Assembly (NCBI GenBank): GCA_037893245.1
Contig: JBAIAA010000078.1
Span: forward strand, 1,178,001 to 1,242,000
Length of the DNA: 64,000 nucleotides
Source of the DNA: Crossaster papposus
Taxonomy: Eukaryota > Echinodermata > Asteroidea > Velatida > Solasteridae
Direction: 5' to 3'
A program made the translations under genes and the position numbers. Below, in pieces: positions 1 through 64,000 of the stretch (its first letter is position 1; each line of letters starts with the position of its first letter). Below the pieces are notes generated by a model, which was given only the letters and a program-made list of their open reading frames with translations, was not told the origin of the DNA and did not search any database.

Positions 1-379
1 CCAGTGTAATTTACTTGAAACCATACCCATCCTGGCAAATCGCAACACCATTATGGCAAACTTTACACATAAATTGTTGGACTCTAATGTTAGAGGTAAC
101 CTATAACCCAGTGTTAAAGACTGTCAGTTTAGGATCTCAACAGATCTTAACAAAACCTGGTGTTGGAGTTTGACTGGATTGGGATTGGGTGTTTTTTTCA
201 AATCAACAAAACACAAAAACAAAACAAAAACTACAGTCAAATGGGAAATAATGTTGCATCCCGATTCAAGTTGATTCTATTTTACATGTAGACAGAAAAT
301 AATTGGCAAAATATGCCAAGGAATTGGAATCGGCCTTAGAGGGCACTTCATATTGAAATTGCTTTGTCGTCGACTGATT
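1..379. other. 3' flank of TRIM copy 1, start of duplicated block
   Basis: No gene is seen. The sequence is closely matched by 44889-45231 in the same orientation, with small indels, so it is the first part of the segmental duplication that carries the two TRIM genes. It lies downstream of the TRIM copy 1 stop codon on the minus strand and should contain the 3' UTR. I did not find a convincing canonical polyadenylation signal. Confidence 0.6.
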
Positions 380-1095
380 CTACAACTCACGCACAACAAA
401 AAGCCTCAACTTGTGCTGCTCAGCAAGCACCAGAGTCCCGTCTCCTGTCACTGCTATACCTTTGACCGGTTCCTCAGTTTCAAGCACCAAGCACCCATCG
501 AAGCTGCCAGCTTGGGTGTACTGATGAACATGCACCAGTTTCTCTTCAGACCTGACAGAGAGAACCACGTAGATGCGGTTCCTGCCGTCGCTGCAAAGGC
601 CGAGACAGTTTTGGCCCTCTACTTCCGGAGAGCATTTCGCAGTTGGGTCGATAGACATGAACGTATCTCCGCTGATCTTCAGACCTTGCACTCTAGCCGG
701 ACTCCTTGCGCCGATTAGTATCTGCTCCTCCTCCATGCAAGCCAGGAAATCAGGCTGGATTTGGACAGGCTGGATTTGGACAGGCTGGATACTTTGGACG
801 GCCTGCCAGCGATTCACATAATCTGAAGGGAAGTCATATACCATTAGCTGTTGCTGATTGCCCTTAAATTTAGCGCCGGTTAAAAGCTGGTTCTTCCCGT
901 AGCTTGTTGTACTAGTAGCAATGTATTCACATTTGTTTAGGGCATATAAAGGTAAAGGACAAGTTTTGGTCGGCTGAGAAGATTTGGTTTCAAACCAGTA
1001 GATGTTAGGTTCTGGGTTTGCTGTGTCGACGCCCACGAAAGACCCATTCGAATAGGATGATACGTAGAATGCTCCTTTCCTCCGTCCAAAATATT
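380..1095 (-). CDS. TRIM copy 1, terminal coding exon (propeller-like C-terminus)
   Basis: Second coding exon of the minus-strand TRIM gene whose first coding exon is 2401-4015. On the minus strand a pyrimidine-rich tract ending in AG (1097-1096) precedes the exon. The first two bases complete a split codon left by the upstream exon (phase 1), and the frame then runs to a TAG at 382-380. The spliced product would be about 776 residues. The exon encodes blade-like hydrophobic repeats (for example LGLCSDGRNRIYVVLS and VKGIAVTGDGTLVLAE) resembling the NHL/beta-propeller C-terminus of TRIM2/3/56-like proteins, normally a substrate or RNA-binding surface. A 15-bp tandem repeat at about 754-790 encodes PVQIQ units; copy 2 has a variant. 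The propeller assignment is inference from pattern; the splice frame is directly visible. Confidence 0.75.
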
Positions 1096-2400
1096 CTAGA
1101 AATGACAGAACAAAAACAAACTGTTAATAAACGGGCCAAATTGACTGATGATGGGGCCGAATGAGTAATTATAGTGTTGGGGTTATTGTTTCCCCAAGTC
1201 ACTAAAAGAAAATCCTTACATTTTATTTCTGCTGTGCTGGTGGTCAGAGAAATTCACTTTTCTGCAAATAATATGCGATTTTTCTTCGGAACTAATAAAA
1301 GAGCATCAAAGCACGCTTCGACGGCTATACAGGGCGAGTACACAATTTATTTTTGTGTGTGTTTTTTTTAAAGCAAATTCAATTTGACACACCAACAACC
1401 ATGTTCAGAATTACTTAACGGTACGTGATAATTGCTAGACAGCTGAAATTTGCGATATTTGTATTAAAGGTAAGATACACTATTGGTGATTGCTCGGGTA
1501 TATATATATATATATACATTGATATATATATATTTTTTTTTGGGGGGGGTTGTACTTTATAGTAAATATTGTTTTACCGAATTCCAGGAATTCCAGGAAA
1601 AGCAAGAAAAACGGCGTTCGTTTTCAACCGGCATCGGGCAGTGGTTCTTATGTTGTTCTTGGGTTATCTTTCGCAATTGCCGTCTGGCGATCTAAAATTT
1701 TGTTAAATAATTTTCGATTTTTCGGAACAATTACAGGATATCGATCGCGATTCTTTTGCTGGATGCGTGGAATCATTATTTACTTTCAAATAAGTAAGAT
1801 GTTTATTATTAATTTGGTAGTAAACATTTTCGAAATCTGCAAATTAAACGGTGTATTATATCTTTAACCCTCCTGTTGTTTGACAGCACAAACATGCACA
1901 AATGTCCAGAGTCAACCCTTTTGCATGTGTTTATGGGGAACACCATTCTGCCCACAGCTTCAATGCATGTACTCGATGAAAAAAAACCAATGTGTGCATA
2001 ATTATTTGTGCGATTAAAAAACTGGACCCAAATCATAGGAATGTTAACAACGACATACATGTATTACTTGTGAAATTAGTATTTAATTTTTTTGAAATAA
2101 TATGCACTTTATCTTAACTTTATACGGTCATTTTTTATGGAAGCTATTACTAGTATACAATGCAAACATGCACTTTGGAATTTACAGTTTGAGTGCAAAC
2201 TGCAAATTGATTTAACAAATTGAAATAAAAAAAAGAGTTCACATGAAGTATTTGAGATTAGTTTTGTTTGCTATTATATTTCTTTGATGTGTCTTTTTAC
2301 GATAACACACACATAACTTAAAATACAAACTTAATGTACAAGTACACGTAATTTAGTTAGGTGCAAATTGTGAATGTTCAAGGAATTCTTTTTTTTTTAC
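1096..2400 (-). other. Intron of TRIM copy 1
   Basis: About 1.3 kb between a GT donor (2400-2399) and an AG acceptor (1097-1096) read on the minus strand. It contains a TTAA-flanked MITE (1468-1863), a TA-rich microsatellite with a G run near 1500-1556, and otherwise AT-rich sequence that aligns with parts of the larger copy 2 intron. I see no coding sequence in it. Confidence 0.7.
1468..1863. mobile_element. piggyBac-like MITE, copy A
   Basis: About 396 bp bounded by TTAA on both sides (1464-1467 and 1864-1867). The start AGGTAAGATACAC and the inverted end match a family with two more copies here: 50024-50390 at the equivalent place in TRIM copy 2, and 56609-56996 in the opposite orientation. 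TTAA duplications are the hallmark of piggyBac-type elements. No transposase is encoded. The short ORFs inside are not genes. Confidence 0.65.
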
Positions 2401-4015
2401 CCAATTGCATATTGTACTCCCACGTACGCATCCCAGATGTATTGTACACAACAACAGCATCTTCGCATCCGACCAGTACTTCGTCTTTGCCAAATGCAGC
2501 GATGCTCGTGATTGTAGCATCTTTCGTTTCAGTCTTCTCCTGCACAGGTCGTCTGGTCTTCCTTCTATTAGCGGTCTTCTGAGTAATGCAAGGCTTGATA
2601 TAACCCGCTGATGACCAGGCCTCACTGACAACTACTCTACCTAACTCAGTAGTGCTACTTTCGAGGAAAGAAAGCTTCTGATATCCACTGGGGATATTTG
2701 GTGGTTTTTTTTCAAGAAGTGAACGAATGTCGCTGTCAATGACCGACTGAAGACTTAGGAAGTCAGCGTCGGAGGCAGACGTCACCAGGTGGTTGGCAGT
2801 TTCCAATGCGTGACGCATTTGCTCTATCTGGGTACCCACGACCTTATTTGAATCCTTGAGGAACTTTTGTTTCTTGGTGAATATTATCTGAATCTGTGAC
2901 AAAAGCTTATTCTGTCTGGCTGCGACTTTAGATTTAGCATCCCTGGCCTCATTTTCAGAAGTGTTTGTAAACTGTTGAATTACAGTACGAACCGTTTGGT
3001 CGGATCTCAGTAGCTTTTGTATACTATCATTTAAGGCATTGAGGTCTTTATCGATGATGGAAAACATATCTTGTGCAAGTTTAGGGTTCTTATTCTTTGG
3101 AAGTGGCTTGACTCTAAACATGCATTCCGTGAGAGAAACTCCGTTTTCTTGAAGTGTTTGACTGCGGTAGGTGCTTCGACTGAAGATGCCTTCACGGACG
3201 GTTTTCAGATTTTCGTCTATTTTTATCTCCTCAGACGAAGCTTGCCTCGTCACACAAAGTTCAGCCTGTGACACAGACTGAACCAATTCAGAATCCATGT
3301 TTTGTATTTCCGTTTTGGATATATTAAAGAGCGACGTTTGACGTTTAAGTTCTTGTATCTGCTTTTGAACGTTCTTCCTCAAGCGAGGTGCAGCATCGTC
3401 AATCGTTGTAAAGTTATGGTTGCGGTGCTCCACAACTGTGCAATCTCTACAGATCAATTCTTTGCAGGTCTCGCAGAAGAATCTCTTTTTCTCTCCCTGG
3501 TGTTTTTGGCAGAGGGGCTCCATTTTTCGTTTTCTTTGAAGGTCGGCCACACCCGTCCGCAGTGTATCGAGTGCCAGCACCTCGTGGTGGGCTGTAACTG
3601 CAATACGTTGATGGCCAGCTTGGCACTGCTGGCAGAGTAAGAAGGGACAGTCCATGCATCTCGACTGCGCTTCCCGCTGGTCCTCGCAAAGCTCGCAGAG
3701 AATCTTCAAACCTCCCGTTTGCGTCAATTTCTCCTTTAGAGCGAAATCGTCAACAATCTCCTTCAGATGGAAGTTGGTCTTGAGCCCCACGACTCCGTCA
3801 GGTGGGAGTGGGGAATCTCGTCGGCAGATCGGACAAGGAATTACCGACTTATTTTGGAGTGTCTTCTGGTACGTCAGAAGACACTTCCCGCAAAAGCTGT
3901 GAAGACAATTGAGGATCTTCGGTGTCTGGTACCTCTCGTGGCAGATACCGCACTCCAAGTGATCTCGGCTGATGTCACCTAAAACTGTAGCCACTGTACC
4001 ACCACCTGTAGCCAT
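2401..4015 (-). CDS. TRIM copy 1, first coding exon: RING, two B-boxes, coiled coil
   Basis: Likely E3 ubiquitin ligase of the tripartite-motif family, cytoplasmic by family. I start at the ATG at 4015-4013; an in-frame GTG lies just upstream, but an AG acceptor immediately before it (minus strand) implies a 5' UTR intron. The C3HC4 RING uses C22, C25, C37, H39, C42, C45, C61, C64. B-box 1 includes C107, C110, C120, C123, C128, C131, H135. B-box 2 includes C169, H172, C181, C184, C189, C192, H197, H200. A charged helical region follows, roughly residues 205-430, with a coiled-coil look. The exon ends at a GT donor (2400-2399) in phase 1, and the frame continues into 380-1095. All zinc ligands are present. 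Compared with copy 2, the B-box region is identical in protein but the RING carries about a dozen replacements. Confidence 0.88.
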
Positions 4016-4526
4016 CTTCACCTACACAAAATGAAATGAACAGGCATTTAAGGGACATTCTGTGTCAAATCACTCCCTTCAAATTAGTTCATCTTTGCTT
4101 TATAGGGTTTTTGAGCCGACTCTGGGTTAAAAATAATTGTAATCTAAAGAAATAGATATGTGAAATAGAAAAGGGTTTAGCCATAATTTTGTATAGTTAA
4201 ACATGATTTCAAAAATAATATAAATATTTCGAGACAAATACGAGTTGAAACAGTGCTGTCACTGTCGAGACTGGCATATGTGTGAGTGGTACGGTTCGAA
4301 AGCGTATTACTCTTCACCTTTCTAACAAATATTCCCAAAACAGCCAGGGTCACTTGAAACGTACAGGGGGTGTCAAAAAAGTTGAAGATTTATACCTCAT
4401 TTGACAAGGCTAACTAATAACTTTAAATCTGAAATAACCAATAATAATTGGCAACAATCGACGCAAAAATTATCAAAGTCTCACTCACTCTTCAATTTTA
4501 TCCTAAAATTGAAAATTAAGAGATTG
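4016..4526. other. Upstream region of TRIM copy 1
   Basis: No coding sequence. On the minus strand a pyrimidine-rich run ending in AG at about 4022 precedes the start codon, as in copy 2, so a noncoding first exon probably lies further upstream; I could not place it. The segment aligns well with 52798-53330. Confidence 0.55.
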
Positions 4527-4627
4527 TACTATACGCGGGGGTGCTCTGCGATGTCACAGGTCAGTGTATCGCTTCGCGCGCGCGATACACTGACATCGCA
4601 GAGCACCCCCGGCCCGCGTATAGTGTA
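4527..4627. repeat. ~100-bp interrupted palindrome
   Basis: Left arm 4527-4571 and right arm 4583-4627 are almost perfectly complementary, with a short CG-rich loop (GCGCGC). Arms share the core GGGGGTGCTCTGCGATGT. It could extrude a cruciform or be a foldback MITE. In copy 2 (53320-53390) only the left arm and loop remain, followed directly by another element. Confidence 0.8.
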
Positions 4628-6032
4628 CGGTCGGCATGCACTTTGGCAGTGACGTCACAGGCTTGCCATAATGCTCATTATTAAACATCATGGCGAACAA
4701 CAAGTGTGCAGTACTCGCTCGAATACTGTCTTCGAATTTCCTCGATTTGCAGGTCAAGAATTGATCGTGAATACCTTAGAAGTTTATTAAACCCAGCTTG
4801 GATACATATGGAATGCTATTTAGACGATTTAGAGGTATTTTGTTAAGTATTTGTGTGGATTTTGGCGACATTTTGAACCACATTTAAGAGATAATCATTT
4901 GTCAATATTAGTCTGGCTCGGCCTCTAGTAGCGCAAGATAATGCCCAAATGTTAAAAGAGCGATAACTAGAGGCCAGTAACTCGGTCTAGGACGCCATTT
5001 ATGTTTCGGAACATGTGAGGATTGTGAACATTCATTCCATTTCCAACTGAGAAACGTGATTCAGACACTGTACCAGTCGTCGTTGGCACCAGCTGATCAA
5101 TCGGAATATCCAAAAACAAACAGGAACTGGGTTGTAAAATCGTCGATCGTGTATGCTCAAGACACGATGATGTTAGTCTTTGCTGTTCTAGTATTCTTCA
5201 ACCAGACCTCATTGTGTACAATTTTGTAAATACAATGTATCTCTGTACAGCTGTGAATAACTCGTTGACCAAATAAAGTGTGCAGATATAAATGTACACT
5301 ATACATGTCAATTAAAATAATGATTGTATAGGGCTGGAGGCTTTCACTCTTTAGTATCACAAAGCGTATAAAATCACTCATGGTTGATGTGTTTGTGAAC
5401 GTCGTCTTTTAAAGATATCATGCTTTAATCACTACAGGTGCAAGAAGAAAAAAGTGAACATACATGAATTACAAAATAATGAAGATATGACAGCCCGACT
5501 ACAATAATATTGTTTAGGCTGCTCAGTTAATTAAAAATATTATTATACACCCACTTGCAGCTGCAATTCACTTTTCATAATTTGTAACATAAAAAATGAA
5601 TATCATTTTAAAATACGAAAACACTTCAAGATTTGTCAAATTGCTGATGTTTGAACACCACTATATCTTGTGTAACCTGACTTTGGCATCAGTTATAAAA
5701 TCAATATAAATGGTAAATATTAAATGATGGTATCATGAACAACGAAATTGTAATTGCTTTTGTGGCAATCTTTAATCCATTCATGGAGCAATAAACTAGT
5801 TTATTGCTCTATGCTCTATCCGAGTTCCGAATATAACTGTATTCGGTAAGTTCGTCAACCTTCAGATAGAGGAACGTTGAGCTGATCAAGCAGAGTTCCT
5901 TCTTCTTCCCGCCGGTTTGAGACCTCTTAATCTCAAAAAAATCCTTTAAAGCCTCGACATTTCTAATGACAAACACGACAATCTAAAACACGACAGTGGA
6001 AATAGAAAAATGGCATCTGCCATGCGCGACAC
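4628..6032. other. Intergenic, no gene seen
   Basis: AT-rich sequence without a supportable gene. The only structure noticed is a perfect 24-bp palindrome at 5786-5809 built on AGCAATAAAC and its complement. This stretch has no counterpart in the second duplicated block. Confidence 0.5.
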
Positions 6033-6035
6033 TAA

Positions 6036-6534
6036 GGCCGTGTCCGAAACGAGTGTCTAGAGCTACGGTCTACGTCTACAGCTACAGCTACGTCTACGTA
6101 GGCGCTAAGGCAAATGGAATTCGGACGTGGCTACGGTAGAGCCTACGGCTAGTTATTGCGCCCCCAAGCGATGCTTGAATTAGTGTTTGCGAAATTACGA
6201 CGTAAGAATTTACAACAATTATCGTCTGCTAGATGTTACGCAATGTTTGTTTACAGCCAGTCGAAATACCTGCTGATATTGACGTATTTGTCGTATTTGT
6301 CGTTTCAATTCAATTCACTAGGCCTATCATTGAAAAATAAATGAAAATTTGCTCCAAAATTAACGTTAGTGCTGCTGCCATTTTGTTTTGCCTGAGCTAG
6401 ACAACTTCCTTTACGGCTAGATTTTTGTGGCGTTGTAGCCGTAGCTGTAGCTCTAGACGGCATTTCGGACAGCGCTACAAAATGGCCGACGTAGACAATA
6501 GCCGTAGCTCTAGACACCCGTTTCGGACACGGCC
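6036..6534. mobile_element. Harbinger-like MITE with TAA target duplication
   Basis: Terminal inverted repeats begin GGCCGTGTCCGAAAC and end with the complement. The element is flanked by TAA at 6033-6035 and 6535-6537, the TWA duplication typical of PIF/Harbinger elements. The arms are rich in 6-bp motifs (AGCTAC, GTCTAC). No transposase is encoded, so it would depend on an enzyme in trans. Confidence 0.75.
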
Positions 6535-6537
6535 TAA

Positions 6538-7005
6538 TTGTTTATCTACAATGACCCTTGACACTACCCATAGTGCACTGCGCGCATGAGATATCGAAGT
6601 CACAGTGGCTTATATAGTGCGCCCTCTATTGTGATGTAAATACTCCTGAAGAAACCAGTAGTATACAATGTAGTGTGTGTAAGATGCTGTATCTTGACTC
6701 TTTTTTTGATAACGACTCTACCCGAGTGAGACGTTACAGTATACATAATTTAGGAACAAATTAGACCCTTGCCCCAGTATCAGCACATGTGACTTCCACA
6801 TCTAGTATTATGATCCATACAGCAGACGCAAGAAGTCAGAACGCTCCCATGGCCGTTCACACAATTGATGGGATAACAATCAGTCTAATGGACCATTTTT
6901 TTTTTCAATAGGGCAAAAGCTACATGTAGCACTGCCACTAGCTAGCACTGAAGCAGCTACCAGGACTACTGAATCCAACCAAACTCATAGCTGTACACTG
7001 TATAT
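6538..7005. other. Intergenic, nothing recognised
   Basis: No gene, RNA gene or repeat element could be supported here. Confidence 0.5.
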
Positions 7006-7124
7006 TATGGAGTTCTATATCTGCCACCACGCGTCGCGGATCTCGCATCTCACGGCAATCCCCCGCGCGGGGAGATCCGCGATGCGAGATCCGCGAGGGG
7101 AGGTGGCAGATATAGAACTCCATA
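7006..7124. mobile_element. 119-bp foldback element
   Basis: Nearly the whole segment is an inverted repeat beginning TATGGAGTTCTATATCTGCC and ending with its complement. The flanks GTATAT (7000-7005 and 7125-7130) look like a 6-bp target duplication. Inside, the motif GCGGATCTCGCATC recurs in both orientations. The small ORFs on the two strands are palindrome artefacts. Confidence 0.65.
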
Positions 7125-7889
7125 GTATATACATATCACATGTTAGCGGGCAACAAGATTTCTCACACTGGGAATTCCCCAAGCACGCAATGCGGTGTGT
7201 AGTACAATGGCGTCACCGAACCCTCACAGTTAACGGTACTAGGCCTACATTATATTACCTCAAAATTTGTTCGGATAAGAAAATCTAAATTTTCAAAAAG
7301 CACGTACACAACAACTTTAAAGTATTTATTCTTCTTCTTTCGTATGATACTGAGCAGCTTAACGTGTTACTACATACATTGGTTTGATGAAATTACTAGA
7401 AACAGGGTGGACCGCGTAAAAAATAACAGGAAACAACCAGTCCATTGATGTACATGTTTTTTTACACAATTGACTTGGCACTATGGGCGTATTGGCAACA
7501 CGCCTTTTTTGCAGATTCAGTCAACCATGTCAAAAGAACCATGTACATGTAACCAATAATGTAACCAATAATATAAGACCACTGAAGAGACCAGTTTGGT
7601 CAAACAGATGGACAAATGATGGACATGCATAAGTCTAATCTTGGTTTTCAAAATGAAACCCTGTGCCATGATGATGTGGCTTTACTCTGAGGTGCAAAAT
7701 GTTCAAGAAAACTCCCCTTTACAAGCTTTGAAAAACAAATTGATTTGAAACTTCAAACTTGGCTGGTGAAATACTGAGGACCAGTCCTTTAGCCTATGAA
7801 ACATTTGGAGAATTGTTTAAGCGATCGAAGTTGTCCTGAACTTTGTTTGCATAATTTTCAGTACTCCAGGGCCCTGTCTGGAGGAATAA
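7125..7889. other. Intergenic, nothing recognised
   Basis: AT-rich sequence with no supportable coding region or repeat boundary. Confidence 0.5.
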
Positions 7890-8640
7890 CCTAAGTTACA
7901 CCAGGGAAGGGCGGAGGGGGGGGGCCCTTCGAGACTGTGATTGCGCAACGCTGACGTACCGTCCATTCTCAAAATAGGGGGGAACAATTTTCTCACGCGA
8001 AAAATAAAGAGTTTTTGGCATCCAATCTTAACATCTTGTCTTTTGTAGTTGTAAAAGGTTGTTATTTACCTTAATTTTTATCATCCAATGACAAAAATTG
8101 TATTGAAAATAAAAAAAGCAGTCGAAAAAATTAAGCGTTGACGTACCGTTGATGCACGTAGAGATTGTGCACAAATACTAAAACGACGTTGACAAATACC
8201 TCCCCTAAAAAGGGCAATAATAATCGATAAATTGTGAAAAATCGTGCTTCGAACCCACTCACTTTTTTCCATGGATACGTTTAAAAAGGATGTAGCAGTG
8301 ATATACTGAATTTAAAAAAAATCTGCCTGTGAACCCCTTGCGTTTTATCGTGTTGTTTTCGAACGAAAATGGCAGAAAATGACATCGCCCCAAAACAAAT
8401 TCGTGTAGATCGTGCCTGTGTACCTGGCTTTGCGGACGTTATATGAATCACTGAATTCGGAGAGCGAGCGCGGAGCAAATTTGTACGTGTTTCAACGGTG
8501 CGCTTCGCGGTAGCGATCTATACGTATTTACTGTGTGAGATGTGTGGCTCATGAGCGTGGAAGAACGAATGAGATACATTTCAACGTTGGTGGCGCACTT
8601 TGTTGGGCCCCCCCTCCGCCCCCCCCCTGAGTTACACAAA
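7890..8640. repeat. Possible inverted-repeat element with G/C-run ends
   Basis: The left end (7890-7925) and the complement of the right end (about 8605-8640) both read as a TAAC/TTAC segment, then CAGGG, GGGCGGAGG and a long G run. They look like imperfect termini of a ~750-bp element. No clean target duplication was found, and the low complexity of the ends weakens the call. Confidence 0.35.
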
Positions 8641-8701
8641 ATATATATCACTAGGAACAGGCATGATTTTGCATTTAAAGCAGACACGGCCAGTAGCAAG
8701 A

Positions 8702-10718
8702 TGGGATTTCAACAAAAGATTTCTAAAATCTCATCATAATGCTCTAAATTCACATCTTCGGTCTAAATTCACATCCTGGTTTAATTGTGTGCGAATACAG
8801 TGGGTGTGAATTTCCATTCTAACATGGCCCCTAAACATAAACACAAAATGCTGGAAATATCGCCGAAAGAAAAGTCACGAGATTTGGAGCATTTTGACCA
8901 TTTTTCTCGTTTAAAAGGTATTTATTAAAGGTAATAACAGTGCGAGGACCCGGTTATTACTGCGTGATAATGACCGGGTTGGGGGATGACCGCTGGTAAT
9001 GGACCTCGCCTTCGGCTCGATCCATTACCAGCGGTCACCCCCAACCCGGTCATTATCACGCAGTAATAACCGGGTCCTCGCACTGTTATTACCTAAGTAA
9101 TAGTTAGTTTTTTAGTTAGTAATAATCAGTTTTATCACATTTCACCAATTTAATCTTCCCTAAGAATTAGATAAAAACATTGTAATAACTGTCAAAATGT
9201 AAAATATGACACTAATAGTTTAGGAGCAAAGTCCTCAAAACCCTCGAGTTGGTGCAACACTCACTACATCTAAGGTTTGACTGCAGAGGATGGTAGAATA
9301 GACTCCCTGGAACACCTCTAGGTAATATTTGGGCTCAAATTGTGGTATCTGTCTTGAGTTACAGCGCTAAATAATGTTTTCCCATAGGAACGTGCAGTAT
9401 TAAGTACTAGAGACAAATTAGTATTTTGAAGTAAGATTAGACACATAATATTCATATTTTGTACAGGTAGTTCTTAAGAAAATTCGTACTAAATTTTCTT
9501 ATTGACATAATGACATGTCTCAGTCTCAGTAGGAGCAAAAGTTTGTGATTGTAGTCATTGTTGGATCCAGATGGAGAAAGGGGCGTGTCACCTCCTACCC
9601 TTAGCGCAATGCGCACAGATATTTAAAATAACAAATTTTCTGCAATTTTTGTCAGGTGACCAACAATTAGCTGTGTACCTATATTTCCTATAATCAACCA
9701 CAGAACCAACTTGATAAATTAAATGTCCGACTTTATGTTTTTTGTTTGTAAAACATTACCTCTAGAGATATTGGTGCATGCACATAACAATGATGTACCA
9801 CCTGTACGCAATAAATAAACGATTCCCGTAGGTCTTGAAATGTTACAGACACTGATGTTCTATGCTAACAACAGACATTTCACATTAGAGTATAATGCAG
9901 AAAAGTATAGATACCTCAACAATAGGATAAAATGGAGACAGAATGTATGCGTGTTGGAATATCTACTTATTTTAGATGGAACTGGGTACTGAACATGCCC
10001 CTCTTGCCTACCCCTAGCCCTAGTCTATGGCCCCACACTAGATACTCTGTGCTATAGGCCATACGTCCATCAGTGCCAAAAAAACCCGAGATTTTGTTCA
10101 CTTATTTTATAGAAATCATTCGTGCGGGGCCATAGACTAGGGCTAGTAGCCTACCCCTAATTTTCCAATTAATTTTAAATGTGACTAACCTATTTACCTA
10201 GCCTAACAAATGACTGAGTATTTCAAACAGCTGAACTATTGATTTGGGAAAAAAAAGATTTTAGGTCTCATGGCAGAGCGCTTGTAAGTACTGAATGACC
10301 TCGAGTAAAAGTCCCATACAAACACATGTAAAGTAAGATTTTGCTGATACATGTACCACATTTTGAAACCACACTGTATACCGTACCCACAGAGAGGTGT
10401 TCCAGAGGGTCTATTCATGGAGGTCTATTCTACCACGCTAGTGTAGTCAAAGTCAAACCGTAGATGTTGTGGGAGCTAGTGCTGTTGCACCACCACATTT
10501 TTACCAGGTACAGGCTCGTGCTCCTTGACTATAAATTATACATGTACCTGATTTAAACTGTGCAGAAGAATGCCAAGCTGTCCGCTCCACCCAAAAATAT
10601 TAACACAGTTCAGGCTGTCCACACTGCATAGGCCGAACGAGTCAATCGCTTCCTGATCTATCCTGTGTACACGCTGTGCATTTCCACAAGTCGTCACAGT
10701 CAGACGATGGTACGGAAG
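8702..10718. repeat. Segmental duplication block, copy 1
   Basis: Collinear with 54522-56389 at high identity, starting at GATTTCAACAAAAGATTTC in both. No gene is seen. Copy 1 contains a 166-bp hairpin (8929-9094) that copy 2 lacks. The block ends exactly where the element at 10719 begins. Confidence 0.75.
8929..9094. repeat. 166-bp near-perfect hairpin
   Basis: Arms of about 75 bp starting AGGTAATAACAGTGCGAGG are perfectly or nearly perfectly complementary around a loop near 9010 (CGCCTTCGGCTCG). It is absent at the matching place in 54600-54960, so it was probably inserted after the duplication. No clear target duplication beyond AA was found. Confidence 0.75.
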
Positions 10719-10971
10719 TATGGTGGCCCTGAAGGGACTACACAGATCGTGAATATTGACGTCAATATTCACGACATATCTCACGACTTTCCTCAAAGTC
10801 GCGAATATTGACGTCAATATTCACGTCAATATTCACGACTTTCCCCAAAAGTCGCAAATATTGACGTCGATATTCGCGTCAATATTCGCGACTTTGAGGA
10901 AAGTCGTGAAATTTGTCGTGAATATTGACGTCAATATTCACGATCTGCGTAGTCCCTTCAGGGCCACCATA
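10719..10971. mobile_element. Motif-array MITE with TGACGTCA palindromes
   Basis: Terminal inverted repeats TATGGTGGCCCTGAAGGG flank an interior of AATATTGACGTCAATATT-type units in both orientations, alternating with CACGACTTT/AAAGTCG motifs. TGACGTCA occurs three times plus one variant. The termini resemble those of 14867-15375, so the two are probably one family. It interrupts the duplicated block. No transposase is present. Confidence 0.7.
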
Positions 10972-11000
10972 CCATAGCAAACGGATCTCGTGCATACTTA

Positions 11001-11432
11001 GGGCCCTTTTCCAAACCTCCAGGCTTCGGCTTTGGCTTCGGCTCCGGCTTCAATTTATGAGGCTTCGTCTTCATGAGGCTCCGCGACAAGCTTAAAAGTT
11101 TTGGAACACCGAGGCTTCGGGAGGCTTCGGCTGGCTTCGACTAGCGACTCTATGCCATTCGTGATGCTTCGTTACATTCCGTTGAGTTACCGGCCTATGG
11201 ATGGAAACATCGCTAATGAACGGCTGAAGCAATATTATTTTGCGCCTGCTTTCACTACGGGGACAATAGACGTATCAAGGAATAAATGTAAACTTGTATG
11301 TACATGTATATGCCATTTATTCACTCAACCAAAATCTGTCTTTTCCCCTTTTCGTAACCGCGTCTGTAGACCTCTGGAAAAGGTTTTATTTTGGGCACAA
11401 TTTAAATATTTCCATTAAAAAAACCACACTTT

Positions 11433-11463
<31 letters not shown>

Positions 11464-14163
11464 GGTTGCAAGTGCCAGGCCAATGCCTCATTCAAAATAC
11501 TTTGTTTGCATCGCTATTGCTAAAAACGGAATCTGCTTTTACTTCGGGAAGAGACCTTGTAATTCTTTTTTTTACGATTTGATCTTCAGATTCGATCTAA
11601 AAGTAAGATGCACTCCTTTAATATGCTGTGTCCGTCTTTCAAGGAAATAAATATGTACTTTTCGGCAAAGAATTGTCAACCATGTATTATTTATTACTGA
11701 TGGTTTATTTGGCAAACAACATGGAAAAATAAACATTTAGATTAAGACAGGGCAACATAATTACAAATCATTCAATATAAAACTAAACAAAAGATTAAAT
11801 TGAGAATATAATTAAAAAATAAGTGCTCACATAGATAATTTAAAAGACAAAACTGCAAAAGAAAAAATTAACAACAAAATATTTAAATTTTGAAATTTTA
11901 ATGTATCCTTTGCTGTGACTTTTGGGAATATATATTATTGAAACCCCCTACCACCAGTACCATTCTAAAACAATAATAGCTCCTTTGAAGTAAGTTTTCA
12001 CAAATTTAAAGAATAGATTGAGGCCTCAAATAGATTGAGGCCTCAAATAGAGGCTGCTCAAAACCAACCTTTTTGAAATCGCTTTTGATTGATATGTTGT
12101 AAAAATTGTACTCCTTTCTTAAAAACATGTTGTTTTCCTTGATGTAATAGTAGTTTGTGATGTACATAGATTTTTGCCTTTTAATATTTTAATGAATCTG
12201 GTTTTATCATTTTACAGTGCATTTAAATTTATGTACATAACGTTTGCACTTTATTACAGTATTAACATTATTATTGTCAGGCCTACATTTTATACTTTAA
12301 GACTTTCTACTGCTGACAATTGATTATTTGAAATATAATTTTCCCCAGCATATAAACAAATACCAACTGTCATTTGTAGTGCAGGCATAGGCATTATAAA
12401 TAAGAGAGTTGAGTTAAGTTGACCAGGACCTGTTCCAATAATTCCATGCTGTTCCAGTGTTTACAAACAACATAAATAGGGAGTGAATAGTTTTTCTTCA
12501 AAATTGGGAGATTTAGGGGAGCAAATAATTATGTGAGCTCACTCAGTACAGATCTTTAGCTTTGATTGTTCAGAATATACCTGTGCAATTAGTCTCTATA
12601 TTGTCAAAGATCCTTTATAACAACACGGCTGGCAAGCATAAATTGAGATTCTCCCTCTTTTGGCTGATGGACTTGGAGAGGCTTGTATTGGAGAATGAAC
12701 CTTCCTCCACTGCTAGAAATAGTAGTGGGAAGAAAATGAGCTGCCCATCTTTCCTAGTGCACACAATCCATGGTGGTGTAGAAAGTCAACGATGGAGTTT
12801 ACCTGTGCTTGAATTCTGAATATCATCAGAACCTAAGAACCATCAAGAAAATAAACAAAAGCAGAATTAAGAATGGTAATGTTCTAGGACAAAATAGCAA
12901 GTTAGGTATACACACACACTGAATGCTTTAAGTGGTGGTGTTGGTGCAAACAAATTTGCCTCCCAAACAAGACATTGTGTTTTTCTCCTGAGGAAATGCT
13001 TCACAGGGATCACCAAATTGGTTTATGGCTCGTTCAGTTTAAGCAGCAAATATTTGGTTTATCTTGCATCATCTAGTAGTACAGATTCTGCTTATGTTAG
13101 AAACTAATCAATTTAATCAAAACACAATAAAAGTATACTTCTATTTCAAAAAGAAATTAGTTGTTAATTTCCAAACTAACCCCTTTTCCTTCCAGCTTCC
13201 AGCTCTAAAGCTTATGACATGTTGAGATTTTAGAGGTGACATTTTTGAGCTACATTCTTTCTAAATCTCCAGCAATATTTTCTTTTTTGTAGGCCTAGCC
13301 TATTATTAATTAACTCAGATTCTGGTATTGAATATAAAACTATTTTCACTTATTTTTTGTATTAACATGCATGTGACAACGAGGTGTAACAATGCGCTCA
13401 GTTAAACTGGCTATTGTTACGGCATGCCGTGCGATTCTCAGAATGGGTGCCGACTGCTCCATCTAATGATCTAGTAAATTGAACAGAAATTGCGAATAAA
13501 TCCATGCCTAACGTTAGGCTACACCCTGTATAACATGCCCTAAATACCATACGGACTTGTGGAAACTCGTTATGATCAATATAATAGTTTCGGGTCAAAA
13601 GAAGCCAGAAGGCCGACTGCCATAACAATAGCCACTGTCCCACTGCCTTTATTTACATGTATAACCAGGCAGCTTGACTAGTGCGGGTTTGCATGGAAGT
13701 TGGTTGGACCATGGAGAAATAATGGTTGGACTAGTTGGAATTGAAACTTTCGTCGAAAAAACGGTAGCATAACGTTAGGGTTAGAAATGTTGTCCTAGGT
13801 CCTATATATAGTATGATTATCTTCATGGTTACACGTAACATTTTCACTTGATTTGGTAAATTTCTTTTAACAAAATCATTAAACTTACAGTGAATTGTCG
13901 GTGAAAACTTCCTTGACACACCGCGAAAACAATGGCGGCCGTCGCAAACTTTTTTGTTTGTGATGATTTTGTGGCTTGTATCACGTGACATTACGTCACG
14001 AAGCCTCCACGAAGTCACCTCCTCGGCAGGCTTCATAATTTAGCCCAAAACGGAGCCTCTTGATGAAGCCGAAGCCAAAGCCTCCATTTGGTATGGGCTT
14101 CAAAATGGCGGAATGGAGACGAAGCCGAAGACGAAGCCAAAGCCGGGGGTTTGGAAAACAGCC
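11001..14163. mobile_element. 3.2 kb TIR transposon, non-autonomous, TTA target duplication
   Basis: The left end begins GGGCCCTTTTCCAAACC, and the right end is the complement of a closely related sequence. Both arms run on for over 100 bp as GCTTCG/GGCTTT-type hexamer arrays. TTA at 10998-11000 and 14164-14166 is the target duplication, pointing to the Harbinger group. The interior is AT-rich, has a long T run followed by about 22 G near 11431-11465, and shows no recognisable transposase; a 101-codon minus-strand frame next to the right arm (13731-14036) matches nothing I know. It is probably a non-autonomous element. Confidence 0.65.
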
Positions 14164-14166
14164 TTA

Positions 14167-14866
14167 GTCTAGTCTAGTCCTATCCTAGACCCTTGTGTTA
14201 TTTCGGCGCCCACGCGCGCAGATTCGTTAACGCTGTCTCTTTTTCAAATCCCGACTTCGTGTGCGTTGGTGTCTCACGCATGCGTAGTTTACATAATGCA
14301 GCTGGATCCATACTCGCACTGGAGCCGACGTTTGACAAACGTACATGATTTTGGATTCCCCAATGGGTCTAGCACTAGTTGGCAATCAATTGTTAACTTT
14401 AACCTTAGTTTTCGACGAATCTCCCTCGCTTTTCCGAGGGATCCAATCAGCGACCGAGTTTGAGCCTCATCATGAATTATTCATTATACACAAATATAGA
14501 GATCAGTGGTGTACACAAGACAGCGTACATGTACAACATTGTACATGTACATGTGATGGTGACTGTATGCACGTGCATTGCGCGAAATGTGCAGACTTTT
14601 TTAATAGCATTGTACATGTACGTGTGTCCGATCTTCCGGGGCATGGCAGTGCAAGCTAGCTACAGCCACCGGTACCGTACCGCGGGTCTGCCCGCTGCAG
14701 CATCGCTATGTTATGGTGCTTCAGCGCGGTGCGTTTTTTTGTATTCCAGTGTATCGAACGTACAGTACGTCAGTATTAGCCTCAAATCTAGTGAGGTCGT
14801 GCTTCATTTTGGCAAACAGTTAATTACCTGCAAAAACTACCTTTCCCTGAAATAAAAGGGGAAATT
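14167..14866. other. Intergenic, simple-sequence rich
   Basis: No gene seen. Contains repeated TACATGTA-type words around 14505-14625 and CTAGT repeats near 14165. Short frames here look incidental. Confidence 0.45.
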
Positions 14867-15375
14867 TATGGTGGCTCTGCATGGAGGGACATAAAAGTCG
14901 TGAATTTGTAGTTGTGAAACTATTCGCGACTTGTCGTGAATTTATTCGCGACTGGTTGTTAATATTTTTGCGACTAGTCGTATAATTCGTGATTATTAGT
15001 GAATATTTTCGCTACTAGTCGCGAATTTTTTTCGCGACTATTGAAAATATTGACGACTATTCGCGAAAAAATATTTACGACTAGTCGCAAAAAACAATTC
15101 AGGACTCAAATTTGCGACTTGTCGTTAATTTATTTGCGACTGGTCGTAAATATTTTTGCAACTAGTTGCAAATAATTTCACAACTAGTCGTGACAAAATT
15201 CGCGACTAGTCGCAAATTTTGTCACGACTAGTTGTGAAATTATTTGCGACTAGTTGCAAAAATATTTACGACCAGTCGCAAATAAATTAACGACAAGTCG
15301 CAAATAAATTAACGACAAGTCGCAAATTTGTCGCGAAAATGTTCACGACTTTTGATATCCCTCAGGGCCACCATA
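14867..15375. mobile_element. Motif-array MITE (GTCGCGAAT family)
   Basis: Ends with inverted TATGGTGGC termini, with GCTCTGC..GGGAC and its counterpart just inside. The interior is almost wholly made of GTCGCGAATATTT-type units, forward in one half and inverted in the other, so the element could fold on itself. The termini resemble those of 10719-10971. It lies 9 bp from the next element at 15385. Confidence 0.65.
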
Positions 15376-15384
15376 TAAATTAGT

Positions 15385-16157
15385 AGCCCCAGTCCCACTG
15401 AAGCCGGATATGCTACGGATTGCCCCGGATCGCCCCGGATGACCCCGGATGAAACTACGTTTGATCCGGGGTGGTCCGGGAAGGCAATCAAAAACAAAGT
15501 GACATGTTCCCCGATCCTACTACGGTTCTACTACGGTTTGACTACGGTTCTGCCACGAATGGGCCTGGATCACCCCGGTTCAAGCCTGTTTTTCCCCCAT
15601 GACCCCGGATGGTCACGGATTCACTACGGTTCCGCCACGGTTTCACTACGGATGCGCCACGGTTCATCCCGGATGTGCCACGGTTCACCCCGGATGACCC
15701 CGGATACACTACGGTTCATCCCGGTTCATCCGGGAAATACCGTGGTGACACCGTAGTGAATCCGTGGTGATCCGTAGTGGAACCGTAGTGGAACCAACTC
15801 CCGTTTCATCCCGGATAAACACGGTTACACTACGGTTACGCTACGGTTTATCCCGGATACACTAGGGATCATCACGATCGCACTACGGTTTCACTACGGT
15901 TCTTCGCCGCCCCCCTCTCCCTTCCCGGATGGCCCCGAATCACTCCGGATGCTAGATGCTGATCCAGGGTGACGCTCGACTTCCCGGACTCACTACGGAT
16001 GTCCCCGGATGGTCCCGGATGCATGGCCCCGGATAGTCCCGGATAGTCCCGGATTATCACGGTTTGACTAAGGTTCCACTCCGGATGACCCCGGATATGA
16101 ACCGTAGTGCATCCGGGTTGATCCGTAGCGTATCCGGCTTTCGGTGGGACTGGGGCT
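15385..16157. mobile_element. Motif-array MITE (CCCCGGATG / CTACGGTT family)
   Basis: Terminal inverted repeats AGCCCCAGTCCCAC continue into GCCGGATA..GCTACGGAT on both sides. The 770-bp interior is a mosaic of 9-12-bp units (CCCCGGATGA, CTACGGTTC, CCACGGTT) in both orientations. No coding potential beyond repeat translation. I could not define a target duplication. Confidence 0.6.
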
Positions 16158-16716
16158 TTGGAGGTTTTCACCATAGAGCAAAGTTGTTTCAATCAACAAA
16201 TTCACCCGCAGTCACAAATAAACGCCGGGGCAGCTATGATTTGCTGTGTCAATGTACATGTAAAGTAAGTACAGGTACATGTACGTACATATGTACATGT
16301 ACTGTATGGTGCGAAATACGGTACCTCTGGAGACGTGAACACAATGGGGACAATGGGAGTAAAAAGGTCTCCAAAGGGTGATTTATATTTAGGTCTCCAT
16401 TAGGAATTTCACGAATTAGATTTTTGGATTGTACTTAAATTACTCAAAAGCTAGGGTTAGGATGTGGGTTAGGGTTAGTGTTTGGGTTAGGGTATAATAT
16501 AGGGTATATTGGTTGGAAATTTCAACCCAGGAAAATAATTGTGGTTAAAATGGGAGCATTTTAAAAAAAGTGCTCGACTTTCTAACCATTTTGTACACGA
16601 GAACATGTCATGTTCGGTAAGGGAAGCCATGTCTCCGTCCACAGTGATACAAAAATGCGAATACATGTACAGTATAGTACATGTACATCACGGCCGGGTC
16701 AATCGTAGCCTTTAAA
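16158..16716. other. Intergenic with interstitial TTAGGG-like repeats
   Basis: No gene seen. At 16450-16510 there is a degenerate run of TTAGGG and GGGTTAG words, resembling the ancestral metazoan telomere repeat. TACATGTA-type repeats occur near 16255-16300 and 16665-16690. Confidence 0.5.
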
Positions 16717-16888
16717 CAAGGCCACATGTCTGATAGAGGCCGAGCGACTAAAAAGAGACTAATCGCGAAAACCTGAGTGAACGCCAGTGCGAATTGCCCA
16801 GACAAGGCCACATGTCTGATAGAGGCCGAGCGACTAAAAAGAGACTAATCGCGAAAACCTGAGTGAACGCCAGTGCGAATTGCCCAGA
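16717..16888 (+). repeat. 86-bp direct tandem duplication
   Basis: A unit starting CAAGGCCACATGTCTGATAG is present twice head to tail (16717-16802 and 16803-16888) with essentially no differences, followed by the start of a third. The near identity implies recent slippage or unequal exchange. Confidence 0.85.
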
Positions 16889-17596
16889 CAAGTGGCCTTT
16901 ATCAATCTGGTTTGGATTTCTTATGTTAACCTTTGTTTCCAACTGGAATCGCTACCGAAATGGTAGGGTCCAATCAGCGAACCTATCTCTGCGTGACGTC
17001 AGCTTATATTTGAGTTGGACTAGTTCATTTTACAAACAGGGAATGTCCAATCATGTCACTTACAATATTTAGTTCAAATCATTAGTTGCTTCCTAATTTA
17101 TTGCAATTTTGCATGTAAAATAGATTTAAATGTGATATCTTGTATTTATCATTCATATATTCAACTCAGAAGCAACATTTATTTACGTTTTTTTACCTTT
17201 TCTTACATGCTTTGATATTGAACGAATCACGAACGAAACCAACTGGGAGATCGCCGTTCTGATTGGGCGTATTGGCATGCTAATATGTATCTATGAATAA
17301 TTCATGCCGAGCAGTGAAACCTACATTGCAAAAGGCCTCGTGACATTCGTCACTCGGTCGCGCGTTCACCCCAGGTATCTAGACTCATCTCAGCCGCTTA
17401 GCCAGAGTCACGAGGCCTTGTTAAAAGGCTAGGTCAATCGCGGCGTGTAACGTTTTGCGTAACCCTCGCACGAATTTGCCTATAACCGTCCATCATTATC
17501 ACGTGATATGAATAATGCATATATTACAATAGTCTGACCACGCCCCCTGTGTGCCAACTTGTCCAAGACCTTCGAGTGAGTCCACTGAGTTCGCGA
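16889..17596. other. Intergenic, small hairpin
   Basis: No gene. A hairpin AAGGCCTCGTGAC / GTCACGAGGCCTT lies at about 17332-17421, and TAGCCTTTAAACAAGGCC at 16706 has a complementary partner near 17417-17436. These could be the ends of a ~730-bp inverted-repeat element, but no target duplication supports it. Confidence 0.4.
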
Positions 17597-17762
17597 TAGT
17601 CTTTGGGCAAGACGTTGCTAAATTCGCAGCCACGAGAGGGCGCTTTCGCGACAAACCATCATCACTCGCCATCCTGTCCGTAACAGATGGCGAGTGATGA
17701 TGGTTTGTCGCGAAAGCGCCCTCTCGTGGCTGCGAATTTAGCAACGTCTTGCCCAAAGACTA
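17597..17762. mobile_element. 166-bp foldback element with 9-bp target duplication
   Basis: Near-perfect palindrome: TAGTCTTTGGGCAAGACG and following bases are mirrored by the complement up to 17762, with a short loop near 17674-17686. AGTTCGCGA occurs directly at both borders (17588-17596 and 17763-17771), a perfect 9-bp duplication as expected for Mutator-like insertion. Nothing is encoded. Confidence 0.8.
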
Positions 17763-17771
17763 AGTTCGCGA

Positions 17772-19429
17772 GTGCGATTCGTCTGTGGATAGCGCCCTCT
17801 ATAACATCGGTGGTTTGTGTCATCGCGGAATAAACAACACGAAGGTCTTGGAACCAAGACTACAGCTAGCGCAGCGCACTGAAAAGCCGTTCCTTTTATG
17901 TGCGATTTATGCATGGCACTTTGTGCGTGACCTCGTTTTTGAATACTTAATGAGCTGGCGACAACGCCTGGAATTTGGTCCGAAACATCCGTTTTATTCA
18001 CTGGCTGTCAATATTATGTATATTTTCTTTTGGATAAGGAAACATTTTGTTATATTATCAAATCAGATTGGAAATTATATGACATTTAGAGGGTGAAATT
18101 TAGAACGTAATAAAAGCTCCCGAACCAACAAATTGACCTTTAAAAAAAGACGAATTTTGTCCATCTTCTGGCAGCGGCCACAACCCAATTTCACACTGAT
18201 GTTAAAGATAATTTCATATTCTATCACAAAACTGTAGATTTGGGGTTGATTTTAACTTAGTCCAGTCAGGGCGCAGAAAATTACAACGTTCTCAATAAAT
18301 TAACAAACGGAACATCCCGCCATGACAGTCCATAGTCTTCTTGCGCCCTCATTGGTCGAAAATGACGTCATTGAAAAAGGCTTCGTGGTAACGTGTAGTT
18401 CATGCACATTTCAATACGCAGTTGTTTTTTGTGTATTTTTTTAATTGTAAGCTCAAGCGAAAAGGATTCTGCTAATCAGTATTTTGTTTAATCTTTTTAA
18501 CAGTGGACTGATTAAAAAATAATAATATTGCCTGCGTAATACAATGTATACAGCCAAATATTAAAAAAACCAAGCAGCAAATGAAGTCGTTGTTTAAAGT
18601 TGATATCTGTATTGTGAGGTTGGTTTATAAAAGAAACTGCACTTTTTATTTGAAACTTGCATGTTATTGCTTACATCAATATACCTTGTTGATGTTATGC
18701 GACTTGAATACAATTGTTAAATTAAACCCTGAAATTGTAAAAACTTATTTTAATTACATCATCAATTACATGTACATCATGTACATAAATACAGATTGAA
18801 GAAATGACCAAAATTAGGGTTGATAATGAGATAATAAATGTTTAGCAATTATGCAAAACATTAACAAAAATATGGCCAACATTCAAATTAAAATAATGAC
18901 AACATAGTGAAGATGGTAATTACCATCATCTTTGGCATAATGTTCAATGTGCAAACCATTGAGATTTATTATAAAAGTAAATAAAGTTGTTTTATCTTTG
19001 CTTGATGTTTTTGGCATAGTTTCTTTGGCATTAAATTATTGTAAATATTAAATTACAATGTATACCCGCTTCTAACATTGCAAAAACAAATGATTTTAAA
19101 TAAGACATAAATTTAGTATTATATATGTTAATGCACATAAATTATATCACTGAATAGAAATAATACAATCTGCATTCATAAAGTAATATGCGGTTTGTGT
19201 CAAATTTACATTGTACATGTAGCTCAAAACTTTGTTGGCATAGTTGTTGGCATTAAGTCCTAGATGATTTGACAAACTGACCCGACTCGACCAGACTCGG
19301 TTTCGATCTGTTTCAGCTGCACTGTGTTTGCACAACACTGACACAAAGTCATGTATATTATTTAAAACACTAAAATACAGAAACATTTAAATCTACATGT
19401 ACAAAGCACGTGCTGCATATATCCACCAG
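17772..19429. other. Intergenic, no gene seen
   Basis: AT-rich sequence. A 23-bp word beginning TTAGTCCAGTCAGGGCGC at 18257 recurs directly at 20254, so the interval between may be an element with short direct repeats. Otherwise nothing recognised. Confidence 0.4.
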
Positions 19430-19800
19430 TACATTTAAATCTTCAACTATTTTCAACACTTCTTTGGAAACCCCACTCTAGATTATTTGTCCCAACATGA
19501 ATCATTACAAATACAATATGTCAGGCACAGTTGTGAGGTTGATGTCATGCTGCTGATGAAGCAGACACTTTCTAAGGCCAGAAATTGTAGTACCGCGACG
19601 AGTCACTCCCTGCAAATCAACCAACTTTAGTAGTGATGTTCTCTTTGAGATACTTTGTGAGAGAATATCCAAGGACAAGAGCTTTGCCTTTGGCCTTCTG
19701 TAGAGGTTCCCGACATGCTGGCAATGGCTGCGGTGGGCATGGTGATGGGCATGGCCATGGTGGTGGACGGCATGACTACTTCCTAGTATAAGAAACATAT
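19430..19800 (-). pseudogene. Broken SGNH/GDSL hydrolase-like fragment
   Basis: On the minus strand a frame from about 19798 begins with a hydrophobic strand ending ILGSSH, which fits block I of the SGNH family with S for D. It continues through GVTRRGTTISGL and stops early. One base further the frame resumes with IHVGTNN, the block III motif with N replacing the usual D. The frame shift lies near 19520. The C-terminal block V (DxxH) was not found. Such hydrolase domains occur in several transposable elements, including Ngaro, so this is probably a transposon remnant. It lies between the two 23-bp direct repeats at 18257 and 20254. Confidence 0.45.
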
Positions 19801-20515
19801 TGGAAGACAGAAATATGAACTATGAAGTTTAGCACAATAATACTATAGCAGTAACTATTATTATTAAACAATTTGTGAATTTTGAACAAAAACATAGGCC
19901 TAAGTCGTTTTTATACATGAAAGAAAAATCAATTTTCTATGCATGACATAAAGGCAGAAACCTAACTTTATCATGTAAATAAGCCACACAAAACAAAACA
20001 ATTAATTCTGTTTCTGTTGGCTACTGTACAATCACCATATCCAGCACATCATGTACACATGATTGTGTGCATAATGAAACACACGCTCTGCGTATGTACA
20101 AGCCGAAAGACATGGACGAAAAAGTTGAAATCGCGCGCACGAAAATCGTCGCAAAATACATGAAAAAAATGTCGCCACAGGCTAAATTGTATATCAAACG
20201 AAAGATCATTGCTTCCTTTATTGATGTGTGGTGATCATTTTTGGCAATATTTGTTAGTCCAGTCAGGGCGCAGAAACTAAACACACGACAACAAATTTCC
20301 TTAAAATCATACCCTAACTTCGAGTGAACAAAATTCTGCCCAAAACATACTGAATCTCGTCATATTTTATATCATTCGATTCAGAAAATCGTTCGCTTTC
20401 CACTTACCTCGCCCACTTGGAGAATCACTGCTTCGTTTGCAACGTGTAGCTCGTGAAAACAAAGCGGTCGAACTCTCGCAATTACTCGCGTAAATCTCGT
20501 GGCCGATTTGCGACG
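19801..20515. other. Intergenic, no gene seen
   Basis: Nothing supportable apart from the second copy of the TTAGTCCAGTCAGGGCGC word at 20254. Confidence 0.4.
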
Positions 20516-21199
20516 CCGGTGTGAAAGGTAATTCTGTCCCCCCTGGTAAATGTGTCCCCCCGGACAGACTTACCAGGCCGTGACCCGGTAAATCTGTCCG
20601 GGGGGACACATTTACCTAGGTATTTCTGTCCCCCTCCAGGTAATTCTGTCTCCCAGCCCAACGTTAAACGTGTCCCCCTGGTAAAATTGTCCCGTGCAAC
20701 GTCACAAGTCTAACACCAACTAGACGCAACAACCAGTGTAGTACAGGTTCACCCTTTTCATGGTGCATCATTTGTGGCAGACTGTATGATGTGTAGCGTA
20801 CTACAAATTACAGTTGGTCAAAAGTGCTGCCACATTTCGTGCTGAGTATTGTACGCGTGCAAGAAGTCTGAAAATACTGATTTACCGCTAATTTCCCTTT
20901 CGCGCAGAAACGTAGATCGGTTGATTTAATTAATACAGTTATTTATATTTTTATTTTTATTTTGATAAATCGATGAAGGGAACAGAAGTCCAAATAATAA
21001 ATACCAGGTGGGCTTTTCATTGAAATAACATCAAAATAACCACTTATGTGTGGAACATTGGGGGACAAAATTACCTAGAGAGGGGACAGAATAAACTGGA
21101 GGGGGACGGAATTAACGGCTCTAGGGGGACACTTTTACCTAGGTAATTCTGTCCCCCCGGACAATTTTACCGGGGGACAGAATTACCGTCCACACCGGC
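20516..21199. mobile_element. Motif-array MITE (GGTAATTCTGTCCCC family)
   Basis: Begins CCGGTGTGAAAGGTAATTC and ends with a near complement (GAATTACCGTCCACACCGG). About 140 bp at the left and 140 bp at the right consist of GGTAAATCTGTCCCCC-like units in alternating orientations, separated by ordinary AT-rich sequence. No transposase. Target duplication not defined. Confidence 0.65.
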
Positions 21200-21291
21200 C
21201 CTGCAAATAAAGTTCGGGATATGATTAACGCGTGCGCTGCGGACTGACTGTACACCCTGCTAGCTGTACACGGTACGAACACACATGCATA

Positions 21292-22401
21292 GCCTTGGTC
21301 ATAGACTTGATCCAAGTCGGGATTCTGTGGTAACATTGCTCATGGTCATCCACACCGTGCGCCTCGCGTCACGTCCATGCTCATCAGTAGCGCGCCCTCA
21401 TGCGCCGCCCTAGCCTTTAGTCAAGGCCCGCGTGGCTACCCGGACGCGTGACGTGCCCCGGTTGCTGGTACGAAGAAAAGAAAACGCCTGCAGCGCGACT
21501 ACGCGCGTAGTCGCGCTGCAGGCGTTTTCTTTTCTTCGTACCAGCAACCGGGGCACGTCACGCGTCCGGGTAGCCACGCGGGCCTTGACTAAAGGCTAGC
21601 GCCGCCCATGCTTATGTGTGGTTCAGAAATCCCGACTTGACGAATCTGCCAAACGTTTGTACACAACCCTGTACACAAGGCAACCTTTACGAGCTCATCT
21701 ACCGAAAACGGTAGCGGCCAATCAAATTGCAGAGTTGTATAAATTAGCATATATCTGCAATAATATGAACTTTGACCCAGTTGTGTGACGGACGTACGTG
21801 GACATTGCGATATACAATGTACATGTACACAATTATGTACATTGACTTTAATACATACATACATACATACATACATACACGTACATAGTGTACATTATGT
21901 GTACATGTACAAACGGTTTATATAGTCTAGCTATCGTGTACATTTTCCGGCCGTTAAGTTTGCACTATACCGTACTCTAACTAAATAAACGAAGTATGGA
22001 CGCAGTTATTGAATTTGAAAAAGGCATCAAAGTGTACTAGTGTCAGTACTGCCTACTATTCCTCCATAGTCCGTTAGCGGTCTAGCTAGTCCGTACTCCG
22101 ATTGGCGGACTTATTTGGCATACATCGCACATAACCATGTGATGCGTATGCAAATAATTTATGAATAACTACATATCACCGCGGGGGGTTTGATTGGCCG
22201 ATCCGTCAAGTCGGATTTACTGCACTGACATGATGACATCACGTTGGTGCCGATCAACGAACGACAACCAGATGAGGGCGCCCTTTATCTAGGACAACAA
22301 AGCATGCACATAATTATTCGGCCGGATTGACGAAAGCAAATTGGTAGTCACTCCATAGTAAGTCCGACTTGGGTCAAGTCTACCTTGGTCAAGGCGAGTT
22401 C
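21292..22401. repeat. Nested inverted-repeat region
   Basis: Outer arms CTTGGTCATAGACTTGATCC (21294) and its diverged complement (22366-22401) enclose a second pair around 21628 and 22200 (CCCGACTTGACG and complement). A palindrome with its own target duplication sits inside at 21411-21598. This looks like an old foldback element with a younger one inserted. The outer boundary is uncertain. Confidence 0.45.
21411..21598. mobile_element. 188-bp perfect palindrome with 9-bp target duplication
   Basis: From TAGCCTTTAGTCAAGGCC to the complementary GGCCTTGACTAAAGGCTA the two 94-bp halves appear fully complementary with no loop (centre CTACGCGCGTAG). GCGCCGCCC directly flanks both ends (21402-21410 and 21599-21607). 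Like the element at 17597 it starts TAG and ends CTA, so both may be mobilised by the same kind of enzyme. Confidence 0.85.
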
Positions 22402-22469
22402 GTCGTTATCCGTCCGTCGTTACCGTCCAGAAATACACTGCGCGCGCCCCGCATATATATGCTGCTAGC

Positions 22470-23015
22470 TTGCGCCCACAGACATATAAACACATAGACC
22501 GCCAGGTCCTATTCAAAACTACAGGATGATTTCGTGATTTCGCGGCGCCCGACTAAAATACCAACTATGGGCAAATTTAGCCCTCGGTATAGGGAATTTG
22601 TACACACCCGAACTGTTCCAGTCAAATAATTATATGAAGCCATTTATCGATTTAAAAGAAAATTACATAGGGCTATACTATATACCATGTAGATTAAGCA
22701 TAACCAGTGTCAATCTTGATACCCTAAAATAAAGAAGTTTTAGGCCCTTTTTTGTGTCAAGCGCGTTGCCCGGTATGCGCACAGAACGTAAAAAAGCGCG
22801 GTGCGTTGCCCGTCGAACGAAATATAGTGTACACAATTATATGAACGCGCGTGCAAAGTGCGTTGCATGATAGACGCGTAGTTGTACGCGCTTGACTTTT
22901 TTATAGCTACACGCGCATGCCGTGCAGCCTACACGCCGTTTTGCCCATACTTTGCAAATCACGGTTTTGTGCACACGACTGGCGGTCTATAGGTTTATAT
23001 GTCTGTGCTTGCGCC
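22470..23015. repeat. Inverted-repeat element, ~550 bp
   Basis: The arm at 22470-22506 (core ACAGACATATAAAC with TAGACCGCCAGG) is matched in inverted form at 22977-23015. The interior is CG-rich with GCGCG words and has no gene. It directly abuts the element at 23031. Confidence 0.5.
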
Positions 23016-23030
23016 CCATGCAAAGATACA

Positions 23031-24272
23031 GCGCGAACAGCGACCTCATACGGCCACTATTTATGCAAATCTACTGAGGCTACTGTTTCGCCATGGATCA
23101 TTGGGTTTTTGAAATCTTATGTTTTTCCTATATTTTGCGTCACATTTGTGGTGCATGACCTCGTATGCGAATACAGATAAGTATAGGCGGGGCTAAGATG
23201 TGAAGTGTCCAATCGCAACGCGATTGAATCCCGACGTCATCAAATTTGATGCAGCATGACATTTAAGACAAAATGGCAGATATTCAGCGTCGTCTTTCGT
23301 CCGAAGATCTGTCGTGTTGTTTGAATTTTGCAGCGAAAATATTATCCCTCGAAGATTTTAGACCCCGAGCAGCGAAAGGCCATTAGAATCCTTTCTTCGT
23401 GGTCTTTGTGAATTTGCCGACAGGTTATGGGAAATCCGTCATTTTTCAGGCAGCCTGAGCCCCATTTTGCTCGGAGCTCGCGCACGTACGGCCAGTTTGC
23501 GTCAGTTTTCAGCGTGTTCGGTCAGTTTCTTATCGCCGCATAATCGGCATTAACCCAGGCATGATGGTCTGTGCAGTATCGCCACATTATGGTTCAAGCA
23601 TGGTCCAACGCTGTGTGGAGGGGGCATGTTTACGGCTGCAGAACCAACCTTCAAAGTGTTCGCAATATCGTAATTTAAACAGGGACAAGTGTCTTATATC
23701 CCCAATAACTCCTCAGATTATTTTCTTGGCAAAATTCAGCCGGCAAGGCATTTTACCGAGCCACGGTTTTCAGATCAGCTGGATTAGATGTGTGCGACAT
23801 AATGTAGGGCCGAGTTCGACACGTTTCAATAGAGTCGCGGCCTTCTCCAGTCACCGCGGTTGAAAACTCAAAACTAAGCAGCTAAACACAACTAGTTTTG
23901 ACCATAACATTGTCAACATTCAAGAAAATACCCAGCAAAACGAGCGAAAATAACTGCGACCCTCACCAATCAAGCAAGACAGTTCAAATCTTCATGTGTA
24001 ATTCCTACAAGCCTTCGTAAAAATCACTCAACTTTCTCCGATAAAATATGTCAACGATGGCGGTGTTCGTAAACACTTGCGAGCTAGCTATGACCTTTCA
24101 CCGCTAGCTCAAATTATGCAGTTTCTACGCAACGATCGACCAATAAGAAAACGACTTATAAAGGTCAGCTTAATCTATTAGCATAACGATCGAGCACCGC
24201 CCCCAAAACCTAATGATCCAAGGCGTTCGAGTATCCTCAGTTAGTTTGCATATAATAGTGGCCGCGTGAGGT
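23031..24272. mobile_element. TIR element containing helicase fragment
   Basis: About 80 bp at 23031-23110 (from GCGACCTCATACGGCCACTA) are matched in inverted orientation by 24193-24272. The interior holds a broken SF2/RecQ-like helicase start at 23273-23460. The helicase and terminal repeats together suggest a deletion derivative of a DNA transposon that encodes a helicase; the AcademH group is one such lineage known to me, but I cannot confirm membership. A related 135-bp unit occurs at 42769-42905. Confidence 0.5.
23273..23460 (+). pseudogene. Truncated SF2 (RecQ-like) helicase start
   Basis: An ATG at 23273 opens a 37-codon frame ending in FRP before a TAG at 23384. Shifting frame restores EQRKAI just after FRP, giving the upstream motif typical of RecQ-type helicases. 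A further shift gives NLPTGYGKS (23411-23437), a clear Walker A motif, followed by VIFQ and a stop at 23456. Two frame shifts and the absence of downstream motifs (DEAH box, motifs III-VI) show it is not functional. It lies inside the inverted-repeat element 23031-24272. Confidence 0.6.
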
Positions 24273-24364
24273 CGTTGCTTGAGCTCCGATTACCGCTGCA
24301 CTGTACGTACGGACGGGTAACGATGAACGCCTTGACCAAGGCTAACATGCATGCTGCGAAACTA

Positions 24365-24462
24365 GGGCCGTTTTCCAAATCACAGCGTAGGCTCCGTTGT
24401 GGCTCCATCACTATTGCCAAATGCATGACGACCATCCACGAAGCTGGGGTTTGGAAAACGGC
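24365..24462. mobile_element. Short MITE with GGGCCGTTTTCC ends
   Basis: About 98 bp ending in inverted GGGCCGTTTTCCAAA repeats. The ends match those of the 3.2 kb element at 11001-14163, so it is likely a small derivative of the same family. The second duplicated block has the same element at 58188-58280, so this insertion predates the duplication. Confidence 0.6.
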
Positions 24463-25535
24463 ATAGTCGAAACTTGATGATGACGTAGTTTTATCTATAC
24501 GGCCCGGCGAGCCGATTTAACATGTTTTTACTTTAATACTCGATATATTTATAGATTATCTCTAAATATGAATCAGGGATTCCTTTTATTATTTTTGAGA
24601 TAACTATAAAATATCGTTGCGTAAGTAATACATTTTAAATCGAATCGCCATAGACGAATGTTATGAGGTATGTCATCAAGTCAAGAATATCAGAGAAATT
24701 GGTAGATTTTTGCCGAAATTATTGATTGATTCTCGTATTGCATCCAGAGGAATTTCCGAGTTGCTTGAAGAAAATGTTGTTGTCAAATGTTATTAAAGAG
24801 TTAGTTAGGTTTGACCCCTTGGCATTTAATAACCAAATTTGGCTGAACATATTAAATTCTTAAAACTAAATATAAGGGCCCTAGAACACATTCCAACTCA
24901 ACTTTTGGACATACAGAATTGCTCTTCAAGTAAGAAATTGCGTCCAAAATCTAGGGTAAAATCAGTCAAAAATATTAACATTTTTAAAACAAATTGCATG
25001 ACTTTGGCCGAAACCTCTGGAAAAATGTGGGTATGTGACAGTTAAGTGTGATTATTGATTAATGCACCTTTTGCATCCAGAGGAATTTCCGAGTTGTATT
25101 TGAAAAAAAGTCAATTGAAGATAATGGACATCGGCAAAGTGTGAACATTATTTTGGTCGATTCAAGGAAAAAGAAATATCAGAAATAGTCAATATTTTTG
25201 CTCGGTATTAATTATACTGTTTTGAAGAAAAAAAATGAACAAAAATGCCCTTTCAAAAAATGTATACGTTTCAACTCTATCCCAAATGCCGACAACAAAT
25301 GCTCAAAACTCTTTGTATGGTTCAAACTTGGGGATATTATTAGAGGGTTGTGCATCGTAAAACGGCGAAATAAAAAATAAATAAAAACAAATTGAAAAAC
25401 GTATATTTGTCATTGGGATGGGGGACTAAGACAGTACAGCTTCGCTAAACATAATTAATACTACCTTTTTATTGCTTCAAATGGACGGTTTACAAATTAA
25501 TAATATAAAATAACCTCTCATACACGGCAAAACGA
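24463..25535. other. Intergenic, duplicated with second block
   Basis: No gene. A segment starting GCATCCAGAGGAATTTCC occurs at about 24740 and again at 25073. The part from about 25020 onward is collinear with 58290-58810. Confidence 0.55.
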
Positions 25536-26373
25536 GTGAGTGAGTGAGTGAGTTTTGGGTTTAACGCCGTACCGGCATCAGTGGCCATATTCACGGCGGG
25601 AATGTGTACAAATATAAGACAATAGTTAGTAATAAAAAATAAAAAAATCAAGTGAACTGTGGAGAATATAAGAACTTGGAGTCAGAAGGAACAATTATCA
25701 CACAGGAAAAGAATGAGAACGATTCAAAAGAATGAAAAACCATTGTATAGAAGTATAACGATAGACTGATTCTAGGCAGTTTTCCAGGAGAATCCCGTGG
25801 AAGGCGGGCCACGGAGGATTCCCCAGACACACGGCACCCTGTCTAAATTTGTCCCGCAAGGCCGGCCGTTTCCCTTGCAGTTTAAGGGTCCGGGCCCCGC
25901 CGGTATTTTCACAGGTCCACATACCTCCGGGTGATGAGGGGACAATGGCTCCGAGCGTCTGGTCAACCCCCCACGACCAGTCCCCCAGGACTAGTAGGGC
26001 CTCCTGTTTAACTGTCCAGTTAATTATAATATATTAATTGTGTCAATAAAATTTATAGGAAGTGTATGAATAAAGTCTGGATTTATTTTGTGAGACCCAC
26101 CTCAAGGGCAGAGCAAAATCTTGTCTCACCAGGGTGAGCAAACCCTGAGATGAGTCTCAGACCAAAGAAAGACAACTTTATACGGTAAAGAAAGTGTGGA
26201 AATTATATTTGTATATGATTTGGAAAACTCATCCCATGGGCAGAATAACATCTCGTCTCACCGGGGTGAGCAAACCCTGGGAGGAGCCCCAAACCAGAAA
26301 AAATATTTGTTACGGTATATGAAAAAAAAAAATATGCAAGTGGGCGATTTACAAAATGTGGTAAAGTTTTGAT
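25536..26373 (+). mobile_element. SINE-like insertion with 12-bp target duplication
   Basis: The insert begins with GTGAGTGAGTGAG and the adjacent GGTTTAACGCCGTACC. It is flanked by ACGGCAAAACGA at 25524-25535 and 26374-26385. The second duplicated block has the uninterrupted site (ACAGCAAAACGAAACCG at 58811-58827), so this is a genuine insertion after duplication. The 3' half contains two diverged ~110-bp units with CTCACCAGGGTGAGCAAACC and CTCACCGGGGTGAGCAAACC. GAGT-repeat heads followed by a CGCCG-containing body are known from invertebrate SINE-type repeats. No protein is encoded. Confidence 0.7.
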
Positions 26374-26385
26374 ACGGCAAAACGA

Positions 26386-28087
26386 AACCGTTAGACTATA
26401 GACCAACAGTCATCAGGTTCCAATATGTACAACCTTAATTTGAATGTGTGTACTCGACATAGAACGGTTGGAAGTCGGCTCTTCAGTATTGAATTTGTCA
26501 GAAAATGTATCAAAAGGTTGATCATTCCATTTAAACAAAATAAAGAAACAGTCCTCAACATTCTCGTATTAAAAAAAACCTTTTCATTCGCAATATAAAA
26601 TTAGCAGTAAATGTTCAATAAAATTACTAAGTTCGGAGTTCAAAAATCACATCGCTTGCTAAACTTACTGAAATATAAGTGCAAAAAGCACAAAAACACA
26701 GAAAAGTAAAGGTAGCACTTAAATGACTGAGAAGAATAGAATACAAATAGTTTACGTTTTTACATGTAGCTTAAAACTTGAGTCATTTAAGTGCTACTTT
26801 ACTTTTCCATGTATCGTAGGTCTATGTTAACTTCGAAAACATTGAGCTTGATGGCATTTTCCTAATGATTTCAGCAAGCGTGCATGTTTTATCTTTCATT
26901 ACAACGAAATGTAAGCTTAAAGGGAAAGTATACCATTTGTCATTATCCAAAAAGTAACTAACCAAATTATTGTTCAAAACTTACTTGATGTTAAGATATG
27001 CATGACTCTAAACTCCTTGTGAAATTATTCCTTCTGGCATGCAAGTCCAAAAAAGCAACTACTAAATGTACATTTAGTTCAAAATCGAAATCCTGGAAAT
27101 GTATTTTTTTTCCAGAATAAAAGGATTCACAAAGCTAAAACAAGCACCGAGATTTAAACTATAAAAACTTTTGCGGCTCCAAACAATACAAAAATGCACA
27201 ACTGACAACAGATATACAATAACTTTAAAAAAAGGGACGGATTTTATGAGGCACTTCCATTTGTACAGTTTCATGTTATCCACATGACAGAAATTGTGAG
27301 ATATATATACATCTCTGAAAGACAGTGACAATTTCGAAGATTGAATCCCAAAGATTCACCTTTCAAAAATAAAATAAAATGGACGGAAATAAATTAAGAA
27401 ATTATATACTTATCACAAGTACAAATTACATTTAAATGGAAAGAATCCCCAAACCCTCCTGCCAAAATAAAGACAAATTATAATATGTTACACAGATTTC
27501 CCCACTACAACTCCTATGGACTAAAAATGACACAATTATACACTAAAAAATCAGCATATGTGTTATACATTTATACTAAATTATATTAATTAACTCAAAC
27601 GCAATTACAATAGATAAATATTACACAGGTGTGCAATGTACATTCGAACCAAAATATCATTTTAATAGTCATACAGCCTTGAGTACTAATGAGGCCAAGA
27701 ATAAAACTTGGACTTTGGATTTATAACTTTGGATTTTTATATCTTTTTCAAGTTTTCGTAACTCAAAACAAAACGTTTTAACTCAACAAAAATAGTGTTG
27801 ATCAAGAGATTAAAGTTGGGATTACAATTGTAATTTCGTTATCACGACTTTAATCTCGTTACCACGACTTTAATCTCGTGATCACGACTTCAATCAAGAT
27901 TTATTTTACAGAAATACAGAAATACAGAAAAACATAAATACTTTTCTAAGTACATGTTTATTACGTTTATCTCATAATCATATCATATCAAATCATATAC
28001 AAAAACGTACATAAGCACAAAAAACATATCACTAAAATCACACAGCTAAAAGCAAACATTCTAAGTAGCACATAAGCACACAGTCTA
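26386..28087. other. Intergenic, no gene seen
   Basis: The duplication with 58.8-58.9 kb ends near 26450. A short tandem run of CACGACTTTAATCTCGT units lies at 27838-27895. Otherwise AT-rich and featureless apart from the hairpin at 26699. Confidence 0.5.
26699..26808. repeat. 110-bp hairpin
   Basis: AGAAAAGTAAAGGTAGCACT and following bases at 26699-26727 are complementary to 26781-26808. Possibly a small foldback element; no target duplication found. Confidence 0.6.
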
Positions 28088-28360
28088 CACTGTAAAAAAT
28101 ATATGTAATTTAACAAAGAATTGTTAACAGATCTTCATTGTAATTTACTTTTACAGCCCTTTTGATGTAGAAATTACTATTTTCCACACATTAAATGTAT
28201 TTTAACGGAATTTTGTATTTTTACAGCGTAATTTGTATAAATAGTAATACATAGTAATTTGTTTGGTTAAAATACGTGTGTTGATGTTAAATTTACAGGA
28301 AATGTGATGTTTTATCAATATATGTAATTTCACTGAAAAAAAAGACAATTTAACAGATCA

Positions 28361-29007
28361 TTATACTTGGAAGCAATTAAAATGTAGAACAAACATATCT
28401 TAGTTCTTTGCTGCAGCCAAAAGCAGCCCTTTATTTGACCAAAAACTTCTTCAAACAAATTCAAACATATATATATGATGAAGGTTCATCTCAGTGACCC
28501 CACCATGGTATAGCTGCGGGCGGCTCACCAGCGTGATGCCCGACTTTTACTTGGACCGACAGGGTCTCTTTTTTTGGTTCATCTCAGTGACCCCACTATG
28601 GTATACATGCGGGCTACTCACCAGCGTGATGCCCGACTTTTAAATGGACCGACAGGGTCTCTTTTTTGGGTTCATCTCAGTGACCCCACTTGGACCGACA
28701 AGGTCTCTTTTTTGGGTTCATCTCAGTGACCCCACTTGGACCGACAGGGTTTTTTTTTTTTGGGTTCATCTCAGTGACCCCACTTGGACCGACAGGGTCT
28801 CTTTTTAAATTAAACTGTTATGATTTAACTTCAATGTGATCTTAACACAGATGTGCTGTTCAATCGTGGTATGGCTGGATCGAACAATATAATCTCTCGG
28901 GGAACAGCAAGAGAGATTGCAAGTCTGTGTAATAATATACATACTACCTTTGACTACAAAAGTTTTACAAAAAACAAACTACTGGCTGTCTGAATCCCGC
29001 AATTTAG
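28361..29007 (-). repeat. Ngaro split direct repeat B2
   Basis: A 647-bp copy of 29510-30156, same orientation, with only scattered substitutions. Contains a minisatellite of roughly 45-50-bp units with TTCATCTCAGTGACCCCAC and GGACCGACAGGGTCTC (28484-28805). Confidence 0.9.
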
Positions 29008-29063
29008 TTAAGGCAGACAGCCACTCAGGCCATTTAAGGCGGAATGAACGGGGAGGAGGTGGG

Positions 29064-29511
29064 ATAACAAAAAGTTTAAGAAGTTTTGGTCAACAATTTT
29101 TTCTGAGTTGCTGATAGCTGCAACCAAATTGGCGGCCCGAATGCCTCGTGTTCTGGGTTAAATACCCAAACTCTTCGGACTGTCTTTTCTTCTCATTGGT
29201 CAAGTCAGGATATCTTAAGTTCCCCATTGGTCAATCTTACCTATTAATTTGCATATCTACCAGATATATCCTTATATGGTAAGGAATTTATTTTCCCCCT
29301 TCTTCTTGCGCAACTTTCTAAACGACCAAGCCACGTTTCTTAAAAGATAAAATATACCCGTCCGAAGGGGGGGGGGGGGGGGGTATTATTGCTGGTTGTG
29401 CAATTTTTCAGAACGACCTTAGAAACGTTTTTTGCCTACGACGCCAAAAAGAGTTTAGGCTTTGTGTGCCCCAAGTATAACGTATTTTATCTTTTATGGA
29501 TAAAATTAATT
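29064..29511 (-). repeat. Ngaro split direct repeat A2
   Basis: Copy of 36724-37167, starting ATAACAAAAAGTTTAAG and ending GGATAAAATTAATT. The G run near 29367 is slightly longer than in A1. The end merges directly into B1. Confidence 0.9.
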
Positions 29512-30156
29512 ATACTTGGAAGCAATTAAAATGTAGAACAAACATATCTTGGTTCTTTGCTGCAGCCAAAAGCAGCCCTTTATTTGACCAAAAACTTCTT
29601 CAAACAAATTCAAACATATATATATGATGAAGGTTCATCTCAGTGACCCCACCATGGTATAGCTGCGGGCGGCTCACCAGCGTGATGCCCGACTTTTACT
29701 TGGACCGACAGGGTCTCTTTTTTTTGGGTTCATCTCAGTGACCCCACTATGGTATACATGCGGGCTACTCACCAGCGTGATGCCCGACTTTTAAATGGAC
29801 CGACAGGGTCTCTTTTTTGGGTTCATCTCAGTGACCCCACTTGGACCGACAAGGTCTGTTTTTTGGGTTCATCTCAGTGACCCCACTTGGACCGACAGGG
29901 TCTCTTTTTTGGGTTCATCTCAGTGACCCCACTTGGACCGACAGGGTCTCTTTTTAAATTAAACTGTTATGATTTAACTTCAATGTGATCTTAACACAGA
30001 TGTGCTGTTCAATCGTGGTACGGCTGGATCGAACAATATAATCTCTCGGGGAACAGCAAGAGAGATTGCAAGTCTGTGTAATAATATACATACTACCTTT
30101 GACTACAACAGTTTTACAAAAAACAAACTACTGGCTGTCTGAATCCCGCAATTTAG
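29510..30156 (-). repeat. Ngaro split direct repeat B1
   Basis: Matches B2 (28361-29007) over 647 bp, ending at CCCGCAATTTAG in both. Same internal minisatellite. Confidence 0.9.
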
Positions 30157-30284
30157 GCCAAACGCATAGCGTCCCAAGGGAAAGACAGCCCCCAAAACAT
30201 CACACAACACTATCTATTTATATTAGTAGTTGTGTGATTACGCTAGGCGCTATTGTAACTAATTAAGTCCGAAACATATGTACA

Positions 30285-30788
30285 TTATACAAAGGCCGAA
30301 ATGGCTTGGCACAGGTTATCACGGAATATGCGATTGCCCACCGGTGACAAATGTATAGCATCAAACCTATACAACGCGGCCTCAGTCCACTTAAACTGTG
30401 GATGGTGTAAATTACTAACCCCCAGCCAACTCCCTTGCGACCGCGCCCATCGATTGAGCGTGCGCCGCTTCTTTTCCATCCCGCTTTGCGACCGAGCCCC
30501 AAAATAGTACAGACGTGGTAATAAATCTGACCATATCAATGTGGTATGCGGGAATTGCTCGGCACATGTGCGCATGGATAGGACTAGGCGTTGTCTGAAA
30601 GAAAATTCGTCGACCTCCACCAGGTCATTCGTTCCCAGATGAATAATCAGGATTGACAGGGGAGAATCAGGTATACTTGTCAACAGCTGTGGTAAATCAC
30701 CTAGGTGGGCACCGCTTAGACCACGCCACATCACTTTCATTGGAAGATTTAAAGAACCTTCGGCCCCATGCACAATGGAATCTCCCAC
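30285..30788 (-). CDS. Ngaro SGNH/GDSL hydrolase-like protein
   Basis: Last gene of the Ngaro element. SGNH blocks are clear: GDS near residue 2-4 (serine nucleophile), GTND at 52-55 (block III) and DAIHLSPVGN at 143-152 (block V, Asp and His of the catalytic triad). Known Ngaro elements often carry such a hydrolase; its substrate is unknown. There is no ATG: the codon at 30788 is GTG and the frame stays open upstream to 30857 without one. It may be expressed by splicing (a pyrimidine-rich stretch ending in TAG lies just before the GTCCAG at 30804-30799) or as a fusion with the recombinase. It is in a different frame from the recombinase, whose stop is at 30871. The catalytic residues are intact. 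Confidence 0.8.
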   Translation of the reverse strand: MGDSIVHGAEGSLNLPMKVMWRGLSGAHLGDLPQLLTSIPDSPLSILIIHLGTNDLVEVDEFSFRQRLVLSMRTCAEQFPHTTLIWSDLLPRLYYFGARSQSGMEKKRRTLNRWARSQGSWLGVSNLHHPQFKWTEAALYRFDAIHLSPVGNRIFRDNLCQAISAFV

Positions 30789-30870
30789 TATCCATACTGG
30801 ACCTATTAGGTAAATGACAGCAAATAACTGGGACTTAAGATAAACGTTTAACTGTGATTAATCAAGTGTT

Positions 30871-31092
30871 CTAGACGCCTGGCCAGGGAGAAATGGGCAG
30901 AGGACGGATATATGTATTGACCGCGTCCGAGCGCCAGCGACCCATAGCACGAATGTTTGTTTGAGGGACCCCCATTTGATATGCCGCCGAGGCCGCCCCT
31001 ATGCGCAAAGAATGACCTTTAATGTGGTCAGCCGGTATGTTATTAAATGCCAGTGCTTTCTTCAATACCCCGTTAAACTGATAGCGAGTGAT
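30871..31092 (-). pseudogene. Ngaro tyrosine recombinase, C-terminal piece
   Basis: About 73 codons that complete the recombinase interrupted at 31093. HSLR supplies the HxxR pair and GRWRSDAVNTYIR holds the conserved W/H position and the tyrosine nucleophile. The reading frame matches the N-terminal piece exactly if the inserted element and one copy of the AT duplication are discounted, so the gene was intact before that insertion. It ends in TAG at 30873-30871. Confidence 0.85.
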
Positions 31093-32716
31093 GCTAGGAG
31101 TCCACTGGGCCTCGCCAGTTCGCGCCAGTTTGCGCCAATGCAATTTGCCGTGGCGCCTAGCGTCGCCAATAAGGTGCCTAGTGGCGTGTAGTGGCTCAAA
31201 CTGCCTCCCAACTGGCTCGTGGTGGCCCGTAACGGCACAAAATTTGAATGTGGCGGCAAGAAAATTTCAAAATGTTTGAAATTTTCGTCGCGCCACTTGC
31301 ATCGAGCAATCAGCGCCAAGTGTCCGCCAAGTGGCACCAAATGGCGCGAACATATCGCCCTTTGGCGCAAACAATCCGCCTATTGGAATCCACTGGAATG
31401 TAATGGCGCGCGCCAAGTTGCGCCATATTTAGTAGAGATGTTGTTCATACATGCTAGGAGTCCACTGGGCCAGCGCCAGTTGGTGCCAGTTCGCGCCAAA
31501 GATTATGTGATTGGCGCGTAGTGGCTCGCTGTGGCGCCGAATTAATGTCCGCTCGGCATGTGTCGCCAAGTGGAATAAACTGGGTGCCATATGGCGTGCG
31601 CCAAATGCCACCCGGCTTACTCCAAAATGTTGCGCCAGTTTGCGCCAGTTCGCGCCATTACACGGCCATTTGATTCCAAAATTCACCATGTTGGCGCCAT
31701 TCGCGCCAATAGACGGCTACTTTGCGCCACTTGGTGATTAGTTTGTGCCAAAGGTCGCCAAATTGGTTTGAACTTGCCGCCGCTTGGCGCTACTTGCCGA
31801 CTATATAAATACCGGCCATCGGCTACCTGGTTCAGACCCTCCTCAGCTGCTTTTATAGGCGGCAAGTAGCGCCGACTGGCGGGCAACCAGATGGCATTTG
31901 CGCGAAGTAGTCACCAATCGGGTGCCGTTTGGCTCGCGCCACTGCACATTTGGCGCGCTTTGGCGGGCTATCCGCCTCTGTTGGAATTATTTGGCGCGCG
32001 CCATTACATTCCAGTGGATTCCAATAGGCGGATTGTTTGCGCCAAAGGGCGATATGTTCGCGCCATTTGGTGCCACTTGGCGGACACTTGGCGCTGATTG
32101 CTCGATGCAAGTGGCGCGACGAAAATTTCAAACATTTTGAAATTTTCTTGCCGCCACATTCAAATTTGGTGCCGTTACGGGCCACCACGAGCCAGTTGGG
32201 AGGCAGTTTGAGCCACTACACGCCACTAGGCACCTTATTGGCGACACTAGGCGCCACAGCAAATTGCATTGGCGCAAACTGGCACCAACTGGCGCTGGCC
32301 CAGTGGACTCCTAGCAACAGCAGCTGAGGAGGGTCTGAACCAGGTAGCCGATGGCCGGTATTTATATAGTCGGCAAGTAGCGCCAAGCGGCGGCAAGTTC
32401 AAACCAATTTGGCGACCTTTGGCACAAACTAATCACCAAGTGGCGCAAAGTAGCCGTCTATTGGCGCGAATGGCGCCAACAGGGTGAATTTTGGAATCAA
32501 ATGGCCATGTAATGGCGCGAACTGGCGCAAACTGGCGCAACATTTTGGAGCAAGCCGGGTGGCATTTGGCGCACGCCATATGGCACCCAGTTTATTCCAC
32601 TTGGCGACACATGCCGAGCGGACATTAATTCGGCGCCACAGCGAGCCACTACGCGCCAATCACATAATCTTTGGCGCGAACTGGCACCAACTGGCGCGGC
32701 CCAGTGGACTCCTAGC
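31093..32716. mobile_element. Composite motif-array element inserted in Ngaro recombinase
   Basis: The 19-bp end GCTAGGAGTCCACTGGGCC occurs four times: forward at 31093 and 31453, inverted ending at 32315 and 32716. This gives an A-B-A'-B' structure in which A' (about 31852-32315) is the inverted, longer version of A (31093-31425) and B' (32318-32716) the inverted version of B (31453-31851). All parts are made of TTGGCGCCAA and TGGCGCGAAC-type units. AT on both sides (31091-31092 and 32717-32718) fits a 2-bp target duplication. Long frames inside (up to 111 codons) exist on both strands because of the inverted repeat and are not genes. Confidence 0.8.
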
Positions 32717-32718
32717 AT

Positions 32719-33417
32719 AAGGGGGGTACAGTTAAAATGACAAAAATATGAACCTGCATGATTGGGGCGTACCCGAGCATATGTGAGCAGTGCTGACACG
32801 GGACAGAGGAAAACATTATCGGACGGCTTTAGACATACGATTTGCGGATCACCATGTTGATTATTTTTACTCTGCTTGAATGAAATGGTAACATGACATT
32901 GGGTATCGCGGTAAGAAAATTCTACATCCGAATCAGTAATCACTGAAGGTTGAGTGTGAAACCGAGAATTTGCCGTGAACTCCCCGATACGCATAAAACC
33001 AAAAAATGCACTTAGAAACGCGGCGGAAAACATCTTTGCCTCGTAGAGAGATGAACACACATGGGGAAGCGACTGCACGATTTGATTTAGCATAGGCAAA
33101 GAAACGGGTTGGCGAGAATCGCGCGAGGGGCGTGTGCGACGGCACCCCTCGAGTAATTTGGAAACTAGAAAATCCTTAGTTGGGTCAGGCCAGCCTTGTA
33201 ACCTGTGTTTATATTCAACTGCTGACACGTAAGTCGCAATTGTAGATGGGGAAATTGATTGTAATGACAGCCAAGCTATAAACTGTCGGATCTCATATGT
33301 CTTCGCGGCGCGCCCCTCTGATATGCGTTGTTGGCGAAACCGACAAAATGATGCCCAACCTGTTGCGTATGTTTTATGAGTACCTGGTGCTATTGAAGCG
33401 TCTAACAGCCGGCGCAT
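32719..33417 (-). pseudogene. Ngaro tyrosine recombinase, N-terminal piece
   Basis: Starts at ATG 33417, eight bases after the RT stop and in another frame. The first 233 codons include the SAM-like DNA-binding part and the box I arginine in FMRIGEF (R143). The frame then runs into the inserted element at 32716, whose translation adds unrelated residues. The remaining catalytic residues are on 30871-31092. In Ngaro elements this enzyme recombines circular DNA copies into the genome. As it stands this copy cannot make an active enzyme. Confidence 0.88.
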
Positions 33418-33425
33418 TTCATTCT

Positions 33426-35027
33426 CTACCAGATCGCTGGAAGGTGAGGTAAGGGGGTTGGGAGTGGACTTGCTCGTGGGGCCAGCTCGCGGAAACGGGA
33501 CATCTGGAAACGGGATAGAGAGTCGGCAATTTCATTGTGTACCCCCGGCACATGCAAGGCTTTAAACACAATATTATATCTAAGACATTCAAGGACAAGT
33601 AGGCGCACCAGATGCATTATTCTTGGGCATGGAGATGATTGCTTGTTTATAATATGGACAACAGCCATGTTGTCAGTGTTAAACCGCAGTTTTTGGTTTT
33701 GGAAACTCGACGCCCAGCCAAGGATAGCAACAACTATGGGAAACAGTTCGAGGAATGCAATGGATGGCGGGTTCGTTAATAAATCGTCCGACCATCGACC
33801 TTGCATCCATTGACCGTCAAAATACACCCCAAAACCTATGCTACCGGACGCGTCCGTGTACAAAGCAAGTGTTTCATTATCCACCCAGTGCCTACTTGAA
33901 AATGCCGATACGCCATTAAAATGCACAAGAAATTCTAACCACATGAGTAAATCCAGACGCGCCCCTTGGGAGATACGAACTTTGTGATGTGGCCGTTTCA
34001 AGCCTATGGTGAGGTTGGTTAAACGCCGCAAAAAGGCACGACCCGGGGCGATAGCCCTGCACAAAAAATTGAGGGAACCCAATAACGACTGCATTGACAC
34101 CAGCGTGGCCTTTGTCTTACTCAAGAAGGCATGAATTTGACCACATGTTTTGGTAACTTTCTCCTGTGGGACTTTAACTTGGGCGCGAACAGTATCGATT
34201 TCCAAACCTAGATATTTAATCGTTTGCACTGGCCCTTCAGTTTTTTCGTGCGCTAAGGGGACGTTTAGCTTGGTACACATAGTTCGGAAAACATCTAATA
34301 ACTCTGCACACGAGGAGGACGAGTTGCCCACGAACAAAAAATCATCCAAATAGTGAGTGACCAAAGATACATCAGCCATACGCTTAACTTGAAATTCCAA
34401 AAATGAACTAAACTTCTCGAAAAGCGAACAAGAAATGGCACAGCCCATTGGCATACATTTGTCAAAGTAAAAATGGTTGTCAAAGAAAAACCCCAGCAAT
34501 TCATAATCAGCAGGTGAAATTGGCAACAAACGAAATGCAGACTTAATGTCGGCTTTCGCTAACCAAGCCGATTCCCCTACGGTCATAACCAAATCCACAG
34601 CCTCGTCAAACGAGGCATAGTGAACTACACAATGTTCCCTGTCAATAAATTCATTGATCGAATTACCGGCAGGGTAAGACAGGTGATGAATGAGTCGAAA
34701 GGTATTAGGCATACTCTTGGGGACTAAACCTATGGGGGAACATTGTAGATTAGAAAAGGGGCGGTTTTGATAGGGGCCTGCAATCCTGCCTAAACTGATC
34801 TCCTTGGCAAGTTTTTCTTTGACCACCATTGGGCGTTCTGACGCCGTAGCTAAACAATTTGAATCACGGGGCATACGGGGACCCTCATAACCCAACGAAA
34901 AACCATATTTAAATCCATTACTTAGTATGCGACAATCATCTGCAATTGGGTATTTTGTCAGCCAGTTATCTAACACTGTTTGGTTAATGGGCGTGGGGGT
35001 AACAAACGGGGTTTTGGGTTTGCTCAA
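33426..35027 (-). CDS. Ngaro reverse transcriptase / RNase H
   Basis: Encodes about 533 residues. RT motif A is KADIKSAF (D160), and the catalytic box is YLDD (226-229). RNase H has TDAS (D392), the FLEL glutamate (E427), TDN (D452) and ADS (D502), so all four metal ligands are present. The protein resembles DIRS/Ngaro RTs and lacks protease and integrase. There is no ATG at the start: the frame opens after the Gag TGA (35036-35034) and is in the same frame as Gag, with the first ATG only at residue 52, within conserved sequence. Expression probably needs read-through of that stop (UGA followed by C). The TAG stop is at 33428-33426. Confidence 0.92.
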   Translation of the reverse strand: MSKPKTPFVTPTPINQTVLDNWLTKYPIADDCRILSNGFKYGFSLGYEGPRMPRDSNCLATASERPMVVKEKLAKEISLGRIAGPYQNRPFSNLQCSPIGLVPKSMPNTFRLIHHLSYPAGNSINEFIDREHCVVHYASFDEAVDLVMTVGESAWLAKADIKSAFRLLPISPADYELLGFFFDNHFYFDKCMPMGCAISCSLFEKFSSFLEFQVKRMADVSLVTHYLDDFLFVGNSSSSCAELLDVFRTMCTKLNVPLAHEKTEGPVQTIKYLGLEIDTVRAQVKVPQEKVTKTCGQIHAFLSKTKATLVSMQSLLGSLNFLCRAIAPGRAFLRRLTNLTIGLKRPHHKVRISQGARLDLLMWLEFLVHFNGVSAFSSRHWVDNETLALYTDASGSIGFGVYFDGQWMQGRWSDDLLTNPPSIAFLELFPIVVAILGWASSFQNQKLRFNTDNMAVVHIINKQSSPCPRIMHLVRLLVLECLRYNIVFKALHVPGVHNEIADSLSRFQMSRFRELAPRASPLPTPLPHLPAIW

Positions 35028-35033
35028 ATCGAG

Positions 35034-36512
35034 TCATGGACGAGGGTTGACTGGTGCAGTATGGGCAGCGTGAGAACCCGCAGAATTGGTATGCGGTGTA
35101 CTAAAATTTCCCCCTTTCACTGCATTGGTCATTGGAACTCTGGGTTGACGGGTCCTGGATTGTGTCTGCGCGTGATACGTAAATGCGTTACGCGGTGCAG
35201 TGGAAATTGAACCCACTGACGAGCATTGAGCTGCTCCGTGGCCCGAGCGCATACATTTACTACATGTATGCGCGTATCTACATCGAGGAAATGTACAACC
35301 CTGGTTATTGTTAAAATTAAAGCAATGGCCGGTCCCGCGGCCGGTTTTGGACGCCGGGGCCCACCCTTGTGTGTTACCTAACCGATTGCCCGATTGGTTA
35401 GTGGTTACCGGGACCGCAGCAACCGTCACCCAGAGTTCCATGTCAATTTCCCCCCATGAACGGGAGGGGTCAATCTCCATCTTTAACCGAAACTGCTCGT
35501 CATATGTTCGCCACCCGTAACCGGGAAACTGTCCTGACGCCATACGAATAATTTCACAGTATTTTAATAGCTGTGCATAGCTCTGGGTGTGTTGGTCCAG
35601 ATAAATGGACATAAATGTGTGAAAGGCCGATTGCCATATAGAGAAGGATTCGATGCGCCTACGCGATGGGCCGGGTTTCCTGAGGACCAGGTTGTCCCCT
35701 TCCATCCCGAAGGTTAAATTTGACTGATCTGTCCGCGAAAGTACGGCATGCGCCGTGTCGTTATAAAGTGGGGCCAGATCTATGTACTCCCCTGACCGAA
35801 TTTTGTCTTTCGTGGATTGCGAGACATGAAACCCTAACGCTGCACACGACTTTCCTATTTGAAATAATGGCACTGGGCGGACATCCGCCCCTAGCTGAAT
35901 TGCACTGATTGGAATGGCAGTATGAGAATCATGAACATTGTACTCACCCCCACCCCTTACTCCGCTAGTGCTAGTACTAGGACCCGAGAACGGATCAGTG
36001 TTATTGTTCATGTTGTTGTCATGGTGTAGCAGTTCATTTTCATCATGATGGCTGCGAGGAGGATGCACCTCCACGACGGAGGTTGACGGCTGGGTCTCTG
36101 GGTGCAGAAAATCCGGATCTGAGACCGAGCTTGGGTTTCTTCGGGGTCGACCGCGGCCACGACGGATTGGCGGCACAGGTTCCTGGTGTAGGGCAGGCAC
36201 AGCTGCCCCGCGTCTGCTGCCTCTCGTAGACGGCTCCTGGTGCAGGGCAGGCCCTGCCCCGCGTCCTCTTCCTCTCGCAGGCGGCACAGGTTCTTGGTGT
36301 AGGGCAGGCACAGCTGCCCCGCGTCCGCTGCCTCTTCCTCTCGCAGGCGGCTCCTGGTGTGGGGGAGGGACAGCAGCCCCCCGCCCTCTGCCCCTCACAG
36401 ACGGTTGGCGCTTCCGATACTTCTTTGGCGGGGGCACGCCGTCGTCAACTGTATGTGGCAGAGCTGTGCGACCGGGTCGGCGGCTAGCTACGGCGTTATT
36501 TCGGTACGGCAT
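35034..36512 (-). CDS. Ngaro Gag-like protein with CCCH and CCHC zinc fingers
   Basis: I start at ATG 36512; the frame extends slightly upstream without another ATG. Numbering below counts from 36542. The N-terminus (residues 49-135) is rich in RGRGRG with repeated AVPALHQEP units and a canonical AT-hook-like RRGRGRPRR (127-135). The central region (about 205-375) looks globular. Near the C-terminus a CCCH finger (C407, C416, C421, H425; spacing 8-4-3) is followed directly by a CCHC zinc knuckle (C427, C430, H435, C440; spacing 2-4-4). These should bind element RNA. It ends with TGA and continues in frame into the RT gene. The domain assignments are direct motif readings; roles are inferred from retroelement Gag proteins. 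Confidence 0.82.
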   Translation of the reverse strand: MPYRNNAVASRRPGRTALPHTVDDGVPPPKKYRKRQPSVRGRGRGAAVPPPHQEPPARGRGSGRGAAVPALHQEPVPPARGRGRGAGPALHQEPSTRGSRRGAAVPALHQEPVPPIRRGRGRPRRNPSSVSDPDFLHPETQPSTSVVEVHPPRSHHDENELLHHDNNMNNNTDPFSGPSTSTSGVRGGGEYNVHDSHTAIPISAIQLGADVRPVPLFQIGKSCAALGFHVSQSTKDKIRSGEYIDLAPLYNDTAHAVLSRTDQSNLTFGMEGDNLVLRKPGPSRRRIESFSIWQSAFHTFMSIYLDQHTQSYAQLLKYCEIIRMASGQFPGYGWRTYDEQFRLKMEIDPSRSWGEIDMELWVTVAAVPVTTNQSGNRLGNTQGWAPASKTGRGTGHCFNFNNNQGCTFPRCRYAHTCSKCMRSGHGAAQCSSVGSISTAPRNAFTYHAQTQSRTRQPRVPMTNAVKGGNFSTPHTNSAGSHAAHTAPVNPRP

Positions 36513-36723
36513 GTCCGAAGAGGTGGCCAGCAAATCTTCCACTCCTTGCTAAACGGAAGCTGTCGGGTTAGACGTGTACCAGGAGTTGTCGGATTATCGA
36601 CAAGTGTTTCGTCCACAGGTGGTTTCGTCCGGTTGGACGAACGGAGAGTTGTCCGGTTTACAGGGCCTCGAAGCGTCGGAGTTAGAAGTGAAGATAATAA
36701 CAAAAAGTTTGAAAAGTTTAAGA

Positions 36724-37167
36724 ATAACAAAAAGTTTAAGAAGTTTTGGTCAACAATTTTTTCTGAGTTGCTGATAGCTGCAACCAAATTGGCGGCCCGA
36801 ATGCCTCGTGTTCTGGGTTAAATACCCAAACTCTTCGGACTGTCTTTTCTTCTCATTGGTCAAGGTAGGATATCTTAAGTTCCCCATTGGTCAATCTTAC
36901 CTATTAATTTGCATATCTACCAGATATATCCTTATATGGTAAGGAATTTATTTTCCCCCTTCTTCTTGCGCAACTTTCTAAACGACCAAGCCACGTTTCT
37001 TAAAAGATAAAATATACCCGTCCGAAGGGGGGGGGGGGGTATTATTGCTGGTTGTGCAATTTTTCAGAACGACCTTAGAAACGTTTTTTGCCTACGACGC
37101 CAAAAAGAGTTTAGGCTTTGTGTGCCCCAAGTATAACGTATTTTATCTTTTATGGATAAAATTAATT
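36724..37167 (-). repeat. Ngaro split direct repeat A1 (5' end)
   Basis: 5' terminal repeat of the element on the minus strand, near identical to 29064-29511. Transcription probably starts in it, but I see no clear TATA box. About 211 bp of 5' leader separate it from Gag. Confidence 0.88.
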
Positions 37168-39498
37168 TTTAACAGATCTTCGTTGTAATTTACTTTTACA
37201 GCACTGTTGATGTTAAAACTACAATTTTCTACAATTTTGTTGGTGTTTTAACGGAATGTTGAATTTGTACAGTGTAATTTGTATAAATAGTAATACATAG
37301 TAATTTGTTTGGTTAAAATACGTGTGTTGATGTTAGATTTAAAGGGAAATAGGATGTTTTATCAGTCTATGCAATTTCACTGTAAACAAATGACAATTTT
37401 ACAGAGACTTTTTAACCGATCTGCATTGTAATTTACTTTTATAACAGTTTTGATGTAAACATTACAATTTTCCACACATTTTCTGTGTTTTAATGGAATT
37501 TAGTACTTTTACAGTGTAATTTGTATAAATAGTAATACATAGTAATTTGTTTTTGTTAAAATACGTGTGTTGATGTTAAATTTGCAGGAAATGTGATGTT
37601 TTATTATTATATGCAATTTCACTGTAAAAAAATGACAATTTAACAGAGACTTTTTAACAGATCTGCATTGTTATTTTTTTTTTACAGCACGGTTAAAGTA
37701 AAAATTACATTTTTTCGCAAAATGTCAGTGTTTTAACTGAAGTTACAAACATGTTAAATCATTTTGCCAAAATACATGTGTTGATGTTAAATTTTCAGCA
37801 TTTTGATGTTAAAATTACAATTTTAAAAGTGTTCATGTTTTAACGGAATTGTGTGATTTACAGTGTAATGTGTAAAAATAGTAAAACATGATAAACATTT
37901 TGCATTATAATACGTTATAATACACGAAAATGATGTTTTACAGAGAATGGAACGGATCTTCATTAGGCCTATAATTATTTTGACCAGCTGTGATGGTAGT
38001 AAATTTAACTAGTAGTAAACGTTCCTACTCTCCAAATGCAAAAGAGTGAAAACGCCACTCTCTCGCCCGAGTGTTAACGGTTTAACTCTTTTGTGAGTGG
38101 GATTCCTTCTGATTCGAGTAAAGAAATGCTACAAAGTCGTCTAGGGGTAATCACTTTTTATCGAGTGAGCCACTATACCACTCACTTTTTGGAGTGATTC
38201 CGATGACCACTCTTTTTAGAGAGAGCGCCCTATATTATTTGCCTATTCGCGGTATATGTGCGGCGAATGCAGCAAGCATTTTACATGCTCGAATTTTACA
38301 AACAGCCGTTATTCCAACTTGCATTGAACTTTCTATTAAATTTGCATTCAAAAATTCGAAATAAAGATTCGTTTGTTTCCGACCCACACTGCAAAAACTG
38401 TGGTGTTAAACATTTAACACCAATGTTTTTAAAAATCTTTTGGAATGAAAATTGGTGTTAAAATGGAGTAAAATGATTCTTGAAGTATTAGCTTCAAATC
38501 AAGTACTGGTGTTAAGTACCTTTAGTGTTAAATTTGACCTAGTGCGCATGCGTTTGTGAAATAAAGCCCTCTGATTGGTCGATAAGAAATTATGGGATAT
38601 CGCTGTGTTAACAATAGTCGATGTTAAATTGTTGTATTTAGTCCAAAAAATCATGTTTTTACCATAATAATATGTAATTATTTAAACAATTCCATGATTG
38701 AATTTTGATTTTTGTGCAAACATAGTTAAAAATTCGCGTTACATTTTACTCGTTTTCAAATTTTGACATTATTCATACAAAAATAGCTGTGACTTCATCG
38801 CGGACAAAAAAGCGCAGTATAAAACTAACTAACGGCATTGGCTATGTTTGTAGTACGTATTTAGTAGGTAATATATAACAGGAATAGGTTATTATTGTAT
38901 GGATGTGTAATGTGTAATAAGTTAGTTCTTGGTATTATTTCATTACGTAATTTGTCCATGCAGTTAATATGTACGCAATTATAGTGTTAAAATACAACTT
39001 CTGATGTAAACAAAGTAAAAGGTGTAAGGTAAATGCTAATTACATTTTTCCTGCATAACAAAATTACAGACGAAAGTAATTTTACAAATAAGTGCACTCT
39101 TAATTTACGCAAATTTTGCAAAACGTTTTTACAACTTTTTATGTAAAAAAAGATAACGGTGTAAGGTAAATGCTAATTACAGTTTTCTTCATAAACAATT
39201 TACGGACGAAAGCAATTTGACAAATAAGTGCAAATTTTGCAAAACGTTTCTACAACTTTTGATGTAAAAACAAAAAACAGCACATTGTCTGGCAACGCTG
39301 CTGCCAACACTTGATGTAAAATAACGGACCTTTTTTTACAGACAATAGTAATTGTACAAATAAAATGTATAAATATTTTACGCAAATGTTTCAAAACCTA
39401 ACTACAACATTTGATGTAACAATAAAAAACAGCAAAATGTCTGGCGTCTCTGCTGCCATCACTTTTGATGTAAAATAACATATATATTTTTTACAGTG

Positions 39499-40406
39499 TA
39501 CGGGGTTGAGAGTGTGGACATTGGTTGGTGTCGAGGTATCTGCACTGTTATTAGGGTTGTGTAAAATCTTACACAAGTTGTGTAATATTTTACACAACCG
39601 CTGTTTACTATATGAACCTAGCAACTGTTGTTTAAACAGTGTACACAACCATGGTTGTGTAATTTGTAAACAAGAGTTGTGTAGTATTTCTACACAATAA
39701 TGTGTAAAATTAATTTACCAAATTAATTGTGCAAATGGTTTACACAGCAATTGGTTAATTTGTCTACACAATAGTTGTGTATTACTCACTGAGTTGTGGA
39801 ATGGTAATTTTAAGGTGTATACAGACACATAATGAGTTTAATTCAGAAACCTTGGTTTAAATTGAATGTTATGTAATTGTTATTAGCCATAACGACGACA
39901 AAATGCATAACCACATTACAAATCATTCTATTATTAAAGCATGCAACAACATCACACCAACAAATGGTCATCAAGACTTTCGCTGCATGCATACACGTTT
40001 CATGCATTTGTTGTTTTTTCTGGAAATTGCCGCTATATGCGCTGCAAGCAGGGTTTTGTAATTGCTTTGTTATAATTTTTTTGTTTTTATGTGGTGAAAT
40101 TCGAATATCAAAAGCAATGCGCCAGGTCATCGATACAAACTATTTTAATGACTGTGTGTATCCACCTAGACACAAACAGTAAATACAAGGTCTTTATATT
40201 TTCAAGTAAGCTGCTTCAAAGAATATAGCTAATACCAGGATGCTGAAATGTTCATTTTGTGGGACAGTTTATTTCCTACAATTTGGTACCTCATTTGTAC
40301 AAATTTAGCATACATTTGAAATTACAGGTGCAATATAGATGATGTATTCAAATGTGCCCGGCGCCGGTATGCGCACGCATCATGTTTTGCATACAATTAC
40401 TTATTG
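39499..40406. other. Intergenic, TTGTGTAA motif cluster
   Basis: No gene. At 39530-39800 the words TTGTGTAA and TTACACAA recur many times in alternating orientation, a short-motif cluster like those in the MITEs but without recognised termini. The rest is unremarkable. Confidence 0.45.
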
Positions 40407-41252
40407 TCACGTGCTCATACGGGGCCCATTTCCATCAGTATCTCCGACAGGCTTAATGACGTTTGCTCCTGGTGCAGAGGGGCACTGGAGGACCTCCGGG
40501 GGTGCTGGCTCTCGGCAGAAGGCACCAGGGTGGTGAAGGTATCTGACTGTGAGGACCTCCGACCTGCCAGTTCCTGTTGGCTGGGGGACTGGGTGTACAC
40601 TGGGAAATGGCTGTTGACCCAGGCTAGGTTCTGCGATTGCCACACCAACTGACCTGGAGCCATCGATCTGGAATGCCACTGCGAGGGGTCTGGCTGCCAC
40701 TGCTGGTACTGTCGAGGAGGTGCTGGGGCTGGAGGCGGCACCAGGGGCTGGACCAGGGGCTGGCTGCAAGGAGAAGGTTGCTGTTGCTGGTGCTGATTTT
40801 CCTGCTTCCACTTCTGCCTGCTTCTCAGCGTTGTACAGAAGGTCAAACATAGCCTTCTGTACGTCGCGGTAGGTGGACTGGGGCAGGTTATAGAAAGCAG
40901 ATCCCATGTACTCCGCGAATTTTAACCTATCTGGGTGGGGGACCTCGGCCACAGCTGGGGCTTGCAGAATCTGTAATAGCTTCTCCTGGCGGTCCTTGCA
41001 GGAGTGCAGCTCCGGGTTCAGGGTATCGGCCTCCCTCACTCTGCCTCTGGCTCCCCTGGTGCTGGACACTGTCACAGTCCAGCTCCCGGGAGTGGTGGTG
41101 GCCGGTGTGGTGGCCCCTCGAGACTGGGGCTTCTCTTCCTGGCGCTCCTCCTCAACATGGCTGGTGGTGGCGCCACTCCGGAAGCTCTGGACTGTGCGGG
41201 GGTGACTTGTCCGATGTGGGGTAGCAGAAACTGGAATCTGGCCTATATCCAC
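40407..41252 (-). pseudogene. MADF/BESS-like transposon-associated protein, truncated
   Basis: A 281-codon minus-strand frame. Residues roughly 87-150 (SCKDRQEKLLQILQ ... FAEYMGSAFYNLPQ) look like the BESS-type region at the C-terminus of MADF DNA-binding proteins, often found with PIF/Harbinger transposons. The remainder is low complexity, rich in P, A and S. No MADF domain precedes it: a separate frame at about 41366-41241 ends in MTDRQQWI just where such a domain would begin, and is then cut by a stop. I interpret this as an internally deleted copy, but an intron could also explain the break. Homology is from memory of the family pattern. Confidence 0.4.
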
Positions 41253-41867
41253 TGTTGGCGGTCTGTCATCTCAACAGCTGCCTGCCCACTCCTAAAATGT
41301 ATCAATTCTTGGCGGTTCGTGGGATTCGTGGTCTGTGTGGAATAGGGGAATAAGAGATGTGTATGCATCGAGGTACATATAGGGGTAGAGACGCCGCCAC
41401 TCAATTTATAAATACGATGGGAGAACTACGAGAACAAACAAACACAAGTTTTTTGTCAAGTACAAACTCATAGACTTAACCCCCTCAGACGCTCACTAAC
41501 ACGAAAACTTAGACACGTGTTGGATTTGCAATAAATGTATCCCAGTAACCCACTAGGGCCTAAACTGTCAGTGTGAAATCTCCGAAGAACCCATCACCAA
41601 AAAATTAAAATTAAAAATATCAATACACGAACCAACAAGTATATAATTTTATCGAAAAAGAAATCACATTTAGAAAGGTGAGGAATCACTGCCACGTCAC
41701 AGGTATATATTGCGAAGCCGCGCATGCATATTATAATTTAAAACTACGGGTTATACAGGGTACGTATGAAGACCCCGATACCGGTCGTCTTTCACAATTT
41801 ACACATTACATAACTTGATGAAATATCACTCCCTGTACCTGTACGTCACCACCAGTTTTTACTCGCC
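41253..41867. other. Upstream of BESS-like frame, nothing else recognised
   Basis: Includes the possible 5' coding remnant at 41241-41366 (minus) and a TATA-like ATTTATAAAT near 41405. Otherwise AT-rich with no support for a gene. Confidence 0.4.
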
Positions 41868-42650
41868 GGCGTGTTTGAAAATGTTAGGCGGGTGTGTCAA
41901 GAAAAATATAAATCAGATCCGGCCAATTATTTTACGGCCCCGGGGTTATCGTGGGACGCGTTGTTATTAAGGGTGTCACTAGCCTACAATTCAAGCCCCA
42001 TTGAAAACAGTGTAAAATCAACAAAGTTCACGGCCAAGTTTCATGCAAACCTCTACCTTTCCATTTCTTTGCAATTTTTGGTGGGTTAGCCAAATAAAAA
42101 AATTAAAATATTCACATCAAAAGAAACTCACCTTCCGAAAAATGATACTTTCCCAGCCTGCACGAAGCCATTTTACAAAATGGCATCCCTCCACGTTCTA
42201 GGGCAATTAGCAAATAGGACCCATTTTATCAAATCTGCCCTCAGATTGAAGCCCAAAAACCACGGAGTTGATTCTTGGCTATATTTAAACAATCCAAACA
42301 TGTTTTAACCAAACGGCCTCCTTTTTCAAATAAATTGTGGGTGCACATTTCATGCTAATGAGCTCTTGTAGAAATTCTCACTTCAATTAGTGTATGACAC
42401 CCTTTAAACACCCTGGCGTCGAACTCGAACTGTTTAATTTACAAGGGTGGATGTCGAGCGTCGGTAGCGCGAGCCAACAACGAGTACCTCGTCGACTACG
42501 ACCCCGAGCGAGAGTCTTTGTACATCACGTATCTCGACGCCAACAATTTGTACGGTTGGGCCATGAGTCAGTACCTGCCTTACAACGATTTTAAATGGGT
42601 AAAAACAAAACACGTCACTACGAAACGCATCTTGTCGATCTCTCCGACGT
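41868..42650 (+). pseudogene. Maverick/Polinton-type DNA polymerase B remnant
   Basis: Two pieces of a protein-primed family B DNA polymerase. The first (41868-41969) carries CQEKYKSDPANYF and APGLSWDALLL; the second (about 42408-42650) carries YITYLDANNLYGWAM, a motif typical of Polinton and related viral polymerases. They are adjacent parts of one domain separated by a 434-bp MITE (41970-42403). A one-base shift at the junction and the loss of everything upstream and downstream show it is a dead fragment. No other Polinton genes (integrase, ATPase, capsid, protease) were seen nearby. Confidence 0.65.
41970..42403. mobile_element. MITE inserted in polymerase remnant, TTA duplication
   Basis: Inverted ends AGGGTGTCA, with further interrupted similarity inside, flanked by TTA (41967-41969 and 42404-42406). 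It separates two collinear parts of the polymerase remnant, which independently supports the boundaries. No coding capacity. Confidence 0.65.
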
Positions 42651-42768
42651 CGGACGTAAGCAATTTGTTAGAGGTAGCCCCGCCATACTTATCTGTATTC
42701 GCATACGAGGTCGTGCGCTAATAATCTAGCGCAAAATAAGGAATGGTTAAAAATATGGATGGTTAAAC

Positions 42769-42905
42769 AAGGCGTTCATTCGTCTTCAATTGATTTGCAT
42801 AGATAGTGGCCGCGTGAGGTCGCTGCTGTTTGCGCCGTATTTTTGCACTAACTGCATCGTGCGTGCGGCGTGGATTTCGGTCAGACAACGACGAACGCCT
42901 TGCAC
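42769..42905. repeat. 135-bp repeat related to 24204-24335
   Basis: Bounded by AAGGCGTTC and GAACGCCTT and sharing TAGTGGCCGCGTGAGGTCG with the right arm of the element at 23031-24272. Probably a short derivative of that element family. Confidence 0.5.
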
Positions 42906-44297
42906 AAGGCTATTGGCACGAATATTCTCAGCACTTGTCGTGTTTGTCTACACAGCGATTTGTGTTATCTTTGTCTTTACCTACTACATGTACCTAGTAT
43001 TAATTTCATTTTAAGTCGGACACGTAAACGGCCTAAAGCCAAACATGAATATAAACAGATGCATTGTAAAGACAACAAGGCTTTGTGTTTAATTTATTTA
43101 ATTTATTAAATGGCCGACGCCTATGGCCTATAGAGGGCCGAGCATGAACAGAGCAGTTGCTCTGTGAAGTAAACCATGAGTAAACGAAGCTGTTGTCTTA
43201 TTTTCCATTATTTATTGTCTGAGTAAATGTTCATGAATAACACACTTTGTTGGACCTTTATTGCCCTTTTACCTGGATTACAATCGCCGATATATTGGGC
43301 ATATATTTGTATTGGGATCATTCCACCAAGTTGGAACACGGTGTCCCATGGTTACACCATAGAGAAAGGTCCTTTCTCTATGGTTACACCTAGAACCTGC
43401 ATTTCAGTACTTCTACCACTACACGGTTTTGCTATGCATGTTTAAGTAAAACACAAAGAATGGACCCCTACAAGCTTTAAGTTAGTTACTCTTACCTAAA
43501 ATACAAGCGAATAAGTAGCTCTAAACAATTCAACTTGGTGTACCCCTATTGCGACATTTGTTCTACATATCCCTTCTAATTTATCTACAATAACCATATA
43601 AAAATATGCATGGTTTTATTCTGTGGTCAGTTAATAGTAAGCAGAGTTTTGTACAAAAATATGTAGACCTATAACATTCGAGGTGTTCTTGTTACATCCA
43701 AAACCACACTTGTTCATTACATAATTAATTTATCAGGAAACCATTGTTTGGATGGTACAAAGAGTGCTCAAATCTGTCCAACATCTAAGACAAACATCAG
43801 GAATAAATATTCAAATATTTTAGTTGATAGATGACATGTAACCAGATATATACCAAAAGTCACACTTTGTGACCCATTGCAATTCTTGCTTTTATGTAAA
43901 GCGAGTGATTGCCCAGAATTATCAAAATTGTCCCGCTTCTTGTATACATTTTTTTTGTCATCGACGTTGATAATAATAATTATTAATCATAATAGCCTAA
44001 TAATATAATTATTCATTAATATACTAGGTCCTACTTGTTATCAATATTTACGCTCAGCATAATCGTGCTTGCCCGTCAAGTTTTCATGTTGTCAAAATAT
44101 ACCAATAAACAGATTTTTCGTGTATTTCCGACCCTCTTATTGTCGTATTATGAGCGCAGCGAAGTAGCATAAAAAAGGAAAGATGCCCAAGTATTTTTTT
44201 ATATTTCCATAATAATAAAATATCCAAACAAAATATGCCACTTGAGATTTATTTAAATAAATTCCGAGTCCCACATATTATCAAGAGTGGATGGATC
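42906..44297. other. Intergenic, no gene seen
   Basis: AT-rich. A small hairpin (GGTTACACCATAGAGAAAGG with its complement) lies at 43351-43391. Nothing else supportable. Confidence 0.5.
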
Positions 44298-44301
44298 TTA
44301 A

Positions 44302-44683
44302 AGGGGTCGTATACGTTTGGTAATTACTCCAAACATTAATGGCAATAAGGTAAGGTAAGAAGTACAGCAGCTTTTGATAGTATAATGCATTTTTAGAAAC
44401 TGTTAACTTCGAAGTACTGCGGTTATATAAAAAGATATCACTTTTTATCCCCAAAATTTTGAATCTGAGAAGCGTTACTGCAGTGACGTTTCTCAGATTG
44501 TGTATTCCAATGCAGATTTTTCTTCCTGCGTGGACATAACCGCTCCAGATCTTCGGCAATATCTCAAAATCGCTACCACCTTTTGAAATGAAATGTTTAC
44601 AGGTTAGTTTTATGGTATATATCTATAACTATATAGGATTAAAACAAACAGTGGATTTCAATTACCAAACGTATACGATCCCT
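44302..44683. mobile_element. piggyBac-like MITE, 382 bp
   Basis: TTAA at 44298-44301 and 44684-44687 flank inverted ends AGGGGTCGTATACGTTTGG and the complement of AGGGATCGTATACGTTTGG, which continue into GTAATT. The ends differ from the 1468 family. No transposase. Confidence 0.75.
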
Positions 44684-44888
44684 TTAAAAAGGCGAAATGT
44701 GTACCTTAAACAATTCAAAAACATATTTTCTGCTTTTTGATAAAAGAAAATGTATTCATCTTACTTATTCATACATGTAGGCCTACTTTAATTTTGTTTT
44801 AATAACTGAAACATTTCTACTGCTTCGAAAACAAAACCATGTCTTCAAGTAAAAGATAGAAGAAAATACATTAAAGTCTATAAACTCC

Positions 44889-45231
44889 CCAGTGTAATTT
44901 ACTTGAAACCATCCTGGCAAATCGCAACACCATATGGAAAACTGTACACATAAAATTTTGAACTCTAATGTTATAGGTAACCTATAACTCAGTGTTAAAG
45001 ACTGTTAATTTAGGATCTCAACAGATCGTAACAAAACCTGGTGTTGGAGTTTGACTGGATTGAAATTGTTTGTTTTTTTTAAACCAAAAAAAAAAATTAC
45101 AGTCAAATGGGAAATAATGTTGCATCCCGATTCAAATTGATTCTATTTTACATGTAGACAGAAAATAATTGGCAAAATATGCCAAGTAATTGGAAACGGC
45201 CTCATCAGAGGGCACTTCATATTGAAATTGC
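44889..45231. other. 3' flank of TRIM copy 2; duplication start
   Basis: Collinear with 1-379. The block start at about 44889 is the left edge of the second copy as far as the window shows. Confidence 0.6.
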
Positions 45232-45938
45232 TTATTCTACTACTGACGAACAACCAAAAAGCCTCAACATGTGCTGCTCAGCAAGAACCAGAATCCGGTC
45301 TCCTGTCACTGCTATACCTATGACCGGTTTCTCAGTTTCAAGCACCGAGCACCCATCAAAGCTGCCAGCTTGGGTGTACTGATGAACATGCACCAGTTGC
45401 TCTTCAGACCTGACAGAGAGAACCACGTAGATGCGGTCCCTGCCGTCGCTGCAAAGGCCGAGGCAGTTTTGGCCCTCTACTTCCGGAGAGCATTCCGCAG
45501 TTGGGTCGATAGACATGAACGTATCCCCGCCGATCTTCAGACCTTGCACCCTAGCCGGACTCCTTGCGCCGATTAGTACCTGCTCCTCCCCAATGCAAGC
45601 CAGAAAATCAGGCTGGATTTGGACAGGCTGGATTTGGGCAGGCGTGATTAGGACGGGCTGCCCGTGATTCACAAAACCTGTGGAGATGTCACATACCATT
45701 AGCTGGGTCTGCATGCCTTTACATTTGGCACTGATTAAAAACTTGTCCTTCCCGTAGCTCGTAGTAGCAATGCATTTCGAAGTTTCTAGGACATAACATA
45801 ATTTACAAGTTTTGGTCGGCTTAGAAGATTTGGTTTCAAACCAGTAGATCTTAGGTTTTGGGTTTCCTTTAACACCCACGAAACCCCCATTCGAATGGGA
45901 TGATACGTAGACTGCTTCTTCCTCGCATCCAAAATAAT
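45232..45938 (-). CDS. TRIM copy 2, terminal coding exon
   Basis: Counterpart of 380-1095. The AG acceptor is at 45940-45939, the first two bases complete a phase-1 codon, and the frame runs to TAA at 45234-45232. The propeller-like blades are conserved, and the PVQIQ repeat region has changed to TPAQIQPVQIQP. The last few residues differ from copy 1 because a small indel shifts the stop. Joined to 51195-52797 it would make about 769 residues. The intron is 5.3 kb, four times longer than in copy 1 because of an inserted element. Confidence 0.75.
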
Positions 45939-46238
45939 CTAGAAATGAAAAAACAAAAACAAACTGTTAATAAACGGGCCAGAAAAGCTTCAAAGCTTGC
46001 TTCAACGGCTATACAGGGAGTGCAAACATATTATGTTTGTTTGTTTTAAAGCGAATTCATTTGACACACCAACAACCATGTTCAGGCAAAATTACTTAAC
46101 GGTACGCGATAATTGCCAGACAGCTGAATTGTGTTGTATTTAAGGTAGCCTTGGATGCAAGGCTGTGCTATATCTGCAGCTTACGTACCATTGGTTAACG
46201 TACACACTGCATGCAGTCTAGGCTGCATTGTACACACT

Positions 46239-46646
46239 GGGTGCGTTCGTTTAGCTCACCCGGGGCGCCCCGGATAAGCCCCGCGCCGTTCTTTTTAGCT
46301 CTGACGTGTACTCGTGGCTAGGCACGGGTCAGCCACCAGAAACCCTGCTCCCGTAGCAGGGTCTCTGGTGGAATGACGTCACACGCATGCGTAGTCGAGT
46401 CGACGACGTCTAGGGCGGCGTAAAGATGGCGGAAAGGTAAATATTTTGTTGCAAAATATTCCGATTTTTCATTTATTTTGTAGTTTTGTTGTTGTTGTAG
46501 AATTGTATTTGAAATGCATGCAACTAAAAAATACAACCATGCAGAACATTTAGTGGAAAACACGAGTGCGTTCGATTAGCTTCCCCTCGTGCCATCCCCC
46601 GAGTGTTAACCCTAACTCCCCCGGGTAAGCTAATCGAACGCACCCA
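46239..46646. mobile_element. Nested MITE, GGGTGCGTTCG ends
   Basis: Inverted ends GGGTGCGTTCG with AGCT/TTAGCT following, flanked by ACT on both sides. A second, shorter inverted pair (46563-46646, GAGTGCGTTCGATTAGC) uses the same right arm, so a truncated copy seems nested. It lies inside the 46148-50018 element. Confidence 0.6.
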
Positions 46647-48061
46647 CTGTAAATGTACTGTAAGGGGCGCCCGGTCACCCATGTAGAGTCTAGCCAGCTC
46701 CACAGTCTTTACGCGTTAGTATACTTCCGGGTTTTGTTGTTAGGTTAATGATGCGCTGCTTTCGAACCACGGGATCGGATTGCATCGTCACGTTGAAAAG
46801 CATTTGCAAATTCTAAGGAGCTGATTGGACATTCTAAAATACGATAATTCAGAAGTTGATGCAAACCAACAGTCGGTGATATGTGATTGGCCCTTAAGAA
46901 ATACACATAAATTGATAGTGATAATTTGCATACGAACCCCCCCCCCCCCCCCCCCCCCAATTCGCCTTTGATTTGTAAAACCCTGAAGTACCAACGCGTC
47001 AAGGCTGTTGAGCTAGCTAGACTCTATGGGTGGCCAGGAAGCCCCGTACAGTACACATGTACAATGTACAGTTTGTGTACAATGCAGCCCACATCACTGA
47101 TCCCATTCCAGTCGGCAAAACTATGTTTCACAAGTTATAACAAGTAAGAACAAACGCGTGTCTTTGCGAGGTAAAATGAAATATCCAAACACGTGTTTAA
47201 AATGTGTTCTAGACGCACCACAACCAGTGTTAATTGCCACTCCTTGAAAGATCTTTCAAGATCTTGAAATAAAATGGCGCCAGTTTACTTTACGGCTTTA
47301 TGTAGCTATACGTGTACATGCATAATGTAAATGTGCATGTACATGTATTTTATTAAGTTTACACTAGGTTGTATACTGATTTACATAGGCTTGAAAGATC
47401 TTGAAAGATTTTGGGTGCTGATCTTGAAAGAAATGAAAATAATGGTCGCATTACGCTATCGTGTCACATTAGTTTGAAATATATGCGCTCTGGTACCACG
47501 TGATCCGAATTCTCCAATCACAACTCAGGTCATAGGCCATTGTATCATTGCTAATCAAAACAATCATGGCGTCGCCCATGTCACGATCGTCGAGTACTCC
47601 GTGATAAAACCAGTTGTTTTGTTCACTTACAATAATGTTACAGCCGAGAAAATCTGTGTGAAAATGACCTTGAATTGGCAGAGAAGTTGGTGAGCCTAGA
47701 CCTGCTACTGTGTGCTAGAGAACTGTCGTACGAGAATTGGTCGTGAAAACTAGCCAAACAGTCGTGACACTATACGCATCGGGTTTACGCTAAACGTTGC
47801 GTGTTAGTTTCGCTGGATTATTGACGTCTCACATTCACAACTGCAATATGCCTGGCAGCGCGTAAACGTGCAGAGACACTGTCGGAGAAAGCACATTTGC
47901 CTCTAAAATCTCAGTCTCGGCCTTGTCGGGTTCGCTGTCATCATCGGGTCGCGTATATTGCCGCCTAGATCAGTACTTTGTGTCTATGTATTATTGGCAA
48001 GGAACCAAGCAAGAGGTTGAATGAGTTACCCAATAATCTCGGACAGGCCAAAACAGTGAAG

Positions 48062-48666
48062 ATGCAGGTAGGTCATGTACATGTATAGGCTATATAGAAA
48101 GGTCACAATTAACAATCTAATCTGCTTCCCCAGCTTCCCAGATTGTGTCTACATCGAATTTTGAGAGGCTGTTTTACCTTACATACATGTAGACAAAATA
48201 AACCTAAAATTCATTTCTCTTACCTTGGCCCCGGAAAATCTGCTTCCGAAGTTCTGGTAATTACAAGATCTACCCCGATTTTGACAGCCCAGAGGGGGGT
48301 GGGGTTGGTTGGGGGGTTGGAAAATAACCCCTGCTTATGCTTCAGTGCAGTCCAGCTTCATCACCATTACCAAACTACACAAATGATGACCCAAGTGGGG
48401 CTATATTGACCTTTTTTACATGTTTTTTCTCGTAACAGGTCGTTCAATAAATTCATTATTGATTATATATTTTACCCCCTCTTGTTTATCACCAGATTCA
48501 ACCTTTTTATGCAGTTGCTAATCAAGAAACAAGCAGTGATGATGGCAGATCTCTAAAGAAGCATTTACTCAGATCCAGTGCCAGCCTACCATCTATAAGC
48601 TCCACAGTTCGAAGCACGTCCTACCAGCCATGTACATCATCTGCCAAATATCGCATGGGTTGTTAA
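48062..48666 (+). CDS. Candidate two-exon coding fragment, unrecognised
   Basis: An ATG CAG at 48062-48067 is followed by a strong donor (GTAGGT). A pyrimidine-containing stretch ending CACCAG precedes 48496, where the same phase continues for 56 codons to TAA at 48666. The open sequence is serine-rich (RSSASLPSISSTVRSTSYQP) with no domain I recognise. The frame is also open for about 30 codons before the ATG. CpG-rich DNA at 47575-48060 resembles a promoter or 5' UTR. Because the unit has an intron and lies inside a TIR element, it could be a host gene 5' end captured at DNA level. It may be truncated: the last codons coincide with another possible donor. Evidence is splice signals and frame only. 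Confidence 0.3.
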
Positions 48667-50023
48667 ATTTGTAACACTTCAGTGATTTTTGTATTTGTTC
48701 TAACGGAAAAGTTGAGAGAATTATGCTCGAACTGGTTGATGATATTTAAGACACGTCAGGAGCATTTCCTTTTTGACACTTTTAATTATTTTCATTTAGT
48801 TAACTGAATTTGGTTTCAACGCTCTTTTTAATTGAAAAGTGTAACCCAGTTTAAACTTATTGGAACTACACACTGAAAAATCCATTATGGATTATATTAT
48901 TGTACTGAAAATGGGCATTCACACAAATTTATTCAAATTGTGCATACAATTCACTCTCTGTCATTTCAAATGTTATTGCAACATTGACTTTAATCACAAT
49001 AATTGTTTTGAGACAATTCAGTATGCCATTGATTACAGTATGCTCAGTAAGGTTAATACAGATCCAGTGTAAAATAAAACTGTAGGGTTGTCATGCGATT
49101 CTGTTTATTTTATTGTCACTTTGCAATGTTATGTTTCATAAGTGAGCACAGAAGATTGTGTAGTGCTGACAAGAATATGACAAACAATAGATTTTGTGTG
49201 GAACTTATTTTTGATTTGTTTCATTATGTATTTTATTACAAGCTTGCCTTACACATGAAACCTATTCAATTGACCCCTTTAAACAAAACAGCTGATTACC
49301 CATCCCCCCTCCCTCCAAAAATATTAATAATATTTTTTTCTTTTTAAATTATAAAAACTAATGCAGATTGAATAAGCCATTTTATTTATCTATCAAATAT
49401 CAAAAAAACGTATTTAAATAGATCAATCTGGGCACCTATCAAGCCAAAGGGAGTGATTTACAATTACTTGTAGACAGGGGTCGGTCAAAAGTTATATTTG
49501 CCACAAAAAACGTTGATGTCCTGTGATGTACATGTGTTATACAGGGCAAGTTGGTTTGAGTCAATATACATTAAGTGGGGGGAAAAAGTATGGGGCGAAG
49601 TGGCTTTGGGGCAAAATTGTTATGAAAACTAGGCGAGAAAAACCAACTCGCCCCATGCTAGTTTCGCCCCATTACATTTTTAAAGTGAATAACTCAAGTT
49701 CGACTGGATATTTTTTGGAGAACTTTTAGCATAGTATTTTAAACAGCTACTAGAAACTATATATGCCTTCAAAAAGTAGACCCATGGGGGTCGAAACGAA
49801 ACTCGTTTTCTAGGCATCTTTTCAGCCACACCATACGGCCTACTGGCGGAGATGGACACAAATGTTGTTTACAAATCAAGACAAATAATCATTTTCGGGG
49901 CGTTTATATTTTAATGGGCGTTTATATTTTTGTGGGCGTTTATATTTTTGTTCAGTGTAGTTTTGCCGACTAGTTGGTACATTATGTTGCAGATACAGCA
50001 CAGCCTTGCATTCAAGGCTATAT

Positions 50024-50390
50024 AGGTAGAATACACCATTGGTAATAGCTTGAATTCTCCTGAATGGGTGGATTTGGGGGATTGTATTAAAATATCGTTT
50101 AACTGAACTGTTGTTATGTTGGCCACGCATGCCGAGAAAAGCAAGAAAAACGACGTTCGTTTTAAACCGGCGTCCGGCAGTGCATGGTTTCTTTTGTTGT
50201 TCTTGGGTTTCTTCGCAATCGCCACCTGGCGATTTTTTTGAATAAAATATCGATTTTTCGGAACAATTACAGGACATCTAGCGCAATCATTTTGCTGGAT
50301 GCCTGGAATCATTATTTACTTTCAAACAAGCAAGATATTTATTAATAATTCGGTAGTAATTTTTTTCGATATCTGCAAATGGTGTATTTC
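50024..50390. mobile_element. piggyBac-like MITE, copy B (orthologous to copy A)
   Basis: Collinear with 1468-1863, including the GCAAGAAAAACG and CGGCAGTG segments. It occupies the equivalent place in the duplicated TRIM gene, so the insertion predates the duplication. Its left TTAA and first bases were separated from it by the 3.87 kb insertion, and the right border is degraded. Confidence 0.6.
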
Positions 50391-51194
50391 TGTGGTTTGA
50401 CAGCACAAATATGCAGAGTCTACCGTTTTGCATGTTTATGGGGAACACCAATCTGCCCATAGCTTCAATGCACACACTCGATGCCAAAAAAAAACCACAC
50501 ACACTGTGTGCATAATATCATTTGTTCGGTTACATTAACTGGCCCCAAAAGCGTAGGAATGTTAACAAAGACATACATGTATTAATACTTGTTAACATAG
50601 TATTTAATTTGTGTGAAATAATATGCACTTTATCTCAACTTTAGGTCACTTTTTATGTAAGCTATTACTAGTATAGTAATGTAAACACGCACTTTGGAGT
50701 TTACAGTTCAAGTGAAAACTGCACTTTGATTTGACAAATTGAAATACAAAATGTGTCACATTCAGTAATTGAGGTTAGCTTTGTTTGCTATTATATTTCT
50801 TTATATTATATTTCAAAAGAAAAAACGGGCATATGTAGAGATTATCTTATTGGCTGATCATTTGACATGATCAATACAAACCTGCTTCTATAGGAATGAT
50901 TGTCACTTTTGAAACTGGATCTATGACCATTGAAATTACAATAACTCCGCTCGGCATCATTGTATCTCAACAATCGAGGTGTCGAAATACGCAGAACAAA
51001 ATTATGCACTGGGTTATTGGCTTCGATTAATCCATACCCCTTCGGGCCGTTAATTATTGGATAATTATTGGATCATTTTTGAAGGGGAACTCAAAGTTTG
51101 GTTTTTTTTCGATTGTTTGTGTTTTTGTGGCAGAGTAAAGATTAAATAATAAATAATAAAACAAATTGGTAAATTAAGAATTCTTTTTTTTTAC

Positions 51195-52797
51195 CCAAAG
51201 GCGTAATGTACTCCCACGTACGCTTCCCAGATGTATTGTACACAACAACAGCATCCCCGCATCCGACCAATACTTCGTCTTTGCCAAATGCAGCGATGTC
51301 TGCGATTGTAACATCTTTCTGCGAACTATAGTTTGGGTGTCCCCGTATAGCAGCGGTCTTTGAAGTACAGCAAGGCTTGATATCCCCCACTGATGACCAG
51401 GTCGCACCGACAACTACTCTACCTAACTCAATAGTGCTACTTTCCAGGAAAGAGAGCTTCTGATAACCACTGGGGATCTTTGGTGGAGCTTTTTCAAGAA
51501 GTGAACGGATGTCGCTGTCAATGACCAACTGAAGACTAAGAAAGTCGGCGTCGGAGGCAGACGTCACCAGGTTGTTGGCAGTTTCCAACGCGTGACGCAT
51601 TTGCTCTATCTCGGTACCCACGACTTTATTTGAATCCTTGAGGAACTTTTGTTTCTTGCTGAATATTATCTGAATCTGTGTCAAAAGCTTTTTCTGTCTG
51701 GCTGCGACTTTAGATTTAGCATCTCTAGCCTCATTTTCAGAAGTGTTCGTAAACTGTTGAATTACAGTACGAACCGTTTTGTCGGATCTCAGTAGCTTTT
51801 TTATACTATCATTCAAGGCACCGAGGTCTTCATCGATGGTGGAAAACATATCTTGTGCAAGTTTAGGGTTCTTATTTTTTGGAAGTGACTTGACTTTAAA
51901 CATGCATTCCGTGAGAGAAACTCCGTTTTCTTGTAGTGTTTGACTGCGGTAGGTACTTCGACTGGAGATGCCTTCACGGACAGTTCTCAGATTTTCGTCA
52001 ATTTGTTTCTCCTCAGCCGAAGCTTGCCTCGTCACACAAAGTTCAGCCTGTGACACAGACTGAACCAATTCAGAGTCAATTTGTTGAATGTTCGTTTTGG
52101 ATTTATTAAAGAGCGACATTTGATGTTTAAGTTCTTGTATCTGCTTTTGAACGTTCTTCCTTAAGCGAGGTGCAGCGTCGTCAATCGTGGTATAGTTATG
52201 GTTGCGGTGCTCCACAACTGTGCAATCTCTACAGATCAATTCTTTGCAGGTCTCGCAGAAGAATCTCTTTTTCTCTCCCTGGTGTTTTTGGCAAAGGGGC
52301 TCCATTTTTCTTTTTCTTTGAAGGTCGGCCACACCCGTCCGCAGTGTATCGAGTGCCAGCACCTCGTGGTGGGCTGTGACTGCAATACGTTGATGGCCAG
52401 CTTGGCACTGCTGGCAAAGTAAGAAGGGACAGTCCATGCATCTCGACTGCGCCTCCCGCTGGTCCTCGCAAAGCTCGCAAAGAATCTTCAAACCTCCCGT
52501 TTGCGTCAATTTCTCCTTTAGAGCGAAATCGTCAACGATCTCCTTCAGATGGAAGTTGGTCTTGAGCCCAACGACTCCGTCAGGTGGGAGTGAGGAATCT
52601 CGTCGGCAGATCGGACAAGAAACCACCGACGTAATTTGGAGTTTCTTCTGGTACGCCAGAAGACACTCCTCGCAGAAGCTGTGAAGACAATTGAGGATCT
52701 TTGGTGTCTGGTACCTATCGTGGCAGATGCCGCACTTCAATTGATCTCGGCTGATGTCACCCAAAACTGTAGCCACTGTATCACCACCTGTAGCCAT
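51195..52797 (-). CDS. TRIM copy 2, first coding exon: RING, two B-boxes, coiled coil
   Basis: Paralogue of 2401-4015. Starts at ATG 52797, with an AG acceptor just upstream as in copy 1, and ends in phase 1 at the donor GTAAAA (51194). All RING and B-box zinc ligands are present. The segment from the end of the RING through B-box 2 (about residues 71-201) is identical in protein to copy 1 although the DNA carries about nine silent changes in roughly 430 bp. The RING carries about twelve replacements in 60 residues (for example HLECGICHE to QLKCGICHD). The coiled coil has moderate changes, and the region just before the exon end (the TKTANRRKTRRP area in copy 1) is rewritten. It is likely an E3 ligase with altered E2 choice if expressed. 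Confidence 0.87.
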
Positions 52798-53390
52798 CTT
52801 CACCTACAAAAAATGAAATGAAAAGGCATTTAAGGGACATTCTTTGTCAAATCAACCCCTTTAAATTAGTTCATATTTGCCTTATAGGGTCTTTGAGCCG
52901 ACTCTCGGTTAAAATTATAGCCCAACATAATTGTAATCTAAAGAAATAGATATGTGAAGTAGAAAAGGGTTTAGCCATAATTTGTACAGTTAAACATGAT
53001 TTCAAAAATAATATAAATTAATTCTAGAAAAATATGAGTTGAAACAGTGCTGTCACTGTCGAGACTGGCATATGTGAGTGGTACGGTTCGAAAGCGTATT
53101 ACTCTTCACCTTTCTAACAAATATTCCCAAAACAGCCAGGGTCACTTGAAACGTACAGGGGGTGTCGATCGATAAAGTTAAAGATTCATACCTCATTTGA
53201 CAAGGCTAACTAATAATTTTAAATCTGAATTAATCAATAATAATTGGCAACAATCGACGCAAAAATTATCAAAGTCTCACTCAGTCTTCAATGTTATCCT
53301 AAAATTGAAAATTAAGAGATTGTACTATACGCGGGGGTGCTCTGCGATGTCGATGTCACAGGTCAGTGTATCGCTTCGCGCGCTCGATAC
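52798..53390. other. Upstream region of TRIM copy 2
   Basis: Aligned with 4016-4571; no gene. It ends in the left arm and loop of the palindrome seen whole in copy 1 (4527-4627), followed directly by the element at 53391. Confidence 0.6.
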
Positions 53391-54520
53391 TACGGTGGCT
53401 TGTATTCGCCAATTCCTTTGCTTAAGTCTCTTTTTCTTATGGCGTTATATCGCTGTACTATTGCGTTATAACGCCGTACTATTGCGTTATATCGCCGTAT
53501 TATTGCGTTATATCGCCGTACTATTGCGTTATATCGCCGTATTTTTATTGCGTTATATCGCCGTATTTTTATTGCGTTGTATCGCCTTATTGCGTTATCG
53601 CCGTACTATTGCGTTACATTTTTTTAATTGTTTTTAAAGAATATAATGGACTCTAACAAATAAATGTGCTGGTTTGTATTGGCAGGCTTTATACAGTTTT
53701 TAAAAATATATATATTTATCTCCTTTCGCTCTAAACTTAGCGCGCAATTTGAGCAATGACAACAATCACTTTTTAAAACTGTGGAAAGGCCTGCCATTGC
53801 AAACAAGCAAAGTTATTCGTAAGAGTACATTATTATATTCCTTCAAAATTCGTTCGAAAAAGAAAATCGGACACAAGCACGGACACACCAACTTTAACGC
53901 AAATTCGAAAAACTCGGAGATAAAAAAATGCGTTTCGAGTTTTAATTTAGGCGCCGCCATTTTGTTTTAACCACGAAACGTAAACGGCTGGTAGGCGCAT
54001 GCGCATTTTAAAACAATACCACTGTTTAACTTGGCACGTGCTAATTGAATTCGCTGTTTAAATCCGTGCTACTATTCTGCCGTAGAGCGATAGGTGCAAG
54101 ACGTATTGAACTTTTGGCAAAAAGATGGCTGATTTAGACGAAGCTGCGTCATTTTCATTTTCACACTGGAATTATTTGCTAAATGATTTCCCTTAATTAT
54201 TGCTAAATGATTGTCCACATTATCCAACTACCAAATAAATTAAATAAAACAAGATTTAGCGAAATAAGTACAGTGATATAGGCCCTACCGCAAAAAAATA
54301 CGGCGATATAACGCAATACAAATACGGCGATATAAAACAATACAAATACGGCGATATAACGCAATAAAAATACGGAGATATAACGCAATAGTACGGCGAT
54401 ATAACGCAGTAGTACGGCGATATAACGCAATAGTACAGCGATATAACGCAATAATACAGCGATATAACGCCGTAAGAAGAAGAGACTTGCGCAACGAATT
54501 GGCGAATACGAGCCACCGTA
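53391..54520. mobile_element. Motif-array foldback element (TTATATCGCCG family)
   Basis: Ends TACGGTGGCTTGTATTCGCC and its near complement. Next to each end is an array of ~21-bp TTATATCGCCGTACTATTGC units, forward on the left (53445-53620) and complementary on the right (54295-54470), so the arms could pair over about 200 bp. The interior 53640-54280 is AT-rich with no gene. In copy 1 the sequences left and right of this element are 4.1 kb apart (4571 and 8702), so the insertion coincides with a deletion here or gains in copy 1. Confidence 0.75.
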
Positions 54521-56389
54521 GATTTCAACAAAAGATTTCTAAAATCTTATCATAATGCTCTAAATTCACATCTTCGGTCCAAATTCACATCCTGGTTTAA
54601 TTGTGTGTGAATGCAGTGGGTGTGAATTTCCATTCTAACGAATTAACCCGCCAGGATGTGTATTTGGACCGGGGATGTTGAATTTGGAGCATGTTAAATC
54701 TTTTGTGGAAATCTTTTGTTAAAATCACAATCCTGCTAAGGACCATGTCACAAAATCACAAACCGGTTTGTTTTCTGCTGAAGTGCACAATTGTCTCCAA
54801 AATTACAGGATAGCTAGACATCTGATGATTTTCGGGTAAACAAATTAAGAACCCTAAATTAGGTTTTGGTAGCCTTTCTTCATCCATTCATATTCATCTT
54901 TTTAGGACCTTATATGGGGCTAAATAAAAGTAATAGTTAGTCTTTTGTGTTGATCAGTTTTATCACATTTCACTAATTTAATCTTCCCTAAGAATTAGAT
55001 AAAAACATTGTAATTACTGTCAAAATGTAAATTATGACACTAATAGTTTAGGAGCAAAGTCCTCAAAACCCTCTAATTAAGGAGTTGGTGCAGCTACATC
55101 TAAGGTTTGACTGCACAGGATGGTAGAATAGACTCCCTGGAACACGGCTAGGTACAAAACATGTGCCAGTATGTGGGCTCAAATTGTGGTATCTGTCTTG
55201 TGTTACAGCGCTAATTAATGTTTTCCTATAGGAACGTGCAGTATTCAGTACTAGAGACAAATGTATTTTGAGGTAAGATTAGACACATAATATTCATATT
55301 TTGTACAGGTAGCTCTTAAAAAAAAAAAAAATCGTACTAAATTTTCTGATTAACATAATGACATGTTTCAGTATAAGCAAAAGTTTGTGATTGTAGTCAT
55401 TGTTGGATCCAGATGGAGAAAGGGGCGTGTCCCCTCCTACCCTTAGCGCAATGCGCACAGATATTTCAAATAACAAATTTTCTTCAATTTTTGCCAGGTG
55501 ACCAACAATTAGCTATGTACCTATATTTCCTATAATCAACCACAGCACCAACTTCATCAATTAAGTATCTGACTTTATGTTTCTGTTTATAAAACATTAC
55601 CTCTAGAAATATAAATGGTGCATACACAAATGGACCACCTGTACGCAATAAATACACGATTCCTGTAGGTCTTAAAATGTTACAGACACTGTTTTATGCT
55701 AACAGACATTTCACATTTCACAAAGTACAACTACAAGGCAGAGAGTATATAGATACCTCAACAAAGGGGTAAAATGGAGACATAATGTGTGCGTGCTGGA
55801 ATATCTAAACACTACTCTTCTTTTAGAGGGAGGGGTACTGAACACGCCCCTCTTGCCTACCCCTAATGTGACTAACCTAGCCTAACAATTGACTGAGTAT
55901 TTCAAATATAGAAACAACGGAACTATTGATTTGGGAAAAAAGGCTTTTAGGTCTCCTGGCAGAGTGCTTGTAAGTACTGAATGACCTTGAGTAAAAATCC
56001 CATACAAACGCATGTGAAATAAGATTTTGCTGATTACATGTACCACATTTTGAAACCACACCCAGACTGATCGAGGTACGTGTACCGTACCCAAAGAGAG
56101 GTGTTCCACTTCCAGAAGGTCTATTCGTGGAGGACAACGCTGTGTATTCAAAGTCACACCAGTTAGATGTTGTGGGAGTGCATTTTTACCAGGTACAGGT
56201 CCGTGCTCCTTGACTATAAATACATGTACCTGATTTAAACTGTGAAGAATGCCAAGCTGTCTGCTCCACCACAAAAATATTAACACAGTTCAGACTGTTT
56301 ACAGTGGCCGAACTAGTCAATCGCTTCCTGATCCGATGTGGTATCTCGTGCATTTCCACAACGTCACTGTCAGACGATTGTACGGAAGC
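54521..56389. repeat. Segmental duplication block, copy 2
   Basis: Collinear with 8702-10718 and no gene. Lacks the 166-bp hairpin of copy 1. The match stops at GTACGGAAG, exactly where the 10719 element starts in copy 1. Confidence 0.75.
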
Positions 56390-56430
56390 GTATTTAGGAC
56401 AAAAATAAATACAAATCCCGGCACACTAAT

Positions 56431-56562
56431 CGCCTCCGCATCAAACCATGTCGGTGGAGGACGTCGAGGTCGGATAACTGGAACAATTTCGATTAATGCT
56501 GCTTCCACAAGATCATGGAAGATCGTGGCAGCTTCGTCACAGTTATCCGTGGCATCCAGCAA
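56431..56562 (-). pseudogene. LINE fragment (endonuclease-RT linker)
   Basis: Minus-strand residues FHDLVEAALIEIVPVIRPRR and PPPTWFDAEAI resemble the linker between the endonuclease and RT of CR1/Jockey-type non-LTR retrotransposons, where a run of basic residues is followed by PPPWF. No RT motifs follow, so it is a short remnant. Pattern-based and tentative. Confidence 0.4.
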
Positions 56563-56608
56563 ACACCACGTGACGCATTCTAAAGTCCTGTGAAGATCAT
56601 TTAATTAA

Positions 56609-56996
56609 AGGTAGCCTACACCATTTGCCAATATCGAAAATATTTACTACCGAATTATTAAGAAATATCTTACTTAATTAAAAGTAAATAATGATTCTAG
56701 GCATTTAGCAAAAGAATTGCGCTAGATATCCGGTAATTATTCCGAAAATAGAATTTTGTAAAGAAAAATTCGCGATCGCCGGACGGCGATTGCGAAAAAA
56801 CAAAGATAACATAAGAATAACTGCTCGACCCCGGTTGAAAACAAACGCTGTTTTTCGTGCTTTTCTCGGCATACATGATTGTAAAACTTCGGAAAAGTCA
56901 GTTTAACGATATTTACTATGAAATACAACCCCCCAAATCTACCCATTCATGATAATTCAAGCAATTACCAATCAAGTATCCTACCTTTAAGTCTGC
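56609..56996. mobile_element. piggyBac-like MITE, copy C
   Basis: 388 bp with TTAA at 56605-56608 and 56997-57000. Ends AGGTAGCCTACACC and the complement of AGGTAGGATACTTG. The interior matches copies A (1468-1863) and B (50024-50390) in reverse. Confidence 0.75.
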
Positions 56997-57000
56997 CGTA

Positions 57001-58150
57001 CGGAAGTTGAAAATGGAACGCTTTGACTTTGGTTCAGGTATATGGTCATGTGACTAATGTGAAGGACGTTATAGATAGCACTCATGTGATCAGAATCTGT
57101 ATTACACAATGCTTGTAACTCATTGGAGCATATACATCGAGAATGTTTCCGCGTCTGGTTGGTTGGAAATTCAGTTGATGGAGGTTGTGGGATTACTAGC
57201 TTTTGGTTTGACGCATTCGTGGTTTATACACCTTTTTTGTATGACGCATTCGATTATTAAGAATGTGCAATCTATTTGGCAGCAAATTGATTCGTCATTG
57301 TGTCACGGCCTGAATTGAAAAAAATCTTTTTCATTTGATATAATTCGCATATTCTGCATTCAGTTTGATTAGGATGTTTGGTGGGAAGTTTGGTCATGGA
57401 CCAGACTTCATAGGGGTTAATGTGACACCAACAAAGCGTTTAAAACCGACATGGCCGTTTTAAAATAGGAAAATAGTCCCCAAGTCATTGTCATTCTGTA
57501 GTGTTGTGTGGTATAGTGGTTGTCTTCTGGAAGTGTCAGAAAGCTGATATTCCAGTCAAAATACTTCAATTTGTATTGTTGACATCAAACAAATTGCAAC
57601 AAATTTGTTTTCACCACAGTGCACCTCTATAAGGTCCCTAGAATTACATACTAAAAGTCTTTAAAAATCAAAGTGGTGGAAATATGTCTAATTTGTATAA
57701 ATCGTTAATCACTGCCGTGTAATATGCTATTCCCATATTTGGGTATATATTTTATTTATATTTTTTGAAAAGTTTATTTTGGTGATTCTACTGACACATC
57801 CTTACTTTAATAACATTTGCTAAAGCATGTAAGTGACTGAATAACTATGAAAATATAGTAATGGTTCAAATTGGCTACAATTATACCCTATAATTTGCAC
57901 GCATTTACCTTGTCTCCAGATATCACCAAGTAGTCAGTATTGACGAGCTTCAAATTCACCAAGTTGCTTACTGGCACAGTTAAAACTTTGTGGACAATCA
58001 TATGAACAATGATAACAATGTGATATTAAGCCCAGTAAACAGAAAATATCAATCCGCCCGGGTGAAATATCAATCCACACGGGCGGAATAGTATGTCCTG
58101 AATACGCTTCCGTACTAAAGATAGTAGAGTGCCGCGCTGTGCAGCTAATT
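57001..58150. other. Intergenic, no gene seen
   Basis: AT-rich. GGTATAGTGGTTG at about 57507 resembles a tRNA A box, but no cloverleaf follows. Nothing else recognised. Confidence 0.45.
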
Positions 58151-58152
58151 TG

Positions 58153-58895
58153 GCAAACGGATCTCGTGCATATACTTTTACACCGTATGTTTTCCAAATC
58201 ACAGCGTGGGCTCCATTTTGGCTCCATCACTATTGCCAAATGCATGAAGACCATCACGAAACTGGGGTTTGGAAAACGGCATGTGGGTACGTGGGAAATG
58301 TGGGTTTGTGACAGTGCGAGTATTGATTGATTGATGCACCTGTTGCATCTAGAGGAATTTACGAGTTGTATTTGAGAAAAATCAATTGAAGATAATGGAC
58401 ATCGGCAAAGTGTGAACATTATTTTGGTCGATTCAAGGGAAAAGCATATCTAAATAGTCGATATTTCAGCTCGGTTCTATTCATACTGAAGAAAAAAAAC
58501 TGAACAATTAAAAAAGCCTCTTCATCACTAGTTTTCCGTTGCCCTTTCAAAAAATGTATACGTTTCAACTCTATCACAAATGCCGACAACAAATGCCTAA
58601 AATTCTTTGTATGATCCAAACTATGGAATATTATTAGAGGATTGTGCATCGTAAAACGCCGAAATAAAACAATATAAAACAAACGTATACTTGTCATTGG
58701 GATGGTTGACTAATTAGACAGTACAGCTTCGCTAAACATAATAATACTACCTTTTTATTGCTTCAAATTGACGGTTTACAAATTAATAATGATATAATAA
58801 CCTCTCATGCACAGCAAAACGAAACCGTGAGACTATAGGCCTACATTCATCAGATTTCAATATGTACAACTATAATTTGAATGAGTGTAATATAT
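58153..58895. repeat. Segmental duplication block, copy 2, end
   Basis: CAAACGGATCTCGTGCATA matches 10977-10995. The short MITE at 58188-58280 matches 24365-24462, and the rest matches 25020-25535 and 26374-26450, lacking the SINE-like insertion. The match ends about 95 bp before the TTTAGGGG array. Confidence 0.7.
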
Positions 58896-58989
58896 ATACA
58901 CTCAAGGAAAAAGGAAACCACCACTGATTTGTTTTAGTTTTGCCCGAATTTTGTGAAATCAAATGTATGTGTTTGAATCGCTACAAATA

Positions 58990-61900
58990 GGTTTAGGGGT
59001 TTAGGGGTTTAGGGGTTTAGGGGTTTAGGGGTTTAGGGGTTTAGGGGTTTAGGGGTTTAGGGGTTTAGGGGTTTAGGGGTTTAGGGGTTTAGGGGTTTAG
59101 GGGTTTAGGGGTTTAGGGGTTTAGGGGTTTAGGGGTTTAGGGGTTTAGGGGTTTAGGGGTTTAGGGGTTTAGGGGTTTAGGGGTTTAGGGGTTTAGGGGT
59201 TTAGGGGTTTAGGGGTTTAGGGGTTTAGGGGTTTAGGGGTTTAGGGGTTTAGGGGTTTAGGGGTTTAGGGGTTTAGGGGTTTAGGGGTTTAGGGGTTTAG
59301 GGGTTTAGGGGTTTAGGGGTTTAGGGGTTTAGGGGTTTAGGGGTTTAGGGGTTTAGGGGTTTAGGGGTTTAGGGGTTTAGGGGTTTAGGGGTTTAGGGGT
59401 TTAGGGGTTTAGGGGTTTAGGGGTTTAGGGGTTTAGGGGTTTAGGGGTTTAGGGGTTTAGGGGTTTAGGGGTTTAGGGGTTTAGGGGTTTAGGGGTTTAG
59501 GGGTTTAGGGGTTTAGGGGTTTAGGGGTTTAGGGGTTTAGGGGTTTAGGGGTTTAGGGGTTTAGGGGTTTAGGGGTTTAGGGGTTTAGGGGTTTAGGGGT
59601 TTAGGGGTTTAGGGGTTTAGGGGTTTAGGGGTTTAGGGGTTTAGGGGTTTAGGGGTTTAGGGGTTTAGGGGTTTAGGGGTTTAGGGGTTTAGGGGTTTAG
59701 GGGTTTAGGGGTTTAGGGGTTTAGGGGTTTAGGGGTTTAGGGGTTTAGGGGTTTAGGGGTTTAGGGGTTTAGGGGTTTAGGGGTTTAGGGGTTTAGGGGT
59801 TTAGGGGTTTAGGGGTTTAGGGGTTTAGGGGTTTAGGGGTTTAGGGGTTTAGGGGTTTAGGGGTTTAGGGGTTTAGGGGTTTAGGGGTTTAGGGGTTTAG
59901 GGGTTTAGGGGTTTAGGGGTTTAGGGGTTTAGGGGTTTAGGGGTTTAGGGGTTTAGGGGTTTAGGGGTTTAGGGGTTTAGGGGTTTAGGGGTTTAGGGGT
60001 TTAGGGGTTTAGGGGTTTAGGGGTTTAGGGGTTTAGGGGTTTAGGGGTTTAGGGGTTTAGGGGTTTAGGGGTTTAGGGGTTTAGGGGTTTAGGGGTTTAG
60101 GGGTTTAGGGGTTTAGGGGTTTAGGGGTTTAGGGGTTTAGGGGTTTAGGGGTTTAGGGGTTTAGGGGTTTAGGGGTTTAGGGGTTTAGGGGTTTAGGGGT
60201 TTAGGGGTTTAGGGGTTTAGGGGTTTAGGGGTTTAGGGGTTTAGGGGTTTAGGGGTTTAGGGGTTTAGGGGTTTAGGGGTTTAGGGGTTTAGGGGTTTAG
60301 GGGTTTAGGGGTTTAGGGGTTTAGGGGTTTAGGGGTTTAGGGGTTTAGGGGTTTAGGGGTTTAGGGGTTTAGGGGTTTAGGGGTTTAGGGGTTTAGGGGT
60401 TTAGGGGTTTAGGGGTTTAGGGGTTTAGGGGTTTAGGGGTTTAGGGGTTTAGGGGTTTAGGGGTTTAGGGGTTTAGGGGTTTAGGGGTTTAGGGGTTTAG
60501 GGGTTTAGGGGTTTAGGGGTTTAGGGGTTTAGGGGTTTAGGGGTTTAGGGGTTTAGGGGTTTAGGGGTTTAGGGGTTTAGGGGTTTAGGGGTTTAGGGGT
60601 TTAGGGGTTTAGGGGTTTAGGGGTTTAGGGGTTTAGGGGTTTAGGGGTTTAGGGGTTTAGGGGTTTAGGGGTTTAGGGGTTTAGGGGTTTAGGGGTTTAG
60701 GGGTTTAGGGGTTTAGGGGTTTAGGGGTTTAGGGGTTTAGGGGTTTAGGGGTTTAGGGGTTTAGGGGTTTAGGGGTTTAGGGGTTTAGGGGTTTAGGGGT
60801 TTAGGGGTTTAGGGGTTTAGGGGTTTAGGGGTTTAGGGGTTTAGGGGTTTAGGGGTTTAGGGGTTTAGGGGTTTAGGGGTTTAGGGGTTTAGGGGTTTAG
60901 GGGTTTAGGGGTTTAGGGGTTTAGGGGTTTAGGGGTTTAGGGGTTTAGGGGTTTAGGGGTTTAGGGGTTTAGGGGTTTAGGGGTTTAGGGGTTTAGGGGT
61001 TTAGGGGTTTAGGGGTTTAGGGGTTTAGGGGTTTAGGGGTTTAGGGGTTTAGGGGTTTAGGGGTTTAGGGGTTTAGGGGTTTAGGGGTTTAGGGGTTTAG
61101 GGGTTTAGGGGTTTAGGGGTTTAGGGGTTTAGGGGTTTAGGGGTTTAGGGGTTTAGGGGTTTAGGGGTTTAGGGGTTTAGGGGTTTAGGGGTTTAGGGGT
61201 TTAGGGGTTTAGGGGTTTAGGGGTTTAGGGGTTTAGGGGTTTAGGGGTTTAGGGGTTTAGGGGTTTAGGGGTTTAGGGGTTTAGGGGTTTAGGGGTTTAG
61301 GGGTTTAGGGGTTTAGGGGTTTAGGGGTTTAGGGGTTTAGGGGTTTAGGGGTTTAGGGGTTTAGGGGTTTAGGGGTTTAGGGGTTTAGGGGTTTAGGGGT
61401 TTAGGGGTTTAGGGGTTTAGGGGTTTAGGGGTTTAGGGGTTTAGGGGTTTAGGGGTTTAGGGGTTTAGGGGTTTAGGGGTTTAGGGGTTTAGGGGTTTAG
61501 GGGTTTAGGGGTTTAGGGGTTTAGGGGTTTAGGGGTTTAGGGGTTTAGGGGTTTAGGGGTTTAGGGGTTTAGGGGTTTAGGGGTTTAGGGGTTTAGGGGT
61601 TTAGGGGTTTAGGGGTTTAGGGGTTTAGGGGTTTAGGGGTTTAGGGGTTTAGGGGTTTAGGGGTTTAGGGGTTTAGGGGTTTAGGGGTTTAGGGGTTTAG
61701 GGGTTTAGGGGTTTAGGGGTTTAGGGGTTTAGGGGTTTAGGGGTTTAGGGGTTTAGGGGTTTAGGGGTTTAGGGGTTTAGGGGTTTAGGGGTTTAGGGGT
61801 TTAGGGGTTTAGGGGTTTAGGGGTTTAGGGGTTTAGGGGTTTAGGGGTTTAGGGGTTTAGGGGTTTAGGGGTTTAGGGGTTTAGGGGTTTAGGGGTTTAG

Positions 61901-64000
61901 GGGTTTAGGGGTTTAGGGGTTTAGGGGTTTAGGGGTTTAGGGGTTTAGGGGTTTAGGGGTTTAGGGGTTTAGGGGTTTAGGGGTTTAGGGGTTTAGGGGT
62001 TTAGGGGTTTAGGGGTTTAGGGGTTTAGGGGTTTAGGGGTTTAGGGGTTTAGGGGTTTAGGGGTTTAGGGGTTTAGGGGTTTAGGGGTTTAGGGGTTTAG
62101 GGGTTTAGGGGTTTAGGGGTTTAGGGGTTTAGGGGTTTAGGGGTTTAGGGGTTTAGGGGTTTAGGGGTTTAGGGGTTTAGGGGTTTAGGGGTTTAGGGGT
62201 TTAGGGGTTTAGGGGTTTAGGGGTTTAGGGGTTTAGGGGTTTAGGGGTTTAGGGGTTTAGGGGTTTAGGGGTTTAGGGGTTTAGGGGTTTAGGGGTTTAG
62301 GGGTTTAGGGGTTTAGGGGTTTAGGGGTTTAGGGGTTTAGGGGTTTAGGGGTTTAGGGGTTTAGGGGTTTAGGGGTTTAGGGGTTTAGGGGTTTAGGGGT
62401 TTAGGGGTTTAGGGGTTTAGGGGTTTAGGGGTTTAGGGGTTTAGGGGTTTAGGGGTTTAGGGGTTTAGGGGTTTAGGGGTTTAGGGGTTTAGGGGTTTAG
62501 GGGTTTAGGGGTTTAGGGGTTTAGGGGTTTAGGGGTTTAGGGGTTTAGGGGTTTAGGGGTTTAGGGGTTTAGGGGTTTAGGGGTTTAGGGGTTTAGGGGT
62601 TTAGGGGTTTAGGGGTTTAGGGGTTTAGGGGTTTAGGGGTTTAGGGGTTTAGGGGTTTAGGGGTTTAGGGGTTTAGGGGTTTAGGGGTTTAGGGGTTTAG
62701 GGGTTTAGGGGTTTAGGGGTTTAGGGGTTTAGGGGTTTAGGGGTTTAGGGGTTTAGGGGTTTAGGGGTTTAGGGGTTTAGGGGTTTAGGGGTTTAGGGGT
62801 TTAGGGGTTTAGGGGTTTAGGGGTTTAGGGGTTTAGGGGTTTAGGGGTTTAGGGGTTTAGGGGTTTAGGGGTTTAGGGGTTTAGGGGTTTAGGGGTTTAG
62901 GGGTTTAGGGGTTTAGGGGTTTAGGGGTTTAGGGGTTTAGGGGTTTAGGGGTTTAGGGGTTTAGGGGTTTAGGGGTTTAGGGGTTTAGGGGTTTAGGGGT
63001 TTAGGGGTTTAGGGGTTTAGGGGTTTAGGGGTTTAGGGGTTTAGGGGTTTAGGGGTTTAGGGGTTTAGGGGTTTAGGGGTTTAGGGGTTTAGGGGTTTAG
63101 GGGTTTAGGGGTTTAGGGGTTTAGGGGTTTAGGGGTTTAGGGGTTTAGGGGTTTAGGGGTTTAGGGGTTTAGGGGTTTAGGGGTTTAGGGGTTTAGGGGT
63201 TTAGGGGTTTAGGGGTTTAGGGGTTTAGGGGTTTAGGGGTTTAGGGGTTTAGGGGTTTAGGGGTTTAGGGGTTTAGGGGTTTAGGGGTTTAGGGGTTTAG
63301 GGGTTTAGGGGTTTAGGGGTTTAGGGGTTTAGGGGTTTAGGGGTTTAGGGGTTTAGGGGTTTAGGGGTTTAGGGGTTTAGGGGTTTAGGGGTTTAGGGGT
63401 TTAGGGGTTTAGGGGTTTAGGGGTTTAGGGGTTTAGGGGTTTAGGGGTTTAGGGGTTTAGGGGTTTAGGGGTTTAGGGGTTTAGGGGTTTAGGGGTTTAG
63501 GGGTTTAGGGGTTTAGGGGTTTAGGGGTTTAGGGGTTTAGGGGTTTAGGGGTTTAGGGGTTTAGGGGTTTAGGGGTTTAGGGGTTTAGGGGTTTAGGGGT
63601 TTAGGGGTTTAGGGGTTTAGGGGTTTAGGGGTTTAGGGGTTTAGGGGTTTAGGGGTTTAGGGGTTTAGGGGTTTAGGGGTTTAGGGGTTTAGGGGTTTAG
63701 GGGTTTAGGGGTTTAGGGGTTTAGGGGTTTAGGGGTTTAGGGGTTTAGGGGTTTAGGGGTTTAGGGGTTTAGGGGTTTAGGGGTTTAGGGGTTTAGGGGT
63801 TTAGGGGTTTAGGGGTTTAGGGGTTTAGGGGTTTAGGGGTTTAGGGGTTTAGGGGTTTAGGGGTTTAGGGGTTTAGGGGTTTAGGGGTTTAGGGGTTTAG
63901 GGGTTTAGGGGTTTAGGGGTTTAGGGGTTTAGGGGTTTAGGGGTTTAGGGGTTTAGGGGTTTAGGGGTTTAGGGGTTTAGGGGTTTAGGGGTTTAGGGGT
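58990..64000 (+). repeat. TTTAGGGG tandem array, ~5 kb, open to the right
   Basis: About 626 consecutive copies of the 8-bp unit TTTAGGGG without a visible variant, from about 58992 to the last base of the window. The G-rich strand runs 5' to 3' toward the right. The unit differs from the metazoan TTAGGG by one extra T and one extra G. It could be a satellite, a variant telomeric or subtelomeric array, or an assembly product. The orientation is that of a right-hand chromosome end. Confidence 0.95.

Follow-up and report, generated by a model that had tools for sequence, protein, structure and literature searches.

A probable Ngaro-like tyrosine-recombinase retrotransposon with a TT insertion core in the sea star Crossaster papposus

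A 64,000-nt stretch of Crossaster papposus contig JBAIAA010000078.1 (hereafter, the window) contains an element whose repeats and reading frames raise the questions of the class to which it belongs, how it entered the genome and how its Pol protein is produced. Ngaro elements are little studied, and in our judgement the rebuilding of their split repeats and their insertion are largely model-based. Several copies of the present family lie in satellite arrays, so that the empty site is visible next to the insertion; partial forms, A-linker-B and A-ORFs-B, can be seen in one genome; and a conserved in-frame gag-UGA-pol layout poses a testable question on translation. The best overall explanation, with a probability of about 0.88, is a recently inserted, now broken Ngaro-like tyrosine-recombinase retrotransposon, an element of a known kind.

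Read on the minus strand, positions 28360-37167 have the order A1-gag-RT/RH-recombinase-hydrolase-B1-A2-(56-nt linker)-B2 (Table 1). The preliminary description had proposed a split A1-ORFs-B1-A2-B2 plan with nearly identical repeats. Mapping of the repeats, all of which are on the minus strand, bears out this order, except that A2 does not adjoin B2, the linker lying in between. Over 444 aligned bases, A1 and A2 show 2 substitutions, and a poly-G tract differs in length between them; for B1 and B2 the count is 6 substitutions over 646 aligned bases, with 4 gap columns besides, so that the pairwise near-identity stands and the repeats align end to end. A2 and B1 overlap by 3 nt (ATT). The copy had also been called young, which fits a fairly recent age, the term being relative since the repeats of L028, another copy, show no substitutions when compared with each other.

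Table 1. Coordinates of the element, its parts and the adjoining host repeat in the window.
Feature	Position	Strand	Remarks
Host 242-bp tandem repeat around the element	37168..37714		related copies on the left too, about 28107-28359; source of the empty-site sequence
A1, 5' split direct repeat	36724..37167	-	444 nt; host-side core TT at 37166-37167
Gag ORF	35034..36548	-	504 aa, stop to stop; C-terminal CCCH-like and CX2CX4HX4C motifs, by eye
UGA between gag and pol	35034..35036	-	same frame; followed by CUC
pol ORF	33426..35033	-	535 aa; RT (RVT_1); RNase H by motif, by eye
Tyrosine recombinase, N-terminal part	32719..33531	-	SAM-like domain; catalytic Arg and Lys by eye; overlaps the end of pol
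Insertion in the recombinase	31090..32718		inverted-repeat (foldback/MITE-like) element; second copy nested at about 31450-32316
Tyrosine recombinase, C-terminal part	30871..31089	-	HSLR, GRW and Tyr by eye; PF00589 below cut-off
SGNH/GDSL hydrolase ORF	30285..30857	-	190 aa; Lipase_GDSL_2 at 1.2e-7 (Pfam)
B1 repeat	29509..30156	-	648 nt; 46/93-bp tandem repeats inside at 29632-29955
TT core, internal A2/B1 (circle-type) junction	29510..29511
Imperfect inverted repeat over the A2/B1 junction	29471..29519		18/21 arm positions; 7-nt spacer
A2 repeat	29064..29511	-	448 nt
A2-B2 linker	29008..29063	-	56 nt; recurs in other copies
B2, 3' split direct repeat	28360..29007	-	648 nt; host-side core TT at 28361-28362

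The gag, pol and hydrolase frames are open, with the RNase H motif read by eye. Pfam profiles detected reverse transcriptase in pol (RVT_1, 1.2e-17), Phage_int_SAM_1 in the part of the recombinase before the insertion (3.4e-5) and, behind the insertion, Phage_integrase (PF00589) at 7.5e-5, with 23 bits against a cut-off of 27.1, in an ORF that extends slightly into the insertion. Together with the ORFs, these matches place the RT ahead of the tyrosine recombinase on the same strand, RNase H being placed by motif. A phmmer search of its part of pol did not recover RNase H, although Ty3 Gag-Pol matches weakly (E 0.0031) across the putative RNase H region. Gag gave no match at E<=1 in the Pfam scan, and the NCBIfam matches, of the RT and XerD types, were weak and far under the cut-off. 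The nearest informative solved structure for the hydrolase is the zebrafish L2 element ORF1p esterase (4c1b, E 1.2e-5).

By comparison of dN with dS between the window copy and copy L025, pol (0.011 versus 0.118) and the hydrolase (0.014 versus 0.090) are under selection at the protein level. The differences in pol from the nearest copy, L009, are mostly non-synonymous (17.5, versus 7.5 synonymous), indicating that copies drift after insertion. In the window copy, the recombinase gene is interrupted by an inverted-repeat element in which a second copy of the same family is nested in opposite orientation, where the preliminary description had counted only one later insertion; the six other copies read at that place lack this insert.

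At least 40 copies of A, at 93-100% identity, are present in the 1.02-Gb genome. L009 and L028 show the same layout as the window copy, although gag of L009 carries an additional insert. Searches of viral_contigs and genome_contigs found no relatives beyond the host genome. Across 25 copies, variation in the outer 37 nt of A amounts to 0.0076; one inner segment is equally low, and the notion that this end is more conserved than the rest of A was dropped for that reason.

Host-side B ends carry TT in 17 of 17 cases (15 distinct flanks), with ATT at seven, TTT at six and GTT and CTT at one each of the distinct flanks. At the host-side A ends, AATT is found in 25 of 27 ends and 16 of 18 distinct flanks, the exceptions being L014 and L040. 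Because only TT is common to all 15 distinct B-side flanks, the core is TT, and the AATT/ATT core suggested earlier was overstated. Next to three insertions (the window copy, L021 and L023), satellite monomers represent the empty site and reveal no target duplication. When the two flanks of the window copy are joined, they align with all three flanking monomers gap-free within 5 nt of the join, as do those of L021 in 46 of 47 monomer alignments. At L023, where the join falls within a T run, 11 of 38 monomers are gap-free within 5 nt and 27 have a gap there; the best-scoring monomers are among the gap-free ones and agree at every position of the 36 nt shown. For the L017 site, the only intact relative has TTC versus TTT in the flank, and 21 of the 47 L021 alignments end there in something other than TT (20 TTA and one TGA; one more has TGT); because of these deviations, the original target letters are ones that we infer. 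Empty sites being visible in satellite arrays, the core can be read directly, with TT common and the third base free.

Several insertion sites are situated in tandem repeats. An 11-bp target duplication, with TTTAACAGATC on either side of the window copy, was rejected because all three flanking monomers show the same spacing without the element. A TTTAGGGG array was considered as a chromosome end and discarded, the contig continuing past it.

Entry into the genome was most likely mediated by the recombinase. The element RNA would have been copied by its own RT/RNase H, and the B1-A2 stretch, following the published model, would provide joined ends for rebuilding the missing end sequence. The product would bear the B/A junction AATT-ATACTTGG, and the recombinase would link this product to (N)TT in the genome with no duplication of the target, a reaction of which the junction products are observed here.

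The genome also contains solo A-linker-B copies, A-ORFs-B copies without A2-B2, and an array of A-linker-B units (L018). Such forms could arise by recombination at the two equivalent A/B junctions, in the element or in a circle, or by homologous recombination between A1 and A2 or B1 and B2. The odds appear even that they stem exclusively from homologous (unequal) recombination of direct repeats, as solo LTRs do, with the recombinase taking no part after insertion. Both direct-repeat pairs, A1/A2 and B1/B2, are long and nearly identical; the L018 units are closer to each other (0.7-1.5% apart) than to the other copies compared (2.2-3.9%), as local duplication gives; and recombination of 5' and 3' repeats is proposed for isolated AB repeats in PMC8547959. 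However, a truncated B in L028 meets the outer end of an A1 precisely at the core, which is easier to explain by site-specific joining, although deletion in a former array would also suffice.

The inverted repeat over the A2/B1 junction was equalled in none of 200 shuffles of A2+B1 and, as a single strand, has a strong fold (z -6.4, 0/200). Inverted repeats of equal quality are not rare in the window, with 85 overlapping hits in its first 58980 nt, at about a dozen other places among the 80 of 85 hits listed. In a check for covariation, the B-end variants of L011, L015 and L018 had no compensating change in A, so the support for the hairpin is thermodynamic only. In integrons, attC sites are recognised by the recombinase in a single-stranded hairpin form. 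By analogy, the B/A junction might be a folded, recombinase-recognised attachment site, a cDNA hairpin of at least 19 pairs; with two such junctions per element, the recombinase would then divide the product into two circles, A-ORFs-B and A-linker-B, and the A-linker-B unit, of roughly 1.1 kb, would be a by-product that inserts and builds arrays alone. We consider this scheme unlikely.

The UGA between gag and pol is kept in all eight copies covering the place (a ninth match, L010, stops short), and its reading as a decay mutation was rejected on that ground. Four of the eight come from L021, L025 and L026, which have common flanks and are thus not independent insertions, leaving five lineages. 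Across the 53 codons behind the UGA, the window copy and L025 differ by four synonymous and no non-synonymous changes, and up to codon 54, the first in-frame Met of pol, five of the six other copies compared encode the same amino acids as the window copy, L011 showing two differences. The single frame of gag and pol, the presence of the UGA in 8/8 copies and the selection against amino-acid change behind it suggest that Pol most likely arises by UGA readthrough, as part of a Gag-Pol fusion. A start of its own for Pol, by an internal AUG, a separate RNA or reinitiation, is less likely but plausible. It would fit with the lack of a stable RNA structure behind the UGA that could stimulate readthrough (z -0.16), and with the account in PMC2194720 that the UGA-flanking sequence of Candida Tca2 by itself did not direct readthrough in yeast. 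However, pol is in frame with Gag, whereas the AUG overlapping the UGA belongs to another frame, and the first in-frame AUG follows the stretch in which the compared copies, L011 apart, have the amino acids of the window copy.

The Ngaro-like identity proposed earlier agrees with these features, the assignment being made from layout and domains. The inner split direct repeats lie downstream of the recombinase, as in the Ngaro-like layout, and the recombinase is followed by an SGNH hydrolase, a feature described for amphibian Ngaro in PMC9210276. Scanning of five ORF pieces (gag, pol, both recombinase pieces and hydrolase) gave no match at E<=1 to the methyltransferase of PAT-like elements (PF05869). 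DIRS1-like inverted terminal repeats with an internal complementary region were not found either, as the nine inverted pairs of at least 25 nt listed for 27500-38000 all lie inside the later insertion. A PAT-like element that has lost its methyltransferase and is Ngaro in looks only is very improbable: PAT elements also have split direct repeats, the repeat layout is homoplasious and such a methyltransferase-less lineage is reported in Caenorhabditis briggsae (PMC4157794), but a hydrolase ORF behind the recombinase is reported for amphibian Ngaro elements (PMC9210276), and the pieces scanned lack a methyltransferase match.

Among known systems, DIRS1-like elements, as described in PMC3266345, resemble the present Ngaro-like element in a 3-bp circle junction (NTT stands at both ends of 23 of 28 elements) and in proposed insertion without target duplication, but differ in their inverted terminal repeats, internal complementary regions and methyltransferase, none of which was seen here. 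The amphioxus Ngaro-like element near VCBP2/5 (PMC2632668) is likewise an animal element with gag, RT/RNase and YR ORFs; its split-repeat arrangement, compared by description, is called distinct by its authors. Ngaro types 1-4 of Cafeteria burkhardae (PMC8547959) share the A1-[ORFs]-B1A2B2 plan, RT/RH and YR, and isolated AB repeats in the genome, whereas the host is a protist and the main text of that source does not mention a hydrolase. According to PMC9210276, the Ngaro-like DIRS-53_XT of Xenopus tropicalis has gag-like, RT/RH and YR ORFs, an extra SGNH hydrolase ORF, and A1 and B1-A2-B2 repeats, as found here. Its repeats are of 236 and 152 bp, compared with 444 and 648 in the present element, and all its ORF frames overlap, whereas gag and pol here lie in one frame across a UGA.

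The preliminary description of a Ngaro element at 28361-37167 is borne out by sequence, ORFs and repeat mapping, which reveal the A1-ORFs-B1-A2-B2 plan (see table). A1/A2 and B1/B2 align from end to end, with 2 substitutions in 444 aligned bases and 6 substitutions in 646, respectively; repeats so long and so alike are not expected by chance. The B repeats contain 46/93-bp tandem repeats (28483-28806 and 29632-29955), and the spacing of two B probes differs among the copies, consistent with changes in the number of these repeats.

Features of the Ngaro-like copy in the window
Feature	Position	Strand	Source
A1	37167-36724	minus	repeat mapping
gag	36548-35034	minus	ORF listing
pol	35033-33426	minus	ORF listing
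tyrosine recombinase	from 33531, overlaps pol	minus	ORF listing
hydrolase	30857-30285	minus	ORF listing
B1	30156-29509	minus	repeat mapping
A2	29511-29064	minus	repeat mapping
linker, 56 nt	29063-29008	minus	between A2 and B2
B2	29007-28360	minus	repeat mapping

Across the family, host-side B ends finish in TT without exception (17/17; 15 distinct flanks, with 13 and 4 ends in two readings), preceded by A (7), T (6), G (1) or C (1). On the A side, every host-side end except those of loci L014 and L040 keeps AATT (25/27; 16 of 18 distinct flanks). The AATT/ATT overlap previously proposed to expose the recombination core thus shrinks to TT: because the B ends share TT only, the ATT of the window copy consists of TT and one further base which its target shares by accident.

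Insertion is exact, without target duplication, at the testable sites, because the joined flanks match element-free monomers of the host tandem repeats. The window copy, a full element, is surrounded by a 242-bp tandem repeat; once joined, its flanks match all of the neighbouring monomers (3/3), gap-free within 5 nt of the join. The same holds for 46 of 47 alignments at L021, an A-ORFs-B form in a 186-bp satellite, and for just 11 of 38 at L023, a solo A-linker-B in a 318-bp satellite, where the join falls within a T run; the best-scoring L023 monomers are among these 11 and agree at all 36 nt shown. At the core, the monomers near the window copy read CTT (2) and ATT (1), L021-type alignments read TTT (25/47) or TTA (20/47), and TTC stands in the sole intact relative of the L017 site; the tallies for the window and L023 sites contain duplicate loci. 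The CTT/ATT, TTA and TTC readings count against a strict view of the core target letters.

Family insertions in host tandem repeats were seen at L010, L016, L021, L023, L025, L026, L061 and the window flanks, in repeats of about 186, 242, 318 and, apparently, about 370 bp (the latter at C92); L010, L011 and L023 seem to be inserted at roughly equivalent positions in one satellite monomer.

An imperfect inverted repeat spans the A2/B1 junction (18 of 21 arm positions, 7-nt spacer) and was matched in none of 200 shuffled versions of A2+B1. As a single strand, the junction is predicted to fold at -22.9 kcal/mol (z -6.4, 0/200), and might possibly form a folded attachment site. About a dozen further places in the window have equally good inverted repeats, the TT core lies within one hairpin arm, outside the spacer, and no compensating changes were found in B-end variants of the hairpin among the copies compared.

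Searching the same genome yielded at least 40 A copies of 93-100% identity (40 scored of 210 candidates). These comprise 21 of the A1 type, with the 5' leader next and host flank outside; 14 with the linker next and B outside, that is, A2 type or array units; three solo A-linker-B forms, with the linker next and host flank outside; one (L028) with the leader next and, outside, a B cut down to about 257 nt; and one unassigned. By this classification, the linker is present in all 17 A copies without an adjoining leader, the unassigned one aside. The full layout recurs in L009 (with an additional gag insert) and L028; L021, L025 and L026 are A-ORFs-B forms without A2-B2, and L018 is an A-linker-B array with units 0.7-1.5% apart. 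Such partial forms may have been made by the recombinase acting on two equivalent junctions or by homologous recombination, two routes that predict identical sequences. Six A copies (L019, L022, L024, L031, L032 and L041) have a single host flank in common, and among them L019, L022 and L024, the three for which more sequence is available, carry an identical truncation of gag/pol; this is probably a decayed element multiplied along with its surroundings.

Pfam matches were obtained for pol (RVT_1, 1.2e-17), the first recombinase piece (integrase SAM-like domain, 3.4e-5), the second recombinase piece (Phage_integrase, 7.5e-5, under the curated cut-off) and the hydrolase ORF (GDSL lipase/hydrolase, 1.2e-7); Gag had no Pfam match at E<=1. 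Residues and motifs that we take to be catalytic and zinc-binding were assigned by eye, against known motifs. The putative RNase H of pol is suggested by such motifs and by a weak Ty3 Gag-Pol match (E 0.0031) extending across the region, which, searched alone, gave no RNase H match. The closest informative solved structure for the hydrolase is 4c1b, the zebrafish L2 ORF1 protein esterase (E 1.2e-5, residues 21-185 of 190), outranked by three designed TPR chains that seem spurious; the zebrafish esterase is described as binding negatively charged phospholipids (PMC3905857).

Between the window copy and L025, dN is low relative to dS, at 0.011 against 0.118 in pol and 0.014 against 0.090 in the hydrolase, an indication that both proteins were under selection during the family's active time. 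For pol against the nearest copy, L009, dN is 0.014 and dS 0.021, a ratio far above that against L025.

The preliminary description also recognized a single later insertion in the recombinase; the extra 1,629 bp at 31090-32718 proved to be two, an inverted-repeat element (end motif TGCTAGGAGTCCACTGGGCC) and, nested within it in opposite orientation, another member of its family. The insertion is absent from this place in all six other copies read (L009, L011, L021, L025, L026 and L028), and no clear target duplication surrounds it.

Gag and pol occupy one frame, separated by one UGA (followed by CUC) in 8 of 8 covering copies, or five lineages with each set of shared-flank copies counted once. 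The AUG overlapping the UGA is in another frame, and pol has its first in-frame Met at codon 54. Over pol codons 1-53, the window copy shows 4 synonymous and 0 non-synonymous differences from L025, 2 of each from L011, and none from L009. On the simplest reading, pol would be expressed by UGA readthrough. No RNA structure was found 3' of the UGA, a full-text literature search, judged by titles and listings, returned no described case of UGA readthrough in DIRS elements, and the Tca2 case cautions that a gag-UGA-pol arrangement may work by another route (PMC2194720).

In the window copy, substitutions separate the repeats at 8 of 1,090 aligned bases (0.73%), giving an age of about 0.4-1.8 million years if rates between 2e-9 and 1e-8 per site per year are assumed. 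In L028, the repeat alignments (446 and 691 bases) are free of substitutions, so that the family was active, or the repeats were homogenised, later than the window copy suggests.

Elsewhere in the window, a perfect TTTAGGGG array (58988-64000, about 626 units) continues in L027 (C78:1237001-1247000) as TTTGGGGG and TTAGGGGG units, followed by ordinary sequence; it is an interstitial telomere-like satellite, and the ordinary sequence beyond it led us to reject a chromosome end. Two ORF pairs on the minus strand, similar by eye (380-4021 and 45232-52803), would each encode a RING/B-box (TRIM-like) protein followed by a second ORF, which had no Pfam match in the 380-4021 pair, the one scanned. 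Both pairs hint at an animal as the host.

The element would be copied via RNA and its ends rebuilt from B1-A2, following a published model (mentioned in PMC6681497), with the recombinase as the presumable enzyme joining it to the genome. The Ngaro plan, an amphibian Ngaro hydrolase and isolated AB repeats have been published (PMC9210276, PMC4157794, PMC8547959); the TT refinement, constant linker, A-ORFs-B form and conserved gag-UGA-pol layout are particulars of this Ngaro-like family. Both the NTT ends and the 3-bp circle junction reported for DIRS1-like elements (PMC3266345) agree with the TT core, a match being needed here at just two of the three bases.
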